From positions 1 to 64,000 of the forward strand of contig JAPPAV010000063.1 of NCBI GenBank assembly GCA_026705345.1: a DNA stretch of 64,000 bases, in the 5' to 3' direction. How positions within the stretch are numbered: the first letter of the stretch is position 1; the number at the start of each line of letters is the position of its first letter. Shown here one piece after another: positions 1-64,000 of the stretch. The translations under genes and the position numbers were made by a program. Under the pieces are notes generated by a model. It was not told the DNA's origin, searched no databases, and saw only the letters and a program-made list of their open reading frames with translations. Source of the DNA: Gammaproteobacteria bacterium (lineage in GTDB: Bacteria; Pseudomonadota; Gammaproteobacteria; Pseudomonadales; Azotimanducaceae).

Positions 1-988
1 AGGCGGTGCGGAGTGACTTGCGCATCTTGTGGTGTTCCGCGCCATCCATGCCCGGCAGCGTCCGCGACGCGCCGAAGACGCCTTCGAGTCCTTGGATGTA
101 GTCCTTGGATCGAAGGTAGAAACGCCCCTGCTTGTTGACCCAGTTATTGCATTCCGGCCCCATCACCGCGACGAGGGGTTGTCCGTTCATGCTGATGGGC
201 ACCCTCACCACCGGCCCGTGTTTCTCGAAGATTCGGCACGTCGCCTTGGGAATGTTGCCCGCGAGGAGATCACGCTGTCGCAGGATGTCGACCACCGGGA
301 GCTTCGGGATGGGCTTCGTGAGAAGAACGGGCCGGGACTTCGGCTTGACCGTGCTGTCCTTCACGGCGGTTGCCACTGACCGCCCGACCAAGTCCATGCT
401 GGCTACCGTCTCGATGCGCTCGAGTTTCTCGTCGTAGTCTTCTTCCGACAGCAGCGTTTTGAAACGATCGCAGGTCTGCATCAGCCCCACGAGGATGACG
501 TCCCTCGGATCCGGGATGTCGTCGTTGAGAACCACGTTGAGGATGCGGGCCTTGGCTTCCCTTCGGATCGACCCGTCCGCGCTTGGGTACATGCCCGACC
601 GGGAAACCGAGCGTGACAGCGTCCAGAATCCACCCGACTCGTATTCGAGCACTCCCTTGTCCACCAGTCGTTGCAGCGTCAGGGTCACGATTTCTTCCGA
701 TCGGGCGGTATTCCGTTCGATCCAATACTGCGTATCCGAGCGATCTTCGGCCTTGCTGATCTCTTCGAGCGTCGGATCGAGCAGTTGGTCGCCTGTTGGC
801 GTCGCGTCGAGGAGATACAACGACTGCAGGTCGGTGTCGATGCGGTCTTCCAACGCGAGATCGGCGATGACGGCGCCTGCCATCACGCAGGAGAAGTCCC
901 AACCCGGGACCATTTCGAGATATCCGCTCGACTCGTCGAGCATCAACAGGATCAGCTCTTCCGTCAGGCGTATTCGGAACTCGTCCAT
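1..988 (-). CDS. GPP34 (GOLPH3-like) domain fused to N-terminal part of a cytochrome P450; truncated at left edge
   Basis: Own translation of the minus strand from ATG at 988: MDEFRIRLTEELILLMLDESSGYLEMVPGWDFSCVMAGAVIADLALEDRIDTDLQSLYLLDATPTGDQLLDPTLEE... (GPP34-like, incl. IPDPRDVILVGL) then ...KPIPKLPVVDILRQ...FEKHGPVVRVPISMNGQPLVAVMGPE...LPGMDGAEHHKMRKSLRTA (P450 N-terminus to helix C). No stop in frame to base 2; in-frame TAG upstream at 1040-1042. Confidence 0.8.
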   Translation of the reverse strand, partial: MDEFRIRLTEELILLMLDESSGYLEMVPGWDFSCVMAGAVIADLALEDRIDTDLQSLYLLDATPTGDQLLDPTLEEISKAEDRSDTQYWIERNTARSEEIVTLTLQRLVDKGVLEYESGGFWTLSRSVSRSGMYPSADGSIRREAKARILNVVLNDDIPDPRDVILVGLMQTCDRFKTLLSEEDYDEKLERIETVASMDLVGRSVATAVKDSTVKPKSRPVLLTKPIPKLPVVDILRQRDLLAGNIPKATCRIFEKHGPVVRVPISMNGQPLVAVMGPECNNWVNKQGRFYLRSKDYIQGLEGVFGASRTLPGMDGAEHHKMRKSLRTA

Positions 989-1165
989 GTCATCGCCTCG
1001 GGATTTGGCCGCGGAGAACCCACGATTCGAAGAAAGCTGCTACAGACTCTTGACAAACCTAGAGCACGCGGCTCCACGCAAGTTGGGCCAACAATGACCG
1101 ATCCGACGAGGGTGGTCAAGGATCGGCACCTTGCCAGCACAGGGGTAATTCGCCAACATTGAGCC

Positions 1166-1501
1166 ATGATCATCGTCCACGGCATCATTCCCATAAAGGC
1201 AGCGCAGCGTGACAAGGCGCTGGATTTGGCGCGTGAGATGTCCGAGGCGACCCGGAGCGAGGACGGCTGTATTTCCTACGAGTTCTACGTCGGCCTGCGC
1301 GACCCGAATACGCTGATCCTGCTCCAGGAATGGGAGAACATGGAGGCGCTTGCGGGCCACCTCCGTACCGATCATATGAAGGTGTTTCTCGACGAACTGC
1401 CGGACGTGCTGGCCGGCCAAGTCATGACCCGGCGCTACGCGGTGCAAGCGGAGCCCGAACCGGCAAAGGAGTCCGGATCGCCGCCCCCGATTGTCCACTG
1501 A
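1166..1501 (+). CDS. Antibiotic biosynthesis monooxygenase (ABM)-domain protein / putative quinol monooxygenase
   Basis: MIIVHGIIPIKAAQRDKALDLAREMSEATRSEDGCISYEFYVGLRDPNTLILLQEWENMEALAGHLRTDHM, typical ABM fold pattern. Confidence 0.85.
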   Translation: MIIVHGIIPIKAAQRDKALDLAREMSEATRSEDGCISYEFYVGLRDPNTLILLQEWENMEALAGHLRTDHMKVFLDELPDVLAGQVMTRRYAVQAEPEPAKESGSPPPIVH

Positions 1502-1510
1502 CGCCGCGGG

Positions 1511-1578
1511 TCGGGACGAGCCCGTCGTCTACGATGGTCGCCGGACACGGGACGGGACGAGCCCGTCTCCTACGGCAT
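1511..1578. repeat. Two degenerate copies of the GGGACGGGACAAGCCCGTCCCCTACGG hairpin repeat at the convergent ABM/proS junction
   Basis: tcgggacgagcccgtcgtctacga and gggacgggacgagcccgtctcctacgg. Confidence 0.75.
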
Positions 1579-3274
1579 CCTCGCAAGTGCCAACAACGGC
1601 GTCGGGTGATAGTTTCTGCACGTCGGATTCGCTGCGACGACGGTATTCGACGATCCCTTCCTTCAGGCCCCGGTCGCCGACCGTAATGCGATTCGGGATG
1701 CCGATGAGGTCGGCGTCGGCGAACTTCACCCCCGGCCGTTCATCCCGGTCGTCGAACAAGACGGCGAGACCGGCAGCCTGCAAGCCGTCGTGCAGCCGCT
1801 CCGCGACGGTCTGGACGTCGGTCGACTTGGTGTTGTTCAACGCGACGATGTGGACGTCGAAAGGGGCGACCGCATCGGGCCAGACGACGCCGTCTTCGTC
1901 GTGGCACTGCTCGACGATAGCCGCGACCATCCGCGAAACACCGAACCCGTAGCACCCCATGATGGGGACGACGTCGCGACCGGAAGCGTCCTGGACGGTG
2001 ACGCTCATCGCCTCGCTGTACTTGGTGCCGAGCTTGAAGATGTGTCCCACCTCGATGCCGCGCAGGAAACTGAGCGGCCCGGTGCCGTCCGGGGCAGGAT
2101 CACCCGCCAGAACGTTGCGAATGTCCGCGACGCGGACTTCGCCGGTGACGTCCCGGTGCCAGTTCGCCCCCACGTAGTGGTAGTCGTCGACGTTTGCGCC
2201 GCAGACGAAACTGGGCATCGCGGCGGCCGTGGAATCCACCACGATCGGCAGCGAGAGGCCGACGGGACCAATGGAGCCGACACCGACGCCGAGGGCGGTT
2301 TCGATGTCGGCTTGGCTCGCGAATTCGAGCGGTCGGCGAACGCCCCGAATACGCCCTGCCTTGGCTTCGTTCAACTGGTGGTCGCCGCGCAGCACCAAGG
2401 CGAGGAGCCCGGATTCCTCGGAGTCGTCGTGGACGATCAGAGTCTTGACGCAGCGCGTCGTGTCGAGGTCGAGAAAACGAGCCACCGTCTCGATGGTCTT
2501 GGCCCCCGGCGTGTGCGTCTTCTGGATCGGCTCGACGGAACCATCACTCGGCAGCGCCACCGCTTCCGCCTTCTCGACGTTGGCGGCGTAGTCGCTCTCG
2601 GCGCTGTAGGCGATCTCGTCCTCGCCACTCTCGGCCAAGACGTGGAACTCGTGGGACTCGCCGTCGCCGATCGAGCCGGGGTCCGCGTCCACGGCCCGGT
2701 AGTGGAGTCCGATGCGGGCGAGTATCGCCGAATAGCAGGCGTGCATCGCGGCGTAGGTTTCTTCGAACGACTCCTCGTCCAGGTGAAAGGAATAGCCGTC
2801 CTTCATGATGAACTCGCGGGCCCGCATGAGGCCGAAGCGGGGGCGGATTTCGTCGCGGAACTTGGTCTGGATGTGATAGAGATTGCAGGGCAGCTGCCGA
2901 TAGCTCGTGATCACCCGGCGGAACAGATCCGTTACGACCTCTTCCTGGGTTGGACTTACGCAGTACTCCCGGTCGTGGCGGTCGGTGAGGCGCAAGAGCT
3001 CGGGCCCCATCACGTCCCAGCGGCCGCTCTCCCGCCAGAGCTCGGCCGGTTGCACGACGGGCATCAGGATCTCCTGGGCGCCGGCCCGTTCGAGTTCCTC
3101 CCGGACGATGCGTTCGATGTTCTTCAGCACCCTCAATCCCAGGGGCAGCCAGTTGTAGGAGCCCGAAGCCAGCCGCCGAATGAAGCCGCCGCGCACCAGC
3201 AAGACGTGGCTCGCAACCTCCGCGTCAGCGGGTGCCTCGCGCAACGTGGGAATGATCAGTTCGCTGAACTTCAT
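1529..3274 (-). CDS. proS: Proline--tRNA ligase; last residues (GDGLVPSRVRRPS) encoded by an interspersed repeat
   Basis: MKFSELIIPTLREAPADAEVASHVLLVRGGFIRRLASGSYNWLPLGLRVLKNIERIVREE..., class II aaRS motifs, YbaK-like insertion. Confidence 0.97.
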   Translation of the reverse strand: MKFSELIIPTLREAPADAEVASHVLLVRGGFIRRLASGSYNWLPLGLRVLKNIERIVREELERAGAQEILMPVVQPAELWRESGRWDVMGPELLRLTDRHDREYCVSPTQEEVVTDLFRRVITSYRQLPCNLYHIQTKFRDEIRPRFGLMRAREFIMKDGYSFHLDEESFEETYAAMHACYSAILARIGLHYRAVDADPGSIGDGESHEFHVLAESGEDEIAYSAESDYAANVEKAEAVALPSDGSVEPIQKTHTPGAKTIETVARFLDLDTTRCVKTLIVHDDSEESGLLALVLRGDHQLNEAKAGRIRGVRRPLEFASQADIETALGVGVGSIGPVGLSLPIVVDSTAAAMPSFVCGANVDDYHYVGANWHRDVTGEVRVADIRNVLAGDPAPDGTGPLSFLRGIEVGHIFKLGTKYSEAMSVTVQDASGRDVVPIMGCYGFGVSRMVAAIVEQCHDEDGVVWPDAVAPFDVHIVALNNTKSTDVQTVAERLHDGLQAAGLAVLFDDRDERPGVKFADADLIGIPNRITVGDRGLKEGIVEYRRRSESDVQKLSPDAVVGTCEDAVGDGLVPSRVRRPS

Positions 3275-3360
3275 GGTTGCTCTTGTTCGATCGAAGGAGC
3301 GACCCTAACGCACCCGCTGGTGCGCGGTCGCCCCGCATGGGGTGGCGTCGGTGCGTCGGA

Positions 3361-3382
3361 ACGGGCCGCAAGGGCGGCCCGT
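3361..3382. terminator. Perfect inverted repeat downstream of HU-like gene; candidate stem-loop terminator
   Basis: acgggccgc-aagg-gcggcccgt; 9-bp arms, immediately 3' of the minus-strand HU gene; no U tract. Confidence 0.45.
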
Positions 3383-3390
3383 GCGACGGG

Positions 3391-3768
3391 TCAAGCCACC
3401 ATTTCCTTGAGTCGCTTGAGCGGCGTAACCCGGACCTTCGTGGTGGCCGGTTTGGCGGCGATTTCCACCGGCTCGCCAGTGGCGGGATTGCGCCCCATGC
3501 GTTTCTTGGTCGCCGGTCGCTTGACCGAACGGATCTTCAAGATTCCCGGCAGGGCGAACGTGCCCACCGCGCGCTTCTTGATGTGTCGCTCGATCAGTGT
3601 CTCGAGTTCGTCGAGTACGGAGCCGACTTGCACCCGGGTGAGTCCGGTTTCACCGGCGATGTGGGTCAGGATCGCCGACTTGTTCATTTTGGTCCGCACG
3701 GCGGGGGGTCTCTTCGGGGCGGGAGCGGCTTTGGCTCGAGAACGCTTGGGAGCTGCTTTGCGTGCCAT
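3391..3768 (-). CDS. HU/IHF-family DNA-binding protein with Lys/Ala/Pro-rich N-terminal extension
   Basis: MNKSAILTHIAGETGLTRVQVGSVLDELETLIERH...GTFALPGILKIRSVKRPATKKRMGRNPATGEPVEIAAKPATTKVRVTPLKRLKEMV. Confidence 0.9.
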   Translation of the reverse strand: MARKAAPKRSRAKAAPAPKRPPAVRTKMNKSAILTHIAGETGLTRVQVGSVLDELETLIERHIKKRAVGTFALPGILKIRSVKRPATKKRMGRNPATGEPVEIAAKPATTKVRVTPLKRLKEMVA

Positions 3769-4012
3769 TGACGAGTCCTTTTGCTAATGACATTCGTGCC
3801 TTGGTGGTCCTCATTGCGCGACCGCGGGCACGCGCGCTTTATAGCGGATTGGATCGGGAAAGCCAAGCGACGATCCACCGGAAACACTGAAAAACACAAT
3901 GAATCGGTGATTGGCCCCTTGCCCGGCCCCGGGCGCCGGTGTATTTCGGGCGTGTTTTCATTATGCTTCGCCGCTGTCCCGGGAATACGCCGGAAACACG
4001 GAGCCCGTTTAC

Positions 4013-4384
4013 GTGCCCATCTACGAATACGCGTGCCGTTCGTGTGAGCACCAGTTCGAGACGATTCAGAAGGCCAGCGAGCCGGTGCTGACCGACTGCC
4101 CCGAATGCGGCGAGGCGTCCCTCAAGAAGCTCCTGTCCGCTCCGGTGTTTCGCTTGAAAGGCAGCGGCTGGTACGAGACGGACTTCAAGACGGGAGACAA
4201 GAAAAACGTCTCGGACAACGGCCAGTCGGACAAGACCGAGAGCAAGGCAGACGACAGCAGTGCCAAGGCCGCCGACTCTGCGGATGGAACCGCCAAGGGG
4301 GCTGGCCCGAAGACCAAAGACACCCAAACGACGGACTCCAAATCGTCGTCGAGTGCGACCAGCAACGCCGCGAAAGCGGACTGA
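4013..4384 (+). CDS. FmdB-family zinc-ribbon protein (GTG start)
   Basis: (V)[58 protein letters not shown]; CxxC...CxxC. Confidence 0.9.
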
Positions 4385-4394
4385 GCCGCCGCCC

Positions 4395-6146
4395 ATGCGA
4401 ACCCACTACTGCGGCGACGTAGCCGCACCGGATATCGGCGCGAGGGTCTCGCTGACCGGCTGGGTGCATCGCCGCCGCGACCACGGCGGCGTGATCTTCC
4501 TCGATGTCCGCGACAGGACGGGAATCGTGCAGGTCGTGTACGACCCGGATACACCTGAGCCTTTCGCCATCGCGGAGGGAATTCGCAACGAATACGTGCT
4601 CGGCATCGAGGGACGGGTTCGCCCGCGTCCGCAAGGTACGGTCAATCCGGATATGAAGACCGGCGAGGTCGAGGTCCTCGGGGACGGGCTCGTGATTCTC
4701 AACCATTCCCAAACGCCACCGTTCGTACTTGACGAATACTCGGACGCCGGGGAGGAGGTGCGGTTGAAACACCGCTTCCTCGACTTGCGGCGTCCCGAAA
4801 TGCAGGAACGCCTCCGGCTGCGGGCCCGGGCGGTAAGCCATGTTCGCCGCGTCCTGGAAGAGGAGGGCTTCTGGGACATCGAGACGCCGACGCTGACCAA
4901 GACCACGCCTGAGGGTGCCCGGGACTACCTGGTGCCGAGCCGAACCCACCCCGGTGAGTTCTTCGCGCTGCCGCAGTCGCCGCAGATCTTCAAGCAATTG
5001 CTGATGATGTCGGGGTTCGACAAGTACTACCAGATCGCGCGCTGCTATCGGGACGAGGACCTGCGCGCCCACCGTCAACCCGAATTCACGCAGATCGACA
5101 TCGAGGCATCGTTCATCGCCGAGGCGGATGTCATGGACTTGGCGGAACGGCTCATGAAGTCGCTGTTCCGCGACGTGATCGACGTCGAACTACCGGATTT
5201 TCCGGTGATCAGCTACGCCGATGCAATGCGGCGGTTCGGCACCGACGCCCCGGACCTGCGCAATCCGTTGGAACTCGTCGACATCGCCGACCTGGTCCGC
5301 GATGCGGCGTTCAAGGTGTTCGCCACCCCGGCCAACAGCCCGGACGGGCGCGTCGTGGCCCTCAAGGGACCGGATGCGGCGAGCCGGCTGTCGCGCCGGG
5401 AGCTCGACGAATACGTGGGATTCGTTGGACGCTACGGGGCCAAGGGTCTGGCCTACATCAAGGTGAACGACCGAACGGGTGGGATGGACGGCCTGCAGTC
5501 GCCCATTCTCAAGCACCTCGAGCCGGCCATCGTCGAGGCGGTGCTGGAGCGCGTCGATGCCGAAACCGACGACATCGTCTTCTTCGGCGCCGACACCGCG
5601 AAGGTGGTCAACGACGCCATGGGCGCGTTCCGGGACGAACTGGCCCAGGCTCTCGACGTGGTCGAGGACCGCTGGGCGCCCTGTTGGATCACCGAGTTCC
5701 CGTTGTTCGAACCCGGTCGCGAGACGCTCAATCCGGCCCACCATCCGTTCACCCAACCGGCTTGTTCCATCGCCGAGTTGCGCGCCGATCCGCCGACGGC
5801 GCTGGCTCGCGCCTACGATTTCGTGCTCAACGGCACCGAGGTGGGCGGCGGCTCCATTCGGATCCACGATCCCGCCATGCAGCGTGCGGTGTTCGAGGTG
5901 CTTGGCATGGCCCAGGAAGCCGAGACCAAGTTCGGCTTCCTGCTCGACGCGTTGGGCTTGGGCTGCCCGCCGCATGGCGGCATCGCCATTGGCTTCGACC
6001 GCTTGATGATGTTTCTCGCCGGGACCGACAACATCCGCGACGTCATCGCGTTTCCGAAGACCCAGTCCGCGACCTGCCTCCTGACGTCGGCGCCAAGCCC
6101 CGTTGACGAACACCAGTTGCGCGAGCTTCATATCCGGATCCGTTGA
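4395..6146 (+). CDS. aspS: Aspartate--tRNA ligase
   Basis: [48 protein letters not shown]...; [37 protein letters not shown]. Confidence 0.97.
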
Positions 6147-6190
6147 TTCGACGTTAGACCTGCGAAGGCAGACAGGCGAAGGCGAGCACC

Positions 6191-6928
6191 ATGGCCGGAC
6201 ACTCCAAGTGGGCGAACATCAAGCACCGCAAGGCGCGCCAGGATGCCAAGCGGGCCAAGGTGTGGACCAAGGTGATTCGGGAACTCACGGTGGCCGCGCG
6301 GCTAGGCGGCGGTGACCCCGCCGACAATCCCAGGCTTCGCGTCGCCGTCGACAACGCGCTGTCGGTCAATATGCCCCGCGACACCATGGACCGGGCCATC
6401 GCCCGCGGCGCGGGCGGTCTGGCTGGCGGCGATGTCGAGGAACTCACCTACGAGGGATACGGCCCCGGGGGAGTGGCGATCCTGGTGGAGGTCATGACCG
6501 ACAACCGCAACCGCACCGTGGCCGCCGTTCGTCACGCGTTCAGCAAGCACGGCGGCAAGTTGGGCACGGATGGTTCAGTGGCCTACCTGTTCACCAAGCA
6601 GGGCGTGGTGAATCTCGTTGGCGCGGACGAGGATGCGGTCATGGACTTAGCGATTGAGGCCGGTGCCGAGGACATCGAAGGCGAGGAGGACGGGGTTCTT
6701 TCCGTCGTTACGCCGCCGGAGGACTTCGGCGCGGTGGTCGATGCCCTGAGGGCCGGCGGGTTCGACCCGGAGCATGCCGAGGTCGCGCTGGTGCCGACGA
6801 CAACCAATCCTTGCGACGAAGAGACCGCCGACAAAGTGCTGCGCCTGATCGATGCGCTCGACGATCTCGACGATGTGCAGAACGTCCACTGCAACGCCGG
6901 ATTCCCTCAAGGGCTGCTCGATCACTGA
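6191..6928 (+). CDS. yebC: YebC/PmpR family DNA-binding regulator
   Basis: [50 protein letters not shown]. Confidence 0.97.
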
Positions 6929-6943
6929 CGGCGAGAGGGTCGC

Positions 6944-7426
6944 ATGATCCGCGTGTTGGGCGTTGATCCGGGTTCTCGGTTGACCGGCTACGGGGTCGTC
7001 GACGTCGATGGCGACACGCTTCGCTACGTGGCAAGCGGATGCATCAAGGCGGTCAAGGGTCCGTTCACCGGACGGCTTGCGGACATCTATCGGGGCGTGG
7101 AGGAGGTGATCGGGGTCCATGCGCCCGACGAGTTCGTCGTCGAGGAGGTCTTCTTCGCGAGGAACCCCCAGTCGGCGCTCAAGCTGGGTCAGGCCCGGGG
7201 GGTCGCCATCGCGGCGGCGGTGAGGGCCGGACTCCCGGTCAGCGAGTATGCCGCTCGAGCCGTGAAGCAGGCGGTAGTGGGAACCGGCAACGCGACCAAG
7301 GCGCAGGTGCAGTACATGGTCCGTGCACTGCTCTCGCTTTCCGCCGAACCGTCGTCGGATGCGGCCGATGCGCTTGCAGTCGCGATCTGTCACGTCAATA
7401 CTCGCATTCGGCAAACGGACTGCTAA
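6944..7426 (+). CDS. ruvC: Crossover junction endodeoxyribonuclease RuvC
   Basis: [20 protein letters not shown]...[23 protein letters not shown]...[14 protein letters not shown]. Confidence 0.97.
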
Positions 7427-7586
7427 GGGATCCGAGTGCTTCGCGCTCGCGCCGGGAATTCGCGCTGGGCGGATTCGCAGGCGGGCGTTGACGATGGCCC
7501 GCGTCCCGAGGAGATTAGATGGACCAGATAGGTTCTCCTCCCGTTGATTGCGTGGGATCCTGGACGAACCCGGGGGTTCCTGCCGC

Positions 7587-8170
7587 GTGATCGGACTGCT
7601 GCGCGGCAAGCTGATTGAACTGGACGGTCTCGGGGCGCTGATCGACGTGGGTGGCGTAGGTTACGAGGTGGAAGTGACCACGGGAGCCGCCGCCCTACTC
7701 GTCGCCAAGCCCGATAGCACCGTCGTCTATACCCATCTTGTCGTCCGCGAGGATGCGCAGTCGCTCTTTGGATTCGCGACCTTGGCGGAACGTGACCTGT
7801 TCCGTTCCCTCATCAAGGTCACCGGCATCGGCCCGAAACTCGCGCAGTCGCTGTTGTCGACGGTCGAGCCGGACGTATTCGCGAGTGCGATCACCAGCGG
7901 CAACACGACTGCCTTGGTACGCGTGCCGGGAATCGGCAAGAAGACCGCGCAGCGTCTGGTCGTCGAACTCCGGGACAAGGTTAGGGAACTGTCCGCCAGC
8001 ACCAGCGTCGGCAGTACCCCCACCGCACGCGAGGCCGTGCTGGCGCTGATCGCGCTGGGCTACCGCGAGACGAAGGCCAACCAAGTGATAGGCGAGCTGG
8101 CCGATACCGACGGGACGGCTTCGAATGTCGAGAACCTCGTTCGGGAAGCGCTCAGGCGCTTGGCGACGGA

Positions 8171-8174
<4 letters not shown>
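7587..8174 (+). CDS. ruvA: Holliday junction helicase subunit RuvA (GTG start)
   Basis: [31 protein letters not shown]...[12 protein letters not shown]...[19 protein letters not shown]. Confidence 0.96.
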
Positions 8175-9235
<1,061 letters not shown>

Positions 9236-9259
9236 AGGCGACAATACGGGAGAGCAGAC

Positions 9260-9937
9260 ATGACCCAGCCCGCTTCGATTCTGGAACTTATCGCCAATGC
9301 GAGCCCCCTCGTCCAGGCGGTCATGGCCATCCTGCTCTTGGCCTCGCTGGCATCCTGGGTCTTGATCTTTCAGCGCTGGTTCGGGCTCAACCGGGTTCAG
9401 GGCGAGATCGACGACTTCGAGGAGGAGTTCTGGAGCGGCATCGATCTTGCCGAACTCAACGGCGAACTCGCCGAACGGGAGGACGACCTCACCGGGATCG
9501 AGACGGTCTTCGCCGCCGGGTTCGGCGAATACCAGCGACTGTCCGCCGCCGGCACGACGGATCCGGACGCCGTCATGCAGTTCGTGCAACGGGCGATGCG
9601 CGTGGCCTTGACGCACGAGGAGGAGCGCTTGGGCCGCCACCTGCCCTTCCTGGCGACGGTTGGTTCGACCAGCGTCTACGTCGGCCTGTTCGGTACCGTT
9701 TGGGGCATCATGAACTCCTTCCGCAGCGTCGCGACGATGACCCAGGCGACGCTCGCTGCTGTTGCACCGGGTATCTCGGAGGCGTTGATCGCCACCGCGA
9801 TGGGACTCTTCGCGGCCATCCCGGCCGTGATCGGCTACAACCGCTTCGCCGCACGGGTGGAGGTGCTCATGAAGCGCTACGAGGCGTTCGCGGACGAGTT
9901 GACATCCATCCTGCACCGCACCGTGGTCGCGGGTTAG
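9260..9937 (+). CDS. tolQ: Tol-Pal system protein TolQ
   Basis: SPLVQAVMAILLLASLASWVLIFQRWF...GLFGTVWGIMNSFRSV...GISEALIATAMGLFAAIPAVIGYN. Confidence 0.95.
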   Translation: MTQPASILELIANASPLVQAVMAILLLASLASWVLIFQRWFGLNRVQGEIDDFEEEFWSGIDLAELNGELAEREDDLTGIETVFAAGFGEYQRLSAAGTTDPDAVMQFVQRAMRVALTHEEERLGRHLPFLATVGSTSVYVGLFGTVWGIMNSFRSVATMTQATLAAVAPGISEALIATAMGLFAAIPAVIGYNRFAARVEVLMKRYEAFADELTSILHRTVVAG

Positions 9938-9972
9938 ACGGTTTGGCGCGCTTGAGTCGTTGGGGATAGCGT

Positions 9973-10419
9973 ATGGCAGCCCGTCGCAAGCCGATGTCCG
10001 AAATCAACGTCGTGCCCTATATCGACGTGATGCTCGTGCTCCTGGTGATTTTCATGGTCACCGCACCGCTCACCACCCAGGGCGTGGATGTGGATCTGCC
10101 GAGTGCCGACTCGCAGCCGCTGTCCAACGAGGAGGATCCGCTGGTGGTAACGGTCAACGCCAACGGCGAGATCTTCGTCAACACGGGCATGCCGCGTCCC
10201 GGTGCCGAAGGGACCCGGGCGACGATCTTCTCGCTTCTCGACCAGGCGGAGAAGATTTTGGAGGTGCGACCCGACCTGCCGGTATATGTCCGGGGCGACC
10301 AGGGCGTGCCGTACGGCGAGGTGGTTCGGGTCATGTCGGTGCTGCAGGGCGCGGGCGCGACGAGCATCGGACTGATCACCGATCCGGTCGAGTCCCTGGA
10401 ACCCGGCGGGGAAGGCTAG
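9973..10419 (+). CDS. tolR: Tol-Pal system protein TolR
   Basis: MSEINVVPYIDVMLVLLVIFMVTAPLTTQGVDVDLP. Confidence 0.96.
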   Translation: MAARRKPMSEINVVPYIDVMLVLLVIFMVTAPLTTQGVDVDLPSADSQPLSNEEDPLVVTVNANGEIFVNTGMPRPGAEGTRATIFSLLDQAEKILEVRPDLPVYVRGDQGVPYGEVVRVMSVLQGAGATSIGLITDPVESLEPGGEG

Positions 10420-10428
10420 GAGACCACC

Positions 10429-11133
10429 GTGAGCATCGTCCGCGACTATGCCTTTCCGCTGGCGTTGGCGCTCTTGCTGCACTGCGGCGTTTTCGCGCTG
10501 CTGCTGCAGAACTGGCAGCCGGAAACGGACGATTTGCGCCTCTACGAGCCGCGTGCCATCGAAACCACGCTAATCGTCATGGAGAAGCCGGCACCGCCGC
10601 CGGTGCCGAAGCCGGAACCGACGCCCGCGCCGCAAGGCGCACCGCCGCCGGAACCGAAGCCGCAACCCACACCGACGCCCGCCGCGCCCGTCGAGCAGCC
10701 GCCGAAACCCGACCCTGAGGAAGCGCGTCGCGCCCAGGAGGAACGCGAGCGCCGAGACCGCCTGCAGGAACTGTCGGAACAGTCGACGCAACTGGCCCTG
10801 GCGGAGGAACTGGCGGACCTGCGCGACTTGGAGGCAGACGCCGAAACGATGTCATATGCCGAGGGGATCCAAAGAGCGATCATCCAGGCCTGGTCGCGCC
10901 CGCCGAGTGCCCGTCTTGGAATGCAGGCGAGGCTGCGGGTGGACCTCGTGCCGTCCGGTGACCTGTTGTCGGTAACCCTCATCGAGTCGAGCGGCAACCC
11001 CGCGTTCGACCGGTCTGCGGAGCAGGCGGTCCGCAGGGTGGAACGTTTCGACGTGCCGAAGGAGAGCCGCCTGTTCGAGAAGAAATTCCGCCGCTTCACC
11101 CTTTTGTTCAAACCGGAGGATCTACTGCGTTGA
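10429..11133 (+). CDS. tolA: Tol-Pal system protein TolA (short Pro-rich linker)
   Basis: Single TM, Pro/Glu-rich linker, C-terminal TonB/TolA-like domain (SYAEGIQRAIIQAWSRPPSARLGMQARLRVDLVPSG...); context between tolR and tolB. Confidence 0.9.
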   Translation: MSIVRDYAFPLALALLLHCGVFALLLQNWQPETDDLRLYEPRAIETTLIVMEKPAPPPVPKPEPTPAPQGAPPPEPKPQPTPTPAAPVEQPPKPDPEEARRAQEERERRDRLQELSEQSTQLALAEELADLRDLEADAETMSYAEGIQRAIIQAWSRPPSARLGMQARLRVDLVPSGDLLSVTLIESSGNPAFDRSAEQAVRRVERFDVPKESRLFEKKFRRFTLLFKPEDLLR

Positions 11134-12467
11134 ACGCGGACAAGCTAACGAAAACGCTGTGCCTGGCTGCCGTGGCTTTCGCGGTGCAGGGGGCGCAGGC
11201 CCTTGAAATCCTGATCCCCGAGGGCTGGGACAGTCCCACCAAGGTGGCCGTGGCGCCGTTCGGCAGTGCGATGCATCCCGACGAACCGGATCCCATGGCC
11301 AGCGTCGACTTGGCGGGCATCGTCGCCTTCGACTTGACGCGCAGCGGACAATTTTCGCTGCTGCCCGCGGACAACATGCTGTCGTACCCGACCGCGCCGG
11401 ACCAGGTGTTCTTCCGGGATTGGCGCATCCTCGCCATGGACTACCTGGTCATCGGACGTGCGTGGACGGAAGCCAACGGCGCGGTCTCGGTCGTCTACCA
11501 CCTGTTCGACGTGACGTCGGAACGCGAGATCGCCTCGGCGCGGATCACGGCGGCGCCGGAGAAGCTCCGGGACATCGCCCACCGCATCTCCGACGAGGTC
11601 TACGAGCACATCACCGGGATCCGGGGCGCCTTCTCGACGAAGCTGCTCTATGTCCTGGTCGAGGACGCCGCGACCAACTCGCCGACCTATCATCTGAAGG
11701 TCGCGGACGCGGACGGCGCCCGAGCGCGAACCGTGTTCCGATCCAAGGAGCCCCTGCTGTCGCCGAGCTGGGCACCGGACGCCAGCCGAGTCGCCTACGT
11801 TTCGTTCGAGACCGGCCGCTCGACCATCGTGGTTCAGAATCTGGCTACCGGCGAGCGTACCCACGTCGCGGCCTTCCCCGGTATCAACGGCGCCCCCGAA
11901 TTCTCACCGGACGGCACGAAGCTCGCTATGTCGCTGTCCCGGGATGGAAACAACGAGATATACACGCTCGATCTGGCCAGCCGCGAGCTTCGCAGGATCA
12001 CGCGCTGGCCGACCGCCATCGACACCGAGCCGAGTTGGACCGCCGACGGGATGAGCCTGATCTTCACGTCCGACCGGCCCGGCAAGCCCCAGATCTACCG
12101 GGTTCGGCTCGACCGGCTGTTGCCGGAGCGCCTGACCTGGGAAGGGGATTACAACGCCCGGGCCAGGCTCCTGCCGAACGGTCGGCACCTCGTCTACGTG
12201 CACCGCCGGAACCGGGTCTACCACATCGCCTGGCAGGATCTGGAGCGCGGCACCGTGCGGGTGCTGACGCAAACCTCGCTGGACGAATCGCCGTCGCTGG
12301 CCCCCAACGGCACCATGATGATCTACGCCACCCAAGACCTCGGCAGGGGTATACTCGCAGTTGTTTCGATCGACAACGGGTTCAGCTACCTGTTGCCGGA
12401 AGCCGCAGGCGACGTACGCGATCCGGCGTGGTCCCCTTTCATCGATGCGTTGCGCGACGGTCGTTAG
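11130..12467 (+). CDS. tolB: Tol-Pal system beta-propeller protein TolB
   Basis: Signal peptide, N-terminal domain, WD-like repeats (SPDGTKLAMSLSRDGNNEIYTLDL..., FTSDRPGKPQIYRV). Confidence 0.96.
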   Translation: MNADKLTKTLCLAAVAFAVQGAQALEILIPEGWDSPTKVAVAPFGSAMHPDEPDPMASVDLAGIVAFDLTRSGQFSLLPADNMLSYPTAPDQVFFRDWRILAMDYLVIGRAWTEANGAVSVVYHLFDVTSEREIASARITAAPEKLRDIAHRISDEVYEHITGIRGAFSTKLLYVLVEDAATNSPTYHLKVADADGARARTVFRSKEPLLSPSWAPDASRVAYVSFETGRSTIVVQNLATGERTHVAAFPGINGAPEFSPDGTKLAMSLSRDGNNEIYTLDLASRELRRITRWPTAIDTEPSWTADGMSLIFTSDRPGKPQIYRVRLDRLLPERLTWEGDYNARARLLPNGRHLVYVHRRNRVYHIAWQDLERGTVRVLTQTSLDESPSLAPNGTMMIYATQDLGRGILAVVSIDNGFSYLLPEAAGDVRDPAWSPFIDALRDGR

Positions 12468-12501
12468 CAGGGACAACGGATAGCGACATATGGGAGGAGA
12501 T

Positions 12502-13044
12502 ATGATTCGTCAAATGTTCGGTGCGCTGTCGGCGCTGCTTCTTGCCGGTGCTTTGCTCAGCGCGTGCCAGAGTGCGCCTCAAGAGCCAGACCCGGAGCCC
12601 GAGGAGATAAAGGCGCCCGTTGTGACGCCTACCGACCCACCGAGGCAACCCGATCCGGCGCTCCCGACCATTGACCCGGACGGAAACATCACGCTGCCAG
12701 GCGCCACGGAGCCGCTTGACGCCATCTTCTACTTCGAATACGACCAGGCGAGACTCGCCCCGGCCGACATTCGCGTCTTGGCCATGCACGCCCAGCAACT
12801 TCGCGCCTACCGCAACTTCAGCGTCAAGATCGAAGGCCACTGCGACGAGCGCGGAACCCGCGAATACAACCTCGCACTCGGCGAACGACGGTGGCAGGCG
12901 GTGAGGCGGTACCTGATCTCGGCGGGGGTTCGTTCCACCCAGATCGAAGGCACGAGCTTCGGCGAGGAACGGCCGGTCGACCCGGGACATGACGAAAGTG
13001 CGTGGGCGAAGAACCGCCGCGCGGTGATTAGCTACAATCGGTAG
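12502..13044 (+). CDS. pal: Peptidoglycan-associated lipoprotein Pal
   Basis: Lipobox LLSAC; OmpA-like IFYFEYDQARLAP...KIEGHCDERGTREYNLALGERRWQAVRRYL; RBS ggaggag. Confidence 0.95.
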   Translation: MIRQMFGALSALLLAGALLSACQSAPQEPDPEPEEIKAPVVTPTDPPRQPDPALPTIDPDGNITLPGATEPLDAIFYFEYDQARLAPADIRVLAMHAQQLRAYRNFSVKIEGHCDERGTREYNLALGERRWQAVRRYLISAGVRSTQIEGTSFGEERPVDPGHDESAWAKNRRAVISYNR

Positions 13045-13079
13045 ACCGCACTCGGGGCGTTCGCCGAATAGGGAGTAGC

Positions 13080-13922
13080 GTGGACGCACACGGCCACTTG
13101 CGCAGCCCTGTAAGGGCCGCCCTCGTGGCGGCCCGCGCCGGTTTTCTCGCGACGTGCTCATTCGCCGCCGCACACTGGGTCCTTGCGGCGGATGCATTCG
13201 CCGCGCCCGCGCCCGTGGAGGAGTCTCAGGGTGAAGTCGTGCGGGATCGGCCTGTGGTCCGGGATGACGATCCGGTCGAATCGGACGCCGAAGTCAATAC
13301 CCTGTACTACGAGTACCAGCTCCTACAGGACGAAGTCCGTCGACTGCATGGCGTGGTCGAGGAACTGAATCACCGCATGGACCGCCTGGAGGGCGAACAG
13401 CGAGAACGCTACATCGAACTCGACCAACGCCTTCTGGAACTCCGCGGCGGTGAAGCGGCGACTGGGAACGGGGAGCCTGGCGCCCCGGATGCGCCTTCGG
13501 ACGTGCCGCCGGTACCGGTCACCGAGCGCGAGGCGTACAACGTGGCGATCGAACTGGTCAATTCCGCGCGTCCGCTGCCCGAGTCCGAGCAACGACCCCA
13601 ATACCGGCGTGCCTTGGCCCTGTTCCGAGAGATCATCAGCAACTATCCCAACGGCGAGTTCACCGCCAATGCCTTCTATTGGCGGGGAGAAATCCACCTC
13701 GCGTTGAAGGAGTACGAAGAAGCACGGGCCCACTTCGCGCAAGTGGAACTGCTGTACGACGATCACCCGAAGGTCCCCGACGCGCTCTACAAGCTGGGCG
13801 AGGTCTACAACGTGCTCGGCGACACGGACCGCGCGCGGGAGTACTTGAACCGCGTGATCAACGACCATCCCACCAGCACCGCGGCGGGCCTTGCGCGGAA
13901 GTACATCGCCGAACTTCGTTGA
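13080..13922 (+). CDS. cpoB: Cell division coordinator CpoB / YbgF
   Basis: Coiled coil ([31 protein letters not shown]) + TPR; position after pal. Confidence 0.92.
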
Positions 13923-14617
13923 CTACCACCTCGCCGCGTTCGATCCGGGTTTCACCCGAAACCCGCGGATCGAACGACACGCTCCGCGTAACGGAGATCT
14001 TTTTTTCGCTGCAGGGCGAAGCTCGAAGCGTCGGCCGTCCCACGACGTTCGTACGCTTGACTGGATGCCCGCTGCGCTGCCGGTATTGCGACACGGCCTA
14101 CGCGTTCACGGGAGGTTCGACCCTGCCCATCGACGACATCTGCCGTCGGGTCGAGGAGCATCCGTCCCGGCACGTTACCGTTACCGGCGGCGAGCCGTTG
14201 GCTCAGCCGGGCGTGAATGTCCTGATGTCCCGGCTCGCCGATGCGGGCTACGCCGTGTCCCTGGAGACCAGCGGCGCGCTCGACATCGCGGCAGTGGACA
14301 CGCGCGTTTCCCGGGTGGTCGACTTCAAGACTCCGGGCTCCGGAGAAGCGCACCGCAACCGGTTCGAGAACGTGCGCCATTTGAGGGTCCAGGACCAGGT
14401 CAAGTTCGTGATCTGCCACCGTGTCGACTACGAATGGGCGAAGGCGTGCTGTGCCGAACACGATCTGACCAACCGGGTGGACGACGTCTTGTTTTCGCCA
14501 TCGGCGGGGCAGATGGACCCCACCGAGTTGGCCGACTGGATCCTGGCCGACGGGCTCGATGTGCGTTTCCAGATCCAGCTTCACAAGGTGCTTTGGGGAG
14601 ACGAACCGGGGCGATGA
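13919..14617 (+). CDS. queE: 7-carboxy-7-deazaguanine synthase QueE (TTG start overlapping cpoB stop)
   Basis: [42 protein letters not shown] (CxxxCxxC). Confidence 0.95.
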
Positions 14618-15297
14618 ACGAGCGTGCTGTCGTGCTGCTTTCCGGGGGCCTCGACTCGGCGACGGTTCTCGCGATTGCCAAGCACGAAGGCTACGCCTGT
14701 CATGCGCTGTCGTTCGACTACGGTCAACGACACGGCGTGGAACTCACCGCGGCGGGACGTGTCGCCTGCTCGATGGGCGTCGTGGAGCATCGTGTCGTCA
14801 AAGTCGACATCGCCGCTTTCGGTGGATCGGCGCTGACCGATCCCGGGCTTCGCGTTCCCGAGTCGCCAACCGCGGGCATCCCCATTACATACGTCCCGGC
14901 CCGCAATACCGTGTTTCTCGCGCTCGCCCTCGCGTGGGCGGAAACGCTCGCGGCGCGCCACTTGTTCATCGGCGTCAACGCCGTGGACTACTCGGGCTAC
15001 CCGGACTGCCGCCCAGCCTTCATAGCAGCCTTCGAGCGAGTGGCGAATCTAGCCACCAAGATAGGGGTGGAAGGCGGCAAGATTGAGATCCATACACCAC
15101 TCATCGACCTTGCCAAGGCCGAGATCATTCGCCGGGGGATCGAACTGGGGGTGGACTATGCCGCCACGGTGTCGTGCTACCAGCCGAACAGCCGCGGCGA
15201 GGCCTGCGGACTCTGCGACAGTTGCCGCATACGGCGCGCCGGGTTCGGCACCGCGGGCCAGATCGACCCCACCCGCTATTGCCCGGCGGGGGAATAG
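14614..15297 (+). CDS. queC: 7-cyano-7-deazaguanine synthase QueC
   Basis: [40 protein letters not shown]...[21 protein letters not shown] overlap with queE. Confidence 0.97.
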
Positions 15298-15342
15298 CGG
15301 ACGGCGCCCGCGGCTGGCGTTGAATTTGGACGCCATATAGTC

Positions 15343-17636
15343 TTGGGATTGTCCGACAGGCTCGCAGTACCCGCCTTGTCGATTGGGCGGCTGTCACTGG
15401 GCGACAGGGAGAACTGCGTGGAGGAGAACCCGTTCGGCAAGCTGACCGCGGCCGTGGGCACGCATGTGTTCTCGAGGAGAACGCTGCTTGCGGTGACAGT
15501 CGGCTTGGTGTCGGGCATTACGGTCATCGTCGGCGAGATCTCGCTCGCGACGCTCATCTTCTCGGGTTCCTTGGCAGCCTTTACGTCGGAAGGCGTCGGT
15601 CTAGTACTGTTCGGATGTTTCGTCGCCTGCTTGGTGCTCGCCTTGACGAGCGGCTTCAAGGGCGCGGTATCGGCACCGCCCGTCCCCACGTTGATCGTGC
15701 TCGCCGTGATCGCCGGCGCGTTGACGGTGGAAGGCGAAGCGTTGTTTGCCACCATGGTCGCGATCATCGTCGTCTGCGCCTTGGCAACGGGACTTTGCAC
15801 CTGGCTCATCGGGCGGTTCGGGTTGGCCAACCTGATCCGCTTCATTCCTTACCCCGTGTCTTCGGGTTTCGTCGCCGGAACGGGTGGGGTGGCGTGCCTG
15901 GTCGCGTTCTCGCTGATGGGCGTCGAACTGGAATGGGCAACACTCGCGACCCTGTTGGAGCCGTTCGTGGCCGCGAACTGGGGTGTCGGCATTGCGTACG
16001 GTGTCGGCCTATATCTTGCGACCAAGCGATGGAACAGCTTTCTGATCCTTCCGATAAGCTTCCCGGTGACCGCGGCGCTGTGTCATCTCGGCCTTGCGCT
16101 GTTTGGCGTCTCGGAGGACGAGTCCGTGCGAGCCGGGATCCTGTTCGCGGGCATCTCCGAGGGCCGTCTGTGGCCCGGTTTCGGACTCGAGGACATGGCC
16201 TTGGTGGACTGGGGGGCGGTTGCCCACCAGATACCCAACATGCTGACCCTGGTTCTCGTGACGCTGTTGTGCATCGTCATGTACGTCGGCGGTTTGGAGG
16301 TGGCAGCCAACCGGGATCTGGACTGGAACCACGAATTCCGCGCCGTCGGGCTTGCGGGCGCACTGGCCGGGCTCGGCGGTGCGCCCCCGGGATGCATGGT
16401 CGTGCCGACGTCGATGCGCAGCCTGATGTTCGGAGTCGACATGCGGTTCACGGGGATCGTGGCGGCACTGCTGATCGGTTCGACGCTGCTCGTCGGCGAT
16501 ACCTTGCTCAAGCTTGTCCCCGTGCCGCTCATGGGCGGCGTCCTGCTTTTCACAGGGATCGCCATGGTCGACGAGTGGCTAGTGAAGATCAAAAGACGCA
16601 TCCCCGCCTCCGACTATGCCATCGTCGTCGTGATGTTCATCACCATCACCGCGCTGGGTTTCTTCGAAGGTGTCGCGGTGGGAATGGCCATCACGATCGC
16701 GTTCTTCGTGATTCGCATGAGCCGTATCCAGGTGATCGGACCCCGCTACACGGCCCAAGAACGCCGGAGCAAGCGACTTCGTCCGATTCCTGAAAGGGCC
16801 ATCCTGCAGGGGGCAGGCACCCGCGTGCACGGGTATCGGCTAACGGGCTACGTCTTCTTCGGCAGCGGATATCCATTGGCGGATCGGCTGACGGAGTCAC
16901 TCGGCGACGACCCGAGACCCCGGTGCGTGCTGCTCGACTTCGGGGGTGTCTCGGGCTTCGACTTCTCCTCGGTCAACGCGCTCGGCCGATTCATGCGCGC
17001 AGCACACGGTGCGGCAACGCGTGTTGTGATTGCGGGCGCATCGCCACGTTTCGTCGACGAACTGCGGCGCAACCTGTCGCCGCCAGTGTTCGACGGCCTG
17101 CTGTTCGTACCGAACGCGGACCTCGGCTTGGAGCGGTGCGAAGACATTGTTATCGAGGACTATCTCGCCACAGATGGCGAGAACGGATCGGCCGCGTTGC
17201 TCGAGACGGTGGCGGACGCGATGTCGCATCAGCTGGATCGCCACGCTTGGTTCGAAGACCTCGTCAATCGGCTAGGGGATTGGGGGCAGCATTGCGAGTA
17301 CGAGGCGGGGGATGCGATCGTCGCCACGGGCCGGCCCTTGGCGGGTGTGCAGATGATGACGGCAGGCCGCGGCTCCGTCTACGACGCCTCCGGTACGCGG
17401 TTGGGCCAGTGCGGCCCGAGCGATGTGGTGGGGTCCCGCAGTGCGTTCGAACCTCGATCGGCGACGCACAGCGTCGTGGCGGAGCAAGCATGCGGGACGC
17501 TAGCGCTCACGGCGGCGGCAATGCGGCTACTCGAGGAAGATGACACCCACCTCGCAGTTGAGCTATACCGCTACATTATCGGCGCGCAATCGCAGCCTTG
17601 GGAGTCAACTCAGTCGCTGGACAAGCGGGAGGCGAA

Positions 17637-17640
<4 letters not shown>
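15343..17640 (+). CDS. SulP-family anion transporter with STAS domain and C-terminal cyclic-nucleotide-binding-like region (start uncertain; TTG 15343 or downstream GTG)
   Basis: Multi-TM SulP region (FIPYPVSSGFVAGTGGVACLVAF, GAPPGCMVVPTSMRSL), STAS (CVLLDFGGVSGFDFSSVNALGRF), C-terminal cNMP-like (ATGRPLAGVQMMTAGRGSVYDASGTRLGQCGPSDVVGSRSAF). Confidence 0.85.
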
Positions 17641-27884
<10,244 letters not shown>

Positions 27885-27899
27885 CCGCCAACGCAGCGG

Positions 27900-28829
27900 T
27901 CACCTTGCGGCCTGGTCGAGGAAATCGCGCAGCGCGGCAACGCACTCGGCGGGCTTCTCCAGTTGCAGGTAGTGGGTCGCTTCCGGCAGGAAGTCGTAGT
28001 CGACGGTGTCCATTTGCACGAGATCCAACGTCGGCAGGTAGGCGAACGGCAACGTCGGATCGGCGCCGATCACCTTGACATGGCACGGCAGGTTCTCGAG
28101 GTCGACCAGCCCCGCGTAGCTTCTTACGAACTCCACGATCCGCGCTTCGTATTCCGGCGGACAACGTAGTTCGAAGCAGTCGTCGTCGGCAGACCTTCTC
28201 AATGTCGTCGTCGCCATGAGTTCGTGTACCCCGGGAACGACGCGCAGGAAGCTCGTGGAGTAGCGGACCAACTCCTCGAAGTCCCGGCGCGTTTCGAACC
28301 CGTTGCTGCGCCTGCGCGTCCTGTGCGCGAGCAATTCGGCGAGTTCGTCGAACTGGGTCTCGCTGACGTTCGGCCGGTACAGCGGCGGATCGAACAGGAC
28401 GAGCGTGGAGAAGTCCGGTCCGTGCGTGGATGAAGGACTCGCCATGATCGACGACAGCGAGAGCAGCGCGATCAGCGCGGAAAGCGAGTGGTACACGCCG
28501 ACCCGGGGTTTCGGACCGAAGTGGGCATCGATGGCATCGAGAATTCGGTACAGGTCGCTGATGAACGTGGGGACGTTGTGTCTATCGATCGGGGTCAGCG
28601 AATTCCGTCCGTGATTCCGGATGTCGTAGACGATGACATCGAAGTCATCGACGAGCAGCGACCAGAACGGGTAGTAGAGGTCGATGGCCAGGCCGTTGCC
28701 GTGGCTGATAATCAGGCGACGCCCATCCGGGTTGCCGTATCGCCGCAAGGCCGTGACCGTGTCGTCCTCGAGGCGGACGTCGCACCTGGACAGCGGCTCC
28801 GGTATCTCCCAGGCAACTCTCGGCGTCAT
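27900..28829 (-). CDS. Alpha/beta-hydrolase, candidate trans-acting thioesterase for the PKS
   Basis: RLIISHGNGLAIDLYYPFWSLLVDDFDVIVYDIRNHGRN (HG oxyanion), nucleophile region RVGVYHSLSALIAL, C-terminal His DFLPEATHYLQLEKP. Confidence 0.85.
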   Translation of the reverse strand: MTPRVAWEIPEPLSRCDVRLEDDTVTALRRYGNPDGRRLIISHGNGLAIDLYYPFWSLLVDDFDVIVYDIRNHGRNSLTPIDRHNVPTFISDLYRILDAIDAHFGPKPRVGVYHSLSALIALLSLSSIMASPSSTHGPDFSTLVLFDPPLYRPNVSETQFDELAELLAHRTRRRSNGFETRRDFEELVRYSTSFLRVVPGVHELMATTTLRRSADDDCFELRCPPEYEARIVEFVRSYAGLVDLENLPCHVKVIGADPTLPFAYLPTLDLVQMDTVDYDFLPEATHYLQLEKPAECVAALRDFLDQAAR

Positions 28830-29596
28830 GGTTCCTTGTGTTCCAGCGCTAGTTCCCGGGCGACGGCAGCGGCGAAGTCGTCGTTACCGAGGTCGTCGAG
28901 CCGCCATGACACGCGTGGGCGGCATGGCAACTGCGGGAGCGGGGGCAGTTCGAAACGCGCCTGCCGCTGGCCGTCTCGATACATTGGCCGCGGAAGCTCG
29001 AATTTCGCGGTGTCCAGCGAGAAACCGGTCCCCAGCGCCTTGATAACCGCTTCCTTCAGTGTCCACAGCTTGAAGAACAGCCTCGTCTTGAGTTCTCCTG
29101 CGGCGGATGCCAATGCATCTTGTTCATCGGGCGTAAAGACCTTTCTGATCTCGCCATCGGGGTCATGGCGGAGATGTCGTTCTTCGATATCGACCCCAAG
29201 ACGGCCCTGTGGTGCAAACGCGATCAGTCCGTGATTGCCGCCGTGACTGACATTGAAGCTCGCCGACACCGGCGTTTTGCCTACGAACGCTGCGGGTTTG
29301 CCGTGCTCCAAGGCGACGAACCGGAGTTCCTCGTTGGTGCAACGCAGGCGCTCGCAGAGCATGCCGCGCAAAACCGCGCGACATAGCGCGAACTGCCGCT
29401 GGGGGCGTGGATGGCGATAGCGTCGCCAACGGGCCGTTTCCTCCGGATTCAGCCACTTCAAGGCAGCGGCTTCGCACGTTTCGTTGGGCCTCAAGTCAAC
29501 GTGAACGAGCTCCGTGCCGCCGACCGTGCCAAGTGGATGCCACCAAGGGTCGTCGACGCTTGCTGGATGGGAACTGACGCCGCGCGGTGATTCCAC
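28826..29596 (-). CDS. Sfp-type 4'-phosphopantetheinyl transferase
   Basis: SASFNVSHGGNHGLIAFAPQGRLGVDIEERHLRHDP...FFKLWTLKEAVIKALGTGFSLD; 4-nt overlap with hydrolase. Confidence 0.95.
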   Translation of the reverse strand: MESPRGVSSHPASVDDPWWHPLGTVGGTELVHVDLRPNETCEAAALKWLNPEETARWRRYRHPRPQRQFALCRAVLRGMLCERLRCTNEELRFVALEHGKPAAFVGKTPVSASFNVSHGGNHGLIAFAPQGRLGVDIEERHLRHDPDGEIRKVFTPDEQDALASAAGELKTRLFFKLWTLKEAVIKALGTGFSLDTAKFELPRPMYRDGQRQARFELPPLPQLPCRPRVSWRLDDLGNDDFAAAVARELALEHKEP

Positions 29597-29609
29597 TATG
29601 TCATTGCCG

Positions 29610-29648
29610 GGACTGGCACCCCGGCCCGAGGGCCCGTGGGGCCAGTCC
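29610..29648. promoter_or_regulatory. Strong imperfect hairpin between PPTase and ACP genes
   Basis: GGACTGG-caccccggcccgagggcccgtgggg-CCAGTCC; perfect outer 7-bp arms with further GC pairing. Confidence 0.4.
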
Positions 29649-29657
29649 GTTTCCGTC

Positions 29658-29888
29658 TTAGGCGGTCTGGCCCTCTATGTACTTCGCTAGGGCTCGCATC
29701 GTATCGATATCGGCCAGGTCTTCCGGCGGGATATCGACGCCGAACTCGTGGTTGACCAGCTTGATGAATGCGACGGCATCCATTGACGAAAGGTCGGACT
29801 CGCTGAGCTTCAGATCCCAATCCGGGTCGCGCCCGAGGTCCAGGTTCTCCTGGGCGAGGCTGAATAGGCGTGTTTCAACGTCTGACAT
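29658..29888 (-). CDS. Free-standing acyl carrier protein
   Basis: MSDVETRLFSLAQENLDLGRDPDWDLKLSESDLSSMDAVAFIKLVNHEFGVDIPPEDLADIDTMRALAKYIEG; pantetheine-site Ser in DLSSMDAV. Confidence 0.92.
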   Translation of the reverse strand: MSDVETRLFSLAQENLDLGRDPDWDLKLSESDLSSMDAVAFIKLVNHEFGVDIPPEDLADIDTMRALAKYIEGQTA

Positions 29889-30073
29889 ATTTGTGGGCTC
29901 CCTAGGGTGGCTTGCGGAATGCGTGTCGTCACGCAGAACGGCAACCTAACACACCAACGGCGGGACTCGCCACCGCCCGATGCAAGAGTTGCAGGTGAGA
30001 CACCGGCACTCGTCGGGCACGGTAGTATGGGCATCCCGGCGCGAGGCGACCGGCTCTTGGCGGAAGGTGATTG

Positions 30074-31180
30074 ATGCGCTCTGCGGACTCCCATGTGATT
30101 GAACCGGGTGACCTTTGGCAGCAACGTGTGCCAAAGGACCTACGCGACCGGGCACCCCGGATCGTGAACAGCATCGACTCGTTGCGTGGACCGCTCGAAG
30201 GCGAGTGGCTGGTCTGCGACGGGATTGGACCGCAACGGGTCGCCGGGTTCGCCGCCGCCGACGTCGACGATCCGAGGCAACGGTCGGCAATGGAAGAGCG
30301 CGGCTACGGGCAGTTGTTGTCGGGTGGCTGGGACCCCGAGCAGCGTTTGAAAGACCAGGAACTGGACGGCGTCTCGTTCGAGATTCTTTATCCGTCAATG
30401 GCACTGCCCATGTTCGGTATTCCGGATTTCGAGCTGCAGTCGGCGGTGTTCGCCGCCTACAACGACTGGGTTGCCGATTTCGCGTCCTATGATCGCAGTC
30501 GCCTGCTCGGGGTCGGCCTGGTCTCTATGGACGACGTCGGCTGCGCGGTCCGGGAACTGGAGCGGATCGCGCGCCTCGGTCTCGGCGGTGCGATGATCTC
30601 GGTGGATCCCGGCAGGCCGAACTACTCGAGCGGGCGTTTCGACCGGGTCTGGGCGGCTGCCTGCGCGCTCGAGTTGCCCTTGAGCATGCATATCCTGACC
30701 GACCGTGGCGGTGCCGGATACAACCAACGACCGTTCCTGATGACCTGGATCCGGCAAGTCCATCCGATCCAGCTTACGCTGACGACGTTCTTGGTATCGG
30801 GCGTCTTCCACCGGTACCCGGATCTCAAGGTCATCTCCGTCGAGAACGACATCGGCTGGATCCCGTACTACCTGCAACGGCTCGGGGACAGCTTCGAACA
30901 ATTCCGCTACCACATAGGCTACGACTCGCCGGAGACGCCAATCGACTACTTCCATCGCAACGTCTGGTTCACGTTCCAGGACGATGAGGTTGGCGTGCGC
31001 GATCTCGAGACCATCGGGGTCGACCGTGTCATGTGGGGCTCGGACTTTCCCCATGGCGACTCGACGTGGCCCCACAGCCGCGAGGCCGTTGCCCGCAACT
31101 TCGACGGATTGCCCGGCGAATACGTGGAAATGGCCACCTACGGCAACATCACCGCGCTTTACGGACTTGACGAGGGCTGA
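30074..31180 (+). CDS. Amidohydrolase (amidohydrolase-2 / ACMSD-like TIM barrel)
   Basis: RSADSHVIEPGDLW...WGSDFPHGDSTWPHSREAVARNFDGLP...NITALYGL. Confidence 0.88.
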   Translation: MRSADSHVIEPGDLWQQRVPKDLRDRAPRIVNSIDSLRGPLEGEWLVCDGIGPQRVAGFAAADVDDPRQRSAMEERGYGQLLSGGWDPEQRLKDQELDGVSFEILYPSMALPMFGIPDFELQSAVFAAYNDWVADFASYDRSRLLGVGLVSMDDVGCAVRELERIARLGLGGAMISVDPGRPNYSSGRFDRVWAAACALELPLSMHILTDRGGAGYNQRPFLMTWIRQVHPIQLTLTTFLVSGVFHRYPDLKVISVENDIGWIPYYLQRLGDSFEQFRYHIGYDSPETPIDYFHRNVWFTFQDDEVGVRDLETIGVDRVMWGSDFPHGDSTWPHSREAVARNFDGLPGEYVEMATYGNITALYGLDEG

Positions 31181-31253
31181 ATCGTCGGGGGACCCTAATG
31201 CGCCCGTCAGGGCGCGCGGTCGCCCGCGCCGTTACGCGTCAGCTTGCTGGACA

Positions 31254-31288
31254 ACGGGACGGGACAAGCCCGTTCCCTACGGGTCGCC
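31254..31288. repeat. Copy of the GGGACGGGACAAGCCCGTCCCCTACGG hairpin repeat
   Basis: acaacgggacgggacaagcccgttccctacgggtc. Confidence 0.85.
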
Positions 31289-31292
31289 TCCA

Positions 31293-32540
31293 TCATCGCC
31301 AAAGCCGCGCGAAAGGCAGCGCAACGGCGTGCGGTCCCAGCGCCCACTCGACCTCTCCTTGGTGGATGACATAGCCTGAACTCACCTTGGCACCCAGGTC
31401 TGCTCGAAGGCTGGCAATGGCGCTCGCCATGGCGGGCCGCGGTGTGGCCGACAGTTTGACCTCGATGGGAACAAGGGTTTCGCCGTGTTCGACGACGAAG
31501 TCCACCTCCGAGCCTGCGGACGTTCGCCAGAAATGAACGCGAGGCTCTTCTCCCCGGTGCCAGTAGGTGCGCAGAATCTCCGACAGAACGGCAGTCTCGA
31601 ACAAGGTGCCGTTCATCGGGCCGAAAGCGGCAGCGTCCGGATCGCGAAGGCCGGTCAGGAAACACAGCATGCCCGTGTCTGTGAAGTAGACCTTCGGCGT
31701 CTTGACCAGGCGCTTGCCGATGTTGGCGAAGTAGGGTCGCAGGACGACAACTTGGAAGCTCGCCTCCAGCGCTGACAGCCAGGCCTTGGCCGTGTTGAGG
31801 GCAATGCCGAGGTCACGGGAGAGGTCGGTGAGGTTGAGCAGTTGCCCGCTGCGGGCGGCCAGCGCCCGCAGGAAGTCCTGGAACTGGGTCAGGTCGCCTA
31901 CTTGGCGTAGCGTGCGCAGATCCCTTTCCACGTAGGTCTGCATGTAGCTACGCTGCCACAGCGCGAAATCGCGGTTCGCATCGAGCGCGACCTCAGGGTA
32001 GCCGCCGCGCAGTATGTTGCGCCACAGGAAATCGGGACCGGGTAGGCTGCCTCGACGCCTGCTGACAATCTCCCAAGGCAATCGCCTTGCGGGTGCGCGA
32101 TCCAGTTCCCGGTGCGAGAACGGCAGGAGGCGCAATATCGCCGCCCGACCGGCAAGAGTCTCGGACACACCCTCCATCAGCAGGAGGTTCTGGGATCCCG
32201 TGAGCACATACTGGCCGCTTCGGTGTCGGTGAGCATCCACCTGCTCCTTGACGTAGGTCAGCAGTTCGGGGACACGCTGCACCTCGTCGAATACCGCCGG
32301 CGGCGGATACTGCCGGAGTAGTGCGCGGGGGTCCGCCGCGAAGGCTGCCTGCAAATCCGGGGCGTCGAGCGACAGGTACCGATGGTCGGGGAACAAACGG
32401 CGCAACAGCGTCGTCTTGCCGGATTGCCGCGGTCCGGTGACGACGACAACAGGAAACTCGCGGCAAGCACGGCGGATCACCGGCCCCAAGGAGCGGGCGA
32501 CATATGTTCCCGGCGACTTAGCCATCTTGCAATTGTGCAT
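31293..32540 (-). CDS. ATP-binding protein, AAA/DUF4143 family
   Basis: VVVTGPRQSGKTTLLRRLFPDHRYLSLDAPDLQAAFAADPRALL...DEVQRVPELLTYVKEQVD...GSQNLLLMEGVSETLAGRAAILRLLPFS. Confidence 0.93.
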   Translation of the reverse strand: MHNCKMAKSPGTYVARSLGPVIRRACREFPVVVVTGPRQSGKTTLLRRLFPDHRYLSLDAPDLQAAFAADPRALLRQYPPPAVFDEVQRVPELLTYVKEQVDAHRHRSGQYVLTGSQNLLLMEGVSETLAGRAAILRLLPFSHRELDRAPARRLPWEIVSRRRGSLPGPDFLWRNILRGGYPEVALDANRDFALWQRSYMQTYVERDLRTLRQVGDLTQFQDFLRALAARSGQLLNLTDLSRDLGIALNTAKAWLSALEASFQVVVLRPYFANIGKRLVKTPKVYFTDTGMLCFLTGLRDPDAAAFGPMNGTLFETAVLSEILRTYWHRGEEPRVHFWRTSAGSEVDFVVEHGETLVPIEVKLSATPRPAMASAIASLRADLGAKVSSGYVIHQGEVEWALGPHAVALPFARLWR

Positions 32541-32617
32541 TTGGAATGCAAGATTGCAAGCATGTTGTTTGGTTCCGGCTAACCTTGGGGGCCGATGGTA
32601 CGACTATAGGGCGCCGA

Positions 32618-32868
32618 GGCCGATCAATGCCCTCGACAACAGCCACGGCTCGACGGCACGACTTGTCAAGGCGTTCTTCAGCGGCACGCGTCGCTCCAAT
32701 GGGATGGGAACGGCCCACGACGTCCCGAACAACCGGAACGGCGCCGCGCCGGATGGCCGCAACTGCGCGGGTTGCCACCTGCTCGATCCGGCGCAGGGTC
32801 TGTTCGGCACCGGCGGCAACGCGTCGCACGGCGGCGAAGTCCTGATCCTCAAGGTGCCCCATCAAGGG
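32618..32868 (+). pseudogene. Fragment of a cytochrome-c-type protein (CxxCH) on the strand opposite a truncated PIN toxin
   Basis: PINALDNSHGSTARLVKAFFSGTRRSNGMGTAHDVPNNRNGAAPDGRNCAGCHLLDPAQGLFGTGGNASHGGEVLILKVPH; CxxCH codons at 32764-32778. Confidence 0.65.
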
Positions 32869-33159
32869 GATGGGCGTGCCGGCGTTTCGAAGCGACACGA
32901 AGACGCGGGCATAGTGACGGACGGTCGTCGAGATGACGTCGAGCACGTTGACGAACGGCTCTGCCAGCAACTCCGCGAGTACGCGCTGGTTCTCGGCGGC
33001 GCGGCTTCCACGTTCGAACGCTGCTTCCAGTTCTCCAAGCACGATCACGGGGATGGAAGCCTGAACGGCGGCGGTGAGGCTCGCAAGTACCTCGGGGTGT
33101 CCCTTGCGGAGGTGTGAGTAGGCGCTGGTGTCGAGGACGAGTCGGTCGATCGCCCTCAT
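32868..33159 (-). pseudogene. PIN-domain toxin (VapC-like), apparently truncated; residual ORF runs on to 32518
   Basis: MRAIDRLVLDTSAYSHLRKGHPEVLASLTAAVQASIPVIVLGELEAAFERGSRAAENQRVLAELLAEPFVNVLDVISTTVRHYARVFVSLRNAGTPIP then unrelated sequence instead of the expected NDxWIAA segment. Confidence 0.7.
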
Positions 33160-33401
33160 CTCCAATCCGTTCGGTCGATCACCCGCTGTTCCGCCAAGGC
33201 GGTGTCGAACTCCTTCGCGTCGTCCTCCGTCCAAGTCGCGTAGTGGAGCAGGCGAGCGCGACGGGGGTCCGGGCCGACGGCTTCCCGAAGCACATGCAAC
33301 ACGGTCGCATTCAGGCTCTCGCCCCGCTCGCTGCTGATGGCGCGCAGCCGTGACGCGAGGTCTGCGTCCACGTTGCGAATCGTCAGTTGGGTTGAAGGCA
33401 T
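33156..33401 (-). CDS. Ribbon-helix-helix (FitA/VapB-like) antitoxin
   Basis: MPSTQLTIRNVDADLASRLRAISSERGESLNATVLHVLREAVG; stop overlaps start of PIN gene (ATGA). Confidence 0.85.
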   Translation of the reverse strand: MPSTQLTIRNVDADLASRLRAISSERGESLNATVLHVLREAVGPDPRRARLLHYATWTEDDAKEFDTALAEQRVIDRTDWR

Positions 33402-33570
33402 GACAGCGCGACTATGAAGTCACGATGTCATCATGGCAACGTGAAAAAACCGTTTGGGTTCCGCCCGCCATAGTGTCAGTGGTGATGGGCGGCTCGACCG
33501 TGGCTAGATCTGCACACGGCATATGTCTGTGATATACCGATGGCGTTTCTCGTTGGGGAAGGATCGGGCG

Positions 33571-33804
33571 ATGGAGGCTACCGCCAAACTGTTCACGAAC
33601 GGTCGCAGCCAGGCCGTGCGAATTCCCAAGGCACTTCAATTCGAAGGTATCAGCGAGGTCGTCCTCCGCCGAGAGGGCGACGCACTCCTCCTCGTACCCG
33701 TCCGCAAGAGTTGGGAGTCGTTCGCCGAAGAGGCTCCGCCGGTCGACGGCGACTTCATGGCGGAACGGCCTGATCTAATGGTCGCCCGACCCGTCGATCT
33801 GTAG
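33571..33804 (+). CDS. vapB: VapB-type (AbrB/SpoVT fold) antitoxin
   Basis: MEATAKLFTNGRSQAVRIPKALQFEGISEVVLRREGDALLLVPV. Confidence 0.93.
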   Translation: MEATAKLFTNGRSQAVRIPKALQFEGISEVVLRREGDALLLVPVRKSWESFAEEAPPVDGDFMAERPDLMVARPVDL

Positions 33805-33868
33805 AGGATAACGGACGGCACACGTTGCGCAGCAATCCTAGTCGTACGCAGTTTCGCCGCCCAGATGT

Positions 33869-34276
33869 ATGCCATACATGCTTGACACGGACATATGCAG
33901 CTACGTCATTCGGAACCGGGATGCGCGTCTGCTTAGAACGATGCAGACGAGGGCCCGTTCCGGCGTCGGCATCTGCATTTCCGCCATCACCTACGCGGAA
34001 TTGCAGCTTGACGCACAGCGATCCGCGAGCGTGGCGCGGCATGCCGAGGCGATTCGGTCGTTCTGCGACCGGCTGACAGATGTGTTGGCATGGGACAGAC
34101 CGGCGGCCGACGAGTTGGCCCGCATCCAAGCGGAACTCTTCGCGGGAGGCACGCCGATCGGCAACAACGATGCCATGATTGCGGCCCACGCCTTGAGCGT
34201 CGGGTGCATCTTGGTTACGAACAACCCGCGCCACTTCGCGAAGGTTCTAGGCCTTGATCTGGAGAAATGGATTTAG
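33869..34276 (+). CDS. vapC: VapC-type PIN ribonuclease toxin
   Basis: MPYMLDTDICSYVIRNRD...ISAITYAELQ...GTPIGNNDAMIAAHALSVGCILVTNNPRHFAKVLGLDLEKW. Confidence 0.95.
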   Translation: MPYMLDTDICSYVIRNRDARLLRTMQTRARSGVGICISAITYAELQLDAQRSASVARHAEAIRSFCDRLTDVLAWDRPAADELARIQAELFAGGTPIGNNDAMIAAHALSVGCILVTNNPRHFAKVLGLDLEKWI

Positions 34277-34409
34277 CCTGGGGTCGCTTGCGACCTCTGG
34301 TTGTCCCCCGCGTTCCGGCGATCCATTGCGACAATTGCGATCCATTGCGGCTTGTCGTTGAAAGTAACCGCACATACAATGCGCCGCGCTTTTCGCCGCG
34401 CACGGTCGT

Positions 34410-34485
34410 GGGTCGTTAGCTCAGTCGGTAGAGCACCGGGCTTTTAACCCGTTGGTCCTGGGTTCGAGCCCCAGACGGCCCACCA
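34410..34485 (+). tRNA. tRNA-Lys (anticodon TTT), CCA encoded
   Basis: gggtcgttagctcagtcggtagagcaccgggcttttaacccgttggtcctgggttcgagccccagacggcccacca; cloverleaf arms and T-loop GGTTCGAGCCC. Confidence 0.97.
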
Positions 34486-34498
34486 ATCCTCCCGTCAC

Positions 34499-35698
34499 CT
34501 AGCTGGCCAGGCCCTTGGCGATTGCGAAGGCGCGTTTCGCGTCCGCTTGCAGGCGAGCGTCCGCCAGGAAGTCGTAGGCCGTCATCGCCAAGGCCTTGGC
34601 GCCGTCCAACGCCGCCTTGTCTCCCATCTCGGAACCCGCGTACTTGGCGAACTCGGGGTTGTGGATGACCACGGCCGGGGGTGCGGCGGCGAGCATCGGG
34701 TGGATGGACGGTACGCGATGGCTGACGTTGCCCATGTCGGTGCTGCCGGCGCCGGACAGGTTGCGTTCCTCGGCGGATGCGAACTTCCGACCGAGCCTCT
34801 CGGCATTGGCTTGGAAGGCAGCCGCCAGCGGCCAGTTGGTGTTGATGTCCAGGTAGTCGACGGCGCCCCAGTTCATCTCGACCTCGCAGCCGCTCGCTTT
34901 GGCCCCGGCCTCGAAACAGGCTTTGACCCGGGGCTTCAAGGCCTCGAGGTCCTCGGCGTTCTTGGCACGCACGTAGAACTCGCCGGCGGCGCGGTCGGGG
35001 ACGATGTTGGGCGCCTGGCCGCCGTCGGTCACGATGCCGTGTATGCGCTCGGAGTGGCGGATGTGCTGGCGCAGGTTGGAGATGGCCTGGTAGGCCAGCA
35101 GCAAGCCGTCGAGCGCGTTGCGACCCTTGTGCGGCATGGCGGAGGCGTGGGCCGAGCGCCCGTGGTACACAACGTCCACCTCGGCGACGCAGATGGACGC
35201 CATGGTGGCGAGATTGATGCCGGCGGGATGCATCATCATCGCCGCGTCGACGTTCTCGAACGCGCCCTTGCGGGCCATCAGTTCCTTGCCGCCGCCTTTC
35301 TCCTCGGCGGGGGTGCCGAGCAGCGTCACCCGCCCGGGCAATTCGTTGCGTAGGGACTGGAGGGCGAGCGCCGCACCCAGCGCGGACGTGGCGATCAGGT
35401 TGTGCCCGCACGCGTGGCCGATCCCGGGCAGGGCATCGTACTCGGCCAGGACGGCGACGTTCGGATTGGGGTGTCCACCATCGGGCCCGAACGTCGCCTC
35501 GAAGGCGGTCGTGAGGCCGTAGCTTCCCGTCTCAACCTCGAGACCGTGTTCGCGGGCGGTTGCCACGAGGAGTGCCGCGGCGCGCGTTTCCTGGAAAGCC
35601 AGTTCGGGGTTGGCATGGATTTCCCGGGAAACCGCCACAAGTTCCGGGGCCAAGGCGTCGACCGCGGCGCAGAGAGTTTGCTTGGCCGAATCAGGCAT
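34499..35698 (-). CDS. M20-family amidohydrolase
   Basis: REIHANPELAFQETRAAALL...VAVLAEYDALPGIGHACGHNLIATSALGAA...GTPAEEKGGGK; track start is over-extended, ATG at 35698 preferred. Confidence 0.93.
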   Translation of the reverse strand: MPDSAKQTLCAAVDALAPELVAVSREIHANPELAFQETRAAALLVATAREHGLEVETGSYGLTTAFEATFGPDGGHPNPNVAVLAEYDALPGIGHACGHNLIATSALGAALALQSLRNELPGRVTLLGTPAEEKGGGKELMARKGAFENVDAAMMMHPAGINLATMASICVAEVDVVYHGRSAHASAMPHKGRNALDGLLLAYQAISNLRQHIRHSERIHGIVTDGGQAPNIVPDRAAGEFYVRAKNAEDLEALKPRVKACFEAGAKASGCEVEMNWGAVDYLDINTNWPLAAAFQANAERLGRKFASAEERNLSGAGSTDMGNVSHRVPSIHPMLAAAPPAVVIHNPEFAKYAGSEMGDKAALDGAKALAMTAYDFLADARLQADAKRAFAIAKGLAS

Positions 35699-35803
35699 CT
35701 TTCTTTTGTTACCGAACCCAGGTGGGAAGGCGCACGCTACGACGACACAATGGTCATCGTCAACGGCGCTATGGAGATCGGCTTCTGCGATAATCCATTG
35801 AGC

Positions 35804-36580
35804 ATGAGACTGACCAAGCTCAGCCGCTCCATCGAAGGCAAGGTGGCCATCGTCACCGGCGCGGCCAGCGGCATGGGCAAGGCCACGGCCGCGCTGTTTG
35901 CGGACGAAGGCGCGAAGGTGGCAGCGCTCGACATCAACGCGGAACCCCTCGAGGCTGTGGTTCACGAGATCGCCGACGCGGGCTATCCGGTGAAGGGGTG
36001 GACCTTGAACGTCGCCGATCTCGACGCGATCAACCACGTCATCCCGGAAGTGGCCGCTCACTTCGGCGGCATCGACATCGTCGTCAACAACGCCGGCATC
36101 GGTGCCGGTGGGCCCGTGGACGGCGACGAATACGAGGCAACCTGGCGGCGAGCGTTCGACGTACTCCTCACCGCCCATGTGCGCATCGTCCGCGCGGCAT
36201 TGCCCTACCTTCGTGAGTCGTCTGGCGGGCGGATCGTCAATATCGCCTCCACCGAAGGCCTGGGCGCGACGAAACGATCCAGTCCCTATACCGCTGCGAA
36301 ACACGGCGTGATCGGTTTGACGCGGTCTCTCGCCGTTGAGTTCGGCACTGAGAACATCACCGTTAACTGCGTCTGTCCCGGGCCCGTCCACACGGGGCTG
36401 ACGGAGTCCATTCCGGAAGCGGACAAGCGCGAGTTCGCCCGTCGACGGGTCGCGCTCCGACGCTACGCGGATCCGGAAGAGGTCGCCCACGCGACCTTGA
36501 GCCTGGTGCTTCCCGCTGCACAATACATCACGGGCGTGGCCTTGCCCGTGGATGGAGGTCTAACGATCAGAAACGCTTGA
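35804..36580 (+). CDS. Short-chain dehydrogenase/reductase
   Basis: KVAIVTGAASGMGKATAALFADEG...NNAGIGAGG...STEGLGATKRSSPYTAAKHGVIGLTRSLAVEFG. Confidence 0.95.
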   Translation: MRLTKLSRSIEGKVAIVTGAASGMGKATAALFADEGAKVAALDINAEPLEAVVHEIADAGYPVKGWTLNVADLDAINHVIPEVAAHFGGIDIVVNNAGIGAGGPVDGDEYEATWRRAFDVLLTAHVRIVRAALPYLRESSGGRIVNIASTEGLGATKRSSPYTAAKHGVIGLTRSLAVEFGTENITVNCVCPGPVHTGLTESIPEADKREFARRRVALRRYADPEEVAHATLSLVLPAAQYITGVALPVDGGLTIRNA

Positions 36581-37776
36581 GAGCGACTTCGAGGGTGGTT
36601 GCGATGTCCGAACCCAACAGAATGCCACGCGATTTGCCCCGTCTCGAGGCGGGGAGCGACAGCATCCATATCAACTGGCCCAATGGGCAGCAAAGTCGAC
36701 ATCTCTACTATTGGCTGCGCGAAAACTGCCATTGTTCGCATTGCACGCATCCCGATGCCTGGGAGCGGATGCTGGACTTCCTTGCCGTTCCGCTCACCAT
36801 CGCGCCGGCCTCGATTTCCTCCGACGAAGACGGCGTGCATATCCAGTGGCCGCCGCACGACGCCACCTGCCACGGCAGCCACTACAGTTGGACGTGGCTC
36901 GACTTGCACCGGGCCGAGGGTTCCGCCCGCTTGGACCAAAAACGCCGCGCACGGGCTTGGCCGACGAGCAAGCTGGACAAGGCGTCGCTGTCGGTGGACT
37001 ACGGCGAAGCCATGACCGGCGACGCGGGCTTGCTGCGGCTTCTTTCCCATGTCGACGACACGGGGATTGGCTTCGTTACCGGAATGCCCGTGGAGGAACG
37101 CACGGTGATGGCGCTCGCCGAACGCATCGCCTTCATCGAGGAGTCGCACTTCGGCCGCTACTTCCGCGTCGAATCGAAGCCCAACGCCGAGAATCTCGCC
37201 TATACGCCGCGTGCGCTGCTCCCGCACAACGATCTCGGCAGCCGACGGCACCCGCCGGGGATCCAGTTCCTTCACTGCCTCGTCAACGACGCGACCGGCG
37301 GCGAGAGCGTGCTGGTGGATTCCATCGCTTGTGCCGACGAACTACGCCGCGCCGACTGCGCTGGCTTCGAACTCCTGAGCAGGTGCCCGGTCACGTTCTC
37401 GTCGATCGCCGACGACTGGCACATCGTCAACCGGGCGACGGTGATCGATGTGGACGAGGACGGCGACATCCTGGGCACCCGCTGCCACCCGGCGTTGCTG
37501 GGTCCGGTCGACATCGAGCCAGAGCGGCAGATGGACTTCTACCGCGCCTTTCGCAAACTCCTCGAGATAGCGACCAGCCGGGAACTGCAGTTCCGGTTCC
37601 GGTTGGCCGCCGGCGAGTGCCAGGTATTCGACAACCACCGCATCATGCATGCCCGGAGCGCCTTCGACCCGGCGAGCGGCCACCGCCTGTTCGAGGGCTG
37701 CTACGTCTGTCGCGACGACTTCCTGAGCCGCTTGGAGGTGCTGCGACGGCGGGGGCGAGACTTCCGCGCCCGCTAG
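36577..37776 (+). CDS. Gamma-butyrobetaine-hydroxylase-like 2-oxoglutarate dioxygenase (TauD fold, N-terminal Zn domain)
   Basis: YYWLRENCHCSHCTHPDAWERM (Zn domain), LLPHNDLGSRRHPPGIQFLHCL, CQVFDNHRIMHARSAFDPASGHRLFEGCY. Confidence 0.9.
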   Translation: MRATSRVVAMSEPNRMPRDLPRLEAGSDSIHINWPNGQQSRHLYYWLRENCHCSHCTHPDAWERMLDFLAVPLTIAPASISSDEDGVHIQWPPHDATCHGSHYSWTWLDLHRAEGSARLDQKRRARAWPTSKLDKASLSVDYGEAMTGDAGLLRLLSHVDDTGIGFVTGMPVEERTVMALAERIAFIEESHFGRYFRVESKPNAENLAYTPRALLPHNDLGSRRHPPGIQFLHCLVNDATGGESVLVDSIACADELRRADCAGFELLSRCPVTFSSIADDWHIVNRATVIDVDEDGDILGTRCHPALLGPVDIEPERQMDFYRAFRKLLEIATSRELQFRFRLAAGECQVFDNHRIMHARSAFDPASGHRLFEGCYVCRDDFLSRLEVLRRRGRDFRAR

Positions 37777-37960
37777 CGTTCTTGACGGGCGCCTGTCTGC
37801 ACATTTGAACCAAGTTTCATGCAAGGCCGCGCCCTCTGCACGGTTGAGCAAGGATACTCACGAAGCGCCCGCGGGCGACGAAGGCCCCGTAGGGGCGAGG
37901 CTATCGCGCCCGTAGGGCGCGCCCTCGCCCGCGTTCGCGACACAAAAGGCCTCGGTTCGA

Positions 37961-37994
37961 ACGGGGCGGGACGGGACAAGCCCGTCCCCTACGG
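37961..37994. repeat. Copy of the GGGACGGGACAAGCCCGTCCCCTACGG hairpin repeat
   Basis: acggggcgggacgggacaagcccgtcccctacgg; preceded by GCGCCCGTAGGGCGCG palindrome. Confidence 0.9.
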
Positions 37995-38019
37995 ACGGCT
38001 CGCGAGACGCGCTGAGGGG

Positions 38020-41000
38020 TCAATCGAGCGGTACCCAGCGGATCGCGTCCGCGATCACCATCTCGCCGTCGGTGCGGTTCGACACTTCGAGACGGACGTT
38101 CGTCGAGACGAATTCGAACTCGTCGATCTTGTTCCAGCCGACCTCCGCCGAGGTCCCGTCGTAGGCGATCTCCACTTCCAGATCGTCGGCGACCACGGTC
38201 ATCGCCAGCGTGCCGAGGGCGCCGTACCATGGACCCCAAAGGGCAAGCCCGTGCCGGTCGGGCACGTGGTAGTCCAGTCGCCATCGACCCGGTTCCGGCA
38301 GTTCGGCGGCGAAGATGGCGACGGCGGAACCGTCACCCGGGATGGAACCAGCCACGGTATGCCGGTACTTGCCCCAGCCCGTGGCGATGGTGGCCCGGCT
38401 CCACTCCCCGGCGCGCTGGGTGGCCACCGGCAATCCCTGGTCGTATTCGCGCTGCCGACCCAGGCCGATTAGCGCCGCCACGATCCGACGACCGGTGTCG
38501 TCGGCACGGTCCTCCACCGAGAACCCGGCATCGAGATCGTCGATCACGATACCCTCGGAAGCGGGGGTCCATGCGCTTGGCTGCGAGCCGACAAGCGGTT
38601 CTCTGGGAGAATCCTCGGACGGTTCGATTCGGTCGAATTCTATTCGCACAGGCAGTCTGTTCAACGCCAGGTAGGGTTCCAACCAAAGTCGCTCCGGGGG
38701 ACGGGGTGTGACGATGCCCACTTCCACCGCTGCGTTGCCCGGAATGCGTATCGGATCGCTGGGCACCTGCCGGAAAAACTGATGATGGCTCACGCGAACG
38801 AGCCCTGGAACCGGCTCGCCGTTGCGGACGTGAAAACGGGTCTCGTAGCGCGGTCGACCCTCCCCATCGTCGGCTATGCGGACCACCCGGGCACGGGAGA
38901 CCATGAACCCCGGCAGCGCGGTTTCGTTCAGCCAGTCGCCGATCAGACCCGACAGATCGACGCCGACCGCGGATGCCGCCGCGTTGAAGTCCCGGGCGTC
39001 GAAGGTTCCGCCTGCATGGCGACGGCGCAACTCCGCGAGGAAGGCAGCCGAACGGCTTCTCCCCATTCCCTCGAAGAGCGACAGCACCGCAGCCCGGGCG
39101 CGCAATCCGAAGGCGCGGATCGCCTGGCTTGGATTGCTCTCGAGGTCCAACTCGACAAGCGAGGTACTGGCGGCTCGTTCCCACATCGACGGCACCACGT
39201 ACTGGTCCGTGACGAACCCCCGCCGGGTCTCGCTCTGGAACTGGTTCCGCAAGCCGCGAACCATCTGCGTGACCGTCGAACCGAAGCTCGCATCGGCACT
39301 GAAATCATGCGCGGTGTAGATCGTTGGGTTGATGACCCGCGAACTCGTCGTGTTGAGGATTTCGATGCCAAGTTCTTCGCAGACGTAGTCGAGCGCCTGC
39401 GCACCCGGACCATCGGCCGTGGTCTGGAGACCCACTAGGTTTCGCGCCAAGGCGCGGGAGGCGCTGCCGGGATCGATGAACGTCCTGAACAGGGTCTCGA
39501 GCCGCTGGACCTTGAATGCCTCGGTGCCGCCGGGGATTCCCGTCGGGAGGGAGTCGAATCGCCCTAGGTCCGAATAGGGGAAGCCGTGTTCTCGGAGCAG
39601 CAGCATGCCGGGTAACGCCATGGCGGTGTCAAGCCGCGAACCCCCGCCGTAGGTTCGAAGATAGGTGGGAATCTCGACGACGCTGAAGCCGTCGTAGGGA
39701 TAGGGGATACCCATCTCGACCGCCTCCTCGAAGATCCTCTCAAGTCGCGATTCGATGAGATCGGCGACGTCCGCGAAGTGGCGAAGTGGGCGCCGATGGT
39801 CGGGATGGAGCAGCAGCTCGAGTTCCACCCCGGCGGCTTCTATTGCATGGGGTTCGAAGCGCGACGCGAAGAGTCCGACTTCGCGCACCGGGGCAGCCGG
39901 ACGGAATCGGTAGCTGCCATCGTCCTGACGGTGACGCCGGCCGGGACCGGCGACCAGCCACCCGTCTGGCGCCGTGACCGTGAGATCCACCGTCGGAAAG
40001 TGTCCTCGGGGAACCCCGTCGATATTCGGCCCGGGAACCGGTAGCCAGCGCAGCCCGGGCATGAGCGCCACGTAGCGTTTCCCGAAGATGCCGCCCGCGG
40101 TACCTAGCCAGAGGATTCCATTGCGGCTCGACTCGCGCCGCCAGTCGACGGCGCTGTCCAAGTAGGCGAAATTCGCCTGGGGGATGCCGGATGCGACCAG
40201 GGCGAGCGTGGTCTTGGAGTCCTTCGTCAGGCCTTGGAGCGGTTCGACGACCAACAGGCCATTGCTATGCGTGAATGGCACTTCGGCGTTGCCGAGACTC
40301 ACCTCCGCGACGGCAAGGCCCGGATTGAAGCTGAACACGAGCGCGGTCGGATCGGCTGGCGCCAAGAGCCGCATCTCGATGTCGAATTCAAGAGCCGTGC
40401 CGGGATCGATTGCCACGGTGCCACGGATGTGCTCGACCGTGGGCCATCTGTCCGAGGGGATGCCCTGGTGGGAGGCGAGCCAAGCCTCGCGCACACGGAC
40501 GTCCTCGACGCAGTGGAGTACCACCACCCCCATGCCGCCAGCGCCCATTCCTGCCAATAGGACGCCAATGAGCAGGCGTCTGCCGGGCGAGCGACCGTCC
40601 GACCGTTCGTGCAGGGCTGCCGCCCAGACCACGAGCGCCCCGGCGACCAGCAGCAGTGAACCGCGCATCAGGTAGGTTTCGGCGCCGGCGAACCGGGGCG
40701 CCAGGTCCGATGCCAGGTTGTCGTGGATGTGGATCAGTGAAACCGCCGGCAGAAGGTACGCCGGGGTAAGCGCGAAACTCCACATGTGCAGGCCGAGTAG
40801 CGCCAAGGCAGCGATGGCGGTGGCCAGCCGTTTGCGCAGACCGACCGCCAGGAAGCCGACGACGGCACTCCACAGGAACAACGCCGGAATCGCGTCGACG
40901 AAGAGGAAGGTGAAGGTCGCCACGGGCTCGAGTGGGTCGACCCGCCAACCCAGTTCGCGCCCGAGTGTGCCGACCGTCTGAATGAGCAGTATCGCGCCGC

Positions 41001-41409
41001 CGAGGGCCGCGGCCACCACCAGCACGATGGCGCCAAGACGCGCTCCGATCACCGGGATGTTCGAAACGGGCCGCGAGTCGAAAACCTCGCTGATCCGTTC
41101 CCGTTCGTCACGGCTGCGCAGGTCGAAGGCTAGGAACACGATGGCGGCCATGAAGAACCACAGCACGTAGCTCTTGAAATAGGCCGATGCGAATCGGGGC
41201 AGGAGGTCACCGGCGGACAGGAACCCGGTCGACACCGAACTATGCAGGTTGGAGTAGTAGCCGTACGCCATGCCCATGACGCCGAAACCGAGGCCGACGA
41301 ACACCCAGGTCCGCGCCAGCCGTCGCACCGACCTCAGTTCGGCTGCAGCGACCGCGAGCCAGTCGTTCAGGCCGCGCCGAAATCCGCTATCAGTGATCGG
41401 CAGACGCAT
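38020..41409 (-). CDS. Paralog A: ABC-2-like multi-TM domain + M1-like (no HEXXH) periplasmic domain + golvesin-like C-terminal domain
   Basis: MRLPITDSGFRRGLNDWLAVAAAELRSVRRLARTWVFVGLG...YVLWFFMAAIVFLAFDLRSRDERERISEVFDSRPVSN; PYPYDGFSVVEIPTYLRTYGGG; GKYRHTVAGSIPGDGSAVAIFAAELPEPGRWRLDYHVP...GEMVIADAIRWVPLD*. Confidence 0.8.
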   Translation of the reverse strand: MRLPITDSGFRRGLNDWLAVAAAELRSVRRLARTWVFVGLGFGVMGMAYGYYSNLHSSVSTGFLSAGDLLPRFASAYFKSYVLWFFMAAIVFLAFDLRSRDERERISEVFDSRPVSNIPVIGARLGAIVLVVAAALGGAILLIQTVGTLGRELGWRVDPLEPVATFTFLFVDAIPALFLWSAVVGFLAVGLRKRLATAIAALALLGLHMWSFALTPAYLLPAVSLIHIHDNLASDLAPRFAGAETYLMRGSLLLVAGALVVWAAALHERSDGRSPGRRLLIGVLLAGMGAGGMGVVVLHCVEDVRVREAWLASHQGIPSDRWPTVEHIRGTVAIDPGTALEFDIEMRLLAPADPTALVFSFNPGLAVAEVSLGNAEVPFTHSNGLLVVEPLQGLTKDSKTTLALVASGIPQANFAYLDSAVDWRRESSRNGILWLGTAGGIFGKRYVALMPGLRWLPVPGPNIDGVPRGHFPTVDLTVTAPDGWLVAGPGRRHRQDDGSYRFRPAAPVREVGLFASRFEPHAIEAAGVELELLLHPDHRRPLRHFADVADLIESRLERIFEEAVEMGIPYPYDGFSVVEIPTYLRTYGGGSRLDTAMALPGMLLLREHGFPYSDLGRFDSLPTGIPGGTEAFKVQRLETLFRTFIDPGSASRALARNLVGLQTTADGPGAQALDYVCEELGIEILNTTSSRVINPTIYTAHDFSADASFGSTVTQMVRGLRNQFQSETRRGFVTDQYVVPSMWERAASTSLVELDLESNPSQAIRAFGLRARAAVLSLFEGMGRSRSAAFLAELRRRHAGGTFDARDFNAAASAVGVDLSGLIGDWLNETALPGFMVSRARVVRIADDGEGRPRYETRFHVRNGEPVPGLVRVSHHQFFRQVPSDPIRIPGNAAVEVGIVTPRPPERLWLEPYLALNRLPVRIEFDRIEPSEDSPREPLVGSQPSAWTPASEGIVIDDLDAGFSVEDRADDTGRRIVAALIGLGRQREYDQGLPVATQRAGEWSRATIATGWGKYRHTVAGSIPGDGSAVAIFAAELPEPGRWRLDYHVPDRHGLALWGPWYGALGTLAMTVVADDLEVEIAYDGTSAEVGWNKIDEFEFVSTNVRLEVSNRTDGEMVIADAIRWVPLD

Positions 41410-44400
41410 CGGGGGCAGTCGCGTCCGTGCCATCCAGCGGTACCCAGCGGATCGCGTCGGCGATCACCATCCCACCGTCGGTTTGGCTGGAGATTTCCAG
41501 GCGAACCTGCGTGGAGGCGAGCTCGAATTCGGCGACCTTGTTCCAGCCGGTCCTTGCAATCGCGCCGTCGAACGGTAGCGGTGTCGTCTTGCCGTTGGCC
41601 AGTAGCTTCATGTTGAAGGTGCCGAGAGGCGGGTAGGAACGGCTTCCCGAGGGGCGGTTGGGGATCGGGCAAGTAGAAATCCAGCCGCCAACGGCCCGGG
41701 GCGGGAAGGTCCGCCGCGAACACGGCCACTTGGCTGCCGTCGCCAGCCGGGGCCCCCGCCGCCGTATGCCGGTACCTGCCCCAACTGGTCGGATAGGAGA
41801 CGCGGTACCACTCGCCGGGCGTAGTGGAATGGCCTGGCAATCCCTGGTCGAGGTCCGCAGTGTTTCCGCCGAACGTCTGCCGGGACCCGTCCGCGACCGG
41901 GTGCTGCCCGCCACGGCGTTCGACCGCGAACCCGGAGTCAAGATCGTCGACGACAACACCTTCGACGGGTGGCAGCCAGACGCTCGGCCGCGCACCGGTC
42001 AGCGGCCTCGGAACCTGTGGGCTCGTTTCGTTGACGATGTCGATCCAGACCATGGCGCGGTTCAGCGCGAGGTACGGTTCCAGCCAAAGTTGGGCTGGCG
42101 CGTCGTCGGTGACCATCCCGAGTTCCATGGTCGTGTTGCCCGGTATCTGGATCGGGTCGGTCACCGTGGCTGGGTAGTCGCCCGTCGAAAGCCGCACAAG
42201 GCCGGGAACCCCTTCGCCGTTCCGGACATGCACGAGCGTCTGGAAGCGCACGTTTCCTTCGCGGTCGGCGATTTCGGAAACTCCCGCGTGGGATGTCACG
42301 AATCCGGGCAGTGCGACCTCGCTGATCCAGTCCCCGAGCAACGCCCCAAGGTCGATTCCGGCCTGGGCTGCGGCGTCGTCGAAGTCATCTGCGTCGAATG
42401 CCGCACCGGTGTGCCGGTTGCGTAGCGCCGCCAGGAATCTCGCCGTCGACTGGCGCCCAACGCTGTCGCCGATGGACCGAAACGCGGCCTCGACGCGCAA
42501 CGAGCGTGCCTCGACGGCGGTCCCGGGTTCACGTCGCATATCGAGATCCGCAAGCGACGCCCCGAGCAGACGTTCCCACGTGTTGGGGCGGCCGGGGAAG
42601 GGCAAGGTCGAACCGAATCCCGGGAGATAGGTTGGGGTCGATGCCGACAGAAAGCGAACCATGGGCATGAGGCGGATCCCGATGTCGTCTTCGACGTCGA
42701 ACCAATACACGCTGTAGGCGCGCGAGAACGGGATGCTGTCGTCGTCTAGCAATGATGCGGCAAGTTCCTCGACGATCTCGTCGAGGGCACTCGCCCCGGG
42801 GCCCATCGCGTGGGTATGGACCGTGGTGAGATTGCGGCCCACGCTCTCGGCCGCGTTGGCGCCCGGGTTTGGCGTGTGGAACCAGCCCTGGAGGATCACC
42901 CACTTCAGTTGTGCCAAGGACTCCGGATCGCTGGGAAAGGCGGGGTCGTCGTCGAACCTGAAGTTGGCGTACGGGAAGCCGTGCTCTTTCAGCAACAGCA
43001 CCCCCGGCAGTTCCATCACGGAGTCGAGTGCCCATCCCCCGCCGTACTCGCGCAGGTGCGTTGGAACCTCGACCAGACTGTAACCGTCGTAGGGGTAGGG
43101 GATGCCAAGCTCCTCCGCCTGCCCGAGCAACTCGGTGAGGCGTGACTCGAGCCGTTCGCGGGTGTCCGCCAGGGCGGCCACGGTGCCCAAATGGTCGGGG
43201 TGGAACAGGAGTTCGAGATCGACGCCCGCAATCCGGACCGCACGTCGTTCGAAACGTCCGGCAATGATCGCGGTCTCCGGCACGGGCGCGCCAGGACGGA
43301 ATCTAAACCGGCCTGCATCATCGGCTTCTCGACGTCCGGGTCCTGCGACCAGCCAGCCGTCGGGCACGGCCACGGACAGGTCAATGGTCGGCAGGTTGCC
43401 GCGCGATCCTCCATCGAGATTGGGACCGGGCACCGGCAGCCAGCGCAGTGCCGGCATGAGTGCGACGTAGCGCGAGGCGAAAACGCCCGCCGACGTGCCG
43501 AGCCGCAGGATCTGGTTGCGCACCGTCTTGACCCGCCAGTCGATGGTGCTGTCGAGGTAGGCGAAATCGGCATCGGGCAACCCTTCGGCCTGCACCGCCA
43601 AGGTCACCGGCGATCCTGCGGCGAGTGGCTCGGGCAGTTCGACGTTCAGCAGCCCGAGTTCGTGGGCATACGGCGTTGCCTCGTTGTCCACCCGCAATGC
43701 CGCGACTTTGAGCCCGGGGTTGAAGCTGAAGACGAGAGCGGGCAGGTCGATGTGGGGCGGTGCGGTGAGTTGCATTTCGAGGTCGAGACCGAGCTCCCGA
43801 CCGGGATTGATGTGCACAACGCCGCTGACGTGCCGCACTAGCGGGATCGGGGAGTTCCGCATTTGTTCGTGAGCCGCCAGCCAGGTGGCTCGCAAGTCGA
43901 GGTCGTCGATGCACCGTAGCGCCACGGTGCCGATGCCGCCGAACCCGAGGACGACCAACAACGCGCCGAATAGCCCTCGAGTCGTTCGGGAAACGCCGTC
44001 GGGACGCCCATGCAATGCCGCCGTCCATACCAGTAACCCGCCGCCAACCAGGATCAGCGAACCCCGGTGCAGATACGTTTGCGCGTCCGCGAACCGGGGC
44101 GCCAGGTCCGATGCCCAGTTGTCGTGGATGTGGAGTAGCGAGACGGCTGGCAACAGGTACACGGGAACGTGCGCCTCCGCCCACATGTGCAAGCCGAGCA
44201 TTGGCAATGCGACGATGGCGACGACGAGCCGGTTGCCAAGGACGGCAACGAGCAGCAGTACCATGGCGCACCACGCCACCAAGGCCGGAATAGCATCCAC
44301 AAGAAGGAAGGTGAGCATCGCCACGGGTTCGATGGGGTAGACGGCCCACCCGATTGCGCCGCCGACGGTGGCGGCGACCTGGAGCAGGACCGACACGGCG

Positions 44401-44804
44401 AAGAGCGCCGCCAGGGTCGCCACCGCCACACCGCAAAGCCGCCCGGCGAACAGGCCCAGATTCGACACCGGGCGCGAATCTAAGGCTTCGCGAATTCCGC
44501 TCTGCTCGTCCCGGTGACGGGTGTCGAACGCCAGGGATACAACGGCGGCCATGAACAACCAGAGCACGTAGTTGTTGATGTCGGCCCACGCAAACCGGGG
44601 CAGCAATTCGATCCGAGAGACGGACCCCGGGAAGCTGTGGTGGGAGTACGAGTGGAAGTAGAACGCCGATCCCACCAAGCCGGCGGCAAGCGCCACGATC
44701 ACCCAGGTTCGAGCAAGGCGCCGCAAGGTTCGGAGTTCGGCCAACGCGATGGCGAGCGATCCGCTGAGACTTCGCGTTCGACTCAATTCGATCATCGGCG
44801 TCAC
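41390..44804 (-). CDS. Paralog B of the same family; apparent frameshift near 41636-41668
   Basis: Main frame matches A/C/D until ...GRWRLDFYLPDPQPPLG, then homology resumes in another frame: YPPLGTFNMKLLANGKTTPLPFDGAIARTGWNKVAEFELASTQVRLEISSQTDGGMVIADAIRWVPLD...* ending at 41390. Confidence 0.75.
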
Positions 44805-44813
44805 TTGAACCGG

Positions 44814-47800
44814 CTAGTCCAGCGGTACCCAGCGGATCGCGTCGGCGATTACCATCTCGCCGTCAGTCCGGTTGGAAATCTCGAGACGCACCTCGTGCGT
44901 AGTGAATTCGAACTCGCCGATCTTGTTCCACCCCGTGTCCGCCGCGGCGCCGTCGAAGTCGACACGCGTCGGCTTGCCATCCGCGACGAGTGTCATGTCG
45001 AAGGAGCCCAGCGTGCCGTACATGGTCGTCGTACCCCATCCCATGTGCGCTTCCCGTTTCGGCACATGGAAGTCCAGCCGCCATCGGCCGGGCGTCGGCA
45101 ATCGGGCGCTGAAGGCCGCCACCTCGCTACCGTCGCCACTACGTGCCCCCGCCACCGTACGGCGATACTTGCCCCAGCCCGACAGGATACTGGCGCGGGT
45201 CCATTCGCCCGGTTCCCGATCCCACGCCGGTAGCCCTTGATCGAATTCGCGGGTGTCCGGTCCCGTCGATGCCGTTCCGCCGAGTCGCGTGTCCTCGCGA
45301 CGGCGCTCTACGGAAAAACCGGGATCGAGGTCGTCGATCACGATCCCCACCGGTGTTGCGGGCAACCACGTGCTCGATCGTGCGCCGACGAAGGGCTCGC
45401 GGGTCGCGAGATCGTGCTCGTCGAAGGCTCCCAGGTCGATCAGGAGGGGGATGCGGTTCAGAGCGAGGTACGGCTCGAGCAGGACAGTCTGCGGCGATTC
45501 GGCGCTCAGTATGCCGATTTCAACGGTGGTGTTGCCATCGAGGCGGGCCGGCTCGCTGCGAGGATTCTGCGGACCGATGCCCAAGGAAAGGCGAACGAGA
45601 CCCGGTGTCGGCTCGTCGTTCCTGACGTGCACGCGGATCTCGTATTGCGGTTGCGCATCGGCTTGCCGGGCGACGCGCTGGACTTCGGCGCGGGATGCGA
45701 CGAAACCGGGCAGCGCGGTGTCGTTCAGCCAGTCGCCGACCAACCGCTCGATATCGACACCCGTTGCCCCGACGGCTGCTGCGAATGCGGCCGCGTCGTA
45801 GGTGCTATCGCCACGACCGCGCAGGGTCGCCAGCAGCGTGGCGGTGCGATCCCTTCCCAGCCCGTCGGCAATCGAATGCGCGACGGCTTTGGCGCGCAAC
45901 GCGAACGCACCGATGGCCCGCCGGGGGTCCGTGCCGAAGTCCATCTCGGCGAGGGACGCGCCGAGTGCCCGCTCCCAAACCGACGATTGGGCAACGAAGG
46001 CCGGGCGGAATCCGGTCCAATCGCTGCTATCGCTCGCGAGTCCGTCGATCATCTGCACGACGGTGGCACCGAAACCGGCATCCGCGTTCGCCAAGTGCGC
46101 CGTGTACATCGATGGGTTGGCGAGCCTCAACGTGTTGGGGTTCCTGAAGAGTTCGCGAGCGAGTTCCTCGCCAACGTAGTCCAGCGCGTGTGCGCCGGGG
46201 CCGTCTGCTGCGCTGGCGAAACTCACGAGATTTCGAGACCACGCGCGTAATGCGCTGCCGCTCGTGAAATCGTTCGAGAACATCCATTCGAGCCGCTGGA
46301 TCTTCACCGCGTCCAATCCGCCGGGGTAGTTGGCGAACTGGCTTGGATCGTTGTAGAGCTGGACGTTGGCGTACGGGAAACCGTGTTCCTTGATGAGCAG
46401 GAGGCCGGGCAATGCCGATGTCGTGTCGAGCCAATGGCCGCCGCCGTATTCGCGCAGGTGGGCGGGGACCTCGACGACGCTGAAGCCCGTGTACGGATAG
46501 GGGATTCCAAACGCTTCTGCATCGCGGAAGATCTGTTCGAGGCGCGACCGCAAACGCTCGGTCACGTTCGCGTAGTAGTCGAGGTTGCGCAGATGGGCCG
46601 GGTGGAGCAGGAGCTCGAGCTCGACGCCGTCCACCTCCATGGCGCGGCGTTCGAAGCGCGCCGCGAAGAGCCCCAGCTTCGGCACGCCCGCCCCCGGGCG
46701 GAATCGGTACCGGCCGGTACCGAGCGTTTCGCGCCGGCCGGGTGCCGCGACGAGCCACCCCCCGGGGACGTCGACGGTCAGTTCGACCGTCGGAGCGTGC
46801 CCGCGGGATGCGTCGTCGAGGTTCGCGCCGGGGACGGGTAGCCAGCGTATTGCGGGCATCAGGGCAACGTAGTCGTTTTCGAAGATTCCGCCCGCGGTAC
46901 CCAGCCAGAGAATCGCGTTGCGGCTCGACTCGCGACGCCAGTCGACGACGCTGTCCAGGTAGGCGAAGTCCGGGTCGGGGATGCCCGAGGCTTGCAGGGT
47001 CAACCTGACCTCGGTTCCCGACGCCAACGGTGCGCCCGGTCGCACTCGGAGCACGCCGTCCTCGTGCTGGAACGACGTCGCGATGTCGTCGAGGCGCAGA
47101 CCGGCGACTTCGAGACCGGGGTTGAAGCTGAAGAGAAGCGTGGATAGATCCTCTGGTGCTTGCACCGACATCTCGAGATCGAGGCGCAGGTTTTGCCCCG
47201 GGTCGATGGCGACGCTAGCCGCCAGGTGCTCGATTCGAGGCACGGGTTCGTTGGCTGACGCTTGGTGGGCGGCGAGCCAAGCGTCACGCAACTGAATCCG
47301 GTCGATGCAGCCCACGACCACAGTCCCGATGCCGAGCGCCCCGAGCGCCGCTGGCAGGATACCGAGCAGCAACCGCGAGTTGCGCGAACGCCCGTCGGGT
47401 CGCGGGTACAGCGCGGCGGTCCAGATCGTAAAGCCAGCCGCGAGCACGAGCATGGAAGCCCGGTACAGGAAGGTCGCCAGGTCGGGCAGGCGAGGTGCCA
47501 AGTCCGAAGCCCAGTTGTCGTGGATATAGAGGAGCGACACGGCGGGAAGCAGGTAGCCGGGCACTTGCGCGAAGGTCCACATGTGGACGCCGATCAAACC
47601 GAGCGCCGCGACGGCGACGGCCAGCCGATTGCGCAGACCGGCGGCGATTGCGAACACGATGCCGCACCAGAGGATCAACCCGGGTACGGCGTCCAGGAAG
47701 AAGAACACGAACGTCGCCACCGGTTCGATGGGATCGACCCCCCATCCAACCGCCCGCCCGATCGTTCCCATGGCCTGGATCAGGAGCAAGACACCGAAAA

Positions 47801-48188
47801 GGGGCAGACAGATGGCGAGCACGACGGCGCAGAGCCGACCGCCGACCAATGCCATGTTGGAGAGGGGTCGCGAGTCCACCGTCTCCGCGACCCGTTCGCG
47901 TTGGTCCCGGTGGCGCAGGTCGAAGGCGAGGAAGACCATTGCCGCCATGAAGAACCACAGCACGTAGCTGTTGAAATACGCGGTCGTGAACCGCGGCAGT
48001 GCGTTTCCGACGTTCAAGGAGGAGAACGACGACGTCGCGTGCAGATAGGAGTAGTACCAATAGGCCGTGCCGACGACGACGATGCCGAGGGCCAGGAAAA
48101 CCCACGTGCGCACAAGCCGGCGCAGAGTGCGCAGTTCGGCGAGGGCGACCGCGAGCCATTCGAACAATCCGGGCGGGAGTGAACGCAT
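44814..48188 (-). CDS. Paralog C of the same family
   Basis: MRSLPPGLFEWLAVALAELRTLRRLVRTWVFLALG...HDNWASDLAPRLPD...PYPYTGFSVVEVPAHLREYGGGHWLD...GEMVIADAIRWVPLD*. Confidence 0.8.
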   Translation of the reverse strand: MRSLPPGLFEWLAVALAELRTLRRLVRTWVFLALGIVVVGTAYWYYSYLHATSSFSSLNVGNALPRFTTAYFNSYVLWFFMAAMVFLAFDLRHRDQRERVAETVDSRPLSNMALVGGRLCAVVLAICLPLFGVLLLIQAMGTIGRAVGWGVDPIEPVATFVFFFLDAVPGLILWCGIVFAIAAGLRNRLAVAVAALGLIGVHMWTFAQVPGYLLPAVSLLYIHDNWASDLAPRLPDLATFLYRASMLVLAAGFTIWTAALYPRPDGRSRNSRLLLGILPAALGALGIGTVVVGCIDRIQLRDAWLAAHQASANEPVPRIEHLAASVAIDPGQNLRLDLEMSVQAPEDLSTLLFSFNPGLEVAGLRLDDIATSFQHEDGVLRVRPGAPLASGTEVRLTLQASGIPDPDFAYLDSVVDWRRESSRNAILWLGTAGGIFENDYVALMPAIRWLPVPGANLDDASRGHAPTVELTVDVPGGWLVAAPGRRETLGTGRYRFRPGAGVPKLGLFAARFERRAMEVDGVELELLLHPAHLRNLDYYANVTERLRSRLEQIFRDAEAFGIPYPYTGFSVVEVPAHLREYGGGHWLDTTSALPGLLLIKEHGFPYANVQLYNDPSQFANYPGGLDAVKIQRLEWMFSNDFTSGSALRAWSRNLVSFASAADGPGAHALDYVGEELARELFRNPNTLRLANPSMYTAHLANADAGFGATVVQMIDGLASDSSDWTGFRPAFVAQSSVWERALGASLAEMDFGTDPRRAIGAFALRAKAVAHSIADGLGRDRTATLLATLRGRGDSTYDAAAFAAAVGATGVDIERLVGDWLNDTALPGFVASRAEVQRVARQADAQPQYEIRVHVRNDEPTPGLVRLSLGIGPQNPRSEPARLDGNTTVEIGILSAESPQTVLLEPYLALNRIPLLIDLGAFDEHDLATREPFVGARSSTWLPATPVGIVIDDLDPGFSVERRREDTRLGGTASTGPDTREFDQGLPAWDREPGEWTRASILSGWGKYRRTVAGARSGDGSEVAAFSARLPTPGRWRLDFHVPKREAHMGWGTTTMYGTLGSFDMTLVADGKPTRVDFDGAAADTGWNKIGEFEFTTHEVRLEISNRTDGEMVIADAIRWVPLD

Positions 48189-48194
48189 CGCCGA

Positions 48195-51100
48195 TCAGTC
48201 CAGCGGCGCCCAACGGATCGCATCCGCGATCACCATTTCGCCGTCGGTTCGGCTGGAGATCTCGAGTCGCACCGTGGTCGAGCCGAATTCGAACTCGCCG
48301 ACCTTGTTCCAGCCGGGTTCAGCCGCCGCGCCGTCGAAGGTGATGGGAGTCCTCTTCCCATCCGCGACGAGAGTCATGCCGTAGGAACCGAGCGAGCCGT
48401 AGGCCCGGGGCACGCCTTGGACGTCGGGTGCCGGATTCGGCAGGTGGTAGCCCAGTTGCCAACGGCCCGGCTGGGGCAACTCGGCTGCGAACACCGCAAC
48501 TTGAGATCCGTCGCCCGCGACGGCTCCAGCGACGGTGTGCCGGTACTTGCCCCAGCTCGAACCGAGCGTGGTTCGACTCCACTCGCCCGGTGTGCGCGTA
48601 TATGTCGGCAATCCCTGGTCGAGTTGCCGTTGATCGGGGCCTGCGTCAGCCGCATGCCAGGGCTTGAGATTGGCTGGATCGCCGCGTGTCTCAACCGTGA
48701 ATCCGCCGTCGAGGTCGTCGATGACGATGCCCCGAGGGTGCTCGGGCATCCAGGAACTGGGCTCGACACCGACAAACGGTTCGCGATCCAACGGGTTTTC
48801 TTCGTCGATGTCGTCATCGAGTGCAACCGGCACGCTCGTACGGTTCCGCGATAGGTACGGTTCCACCCAAAGCCGAATCGGCGGTCTCGCGGTTACCACT
48901 CCGATGTCCACCGACGTGTTACCGGGGATACGGATTGGCTCGGTCGAACGCCCCGTGAAACGAGGCGTCACGCGGATCAACCCGGCGACCGGCTCGTCGT
49001 TGCGAACGCTGACACGCGTCTCGTAGCGGGGCGCGCCGTCGTCGTCGGCGACGCGAACCGTCTGGGCGGGAGACGCGATGAAGCCCGGCAGCGCGGCGTC
49101 GTTTAGCCAGTCGCCGAGCAGGCGGTCGGGGTCGGCGCCGACCTCGGCGAGCGCTGCCGCGAGATCGTCAGCGTCGTACGCGGCACCGGTGTGGTGGTGG
49201 CGCAGTGTGGCCAGCAGCATGGCGGTACGCTCGTGGCCGAGACTGTCGAGGATGGCGTTGGCCGCGGCATCGCCGCGCAGCGTGTGCGCCTCCATCGCCC
49301 GTCTCGGATCCCGTTCCATGTCCATACCCGTAAGGGATGCTCCGATAACGCGTTGCCACACCAGGGGGTCTGAGTAGTCCAGCGAGTAGCGGAAGCCATT
49401 CCAGTCGGGTGACACGGGCGCGAGCAACGTCTCCGCCATTCCGGTCACAGTGACACCGAACCCGGCTTCGATGTCCCGGACGTGCGCGGTGAAGCTGCCA
49501 TCGATCGGCAGCACCAAGCTGGGATTGGCCAACAGCGCCTGGCCCAGTTTCTGACAGACGTGGTCCAACGCAAGGGCGCCAGGGCCGGAAGCGGACGTCT
49601 GGAAGGAAACCAGATTCCGGGCGACCCCCCTGAGCACGTGCGAGCTGTTCTCATCCATGCTCAATCCCAATTCCACCATCATCGCCAGCATCTCCGGTGT
49701 ACCTCGGTCACCGAACCGGGCGAAATTCACGTAAGGAAAGCCCGGTTCCTTCAGCAACAGCATGCCGGGCAATTCCAAGACGGTATCGAGCCGCCATCCG
49801 CCACCGTACGCCTGCAGGTGCGCGGGCACCTCAACCACCGAGAAGCCGTCGTAGGGATAGGCGATGCCAAGATGGGCTGGCTCGTTGACGAGCGACGCGA
49901 GGCGGGATCGGAGCGGTTCCACGATGTCGGCCAACACCCGGAGGTTCTTCAAGTGTCCGGGATGGAGCAGAACCTCGAACTCGACGTCCTCGAGTTCGAT
50001 CATGCGCCGCTCGAAACGTGCCGCCAGTAGGGCCACCTGGGACACGGGCGCCGGTGGACGGAAGCGAAACCGGCCGTCGGCGTTGGCCACACGCCGCCCC
50101 GGGCCCGCGACCAGCCAGCCGTCCGGAACGTCAACCGTTAGATCGATGGTCGGAAAGTGGCCTTGGGATGCCCCGGTGAGATTCGGTCCGGGCGCGGGCA
50201 GCCAACGCAGACCCGGCATCAAGGCGACATAGCGCCGCTCGAATATGCTGGCTGCCGTCCCGAGCCAGAGAATCTGGTTTCGAGCCAACTCGGCCCGCCA
50301 ATCGACGGCGCTGTCGAGATAGGCGAAGTCCGGGTCGGGTATGCCGCTCGCACTCAGTTTCAGCGAGGCCGGTGATCCACTGGAGAGCGGCATGGTGGGC
50401 TCGACCGTCAACAGGCCCGACTCGTGCCGGAAGGGCGTCTCCCGATCGTCGAGCCACAGCGCCGCGACGCGAAGACCGGGATTGAAGCTGAACAAGAGGA
50501 CGTCGAGGTCTTGCTGCGACGGCGTCTCGATCAGCAATTCGAGATCGAGGCGCAACTCCCGGCCTGGATCGATGTCGACGTCCCCCGCGACGTGCCGCAG
50601 CAACGGGATCGCCTGGCCAGAGGCTGCTTCGTGTGCGACGAGCCAGGTACCGCGCAACTGGAACTGGTCCACGCATCGTGCAACCACGGTGGCGAATCCG
50701 GCGACGCCGAGGATTGCGAACACAGCACCCGACAACCAACGCCGTCGGCTCGAACCCCCGTCCGGGCGTCTATAGGACGCGGCTGCCCACGCCACGAAAG
50801 CCGCTGCAAGTAGGAGCATCGACGTGCGCTGCAGCACCGTTGGCGCTTCGGGAAATCGTGGCGCCAGGTCCGATGCCCAGTTGTCGTGGATGTAGTGCAG
50901 CGAGACGGCGGGAAGCAGATAGGCGGGAACGAACGCGTAGCACCACATGTGCGCCCCGAGCAACGCTAACGCGGTTACGGCGACAACCAGGCGATTGGGC
51001 ACCACGACGGCGAGGAACGCCACGATGGCGCCCCACAGTGTCAACGCCGGGATGCTGTCGACCAACAGCAACATCGCCGCCATCACGCCTTCGAGCGGGT

Positions 51101-51563
51101 GGCCGGCCCAACCCATCGCCCTGCCGACGGTTGCAGAGATCTGGATCAGGAGCAGGGCGGTGACGAGAACGACAAGGATGGCGGCCACCGTGGCGAACAA
51201 TCGGCCGCCGAGCAGGACCAGGTTGGAGAACGGGCGTGAATCCAGCGCTTCCCCAATGCGTTCGCGTTCGTCCTGGCCGCGGGCGTCGAACGAAACGAAG
51301 ACGACGGCAGCCATGAAGAACCAGAGGATGTAGCTCGCGAAATACGGCGTTGCGAACCTCGGCAGGATCGTCGCGTCCAAGTCCGGCATGCGGTTTTGGA
51401 TGTAGGAGTAGTAGACGTACGCGGCGGCAATGACGGCGATGCCGAGGAAGGCGAAGACCCAGAACCGGGCCAGCCGCCGCAACGATCGGAATTGGGCGGC
51501 CACGACGGCGCGACAGTGGTGCAGACCTTGCCGGAAGTCCGAATGGGTCACTACATCGAGCAT
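48195..51563 (-). CDS. Paralog D of the same family
   Basis: AVVAAQFRSLRRLARFWVFAFLG...YILWFFMAAVVFVSFDARGQDERERIGEALDSRPFSN...PYPYDGFSVVEVPAHLQAYGGGWRLD...GEMVIADAIRWAPLD*. Confidence 0.8.
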   Translation of the reverse strand: MLDVVTHSDFRQGLHHCRAVVAAQFRSLRRLARFWVFAFLGIAVIAAAYVYYSYIQNRMPDLDATILPRFATPYFASYILWFFMAAVVFVSFDARGQDERERIGEALDSRPFSNLVLLGGRLFATVAAILVVLVTALLLIQISATVGRAMGWAGHPLEGVMAAMLLLVDSIPALTLWGAIVAFLAVVVPNRLVVAVTALALLGAHMWCYAFVPAYLLPAVSLHYIHDNWASDLAPRFPEAPTVLQRTSMLLLAAAFVAWAAASYRRPDGGSSRRRWLSGAVFAILGVAGFATVVARCVDQFQLRGTWLVAHEAASGQAIPLLRHVAGDVDIDPGRELRLDLELLIETPSQQDLDVLLFSFNPGLRVAALWLDDRETPFRHESGLLTVEPTMPLSSGSPASLKLSASGIPDPDFAYLDSAVDWRAELARNQILWLGTAASIFERRYVALMPGLRWLPAPGPNLTGASQGHFPTIDLTVDVPDGWLVAGPGRRVANADGRFRFRPPAPVSQVALLAARFERRMIELEDVEFEVLLHPGHLKNLRVLADIVEPLRSRLASLVNEPAHLGIAYPYDGFSVVEVPAHLQAYGGGWRLDTVLELPGMLLLKEPGFPYVNFARFGDRGTPEMLAMMVELGLSMDENSSHVLRGVARNLVSFQTSASGPGALALDHVCQKLGQALLANPSLVLPIDGSFTAHVRDIEAGFGVTVTGMAETLLAPVSPDWNGFRYSLDYSDPLVWQRVIGASLTGMDMERDPRRAMEAHTLRGDAAANAILDSLGHERTAMLLATLRHHHTGAAYDADDLAAALAEVGADPDRLLGDWLNDAALPGFIASPAQTVRVADDDGAPRYETRVSVRNDEPVAGLIRVTPRFTGRSTEPIRIPGNTSVDIGVVTARPPIRLWVEPYLSRNRTSVPVALDDDIDEENPLDREPFVGVEPSSWMPEHPRGIVIDDLDGGFTVETRGDPANLKPWHAADAGPDQRQLDQGLPTYTRTPGEWSRTTLGSSWGKYRHTVAGAVAGDGSQVAVFAAELPQPGRWQLGYHLPNPAPDVQGVPRAYGSLGSYGMTLVADGKRTPITFDGAAAEPGWNKVGEFEFGSTTVRLEISSRTDGEMVIADAIRWAPLD

Positions 51564-51639
51564 GAACTATGATGCCTCCCATCTCACCGAGCCCGGAAGC
51601 TTAAGCCGTCGGGCCTAAAGTAGTACCTCACGCTACGGG

Positions 51640-52362
51640 ATGGTCAAGCGCTTTTCTCGTGCCTGCGGCAGGGTGGACTGTTTTGGCCAGTTGGGCGACA
51701 GACTGGACGTGGTCGAGCTGAACGAGAGCTTCAATGTGTTTCTGCCGTTGTCGGCGGTGTGGGAACGACTCCGCCTGCCCTTCGAGAGCTCGGCGGGAAG
51801 ATGCCGCGTACCCGGGTTTCCGAGCATCGACGGCGATCCCGGCTGTCTCCTCCTAGTGGAAGACGACGAGCCGCAGAAGAGACTCACCGGTACCAAGGCG
51901 GACCCTCCCTGTGCCGGAACAAGGATAGACATCGAGATCGGGCCGGCCAACGCCAGCGGCTGGCCAACCCGGTTGAGCCTGGCCCAATCCGGCTTCGAGG
52001 CCCCGCTTGCCGATCTGCCGGACTTCCTGAACGCGCATTGGCGGCGCATCGCTGCCGACTTCCGCCTGTACGTCGAACACGGCGTAACGGCGCCGCCGGC
52101 AGCGTGGCGCGCGAGCCTCGGGGCTACGACCCGCGAGACGCCGACGGGTCTCGCGGTCAGGGACGTGGAGCCGGAAGCCTATGCCGACCGTTGCGGAATG
52201 CAGGAAGACGACATCCTGCTAACACTGGCCGGCGTACGCATACTCGACACGGCGGAACTGTGGACGGTGCTCTCGATGCTGGCGCCCGGCGACCTGGCGA
52301 CGGCTACTTGGGTCAGGGACGGTGCCGTGCTCGAGTCGGAGCGTGTTCTCGGAGGTTATTAG
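51640..52362 (+). CDS. SRPBCC (AHSA1-like) domain + C-terminal PDZ domain protein
   Basis: LNESFNVFLPLSAVWERLRL...HWRRIAADFRLYVEHGV; PDZ: GLAVRDVEPEAYADRCGMQEDDILLTLAGVRILDTAELWTVLSMLAPGDLATATWVRDG. Confidence 0.65.
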   Translation: MVKRFSRACGRVDCFGQLGDRLDVVELNESFNVFLPLSAVWERLRLPFESSAGRCRVPGFPSIDGDPGCLLLVEDDEPQKRLTGTKADPPCAGTRIDIEIGPANASGWPTRLSLAQSGFEAPLADLPDFLNAHWRRIAADFRLYVEHGVTAPPAAWRASLGATTRETPTGLAVRDVEPEAYADRCGMQEDDILLTLAGVRILDTAELWTVLSMLAPGDLATATWVRDGAVLESERVLGGY

Positions 52363-53330
52363 CCGCGCGGCCCGGAATGGCACGACCAGTGGTCCGCGAT
52401 CTCGAGCATCTCCCGGGCTTCTTCCTCGATCCCGATTTCGAGCAAGTGCAACCCGGTGGACACCCGCTCCATGAATCCCCATTGCCAAATCGCCCGTTCG
52501 TCGACTGCGCAAAGTTCGGCAAGGTAGGCGCATCGTCCCCGTCCGCGCCGTACCGGCGCATCGCGCAGTTCAGTGCTCCAACCCCGCATCGGCACAGCCA
52601 GATCGCAGGCGGGTTCGGCTAGGAGCCCGCCGGGATCAACGAATTTGCATGGCGTCCCGGGCAGGTAGTCTTGGCCGCGAACGAGGAGCAGGTTCTGCTC
52701 GTGCGCATCGGCATGCACGAGGACCGTGGTCGCTTCCGTGTGCGCATCGGCGCGCTCGGCAGCGAAGTCGAGCGCCCGGTCGCGGGTGCGTCGATCGCAG
52801 GGCCGGCCAAGCCGTTGCCAAGAATGAACGATGAAGTCCCCGAGCCAGTTCGCCTTCCACGCCCCGGTGGGCAACGAATGGTTCTCCACTGGCGTGCGCC
52901 AGAGTTCCCTGAGCGTGCGGCAGGTGGCGTCGATTTGATCTGCGACCGACCATCCAAGGTCCGCGATGCAAGGGCCAAGCCGCTCCATCAGCAGCGCCCG
53001 ATGGTCGTCGGACCGGGCGTAGAGCGAGGCCACTCCTCGACCCCGGGACAATTCGTAGGCCCGCGCCTCGCCTTCGAAGTCGTCGTCTCCCGGCATCCTG
53101 ATCTTCAAGACCGCGTCGGTGCCATCTTCCCGTCGAACGTCGAGCACGAGGCTCTCGGAACCACCGGGCAGGGCGTCACCGATGCCTAGATTCCAACGAT
53201 CCGCCAACGCGGGGACCGCTTCGTCCAGGTCCCGCATCCAACGGCGTCCCGAGTCGCCGGCCACAACGGCCCGGCTGCGTGCGGCGTCGGGCAACTCGCT
53301 CTGCCATTGACCTGTCTGCCTCATTCGCAT
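52359..53330 (-). CDS. Aminoglycoside/hydroxyurea-type antibiotic kinase (APH(6)-like)
   Basis: TTVLVHADAHEQNLLLVRGQDYLPGTPCKFVDPGGLLAEPACDLAVPMRGW (HxDxxxxN / DPxG). Confidence 0.8.
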   Translation of the reverse strand: MRMRQTGQWQSELPDAARSRAVVAGDSGRRWMRDLDEAVPALADRWNLGIGDALPGGSESLVLDVRREDGTDAVLKIRMPGDDDFEGEARAYELSRGRGVASLYARSDDHRALLMERLGPCIADLGWSVADQIDATCRTLRELWRTPVENHSLPTGAWKANWLGDFIVHSWQRLGRPCDRRTRDRALDFAAERADAHTEATTVLVHADAHEQNLLLVRGQDYLPGTPCKFVDPGGLLAEPACDLAVPMRGWSTELRDAPVRRGRGRCAYLAELCAVDERAIWQWGFMERVSTGLHLLEIGIEEEAREMLEIADHWSCHSGPRG

Positions 53331-53472
53331 CGGGCGTCAGTTCGCACAGACTTCGAAAAGGATCGCAAGACTCTTGCCGCCCGCTGGCAGACTCGGTGAC
53401 ACTGATATGTTCACGTTGCTGCCAAGTCCAAGACGAATGGTAGCGCGACGGAGGAGCGGGACCAGTTCTGAT

Positions 53473-54159
53473 ATGGAGCCACCTTGGGGATACGGGCCGG
53501 ACGACGGCCCGGCGGTTTGGGGCCAGTTGAGCTCGGAGTACGCACTCTGCGCCGTCGGCGATCGTCAGTCGCCCATCGACATCGTGGGCGCGACGCAAGC
53601 GGAGGTGCCCGTCGTCGCGTTCCACTACGAGCCGATGAATCTCCAAGTGCTGAACAACGGACACACCGTCGAGGTGGCGTCCACGAGCGAGAATTGGATC
53701 GACGTCGGCGGCGTACGGTACGACCTCACACAGTTCCATTTCCACACGCCCGGCGAACACACCGTCGACGGGAGACCCTTCGACATGGAGGTCCACCTGG
53801 TGCACCGGAACGAAGAGGGAACCTTGGCGGTGGTCGGCGTACTCGTTCGACGCGGCGATGAACACCCCGTTCTCGACCCCCTGGCCGAGCAACTCCCCGA
53901 ACCGGGCGAGTCACTTGCCATCGAGAAGAAGATCGCGACGTCCGAATTGCTGCCCGAGGCGAGTCGGATCTTCCGCTACGAAGGGTCGCTGACCACTCCG
54001 CCATGTTCGGAAGGCGTCCAATGGTTCGTTTTGGAGACGCCCATCGAGGTCTCCGATGCCGGGCTTGCCGCGTTCGAGGCCATCCTGGGCAACAACAGCC
54101 GCCCGGTGCAACCTTTGAACGGTCGCGAGCTGCTGATCGACAAGGATCCCGCACCGTAA
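53473..54159 (+). CDS. Alpha-class carbonic anhydrase (start uncertain; ORF open from 53374)
   Basis: WGYGPDDGPAVWGQLSSEYALCAVGDRQSPIDI...QFHFHTPGEHTVDGRPFDMEVHLVHRN (Zn His residues) ...GSLTTPPCSEGVQWFVLETP. Confidence 0.95.
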   Translation: MEPPWGYGPDDGPAVWGQLSSEYALCAVGDRQSPIDIVGATQAEVPVVAFHYEPMNLQVLNNGHTVEVASTSENWIDVGGVRYDLTQFHFHTPGEHTVDGRPFDMEVHLVHRNEEGTLAVVGVLVRRGDEHPVLDPLAEQLPEPGESLAIEKKIATSELLPEASRIFRYEGSLTTPPCSEGVQWFVLETPIEVSDAGLAAFEAILGNNSRPVQPLNGRELLIDKDPAP

Positions 54160-54292
54160 TCTCGACCGGCGCGTCGCGAGTGGTCGAATTCGCACATCCC
54201 GATGGGGTCATCTCTGTAACGGCCCGAAGGCGTTTTGGCGGATGCTGTTCCGGTCGTCCGTTTGCGAGTCGTTTTCGTGGTACTTTCCTACC

Positions 54293-55102
54293 ATGCAGCC
54301 AAGAACCCTGCCGGTCGAGCCGGCCGTCGTGACGCCGCGGCCAAGGCCGTCGATGCCCCTTTCCGTGATCTACGCGGATGCGCTCTATCGGCCCGTCCCG
54401 CCCGTCGAATACGACGACGAAGGCTATCCGGGTCCCGACGGTAGAGTGTCCGAGAGCACCCGCCACGCCGAGGCGTCGAACTACTGCTTCGACGCGCTCC
54501 GGGTTTGGTTCAGAGACCAGCCCGGCACCTTGGTGGCAAACGACCTCGTCATGCTCTTCGAGAAAGGCAACCCAAAGGCCGCGCTCTCGCCCGACCTGAT
54601 GGTGGTCTTCGACGCCGGCAATCCCGATCGCTCGTCGTACAAGGTTTGGGAGGAAGGCGACGCCATGCCTGCCTTTGCCTTGGAGGTCCTGTCGAAGCGG
54701 ACTTGGCGCAAAGACGTTCGGGTGAAACCAGGGCTCTACGCGGCGTTGGGGATTCGCGAGTTCTGGCTCTTCGAGCCGTTCGAGCCGCGCTTGGCGGGCT
54801 ATCGTCTGCACGGCCGCGAGTACGCGCGCATCCGCTCAACGGCAGATGGCGGCTATCCGAGCCGGGTATTGGGCCTGGACGTCATCGTGAAGAACGACCG
54901 GATTCGCTTTCGGAACGCGGCGTCGGGCGAAATCCTGCCCGACCCTATTCAATCGGATGCGATGCGTGTCGACGCGGAGGAGCGGGCCGAATCGGCAAAG
55001 GCGCGGGCCGAATCTGCAGAAGCACGCGCCCAGTCGGCGGAGGACCGGGCATTGCAGGCCGAGCGACGAATCCGGGAGTTGGAAGGACTGCTCAAACGTT
55101 AG
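54293..55102 (+). CDS. Uma2-family (DUF820) endonuclease-like protein with C-terminal coiled coil
   Basis: LSPDLMVVFD...PAFALEVLSKRTWRKDVRVKPGLYAALGIREFWLFEP; tail RAESAKARAESAEARAQSAEDRALQAERRIRELEGLL. Confidence 0.88.
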   Translation: MQPRTLPVEPAVVTPRPRPSMPLSVIYADALYRPVPPVEYDDEGYPGPDGRVSESTRHAEASNYCFDALRVWFRDQPGTLVANDLVMLFEKGNPKAALSPDLMVVFDAGNPDRSSYKVWEEGDAMPAFALEVLSKRTWRKDVRVKPGLYAALGIREFWLFEPFEPRLAGYRLHGREYARIRSTADGGYPSRVLGLDVIVKNDRIRFRNAASGEILPDPIQSDAMRVDAEERAESAKARAESAEARAQSAEDRALQAERRIRELEGLLKR

Positions 55103-55107
55103 CTTGG

Positions 55108-58100
55108 TCAGGTTGCGACAACCGCCGCGTCGGCGGATTCTGCGCTGCCATTGCTGCCGACCGGACTGACGGGCTGTCGTAGGAGTTCCAGCAGTTCTTC
55201 GGTACTCAGTCTCCCTGCCGCATCGGCCCCTTCCAGCAGGCGATCCGCGAGGTCTCGCTTGCGATGGTGGATATCGACGATCTGCTCTTCGATGGTGCCC
55301 TCGGTGACCAGCCGGTAGATGGTCACCGGTCGCGTCTGTCCGATGCGGTGGGCGCGGTCCGAAGCCTGATCCTCGACGGCGGGATTCCACCAGGGATCGA
55401 GGTGGATGACATAGTCGGCGGCGGTCAGGTTGAGACCGGTACCGCCCGCTTTCAGCGAGATCAGGAACACGTCGCCGTGACCTGCTTGAAACGCTGCGAT
55501 GCGCTCGCTGCGGGCCTTCGCCGACGTAGCGCCGTCGAGGTATTGATAGCTGATGCCCTGCTCGTTCAGGTAGTCCTCGACGAGCTTCAGGTGCCTGACG
55601 AACTGCGAGAACACCAGCACCTTGTGGCGGTTCTCGAGCAACTCGGCGAGGGTTTCCGCGAACGTCTCGAGCTTCGAACTCGGAGGCGCGCTGGCCGGCG
55701 AATCGGTCACGAGTTTCGGGTTGCAGCAGGCGAGCCGCAGACGCGTCAGGTGCGCGAAGAGCTGGAAGCGTTCGCCATCGCCCGCGTCCGAATTGCCTTC
55801 CCGGGCGGCCTGGAGTTGCTCGAGGGCCCGCTCCCGGAGCACTTCGTAGAGGGCGGCTTCCTCGGACGACAACGTCACGTGCAACGTGATCTCGGTGCGT
55901 TCCGGGAGGTCGTCGAGCACATCGGTCTTCAAGCGCCTCAACATGAACGGCGCGATGATCCGCCGCAACCGGTTGCGCGCCTCGTCGTTGTCGTCGAGCT
56001 CCACGGGTTCGCCGAAGTTGCTGCGGAATTTCTCCCTAGAGCCGAGCAGGCCGGGATTCAAGAAGCTGAACAACGAGTGAAGGTCCATCAGGTTGTTCTG
56101 GATGGGCGTGCCGGTGGTCACGACGCGGAAGCCGGCGGGCAATCGGCGTGCCGCCCGGGCCCGCTTCGTGAGCGGGTTCTTGATGGCCTGGGCTTCGTCC
56201 AGCACAACGCTATGCCAACTGATCGCCGCCAATGCGTCGACATCGTTCTGCAGCAAGCCGTAGGTCGTGACGTAGAGGTCGAACGCCGCTGGGTCGTCGA
56301 GTAGCGGCGCCCGGGAAGCAACCGAACCGGTGTAGACCTTGACGTTGAGCGTGGGCGTGAACCGACGCGACTCGTCGACCCAGTTGGCGACCACGGAGGT
56401 GGGGGCGACGACCAGCGCGGGTCCTCCGGGCGCCCGGTCCAGGAGCACGGACAAGGTCTGCACGGTTTTGCCGAGTCCCATGTCGTCGGCAAGGCACGCG
56501 CCGGCGCCCCAACGGCTCAAACGCGCAAGCCAACGGTAGCCGTCGACTTGGTACGGTCGCAGTTCCGCCTGCAGGGTGCTGGGCAGTTCGGGTTCGAACG
56601 ATCGAGCGGCCTCAAGATCCGCCCGCATCTGCTGCCAACCGTCGTCTCCGTCGACCTCGGCTTCCTCGAACAGATCGTCGAGGGACGACGCGGCGAGCGA
56701 ATGCAGGCGCATCGCACCCTTCGCGGCTGGCGTCGAGAGGCTCACGAGATCGTCGAGTTGGCGGCGGAACGCCGCGGTGAGGGCGATGAACTCGCCGCCT
56801 TCGAGTTCCAGGAAGCGCGATCGGGGATTGGCTTCGAGGAGTGCGAAGAGGCGCTTTAGGTCGAGCACGCGCGAACCGTCCACGACCAGCTTGCCGGAGG
56901 TCTGCAACCATTGCTCGGCGGGCTTGACGGTGAGCGACAGGGACGGCGTGGAATGACGCGCGACGATTCTGAACGGCTCGCCCTTGGGCCACTTGCAGCG
57001 CGCCTCGGCGGCGTCGAGCTGCTCCAGCAACTCCAGGCATTCAAGAGGCTCGGGAAGCACCAGGGGCGCGTACTCCGTTGGCTGCGTTACCAGACGCGGA
57101 CAGCGTGCGACTAGGCGGGTCAGCGCGCTGCGCTCCTTCCCGAGGTCGCGCCGCGCCTGAACATGTTCGCCGTCGCGGTTGGCGAACACCGTTGCGCCGC
57201 CTTGGCCCGATCCGAAACAGATGCCCGAATCGGCGATGGGCTCGACCAGGATCGCGACCGAGAGCCCTGCCTCGAAGGGTTCGAGGCGTACCCAGGGTTC
57301 GGAATCCGCCGGCACTTCCGCAGCACCGGCCACCGGACCCGCATCGCTCTGCACGCGAACCTGCGAGACGAGCGCGGATACCGCCTCCAGGAGCCGCGAC
57401 TTGCCATCGGCGGGGAACTTGAGCCCCTCCGGCGGAACGACGTCGAACAGGCGCCGGTGGTCGTCGGTGAAACGGGTGACCTCGATACGGTTGTCGGAGG
57501 CCAGCGTGATGCCGTATTCGCCCTCCGCATCCCAACCGTGGGGATCGATGGCCACGACGACGAGGCCATCGGAACCTTCGTCGATGTGGAGTTCCGGTTC
57601 CCGTCGAACCACGTCGATGGGTTCGCCCGATTCGTTGAAGACATGGGGATGGCCGGCAAGCGCGTAGAGGCCGCGAATGCCGAGTTCGTAGTCCACGCGT
57701 CCCCAGGAACGGCGAACCGTGACCGCGGCAGCGGCGGCCAGGTCCTCTTCGCGGAGGTGGTCCATGGACGCGGCCTGCTCGGCCAAACGTTTGAGCGCGA
57801 CCCGGCGTCCCTTGCTCCACGAGCCGTTCTTGTTTCGGCGCTGCTCCCGGGGCGTGACGTCGACGTTGTCGTAGTAGCGATGGACATCCCAGACGAGCCG
57901 CTTTTCCACGGGGGCCGACGTCGCCTTGTTCTCCCGGCCTTGATTCCTGGCGTCGTAGGCAAGTTGCTCCAGGGCCTTTAGCGAGCGTTCCCAGGCCGCC
58001 ATCGGCGCCTCAAGCACCGCCAATGTCTCGATGCCGAGCTCGTCCAGCAACGGCTGTGGATCGGGTAGTCCGACCGAATCCGCGCCGCTTAGTTCGACTA

Positions 58101-59355
58101 GCCGGTGCAGAATTGACGCGCTTTCGGCGGCGATCCACCGGTAGCCGTTCGCGCTGGCCCGACTGCGGTACGCATCCATCAGCTCGAGCCACTCGGCGCT
58201 CGCTTGGTTGGCCGAGCCAAGCCAGCAGTTCCTGAAGCCGTCCAGGAAGGTGAGGTAGCACGGTATTACCGTTCGGCGGGCATAGATGCCGTGATCCCGT
58301 TGGACGCGGGCGGCGTCCATTGCGAAGGCGACCTCGGTTTCGCGGTTGAGATAACGGCGTTCGGCGGTGCGCAGAAGGTGCTGCATCAAGTCGCGGGATT
58401 CGGGCGTGTCGAGCCGGACGAGTGCGATCAGGGAGAGCGCAAACGATGCATGCTCGGGGAATACGTTGCGTTTTCGCGTGCCCGCCTTCTCGGCGGCGAT
58501 GGCGGCATCAATGTGCTGACGAGCGGCGGAATTGTCGCCCCGGAGCATGGCGATCATGGCACGCGTCGACGCGAGCCCGGTGTTGGCCGGCTTGGTGTCG
58601 CGGACCTCGTGGGGGAGTTCCGAAAACACGGCTTCGGCCGCGTCGAATCGCCCTTGCAGGATGCGGATATAGGCCATGTCGGCGGCATGGCGCGCCGGGT
58701 CCAGACTGAAACGGTGGCAAGCGAGGATTGCGGGTTCCGGCGGCGCTCCGAGGTGGAACGTGTAACGCAGACAACCGGTAAGGGCAATGTCGATGTAGCG
58801 CTCCGGCAATGTGGCCAGCACATCAACCGCAAGCGGGTCCGCCAGGAAATGCCACTCGTCTGCTGAGCCCTCGTCCCCTTCGAGCAGCGCGTCGAGATTG
58901 CCGAAGTCGCCGCGTATCACGTAGCAGCGGAACAGGGTCTCGAACAGGTAGCGGTCGATGCCGGGACGTGGCGCGGTGGCGCGGAAGGCCTCCAGGATGT
59001 TGCCAAGTCGGCCTTCCTGCTGCGCCCTGACGGCCAGGGACACGGCCCAGCTTCGTGTTGCCGCGACCCCGACGTTCGGGGACGGCCGTCGAATGGCAAT
59101 CGCGGCATCGATTAGTTCGTCGTTCGCCCGCCGCACATCTGCTTGGGTCAGGTTGCGGCCGAGCAGCTCGACACTCGCCTGTGCCAGGACCTTCGCGGTG
59201 CGGTTCACACCGATGCCGTGGGGCGCGACGACGCCGTAGGCTTGCGCGACGAGGCGGGCGGCGGGCGAGAGGGCGGCGTAGGGGTCGGCGTCGAACCCGG
59301 CGTTCAGCACTTCCGTTGGTTCAGCCACGCCACAATCGTCCTTGATTTCGTTCAC
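55108..59355 (-). CDS. SNF2-family DNA helicase (GTG start proposed; upstream ORF extension is repeat-derived)
   Basis: LRPYQVDGYRWLARLSRWGAGACLADDMGLGKTVQTLSVLL...VLDEAQAIKNP...GTPIQNNLMDLHSLFSFLNPGLLG...LISLKAGGTGLNLTAADYVIHLDPWWNPAVEDQASDRAHRIGQ. Confidence 0.95.
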   Translation of the reverse strand: MNEIKDDCGVAEPTEVLNAGFDADPYAALSPAARLVAQAYGVVAPHGIGVNRTAKVLAQASVELLGRNLTQADVRRANDELIDAAIAIRRPSPNVGVAATRSWAVSLAVRAQQEGRLGNILEAFRATAPRPGIDRYLFETLFRCYVIRGDFGNLDALLEGDEGSADEWHFLADPLAVDVLATLPERYIDIALTGCLRYTFHLGAPPEPAILACHRFSLDPARHAADMAYIRILQGRFDAAEAVFSELPHEVRDTKPANTGLASTRAMIAMLRGDNSAARQHIDAAIAAEKAGTRKRNVFPEHASFALSLIALVRLDTPESRDLMQHLLRTAERRYLNRETEVAFAMDAARVQRDHGIYARRTVIPCYLTFLDGFRNCWLGSANQASAEWLELMDAYRSRASANGYRWIAAESASILHRLVELSGADSVGLPDPQPLLDELGIETLAVLEAPMAAWERSLKALEQLAYDARNQGRENKATSAPVEKRLVWDVHRYYDNVDVTPREQRRNKNGSWSKGRRVALKRLAEQAASMDHLREEDLAAAAAVTVRRSWGRVDYELGIRGLYALAGHPHVFNESGEPIDVVRREPELHIDEGSDGLVVVAIDPHGWDAEGEYGITLASDNRIEVTRFTDDHRRLFDVVPPEGLKFPADGKSRLLEAVSALVSQVRVQSDAGPVAGAAEVPADSEPWVRLEPFEAGLSVAILVEPIADSGICFGSGQGGATVFANRDGEHVQARRDLGKERSALTRLVARCPRLVTQPTEYAPLVLPEPLECLELLEQLDAAEARCKWPKGEPFRIVARHSTPSLSLTVKPAEQWLQTSGKLVVDGSRVLDLKRLFALLEANPRSRFLELEGGEFIALTAAFRRQLDDLVSLSTPAAKGAMRLHSLAASSLDDLFEEAEVDGDDGWQQMRADLEAARSFEPELPSTLQAELRPYQVDGYRWLARLSRWGAGACLADDMGLGKTVQTLSVLLDRAPGGPALVVAPTSVVANWVDESRRFTPTLNVKVYTGSVASRAPLLDDPAAFDLYVTTYGLLQNDVDALAAISWHSVVLDEAQAIKNPLTKRARAARRLPAGFRVVTTGTPIQNNLMDLHSLFSFLNPGLLGSREKFRSNFGEPVELDDNDEARNRLRRIIAPFMLRRLKTDVLDDLPERTEITLHVTLSSEEAALYEVLRERALEQLQAAREGNSDAGDGERFQLFAHLTRLRLACCNPKLVTDSPASAPPSSKLETFAETLAELLENRHKVLVFSQFVRHLKLVEDYLNEQGISYQYLDGATSAKARSERIAAFQAGHGDVFLISLKAGGTGLNLTAADYVIHLDPWWNPAVEDQASDRAHRIGQTRPVTIYRLVTEGTIEEQIVDIHHRKRDLADRLLEGADAAGRLSTEELLELLRQPVSPVGSNGSAESADAAVVAT

Positions 59356-59453
59356 AACCGATTGCTGTCCACGATACCAAAGATGACGGTCGCCACGCCA
59401 AGATCGCAGGGGCGACGCTTGTCGTCGGCCGTTCTGGATGCGTCGGGAGGTCG

Positions 59454-59484
59454 GGCGGGACGGGACAAGCCCGTCCCCTACGGG
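59454..59484. repeat. Copy of the GGGACGGGACAAGCCCGTCCCCTACGG hairpin repeat
   Basis: cgggcgggacgggacaagcccgtcccctacggg. Confidence 0.9.
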
Positions 59485-59603
59485 CGAGACACCAGCATCG
59501 CCACGCACGTCTATCGCGCGTGGTTAGATTTGGAAGGAGAATGGCCCCGATCGTGGCTTGTCGAAAGACCACGGTGCCGGTCCGACTCAACGCCAATGCG
59601 AAC

Positions 59604-60797
59604 TCATTCGTCCCTTTGCGACTGAACCGCTTCAAGGGCGTCGTATCGGTACAGATCACCCGTGGTTCGCCCTGCCACACGGGTGGTTGCCCGGTTGCGC
59701 AGCCACGCCTTGAACCCGGCTAGGTGGAACAGCGTGGCGTTGCGTCGGGATCCGCGCTGGACCCGCGCCGTTCGGTCCCGGCGCAGACGTTCGTAGCGTT
59801 GCAGTGCCGTCGGAACGTCCTGGTCGCCCGCCACGCATCCCGCCAGGACCGCGGCATCCTCGATGGCCATCGCCGCGCCTTGGGCCATGAACGGTAGTGT
59901 CGGGTGGCAGGCGTCGCCCAGCAGGGTGACCCGTCCCTCGCCCCAGCGGGGCATCGGCTCGCGATCGTGCAACGCCCATTTGAACAGGGAGTGGCTGTCC
60001 ACGTTGTCGATCAGCCGGCGGATGTCGTCGTGCCAGCCGACGAAATCCGCGGCGAACTCCGCATGGTCGCCGCGTTCCGTCCAGGACTCGACTTCCCAGC
60101 CGGACTTTTCGATCACGCCAACGCAGTTGACGAGTTCGCCGCGTCGGACGAAGTAGTGAACGAAGTGTCCCCCGGGACCCCACCAGGCCGAGGCCATCGG
60201 TCGAATCATACCGGGGGACAGTCGCTCGGTCGGTACCAGGGCTCGCCACGCGACACAGCCGGTGAAACGTGGGCTGTCATTGCCCCAGAGGCCGGCGCGA
60301 ACCACCGAGTGGATGCCATCGGCACCGACGAGCAGGTCTCCATCGGCGTCGCCCGTGACCGCCGTCAATCCCACCTGCGTATCGCGGTGGCCGAAACTTC
60401 GCACGGCGGCGTCCCGGAGGAGGGCGATGTTCGGGCTCGCGAGCGCCGCATCCACCAGTACGCGCAACAGGTCGGCGCGGTGCATGTGGTAGTAGGGGAA
60501 CCCGAAGCGTCGTACGGCCTCCTCGCCCAAGGCCGACTGGCCGATGACCCGGCCGGTTCGCCAGTTCCTGAACTGGATTGCCTGGGGCTGGAAAGCGGCG
60601 GCGCGAAGCGGTCCTTCCAGTCCGAGATCGTGCAGTACGCGCGTGCAGTTGGGCGACAGTTGAATGCCGGCACCGACCTCGCCGAACTGCCGGGCTTGCT
60701 CGAACACCGTGACGTCGTGGCCTCGTCTGGCGAAGCACAGGGCGGCGGCGAGTCCCCCGATTCCGCCGCCGGCAACCAGCACCTTCAGGGGGCGCAT
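59604..60797 (-). CDS. FAD-dependent aromatic-ring hydroxylase (salicylate hydroxylase-like)
   Basis: KVLVAGGGIGGLAAALCFARRGHDVTVFEQ...VGADGIHSVVRAGLWG...VTLLGDACHPTLPFMAQGAAMAIEDAAVLAGC. Confidence 0.93.
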   Translation of the reverse strand: MRPLKVLVAGGGIGGLAAALCFARRGHDVTVFEQARQFGEVGAGIQLSPNCTRVLHDLGLEGPLRAAAFQPQAIQFRNWRTGRVIGQSALGEEAVRRFGFPYYHMHRADLLRVLVDAALASPNIALLRDAAVRSFGHRDTQVGLTAVTGDADGDLLVGADGIHSVVRAGLWGNDSPRFTGCVAWRALVPTERLSPGMIRPMASAWWGPGGHFVHYFVRRGELVNCVGVIEKSGWEVESWTERGDHAEFAADFVGWHDDIRRLIDNVDSHSLFKWALHDREPMPRWGEGRVTLLGDACHPTLPFMAQGAAMAIEDAAVLAGCVAGDQDVPTALQRYERLRRDRTARVQRGSRRNATLFHLAGFKAWLRNRATTRVAGRTTGDLYRYDALEAVQSQRDE

Positions 60798-60884
60798 CCG
60801 CTTATTCCCGCCTCGGTGCGAGCACGATGGGTTCGACGGAACGCTGTCCGGGCTGCATCATGTGCAGCTTAACAGCCTGTCCGA

Positions 60885-62243
60885 GTGCAACTCGTGCTGC
60901 TCACGATCTCGACCACGCATAGCCCGGCCACCGATCTGGGCTACCTCCTGCACAAGAATCCCGCGCGGGTCCAGGCTTTCGAGTTGTCGTTCGGCAAGGC
61001 GCACGTGTTCTACCCCCAGGCGTCGGAAGAGCGCTGCACGGCGGCCTTGCTGCTCGATGTCGATCCCATTGGGCTGGTGCGGGGGCGCGGCTCGATGTCG
61101 ACGGACTACGTCAACGACCGGCCGTACGTCGCCTCGTCCTTTCTGAGCGTCGCCATCGCCCGGGTGTTCGGCAGCGCCTTGGGCGGTCGCTGCCGGGACA
61201 GGCCGGAACTCGTCGGCAAGCCGTTGCCGCTCGTTGCCCGGATCGCTGCGCTGCCTTGCAGGAGCGGGGACGACGTGCGGGAACTCTTCGAACCGCTGGG
61301 CTATGAAGTGGGCCTTGAACCTGCCGACAACGCGAGCGGCAACTACCGGGACGTCACGTTGACTGGCCGCAAGCCGTTGGCCGAGTTGCTGACCCATCTC
61401 TATGTGCTGATCCCGGTGCTGGACGGCCGCAAACACTACTGGGTGGGCGATGCCGAGGTGGACAAGCTCATCGCCCGGGGGGAAGGCTGGCTGGAGGATC
61501 ATCCACGCCGGGATCTCATCGTGCGGCGCTATCTCAAGCAGCGGGGCAACCTGGCCAGCGATGCGTTGGCGCGTTTGGCGGACGACGAGGACGCGGGTTC
61601 CCCCGATGGCGACGACCGACCCGGCGCGGAGGCGTTTGTGTCGCTGGCGGATGCCCGTCTGGCGGCGGTCGCCCGCGCGTTGAAGGAAAGCAACGCCGCG
61701 CGCGTCATCGACTTGGGATGCGGGGAGGGGCGGTTGGTCGAGCAACTGCTGGCAGACCCGCAGTTCCAGGAGATCGTTGCTGTGGACGCCTCCGTCCGGG
61801 CGCTGGAGACGGCCAGCCGCCGTCTTCGGTTGGATCGCATGCCGGAACGGCAGCGGCGGCGGGTCAAACTGCTGCAGGGGACGATGACCTATCGCGACCG
61901 GCGCATGCAGGGCTTCGATGCGGTGGCCGTGGTGGAAGCACTGGAGCATCTCGACCCCGAACGGCTCGCGACATTCGAACGGGTGCTGTTCGAGTTCGCC
62001 AGGCCGGAAACGGTGGTCGTCACCACGCCGAACCGAGAGTACAACGTCAAGTATCCGGACATTCCCGCAGACGGCCTGCGCCATAAAGACCACCGGTTCG
62101 AATGGACACGGGCGGAGTTCGCGGCCTGGGCCGATGCGGTGGCGTCAGCGCATGGCTACTCGGTAGCGTTCGAACCGGTGGGCGAGGTTGACGAGGCGCT
62201 CGGCGCACCGACCCAGATGGGAGTGTTTAGGCGATGCGCATAG
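60885..62243 (+). CDS. hen1: Hen1-type 3'-terminal RNA ribose 2'-O-methyltransferase
   Basis: MQLVLLTISTTHSPATDLGYLLHKNPARVQAFELSFGKAHVFYP (N-terminal domain); VIDLGCGEGRLVEQLL...VVEALEHLDPERLATFERVLFEFARPETVVVTTPNREYNVKY. Confidence 0.96.
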   Translation: MQLVLLTISTTHSPATDLGYLLHKNPARVQAFELSFGKAHVFYPQASEERCTAALLLDVDPIGLVRGRGSMSTDYVNDRPYVASSFLSVAIARVFGSALGGRCRDRPELVGKPLPLVARIAALPCRSGDDVRELFEPLGYEVGLEPADNASGNYRDVTLTGRKPLAELLTHLYVLIPVLDGRKHYWVGDAEVDKLIARGEGWLEDHPRRDLIVRRYLKQRGNLASDALARLADDEDAGSPDGDDRPGAEAFVSLADARLAAVARALKESNAARVIDLGCGEGRLVEQLLADPQFQEIVAVDASVRALETASRRLRLDRMPERQRRRVKLLQGTMTYRDRRMQGFDAVAVVEALEHLDPERLATFERVLFEFARPETVVVTTPNREYNVKYPDIPADGLRHKDHRFEWTRAEFAAWADAVASAHGYSVAFEPVGEVDEALGAPTQMGVFRRCA

Positions 62244-64000
62244 AGATTCCCGAATACTGTCTCGTCGTTCTCGTCGGCGCATCGGGTTCCGGCAAGTCGA
62301 CTTTCGCGGCCAAACACTTCGCTCCCACGGAGGTGATCTCGTCCGACACGTGCCGGGCACTGGTGAGCGACGATGCCAACGACCAGTCGGCTACCCGGGA
62401 TGCCTTCGAGTTGCTCGAGTTCATCGCCCGAAAGCGTCTTGCGGCTCGACGTCTCACCGTCGTGGATGCGACCAACGTCCGTCCCGAGGACCGCGCCAAG
62501 CTCGTTCGCCTGGCCCGCGAGTTCCACGCCTTCGCGGTTGCCGTCGTGTTCGATCTGCCGGAGCGCGTTTGCCAGGACCGCAATGCCCAGCGGCCGGATC
62601 GCGACTTTGGCCCGCGAGTGGTACGCAACCATATCCGTTTGCTTCGTCGGTCGCTGAAGCGGCTCGGACGCGAGGGTTTCCGCTATCGGTTCCAGTTTCG
62701 TTCCGAGGGTGAGGCGGACGCTGCGGTCCTGGAACGTCAGCGCCTGTGGACGGACCGGCGCGACGACGCGGGTCCGTTCGACATCATCGGCGACGTGCAC
62801 GGCTGCGGCGACGAGTTGGAAGCCTTGCTTGGCGAACTCGGCTACCTCGTCGGGAGGGGCGTAGAGGGCTATGCAATCTCCCACCCCGAGGCGCGAAGGC
62901 TCGTGTTCCTCGGCGACCTGGTGGACCGGGGTCCCCGAGTCGCGGATTGCCTGCGGCTGGTGATGGACGCCGTCGCCGACGGCGTGGCGTTGTGCGTTCC
63001 CGGGAACCACGAGACCAAGCTGCTGCGCCACCTGCGCGGACGGCGCGTGAGGCTGACCCACGGTCTCGACGGAACCGTCGCCCAACTGGAGGCGGAACCG
63101 GCGGCGTTCCGCGACCGCGTCGCAGAGTTCATCGACGGCCTGGTCAGCCACTACCTCTTCGACGGCGGCAAACTCGCGGTCGCGCACGCGGGCATGAAGA
63201 ACGACATGCTCAACCGGTCGTCGGGCGCGGTACGGGAGTTCGCGCTTTACGGCGAAACGACGGGGGAGACCGACGAGTTCGGCTTCCCGGTGCGCTACGA
63301 CTGGGCGAGCGAATACCGCGGCGAGGCGATGATCGTGTACGGCCACACGCCGGTCGCCGAGGCGGAGTGGGTGAACGGAACGATCTGCATCGACACGGGA
63401 TGCGTGTTCGGCGGCAAACTCACCGCGTTGCGCTATCCGGAACGGGATCTCGTTTCCGTGCCGGCGGCGAAGGTCTACTACCCGGCCACCGGTCGACCAC
63501 TGACGCCCGACGCCGATGCCCACAACGCCGACGCGCCCGGAGACATCCTCGCCATCGACGATGTCCTCGGCAAACGCATCGTCGATACGCGGCTTGTCCC
63601 CAACATCACGGTCCGGGAGGAAAACGCCGCAGCGGCGCTCGAAGTGATGAGTCGGTTCGCCATCGCCCCGAACTGGCTCATCTACCTGCCGCCGACGATG
63701 TCGCCCTGCGCGACGAGGGGCTCCGGCGATCTGTTGGAGCATCCGGCGTCCGCGTTCGGCTACTACCGCACCAACGGCGTGGACCGGGTGGTCTGCCAGG
63801 AGAAGCACATGGGCTCCCGGGCGATTGCCGTGGTTTGCCGAGACGCCGACGTCGCCCGGACTCGCTTCGGCGCGGCGGGCGGGACCGCCGGTATCATCTA
63901 TACGCGCACCGGTCGACGGTTCTTCAGCGGACAACTTGCCGGCTTCGAGCAGCAGGTGCTGGAACGGCTTCGGGCTGCGGCGGGCCGCTGCGGACTCTGG
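62234..64000 (+). CDS. pnkp: Polynucleotide kinase-phosphatase-ligase Pnkp, truncated at right edge
   Basis: Own translation from ATG 62234: CLVVLVGASGSGKSTFAAKHF (P-loop), FDIIGDVHGCGDELEALL...FLGDLVDRGP...VPGNHETKLL (phosphatase), VVCQEKHMGSRAIAV (KxxG ligase motif); 10-nt overlap with hen1; open to end of window. Confidence 0.95.
   Translation, partial: MRIEIPEYCLVVLVGASGSGKSTFAAKHFAPTEVISSDTCRALVSDDANDQSATRDAFELLEFIARKRLAARRLTVVDATNVRPEDRAKLVRLAREFHAFAVAVVFDLPERVCQDRNAQRPDRDFGPRVVRNHIRLLRRSLKRLGREGFRYRFQFRSEGEADAAVLERQRLWTDRRDDAGPFDIIGDVHGCGDELEALLGELGYLVGRGVEGYAISHPEARRLVFLGDLVDRGPRVADCLRLVMDAVADGVALCVPGNHETKLLRHLRGRRVRLTHGLDGTVAQLEAEPAAFRDRVAEFIDGLVSHYLFDGGKLAVAHAGMKNDMLNRSSGAVREFALYGETTGETDEFGFPVRYDWASEYRGEAMIVYGHTPVAEAEWVNGTICIDTGCVFGGKLTALRYPERDLVSVPAAKVYYPATGRPLTPDADAHNADAPGDILAIDDVLGKRIVDTRLVPNITVREENAAAALEVMSRFAIAPNWLIYLPPTMSPCATRGSGDLLEHPASAFGYYRTNGVDRVVCQEKHMGSRAIAVVCRDADVARTRFGAAGGTAGIIYTRTGRRFFSGQLAGFEQQVLERLRAAAGRCGLW

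Follow-up and report, generated by a model that had tools for sequence, protein, structure and literature searches.

A tandem array of four orphan ABC-2-type permease genes in a gammaproteobacterium and the expanded family of predicted permease and pseudo-aminopeptidase fusions to which it belongs

The four genes considered here, called A, B, C and D, belong by sequence comparison to an expanded family of ABC-2-type permease subunits and are orphans within it. Proteins of this little-known family consist of an ABC-2-like membrane domain, a domain related to M1 aminopeptidases and a golvesin-like domain at the C-terminus. The family may work as a set of many permease heads whose diversified clefts bind peptides without cleaving them, and which share one ATPase in trans. 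The chances that this model is right are evenly balanced.

The window is the whole stretch of DNA that was analysed, 64,000 nucleotides long. Its GC content is 65%. Positions 38020-51563 hold four co-directional paralogs that lie head to tail on the minus strand in the order D-C-B-A and code for 1122-1145 amino acids. Gene A (48195..51563, minus strand) codes for an orphan permease-pseudopeptidase of 1122 residues. Gene B (44814..48188, minus strand; 1124 residues) belongs to the same family and is 56% identical to A. Gene C (41367..44804, minus strand) is an open reading frame of 1145 residues, and gene D (38020..41433, minus strand) codes for 1137 residues; both are also of the family of A. 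Pairwise protein identity among the four is 49-56%, and the other three align with A at BLAST-type scores of 1080-1250 bits, far above chance. A preliminary description of this DNA had reported four tandem paralogs on the minus strand, which the reading frames, identities and scores bear out, and the motifs that it quoted for the four genes are present. It had also reported tiny gaps or overlaps. The gaps are indeed tiny, 6 bp between A and B and 9 bp between B and C, but the 67-bp overlap of C and D is a by-product of a frameshift in C.

This frameshift is due to a 14-bp deletion at about window position 41653/41654, seen relative to the orthologous gene C of another contig (L032). Because the deletion shifts the end of C out of frame, C runs into D. 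The last approximately 80 residues of the C reading frame, where the golvesin-like domain should be, are out of frame, and the native end continues in the frame of 41432-41689. C alone among the four array genes lacks a Pfam match to Golvesin_C. Other copies of the family are likewise frameshifted or broken, for instance gene D of genome G004 and the copy on contig C84 of genome G007. Such copies could be real or could be sequencing errors. Given several broken-looking genes, some orphan copies may be decaying.

The array itself is old. The same four-gene order is found on an independent contig (L032, which is contig C41 of G004; VXYL01000068.1), with 88-96% protein identity per gene and 95% for A. 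This contig is the closest public record to the window array, and a search for related loci among genome contigs returned only this near-identical one. Comparison with its genes gives dN/dS values of 0.24-0.32 for A to D (0.29 for A), indicating purifying selection. The D ortholog is more diverged, with a dS of 0.30 versus 0.08-0.09 for A to C. In a FastTree phylogeny with SH-like support, A to D fall into one clade with the G004 orthologs. Within it, B groups with a copy from G009 and C with a copy from G011, each a single copy in another species. The duplications therefore predate these species. The preliminary description had allowed that the array might be a recent identical duplication or an assembly artefact. 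Neither is the case: the paralogs are old, they have orthologs in other species, and the same array stands on the independent contig.

A divergent gene of 240 codons (51640..52362, plus strand) lies next to gene A. Its product has a PDZ-like C-terminus and an N-terminus that appears SRPBCC-like by eye only. This gene is the sole recurrent neighbour of the window array and is kept beside relatives of the array in G004, G009 and G011; the G009 copy that groups with B bears it as well. Other orphan clades have recurrent neighbours of their own, such as a BlaI-type repressor and a SHOCT-like protein. No ABC ATPase gene was found adjoining the window array.

The four-gene array is only a small part of a genome-wide family: in the window's own genome (5.07 Mb), about 13 copies on other contigs add to these four, for a total of about 17. 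Genomes of the same genus (g1) have 1-22 permease matches, some of these counts being inflated by fragments. Genomes of another genus of the same taxonomic family (g8) have 23-31 matches in only 2.5-2.8 Mb. One of these, G175, has nine permeases in a single cluster, with 30-67% mutual identity. Its 31 matches of approximately 3.5 kb make up about 4% of a genome of about 2.6 Mb. Of the 37 genera sampled in the taxonomic family, 9 have matches. Outside it, a genome of a different taxonomic family (G546) has a full-length match; among 399 genomes sampled from the phylum, only the window's own genome matches. These genome-wide statements rest on sequence searches, and copy numbers come mostly from fragmented genomes, in which some matches are pieces of one gene. 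In the tree, g8 forms a separate clade that contains core as well as orphan copies of its own; multiplication has therefore happened at least twice. In the open-access literature, the coverage of which is incomplete, no publication was found that describes the family or its multiplication in sponge symbionts.

A family that has grown in this way could also be the product of non-adaptive birth and death of a gene prone to duplication, in which case the copies would form no functional repertoire. The broken copies listed above, in the window and elsewhere, are what such a process would leave. This explanation is nevertheless quite improbable: dN/dS is low, different species retain orthologs at separate loci whose neighbours are specific to each clade, and the family has expanded independently in two genera and is kept even in genomes of about 2.5 Mb.

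The first domain of these proteins is the membrane domain. In A it comprises residues 1-296 (50676..51563, minus strand) and is recognised by hydropathy and charge, by hhalign and by weak Pfam ABC2 matches in the family. One such weak match to an ABC-2 membrane model is found in C, and several members of the wider family match ABC2_membrane models. Compared by hhalign with the ABC-2 halves of canonical fusions of an ABC permease with an M1 aminopeptidase, the domain gives E-values of 1e-6 to 3e-6. Hydropathy and loop charge in an alignment of 98 sequences predict about seven transmembrane segments with the N-terminus inside, and place everything after residue ~297 in the periplasm. The surface location suggested by the preliminary description is thus unlikely.

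The ATPase of an ABC-2 transporter docks onto a coupling helix, which is formed by the cytoplasmic TM2-TM3 loop. The corresponding loop of A, a putative coupling helix by its conservation, covers residues 94-122 (51198..51284, minus strand). The family consensus is DxRxRDxRERIAEVLDxRPxSN. In the 98-sequence alignment, this loop is the most conserved membrane segment of the orphans (0.53, versus a mean of 0.39 for their membrane domain). It is likewise high in core copies (0.64 versus 0.42). Since the loop is kept in the orphans, they probably still hold whatever binds there.

The second domain is the M1-like one, residues 318-835 of A (49059..50612, minus strand), for which hhalign gives 93-94% against M1 proteins. 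The preliminary description had noted a likeness to fusions of an ABC permease with an M1 aminopeptidase, and profile comparison confirms it. The reference fusions were taken from other genomes of the class and have Pfam ABC2 and Peptidase_M1 matches and the motif HExxHQWW. Against them, hhalign aligns the family over the membrane and M1 parts at 97.4% (E 9e-12), and the core members alone at 98.4% (E 5.5e-15). The ectodomain alone gives an E-value of 2.9e-7 against the M1 part of the fusions and of 1.7e-7 against a standalone M1 protein. Five column-shuffled controls reached 0.1%.

The M1 fold is also found by structure comparison. Two AlphaFold2 models were made, of full-length A (pLDDT 47) and of the M1 part of B (pLDDT 44). 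The models are poor because just eight and seven sequences, respectively, went in; they served for Foldseek only and their coordinates were left uninterpreted. For both low-confidence models, the best 50 PDB chains are all M1 aminopeptidases, with low TM-scores of up to 0.37, so that this is fold recognition only. M1 enzymes such as PepN, ERAP1 and IRAP share the fold of the middle domain, from which the family differs in having lost the catalytic zinc motif and in being fused to a membrane domain. A profile search of PDB sequences gave nothing real (a globin at E 0.21). Neither Pfam nor NCBIfam searches found Peptidase_M1 in the family, including 35 members whose matches were inspected, and the link needed profile-profile comparison.

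The catalytic motif is missing throughout. Not one of the 98 near-full-length members of the family bears HExxH in the position of the zinc helix, nor is it present anywhere in 16 near-full-length copies from further g8 loci. The HExxH strings that five copies contain outside the zinc helix were taken to be chance occurrences. Where the enzymes have the zinc helix HEVAHQWW, the full-length alignment shows a sequence of the type RGVARNLV in the family; in A this stretch (RGVARNLVSF...) lies in residues 641-670 (49554..49643, minus strand). When the ectodomain is aligned by itself, local profile alignments break off ahead of the zinc helix, and the placement of this region rests on a weak alignment. 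The stretch seems either to have diverged beyond recognition or to have been remodelled. Because the zinc motif is missing from every copy, the domain is, as judged from its sequence, a pseudo-enzyme. The "peptidase-like" domain of the preliminary description is hence M1-like, as hhalign and Foldseek indicate, but not a peptidase. That these proteins are active permease-linked aminopeptidases, the plain reading of that word, is hardly credible: in its favour is that the homologous canonical fusions have Peptidase_M1 and HExxH, and against it stand the loss of the motif from all copies and the lack of a Peptidase_M1 match among the 35 members.

The cleft is also where the orphans vary most. Residues 565-720, the M1 cleft, have a conservation of 0.36 in orphans versus 0.50 in core members, a comparison of unequal sequence sets, the core set spanning more genera. 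The membrane domain, by contrast, differs little (0.39 versus 0.42). The most diversified region in orphans is that of the zinc helix and cleft (residues 606-765 of A). This agrees with the diverged peptidase regions noted in the preliminary description, which do change faster than the rest.

The third domain, resembling the C-terminal domain of golvesin, comprises residues 990-1117 of A (48213..48596, minus strand; PF25275, 26.7 bits). Matches to PF25275 in A, B and D score 26.7-28.9 bits, under the curated gathering cutoff of 31.6, and those in two core members score 38.0-40.3 bits, above it. Pfam Golvesin_C is matched by 33 of 35 family members. All three parts of the architecture first proposed, ABC-2-like, M1-like and golvesin-like, are supported, the golvesin-like part of the window genes by matches under the cutoff.

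The nearest known relatives are the canonical ABC-2/M1 fusions, here those of L067, L068 and L084. These are about 1200 residues long, have an ABC ATPase of their own, show a like domain order and give a colinear hhalign match. The ATPase adjacent to the fusions in L067 and L068 is 38-39% identical to the dedicated ATPase of the window family. The canonical proteins have two ABC-2 halves, as seen in L068, and an intact HExxH. Proteins of the window family instead have one ABC-2 half of about 300 residues, no zinc motif and an added golvesin-like domain, and most of their genes have no ATPase neighbour.

The dedicated ATPase is found in a core operon with the order ABC ATPase, permease, membrane-fusion protein (MFP), RND, RND, some loci ending before the last gene. 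This order is present in genomes with a single permease copy (G005, G010, G014, G015), in several other genera and in one genome of another taxonomic family. It is the ancestral setting of the permeases. In the window's own genome the core operon lies on contig C112 and has two tandem permeases. The core MFP matches TIGR01730 above its cutoff. The two RND proteins are of the AcrB type and fall short of the NCBIfam cutoffs for all named pumps. The operon resembles MdtABC-like RND systems in having one adaptor (the MFP) and two pump subunits, and differs from them by the added ABC ATPase and pseudopeptidase permease.

Every surveyed genome has one dedicated ATPase, whatever its number of permeases (1-31 matches), apart from two ambiguous ones. 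In genus g1, 14 of 16 genomes give a single match. Of the other two, G002 has the ATPase split into two complementary pieces that lie on different contigs, and G003, a fragmented genome with 21-22 permease matches, is the first ambiguous case, as the ATPase was not found in it. The second is G046 (genus g32), which has one dedicated ATPase and a further hit at 37%. Exactly one was found in each of the 14 genomes sampled from genera g7 and g8. The gene lies in the core operon or is just cut off from it. In G175, eight permeases are followed by the ATPase, a permease, the MFP and RND1, the whole series lying on the same strand. The single-contig genome G013 keeps the ATPase without a neighbouring permease, and its permeases are elsewhere.

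A shared motor with interchangeable, non-catalytic heads would be the simplest reading of the conserved loop and the variable cleft. In this model, orphan permeases would form dimers among themselves or with the core permease, and the conserved TM2-TM3 loop would be their docking site for the one ATPase that they share. Peptides or peptide-like ligands would be bound but not cut by the dead M1 cleft, an idea that comes from the M1 ancestry of the domain, and the golvesin-like domain would bind glycans or the envelope. ATP hydrolysis would then drive a ligand-specific step, such as export, extraction or release, and the RND pumps of the core operon could plausibly carry the ligand outwards. Because the zinc-helix and cleft region is the most diversified in orphans, paralogs may differ in ligand specificity. 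A shared-ATPase repertoire of exchangeable heads would explain more of the data than the heteromeric envelope complex proposed earlier, itself a possible reading. Its fullest form, in which one ATPase together with its RND pumps energises up to approximately 30 exchangeable heads with dead clefts retuned for peptide recognition, is possible but tentative.

An example for one ATPase serving several membrane assemblies at separate loci is MceG, which serves two lipid importers, Mce1 and Mce4 (PMC9947336). The window family differs in being ABC-2-type and in having up to approximately 30 permeases, and the sharing is here deduced from genomes.

Several observations count against the model: no dedicated ATPase was detected in G003, several copies look broken, and the window's own genome has 84 ABC-ATPase-like matches. 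These matches would suit orphans that draw their energy from other, unrelated ABC ATPases. This is improbable, as the next best match after the dedicated ATPase is only 41% identical to it and no other ATPase recurs in an operon with orphans at the loci examined.

Alternatively, the orphans may not transport at all. They would then act as receptors or scaffolds in the periplasm, held in the membrane by an ABC-2 part that is nothing but an anchor, and would bind peptides and glycans of the host or the envelope without using ATP. Such a role fits the absence of an ATPase beside the array and most orphans, the ectodomain that forms about 70% of the protein, and the purifying selection on the genes. 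It is rather unlikely, however, since the putative ATPase-docking loop is the most conserved part of the orphan membrane domain instead of being relaxed, and the permease array of G175 runs straight into the ATPase operon.

If the heads do share one ATPase, the family would make up an ABC transporter that works as a combinatorial repertoire, in which it could be tested directly how ABC-2 transporters swap specificity modules on a common motor, and why genomes of about 2.6 Mb spend about 4% of their DNA on one gene family. The core operon hints that ABC and RND pumps are coupled, a link that has been little explored. For the bacteria, the family would provide periplasmic receptors or exporters that diversify as a set, perhaps directed at peptides of hosts or competitors, and a whole family of dead M1 peptidases would be under selection, presumably as binding modules.

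The permeases can stand directly beside the core operon that carries the dedicated ABC ATPase. In a genome of genus g8 (G175:C15:30374-66000; L137, L138), eight permease paralogs lie immediately upstream of an ATPase-permease-MFP-RND operon, all on one strand, and form the biggest of the permease arrays found.

The four-gene array of the window (genes D-C-B-A) has other neighbors. Adjoining its A side, and divergent from it, is a plus-strand gene for a PDZ-like protein (51640-52362), which is kept next to relatives of the array in three other genomes (G004, G009, G011). By eye, this protein also appears SRPBCC-like, an uncommon combination of domains. It is followed by a minus-strand APH(6)-like aminoglycoside/hydroxyurea phosphotransferase gene (52359-53330), scoring far under the NCBIfam cutoff, and, close to this, a Uma2-type gene (54242-55102). 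Elsewhere in the window, a large plus-strand polyketide synthase ORF (17598-27884; matches to two KS, two AT, DH, methyltransferase, ER-like, KR, and ACP) adjoins minus-strand genes for an alpha/beta hydrolase (27900-28829) and a phosphopantetheinyl transferase (28826-29596).

The same four-gene order occurs on an independent contig (L032, G004:C41). Between the two arrays, gene D is far more diverged (dS 0.30) than genes A-C (0.08-0.09), and in G004 it is frameshifted around residue 845. Recombination or decay is a possible cause.

Permeases and ATPase are not always found together. G003 (98% complete, 250 contigs) has 21-22 permease matches in a genome search, and a search of this assembly for the dedicated ATPase found none. 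At L098 (G008:C23) and L115 (G007:C87), an orphan permease accompanies divergently oriented MFP-RND genes that are relatives of those in the core operon, with an ATPase-permease pair on a separate contig; the operon seems to have been split or duplicated. Finally, at L106 (G013:C1:4083000-4096000), a region that also holds a recombinase-like ORF, the dedicated ATPase has no permease beside it. This lone ATPase offers a naturally occurring test of whether it can work in trans.
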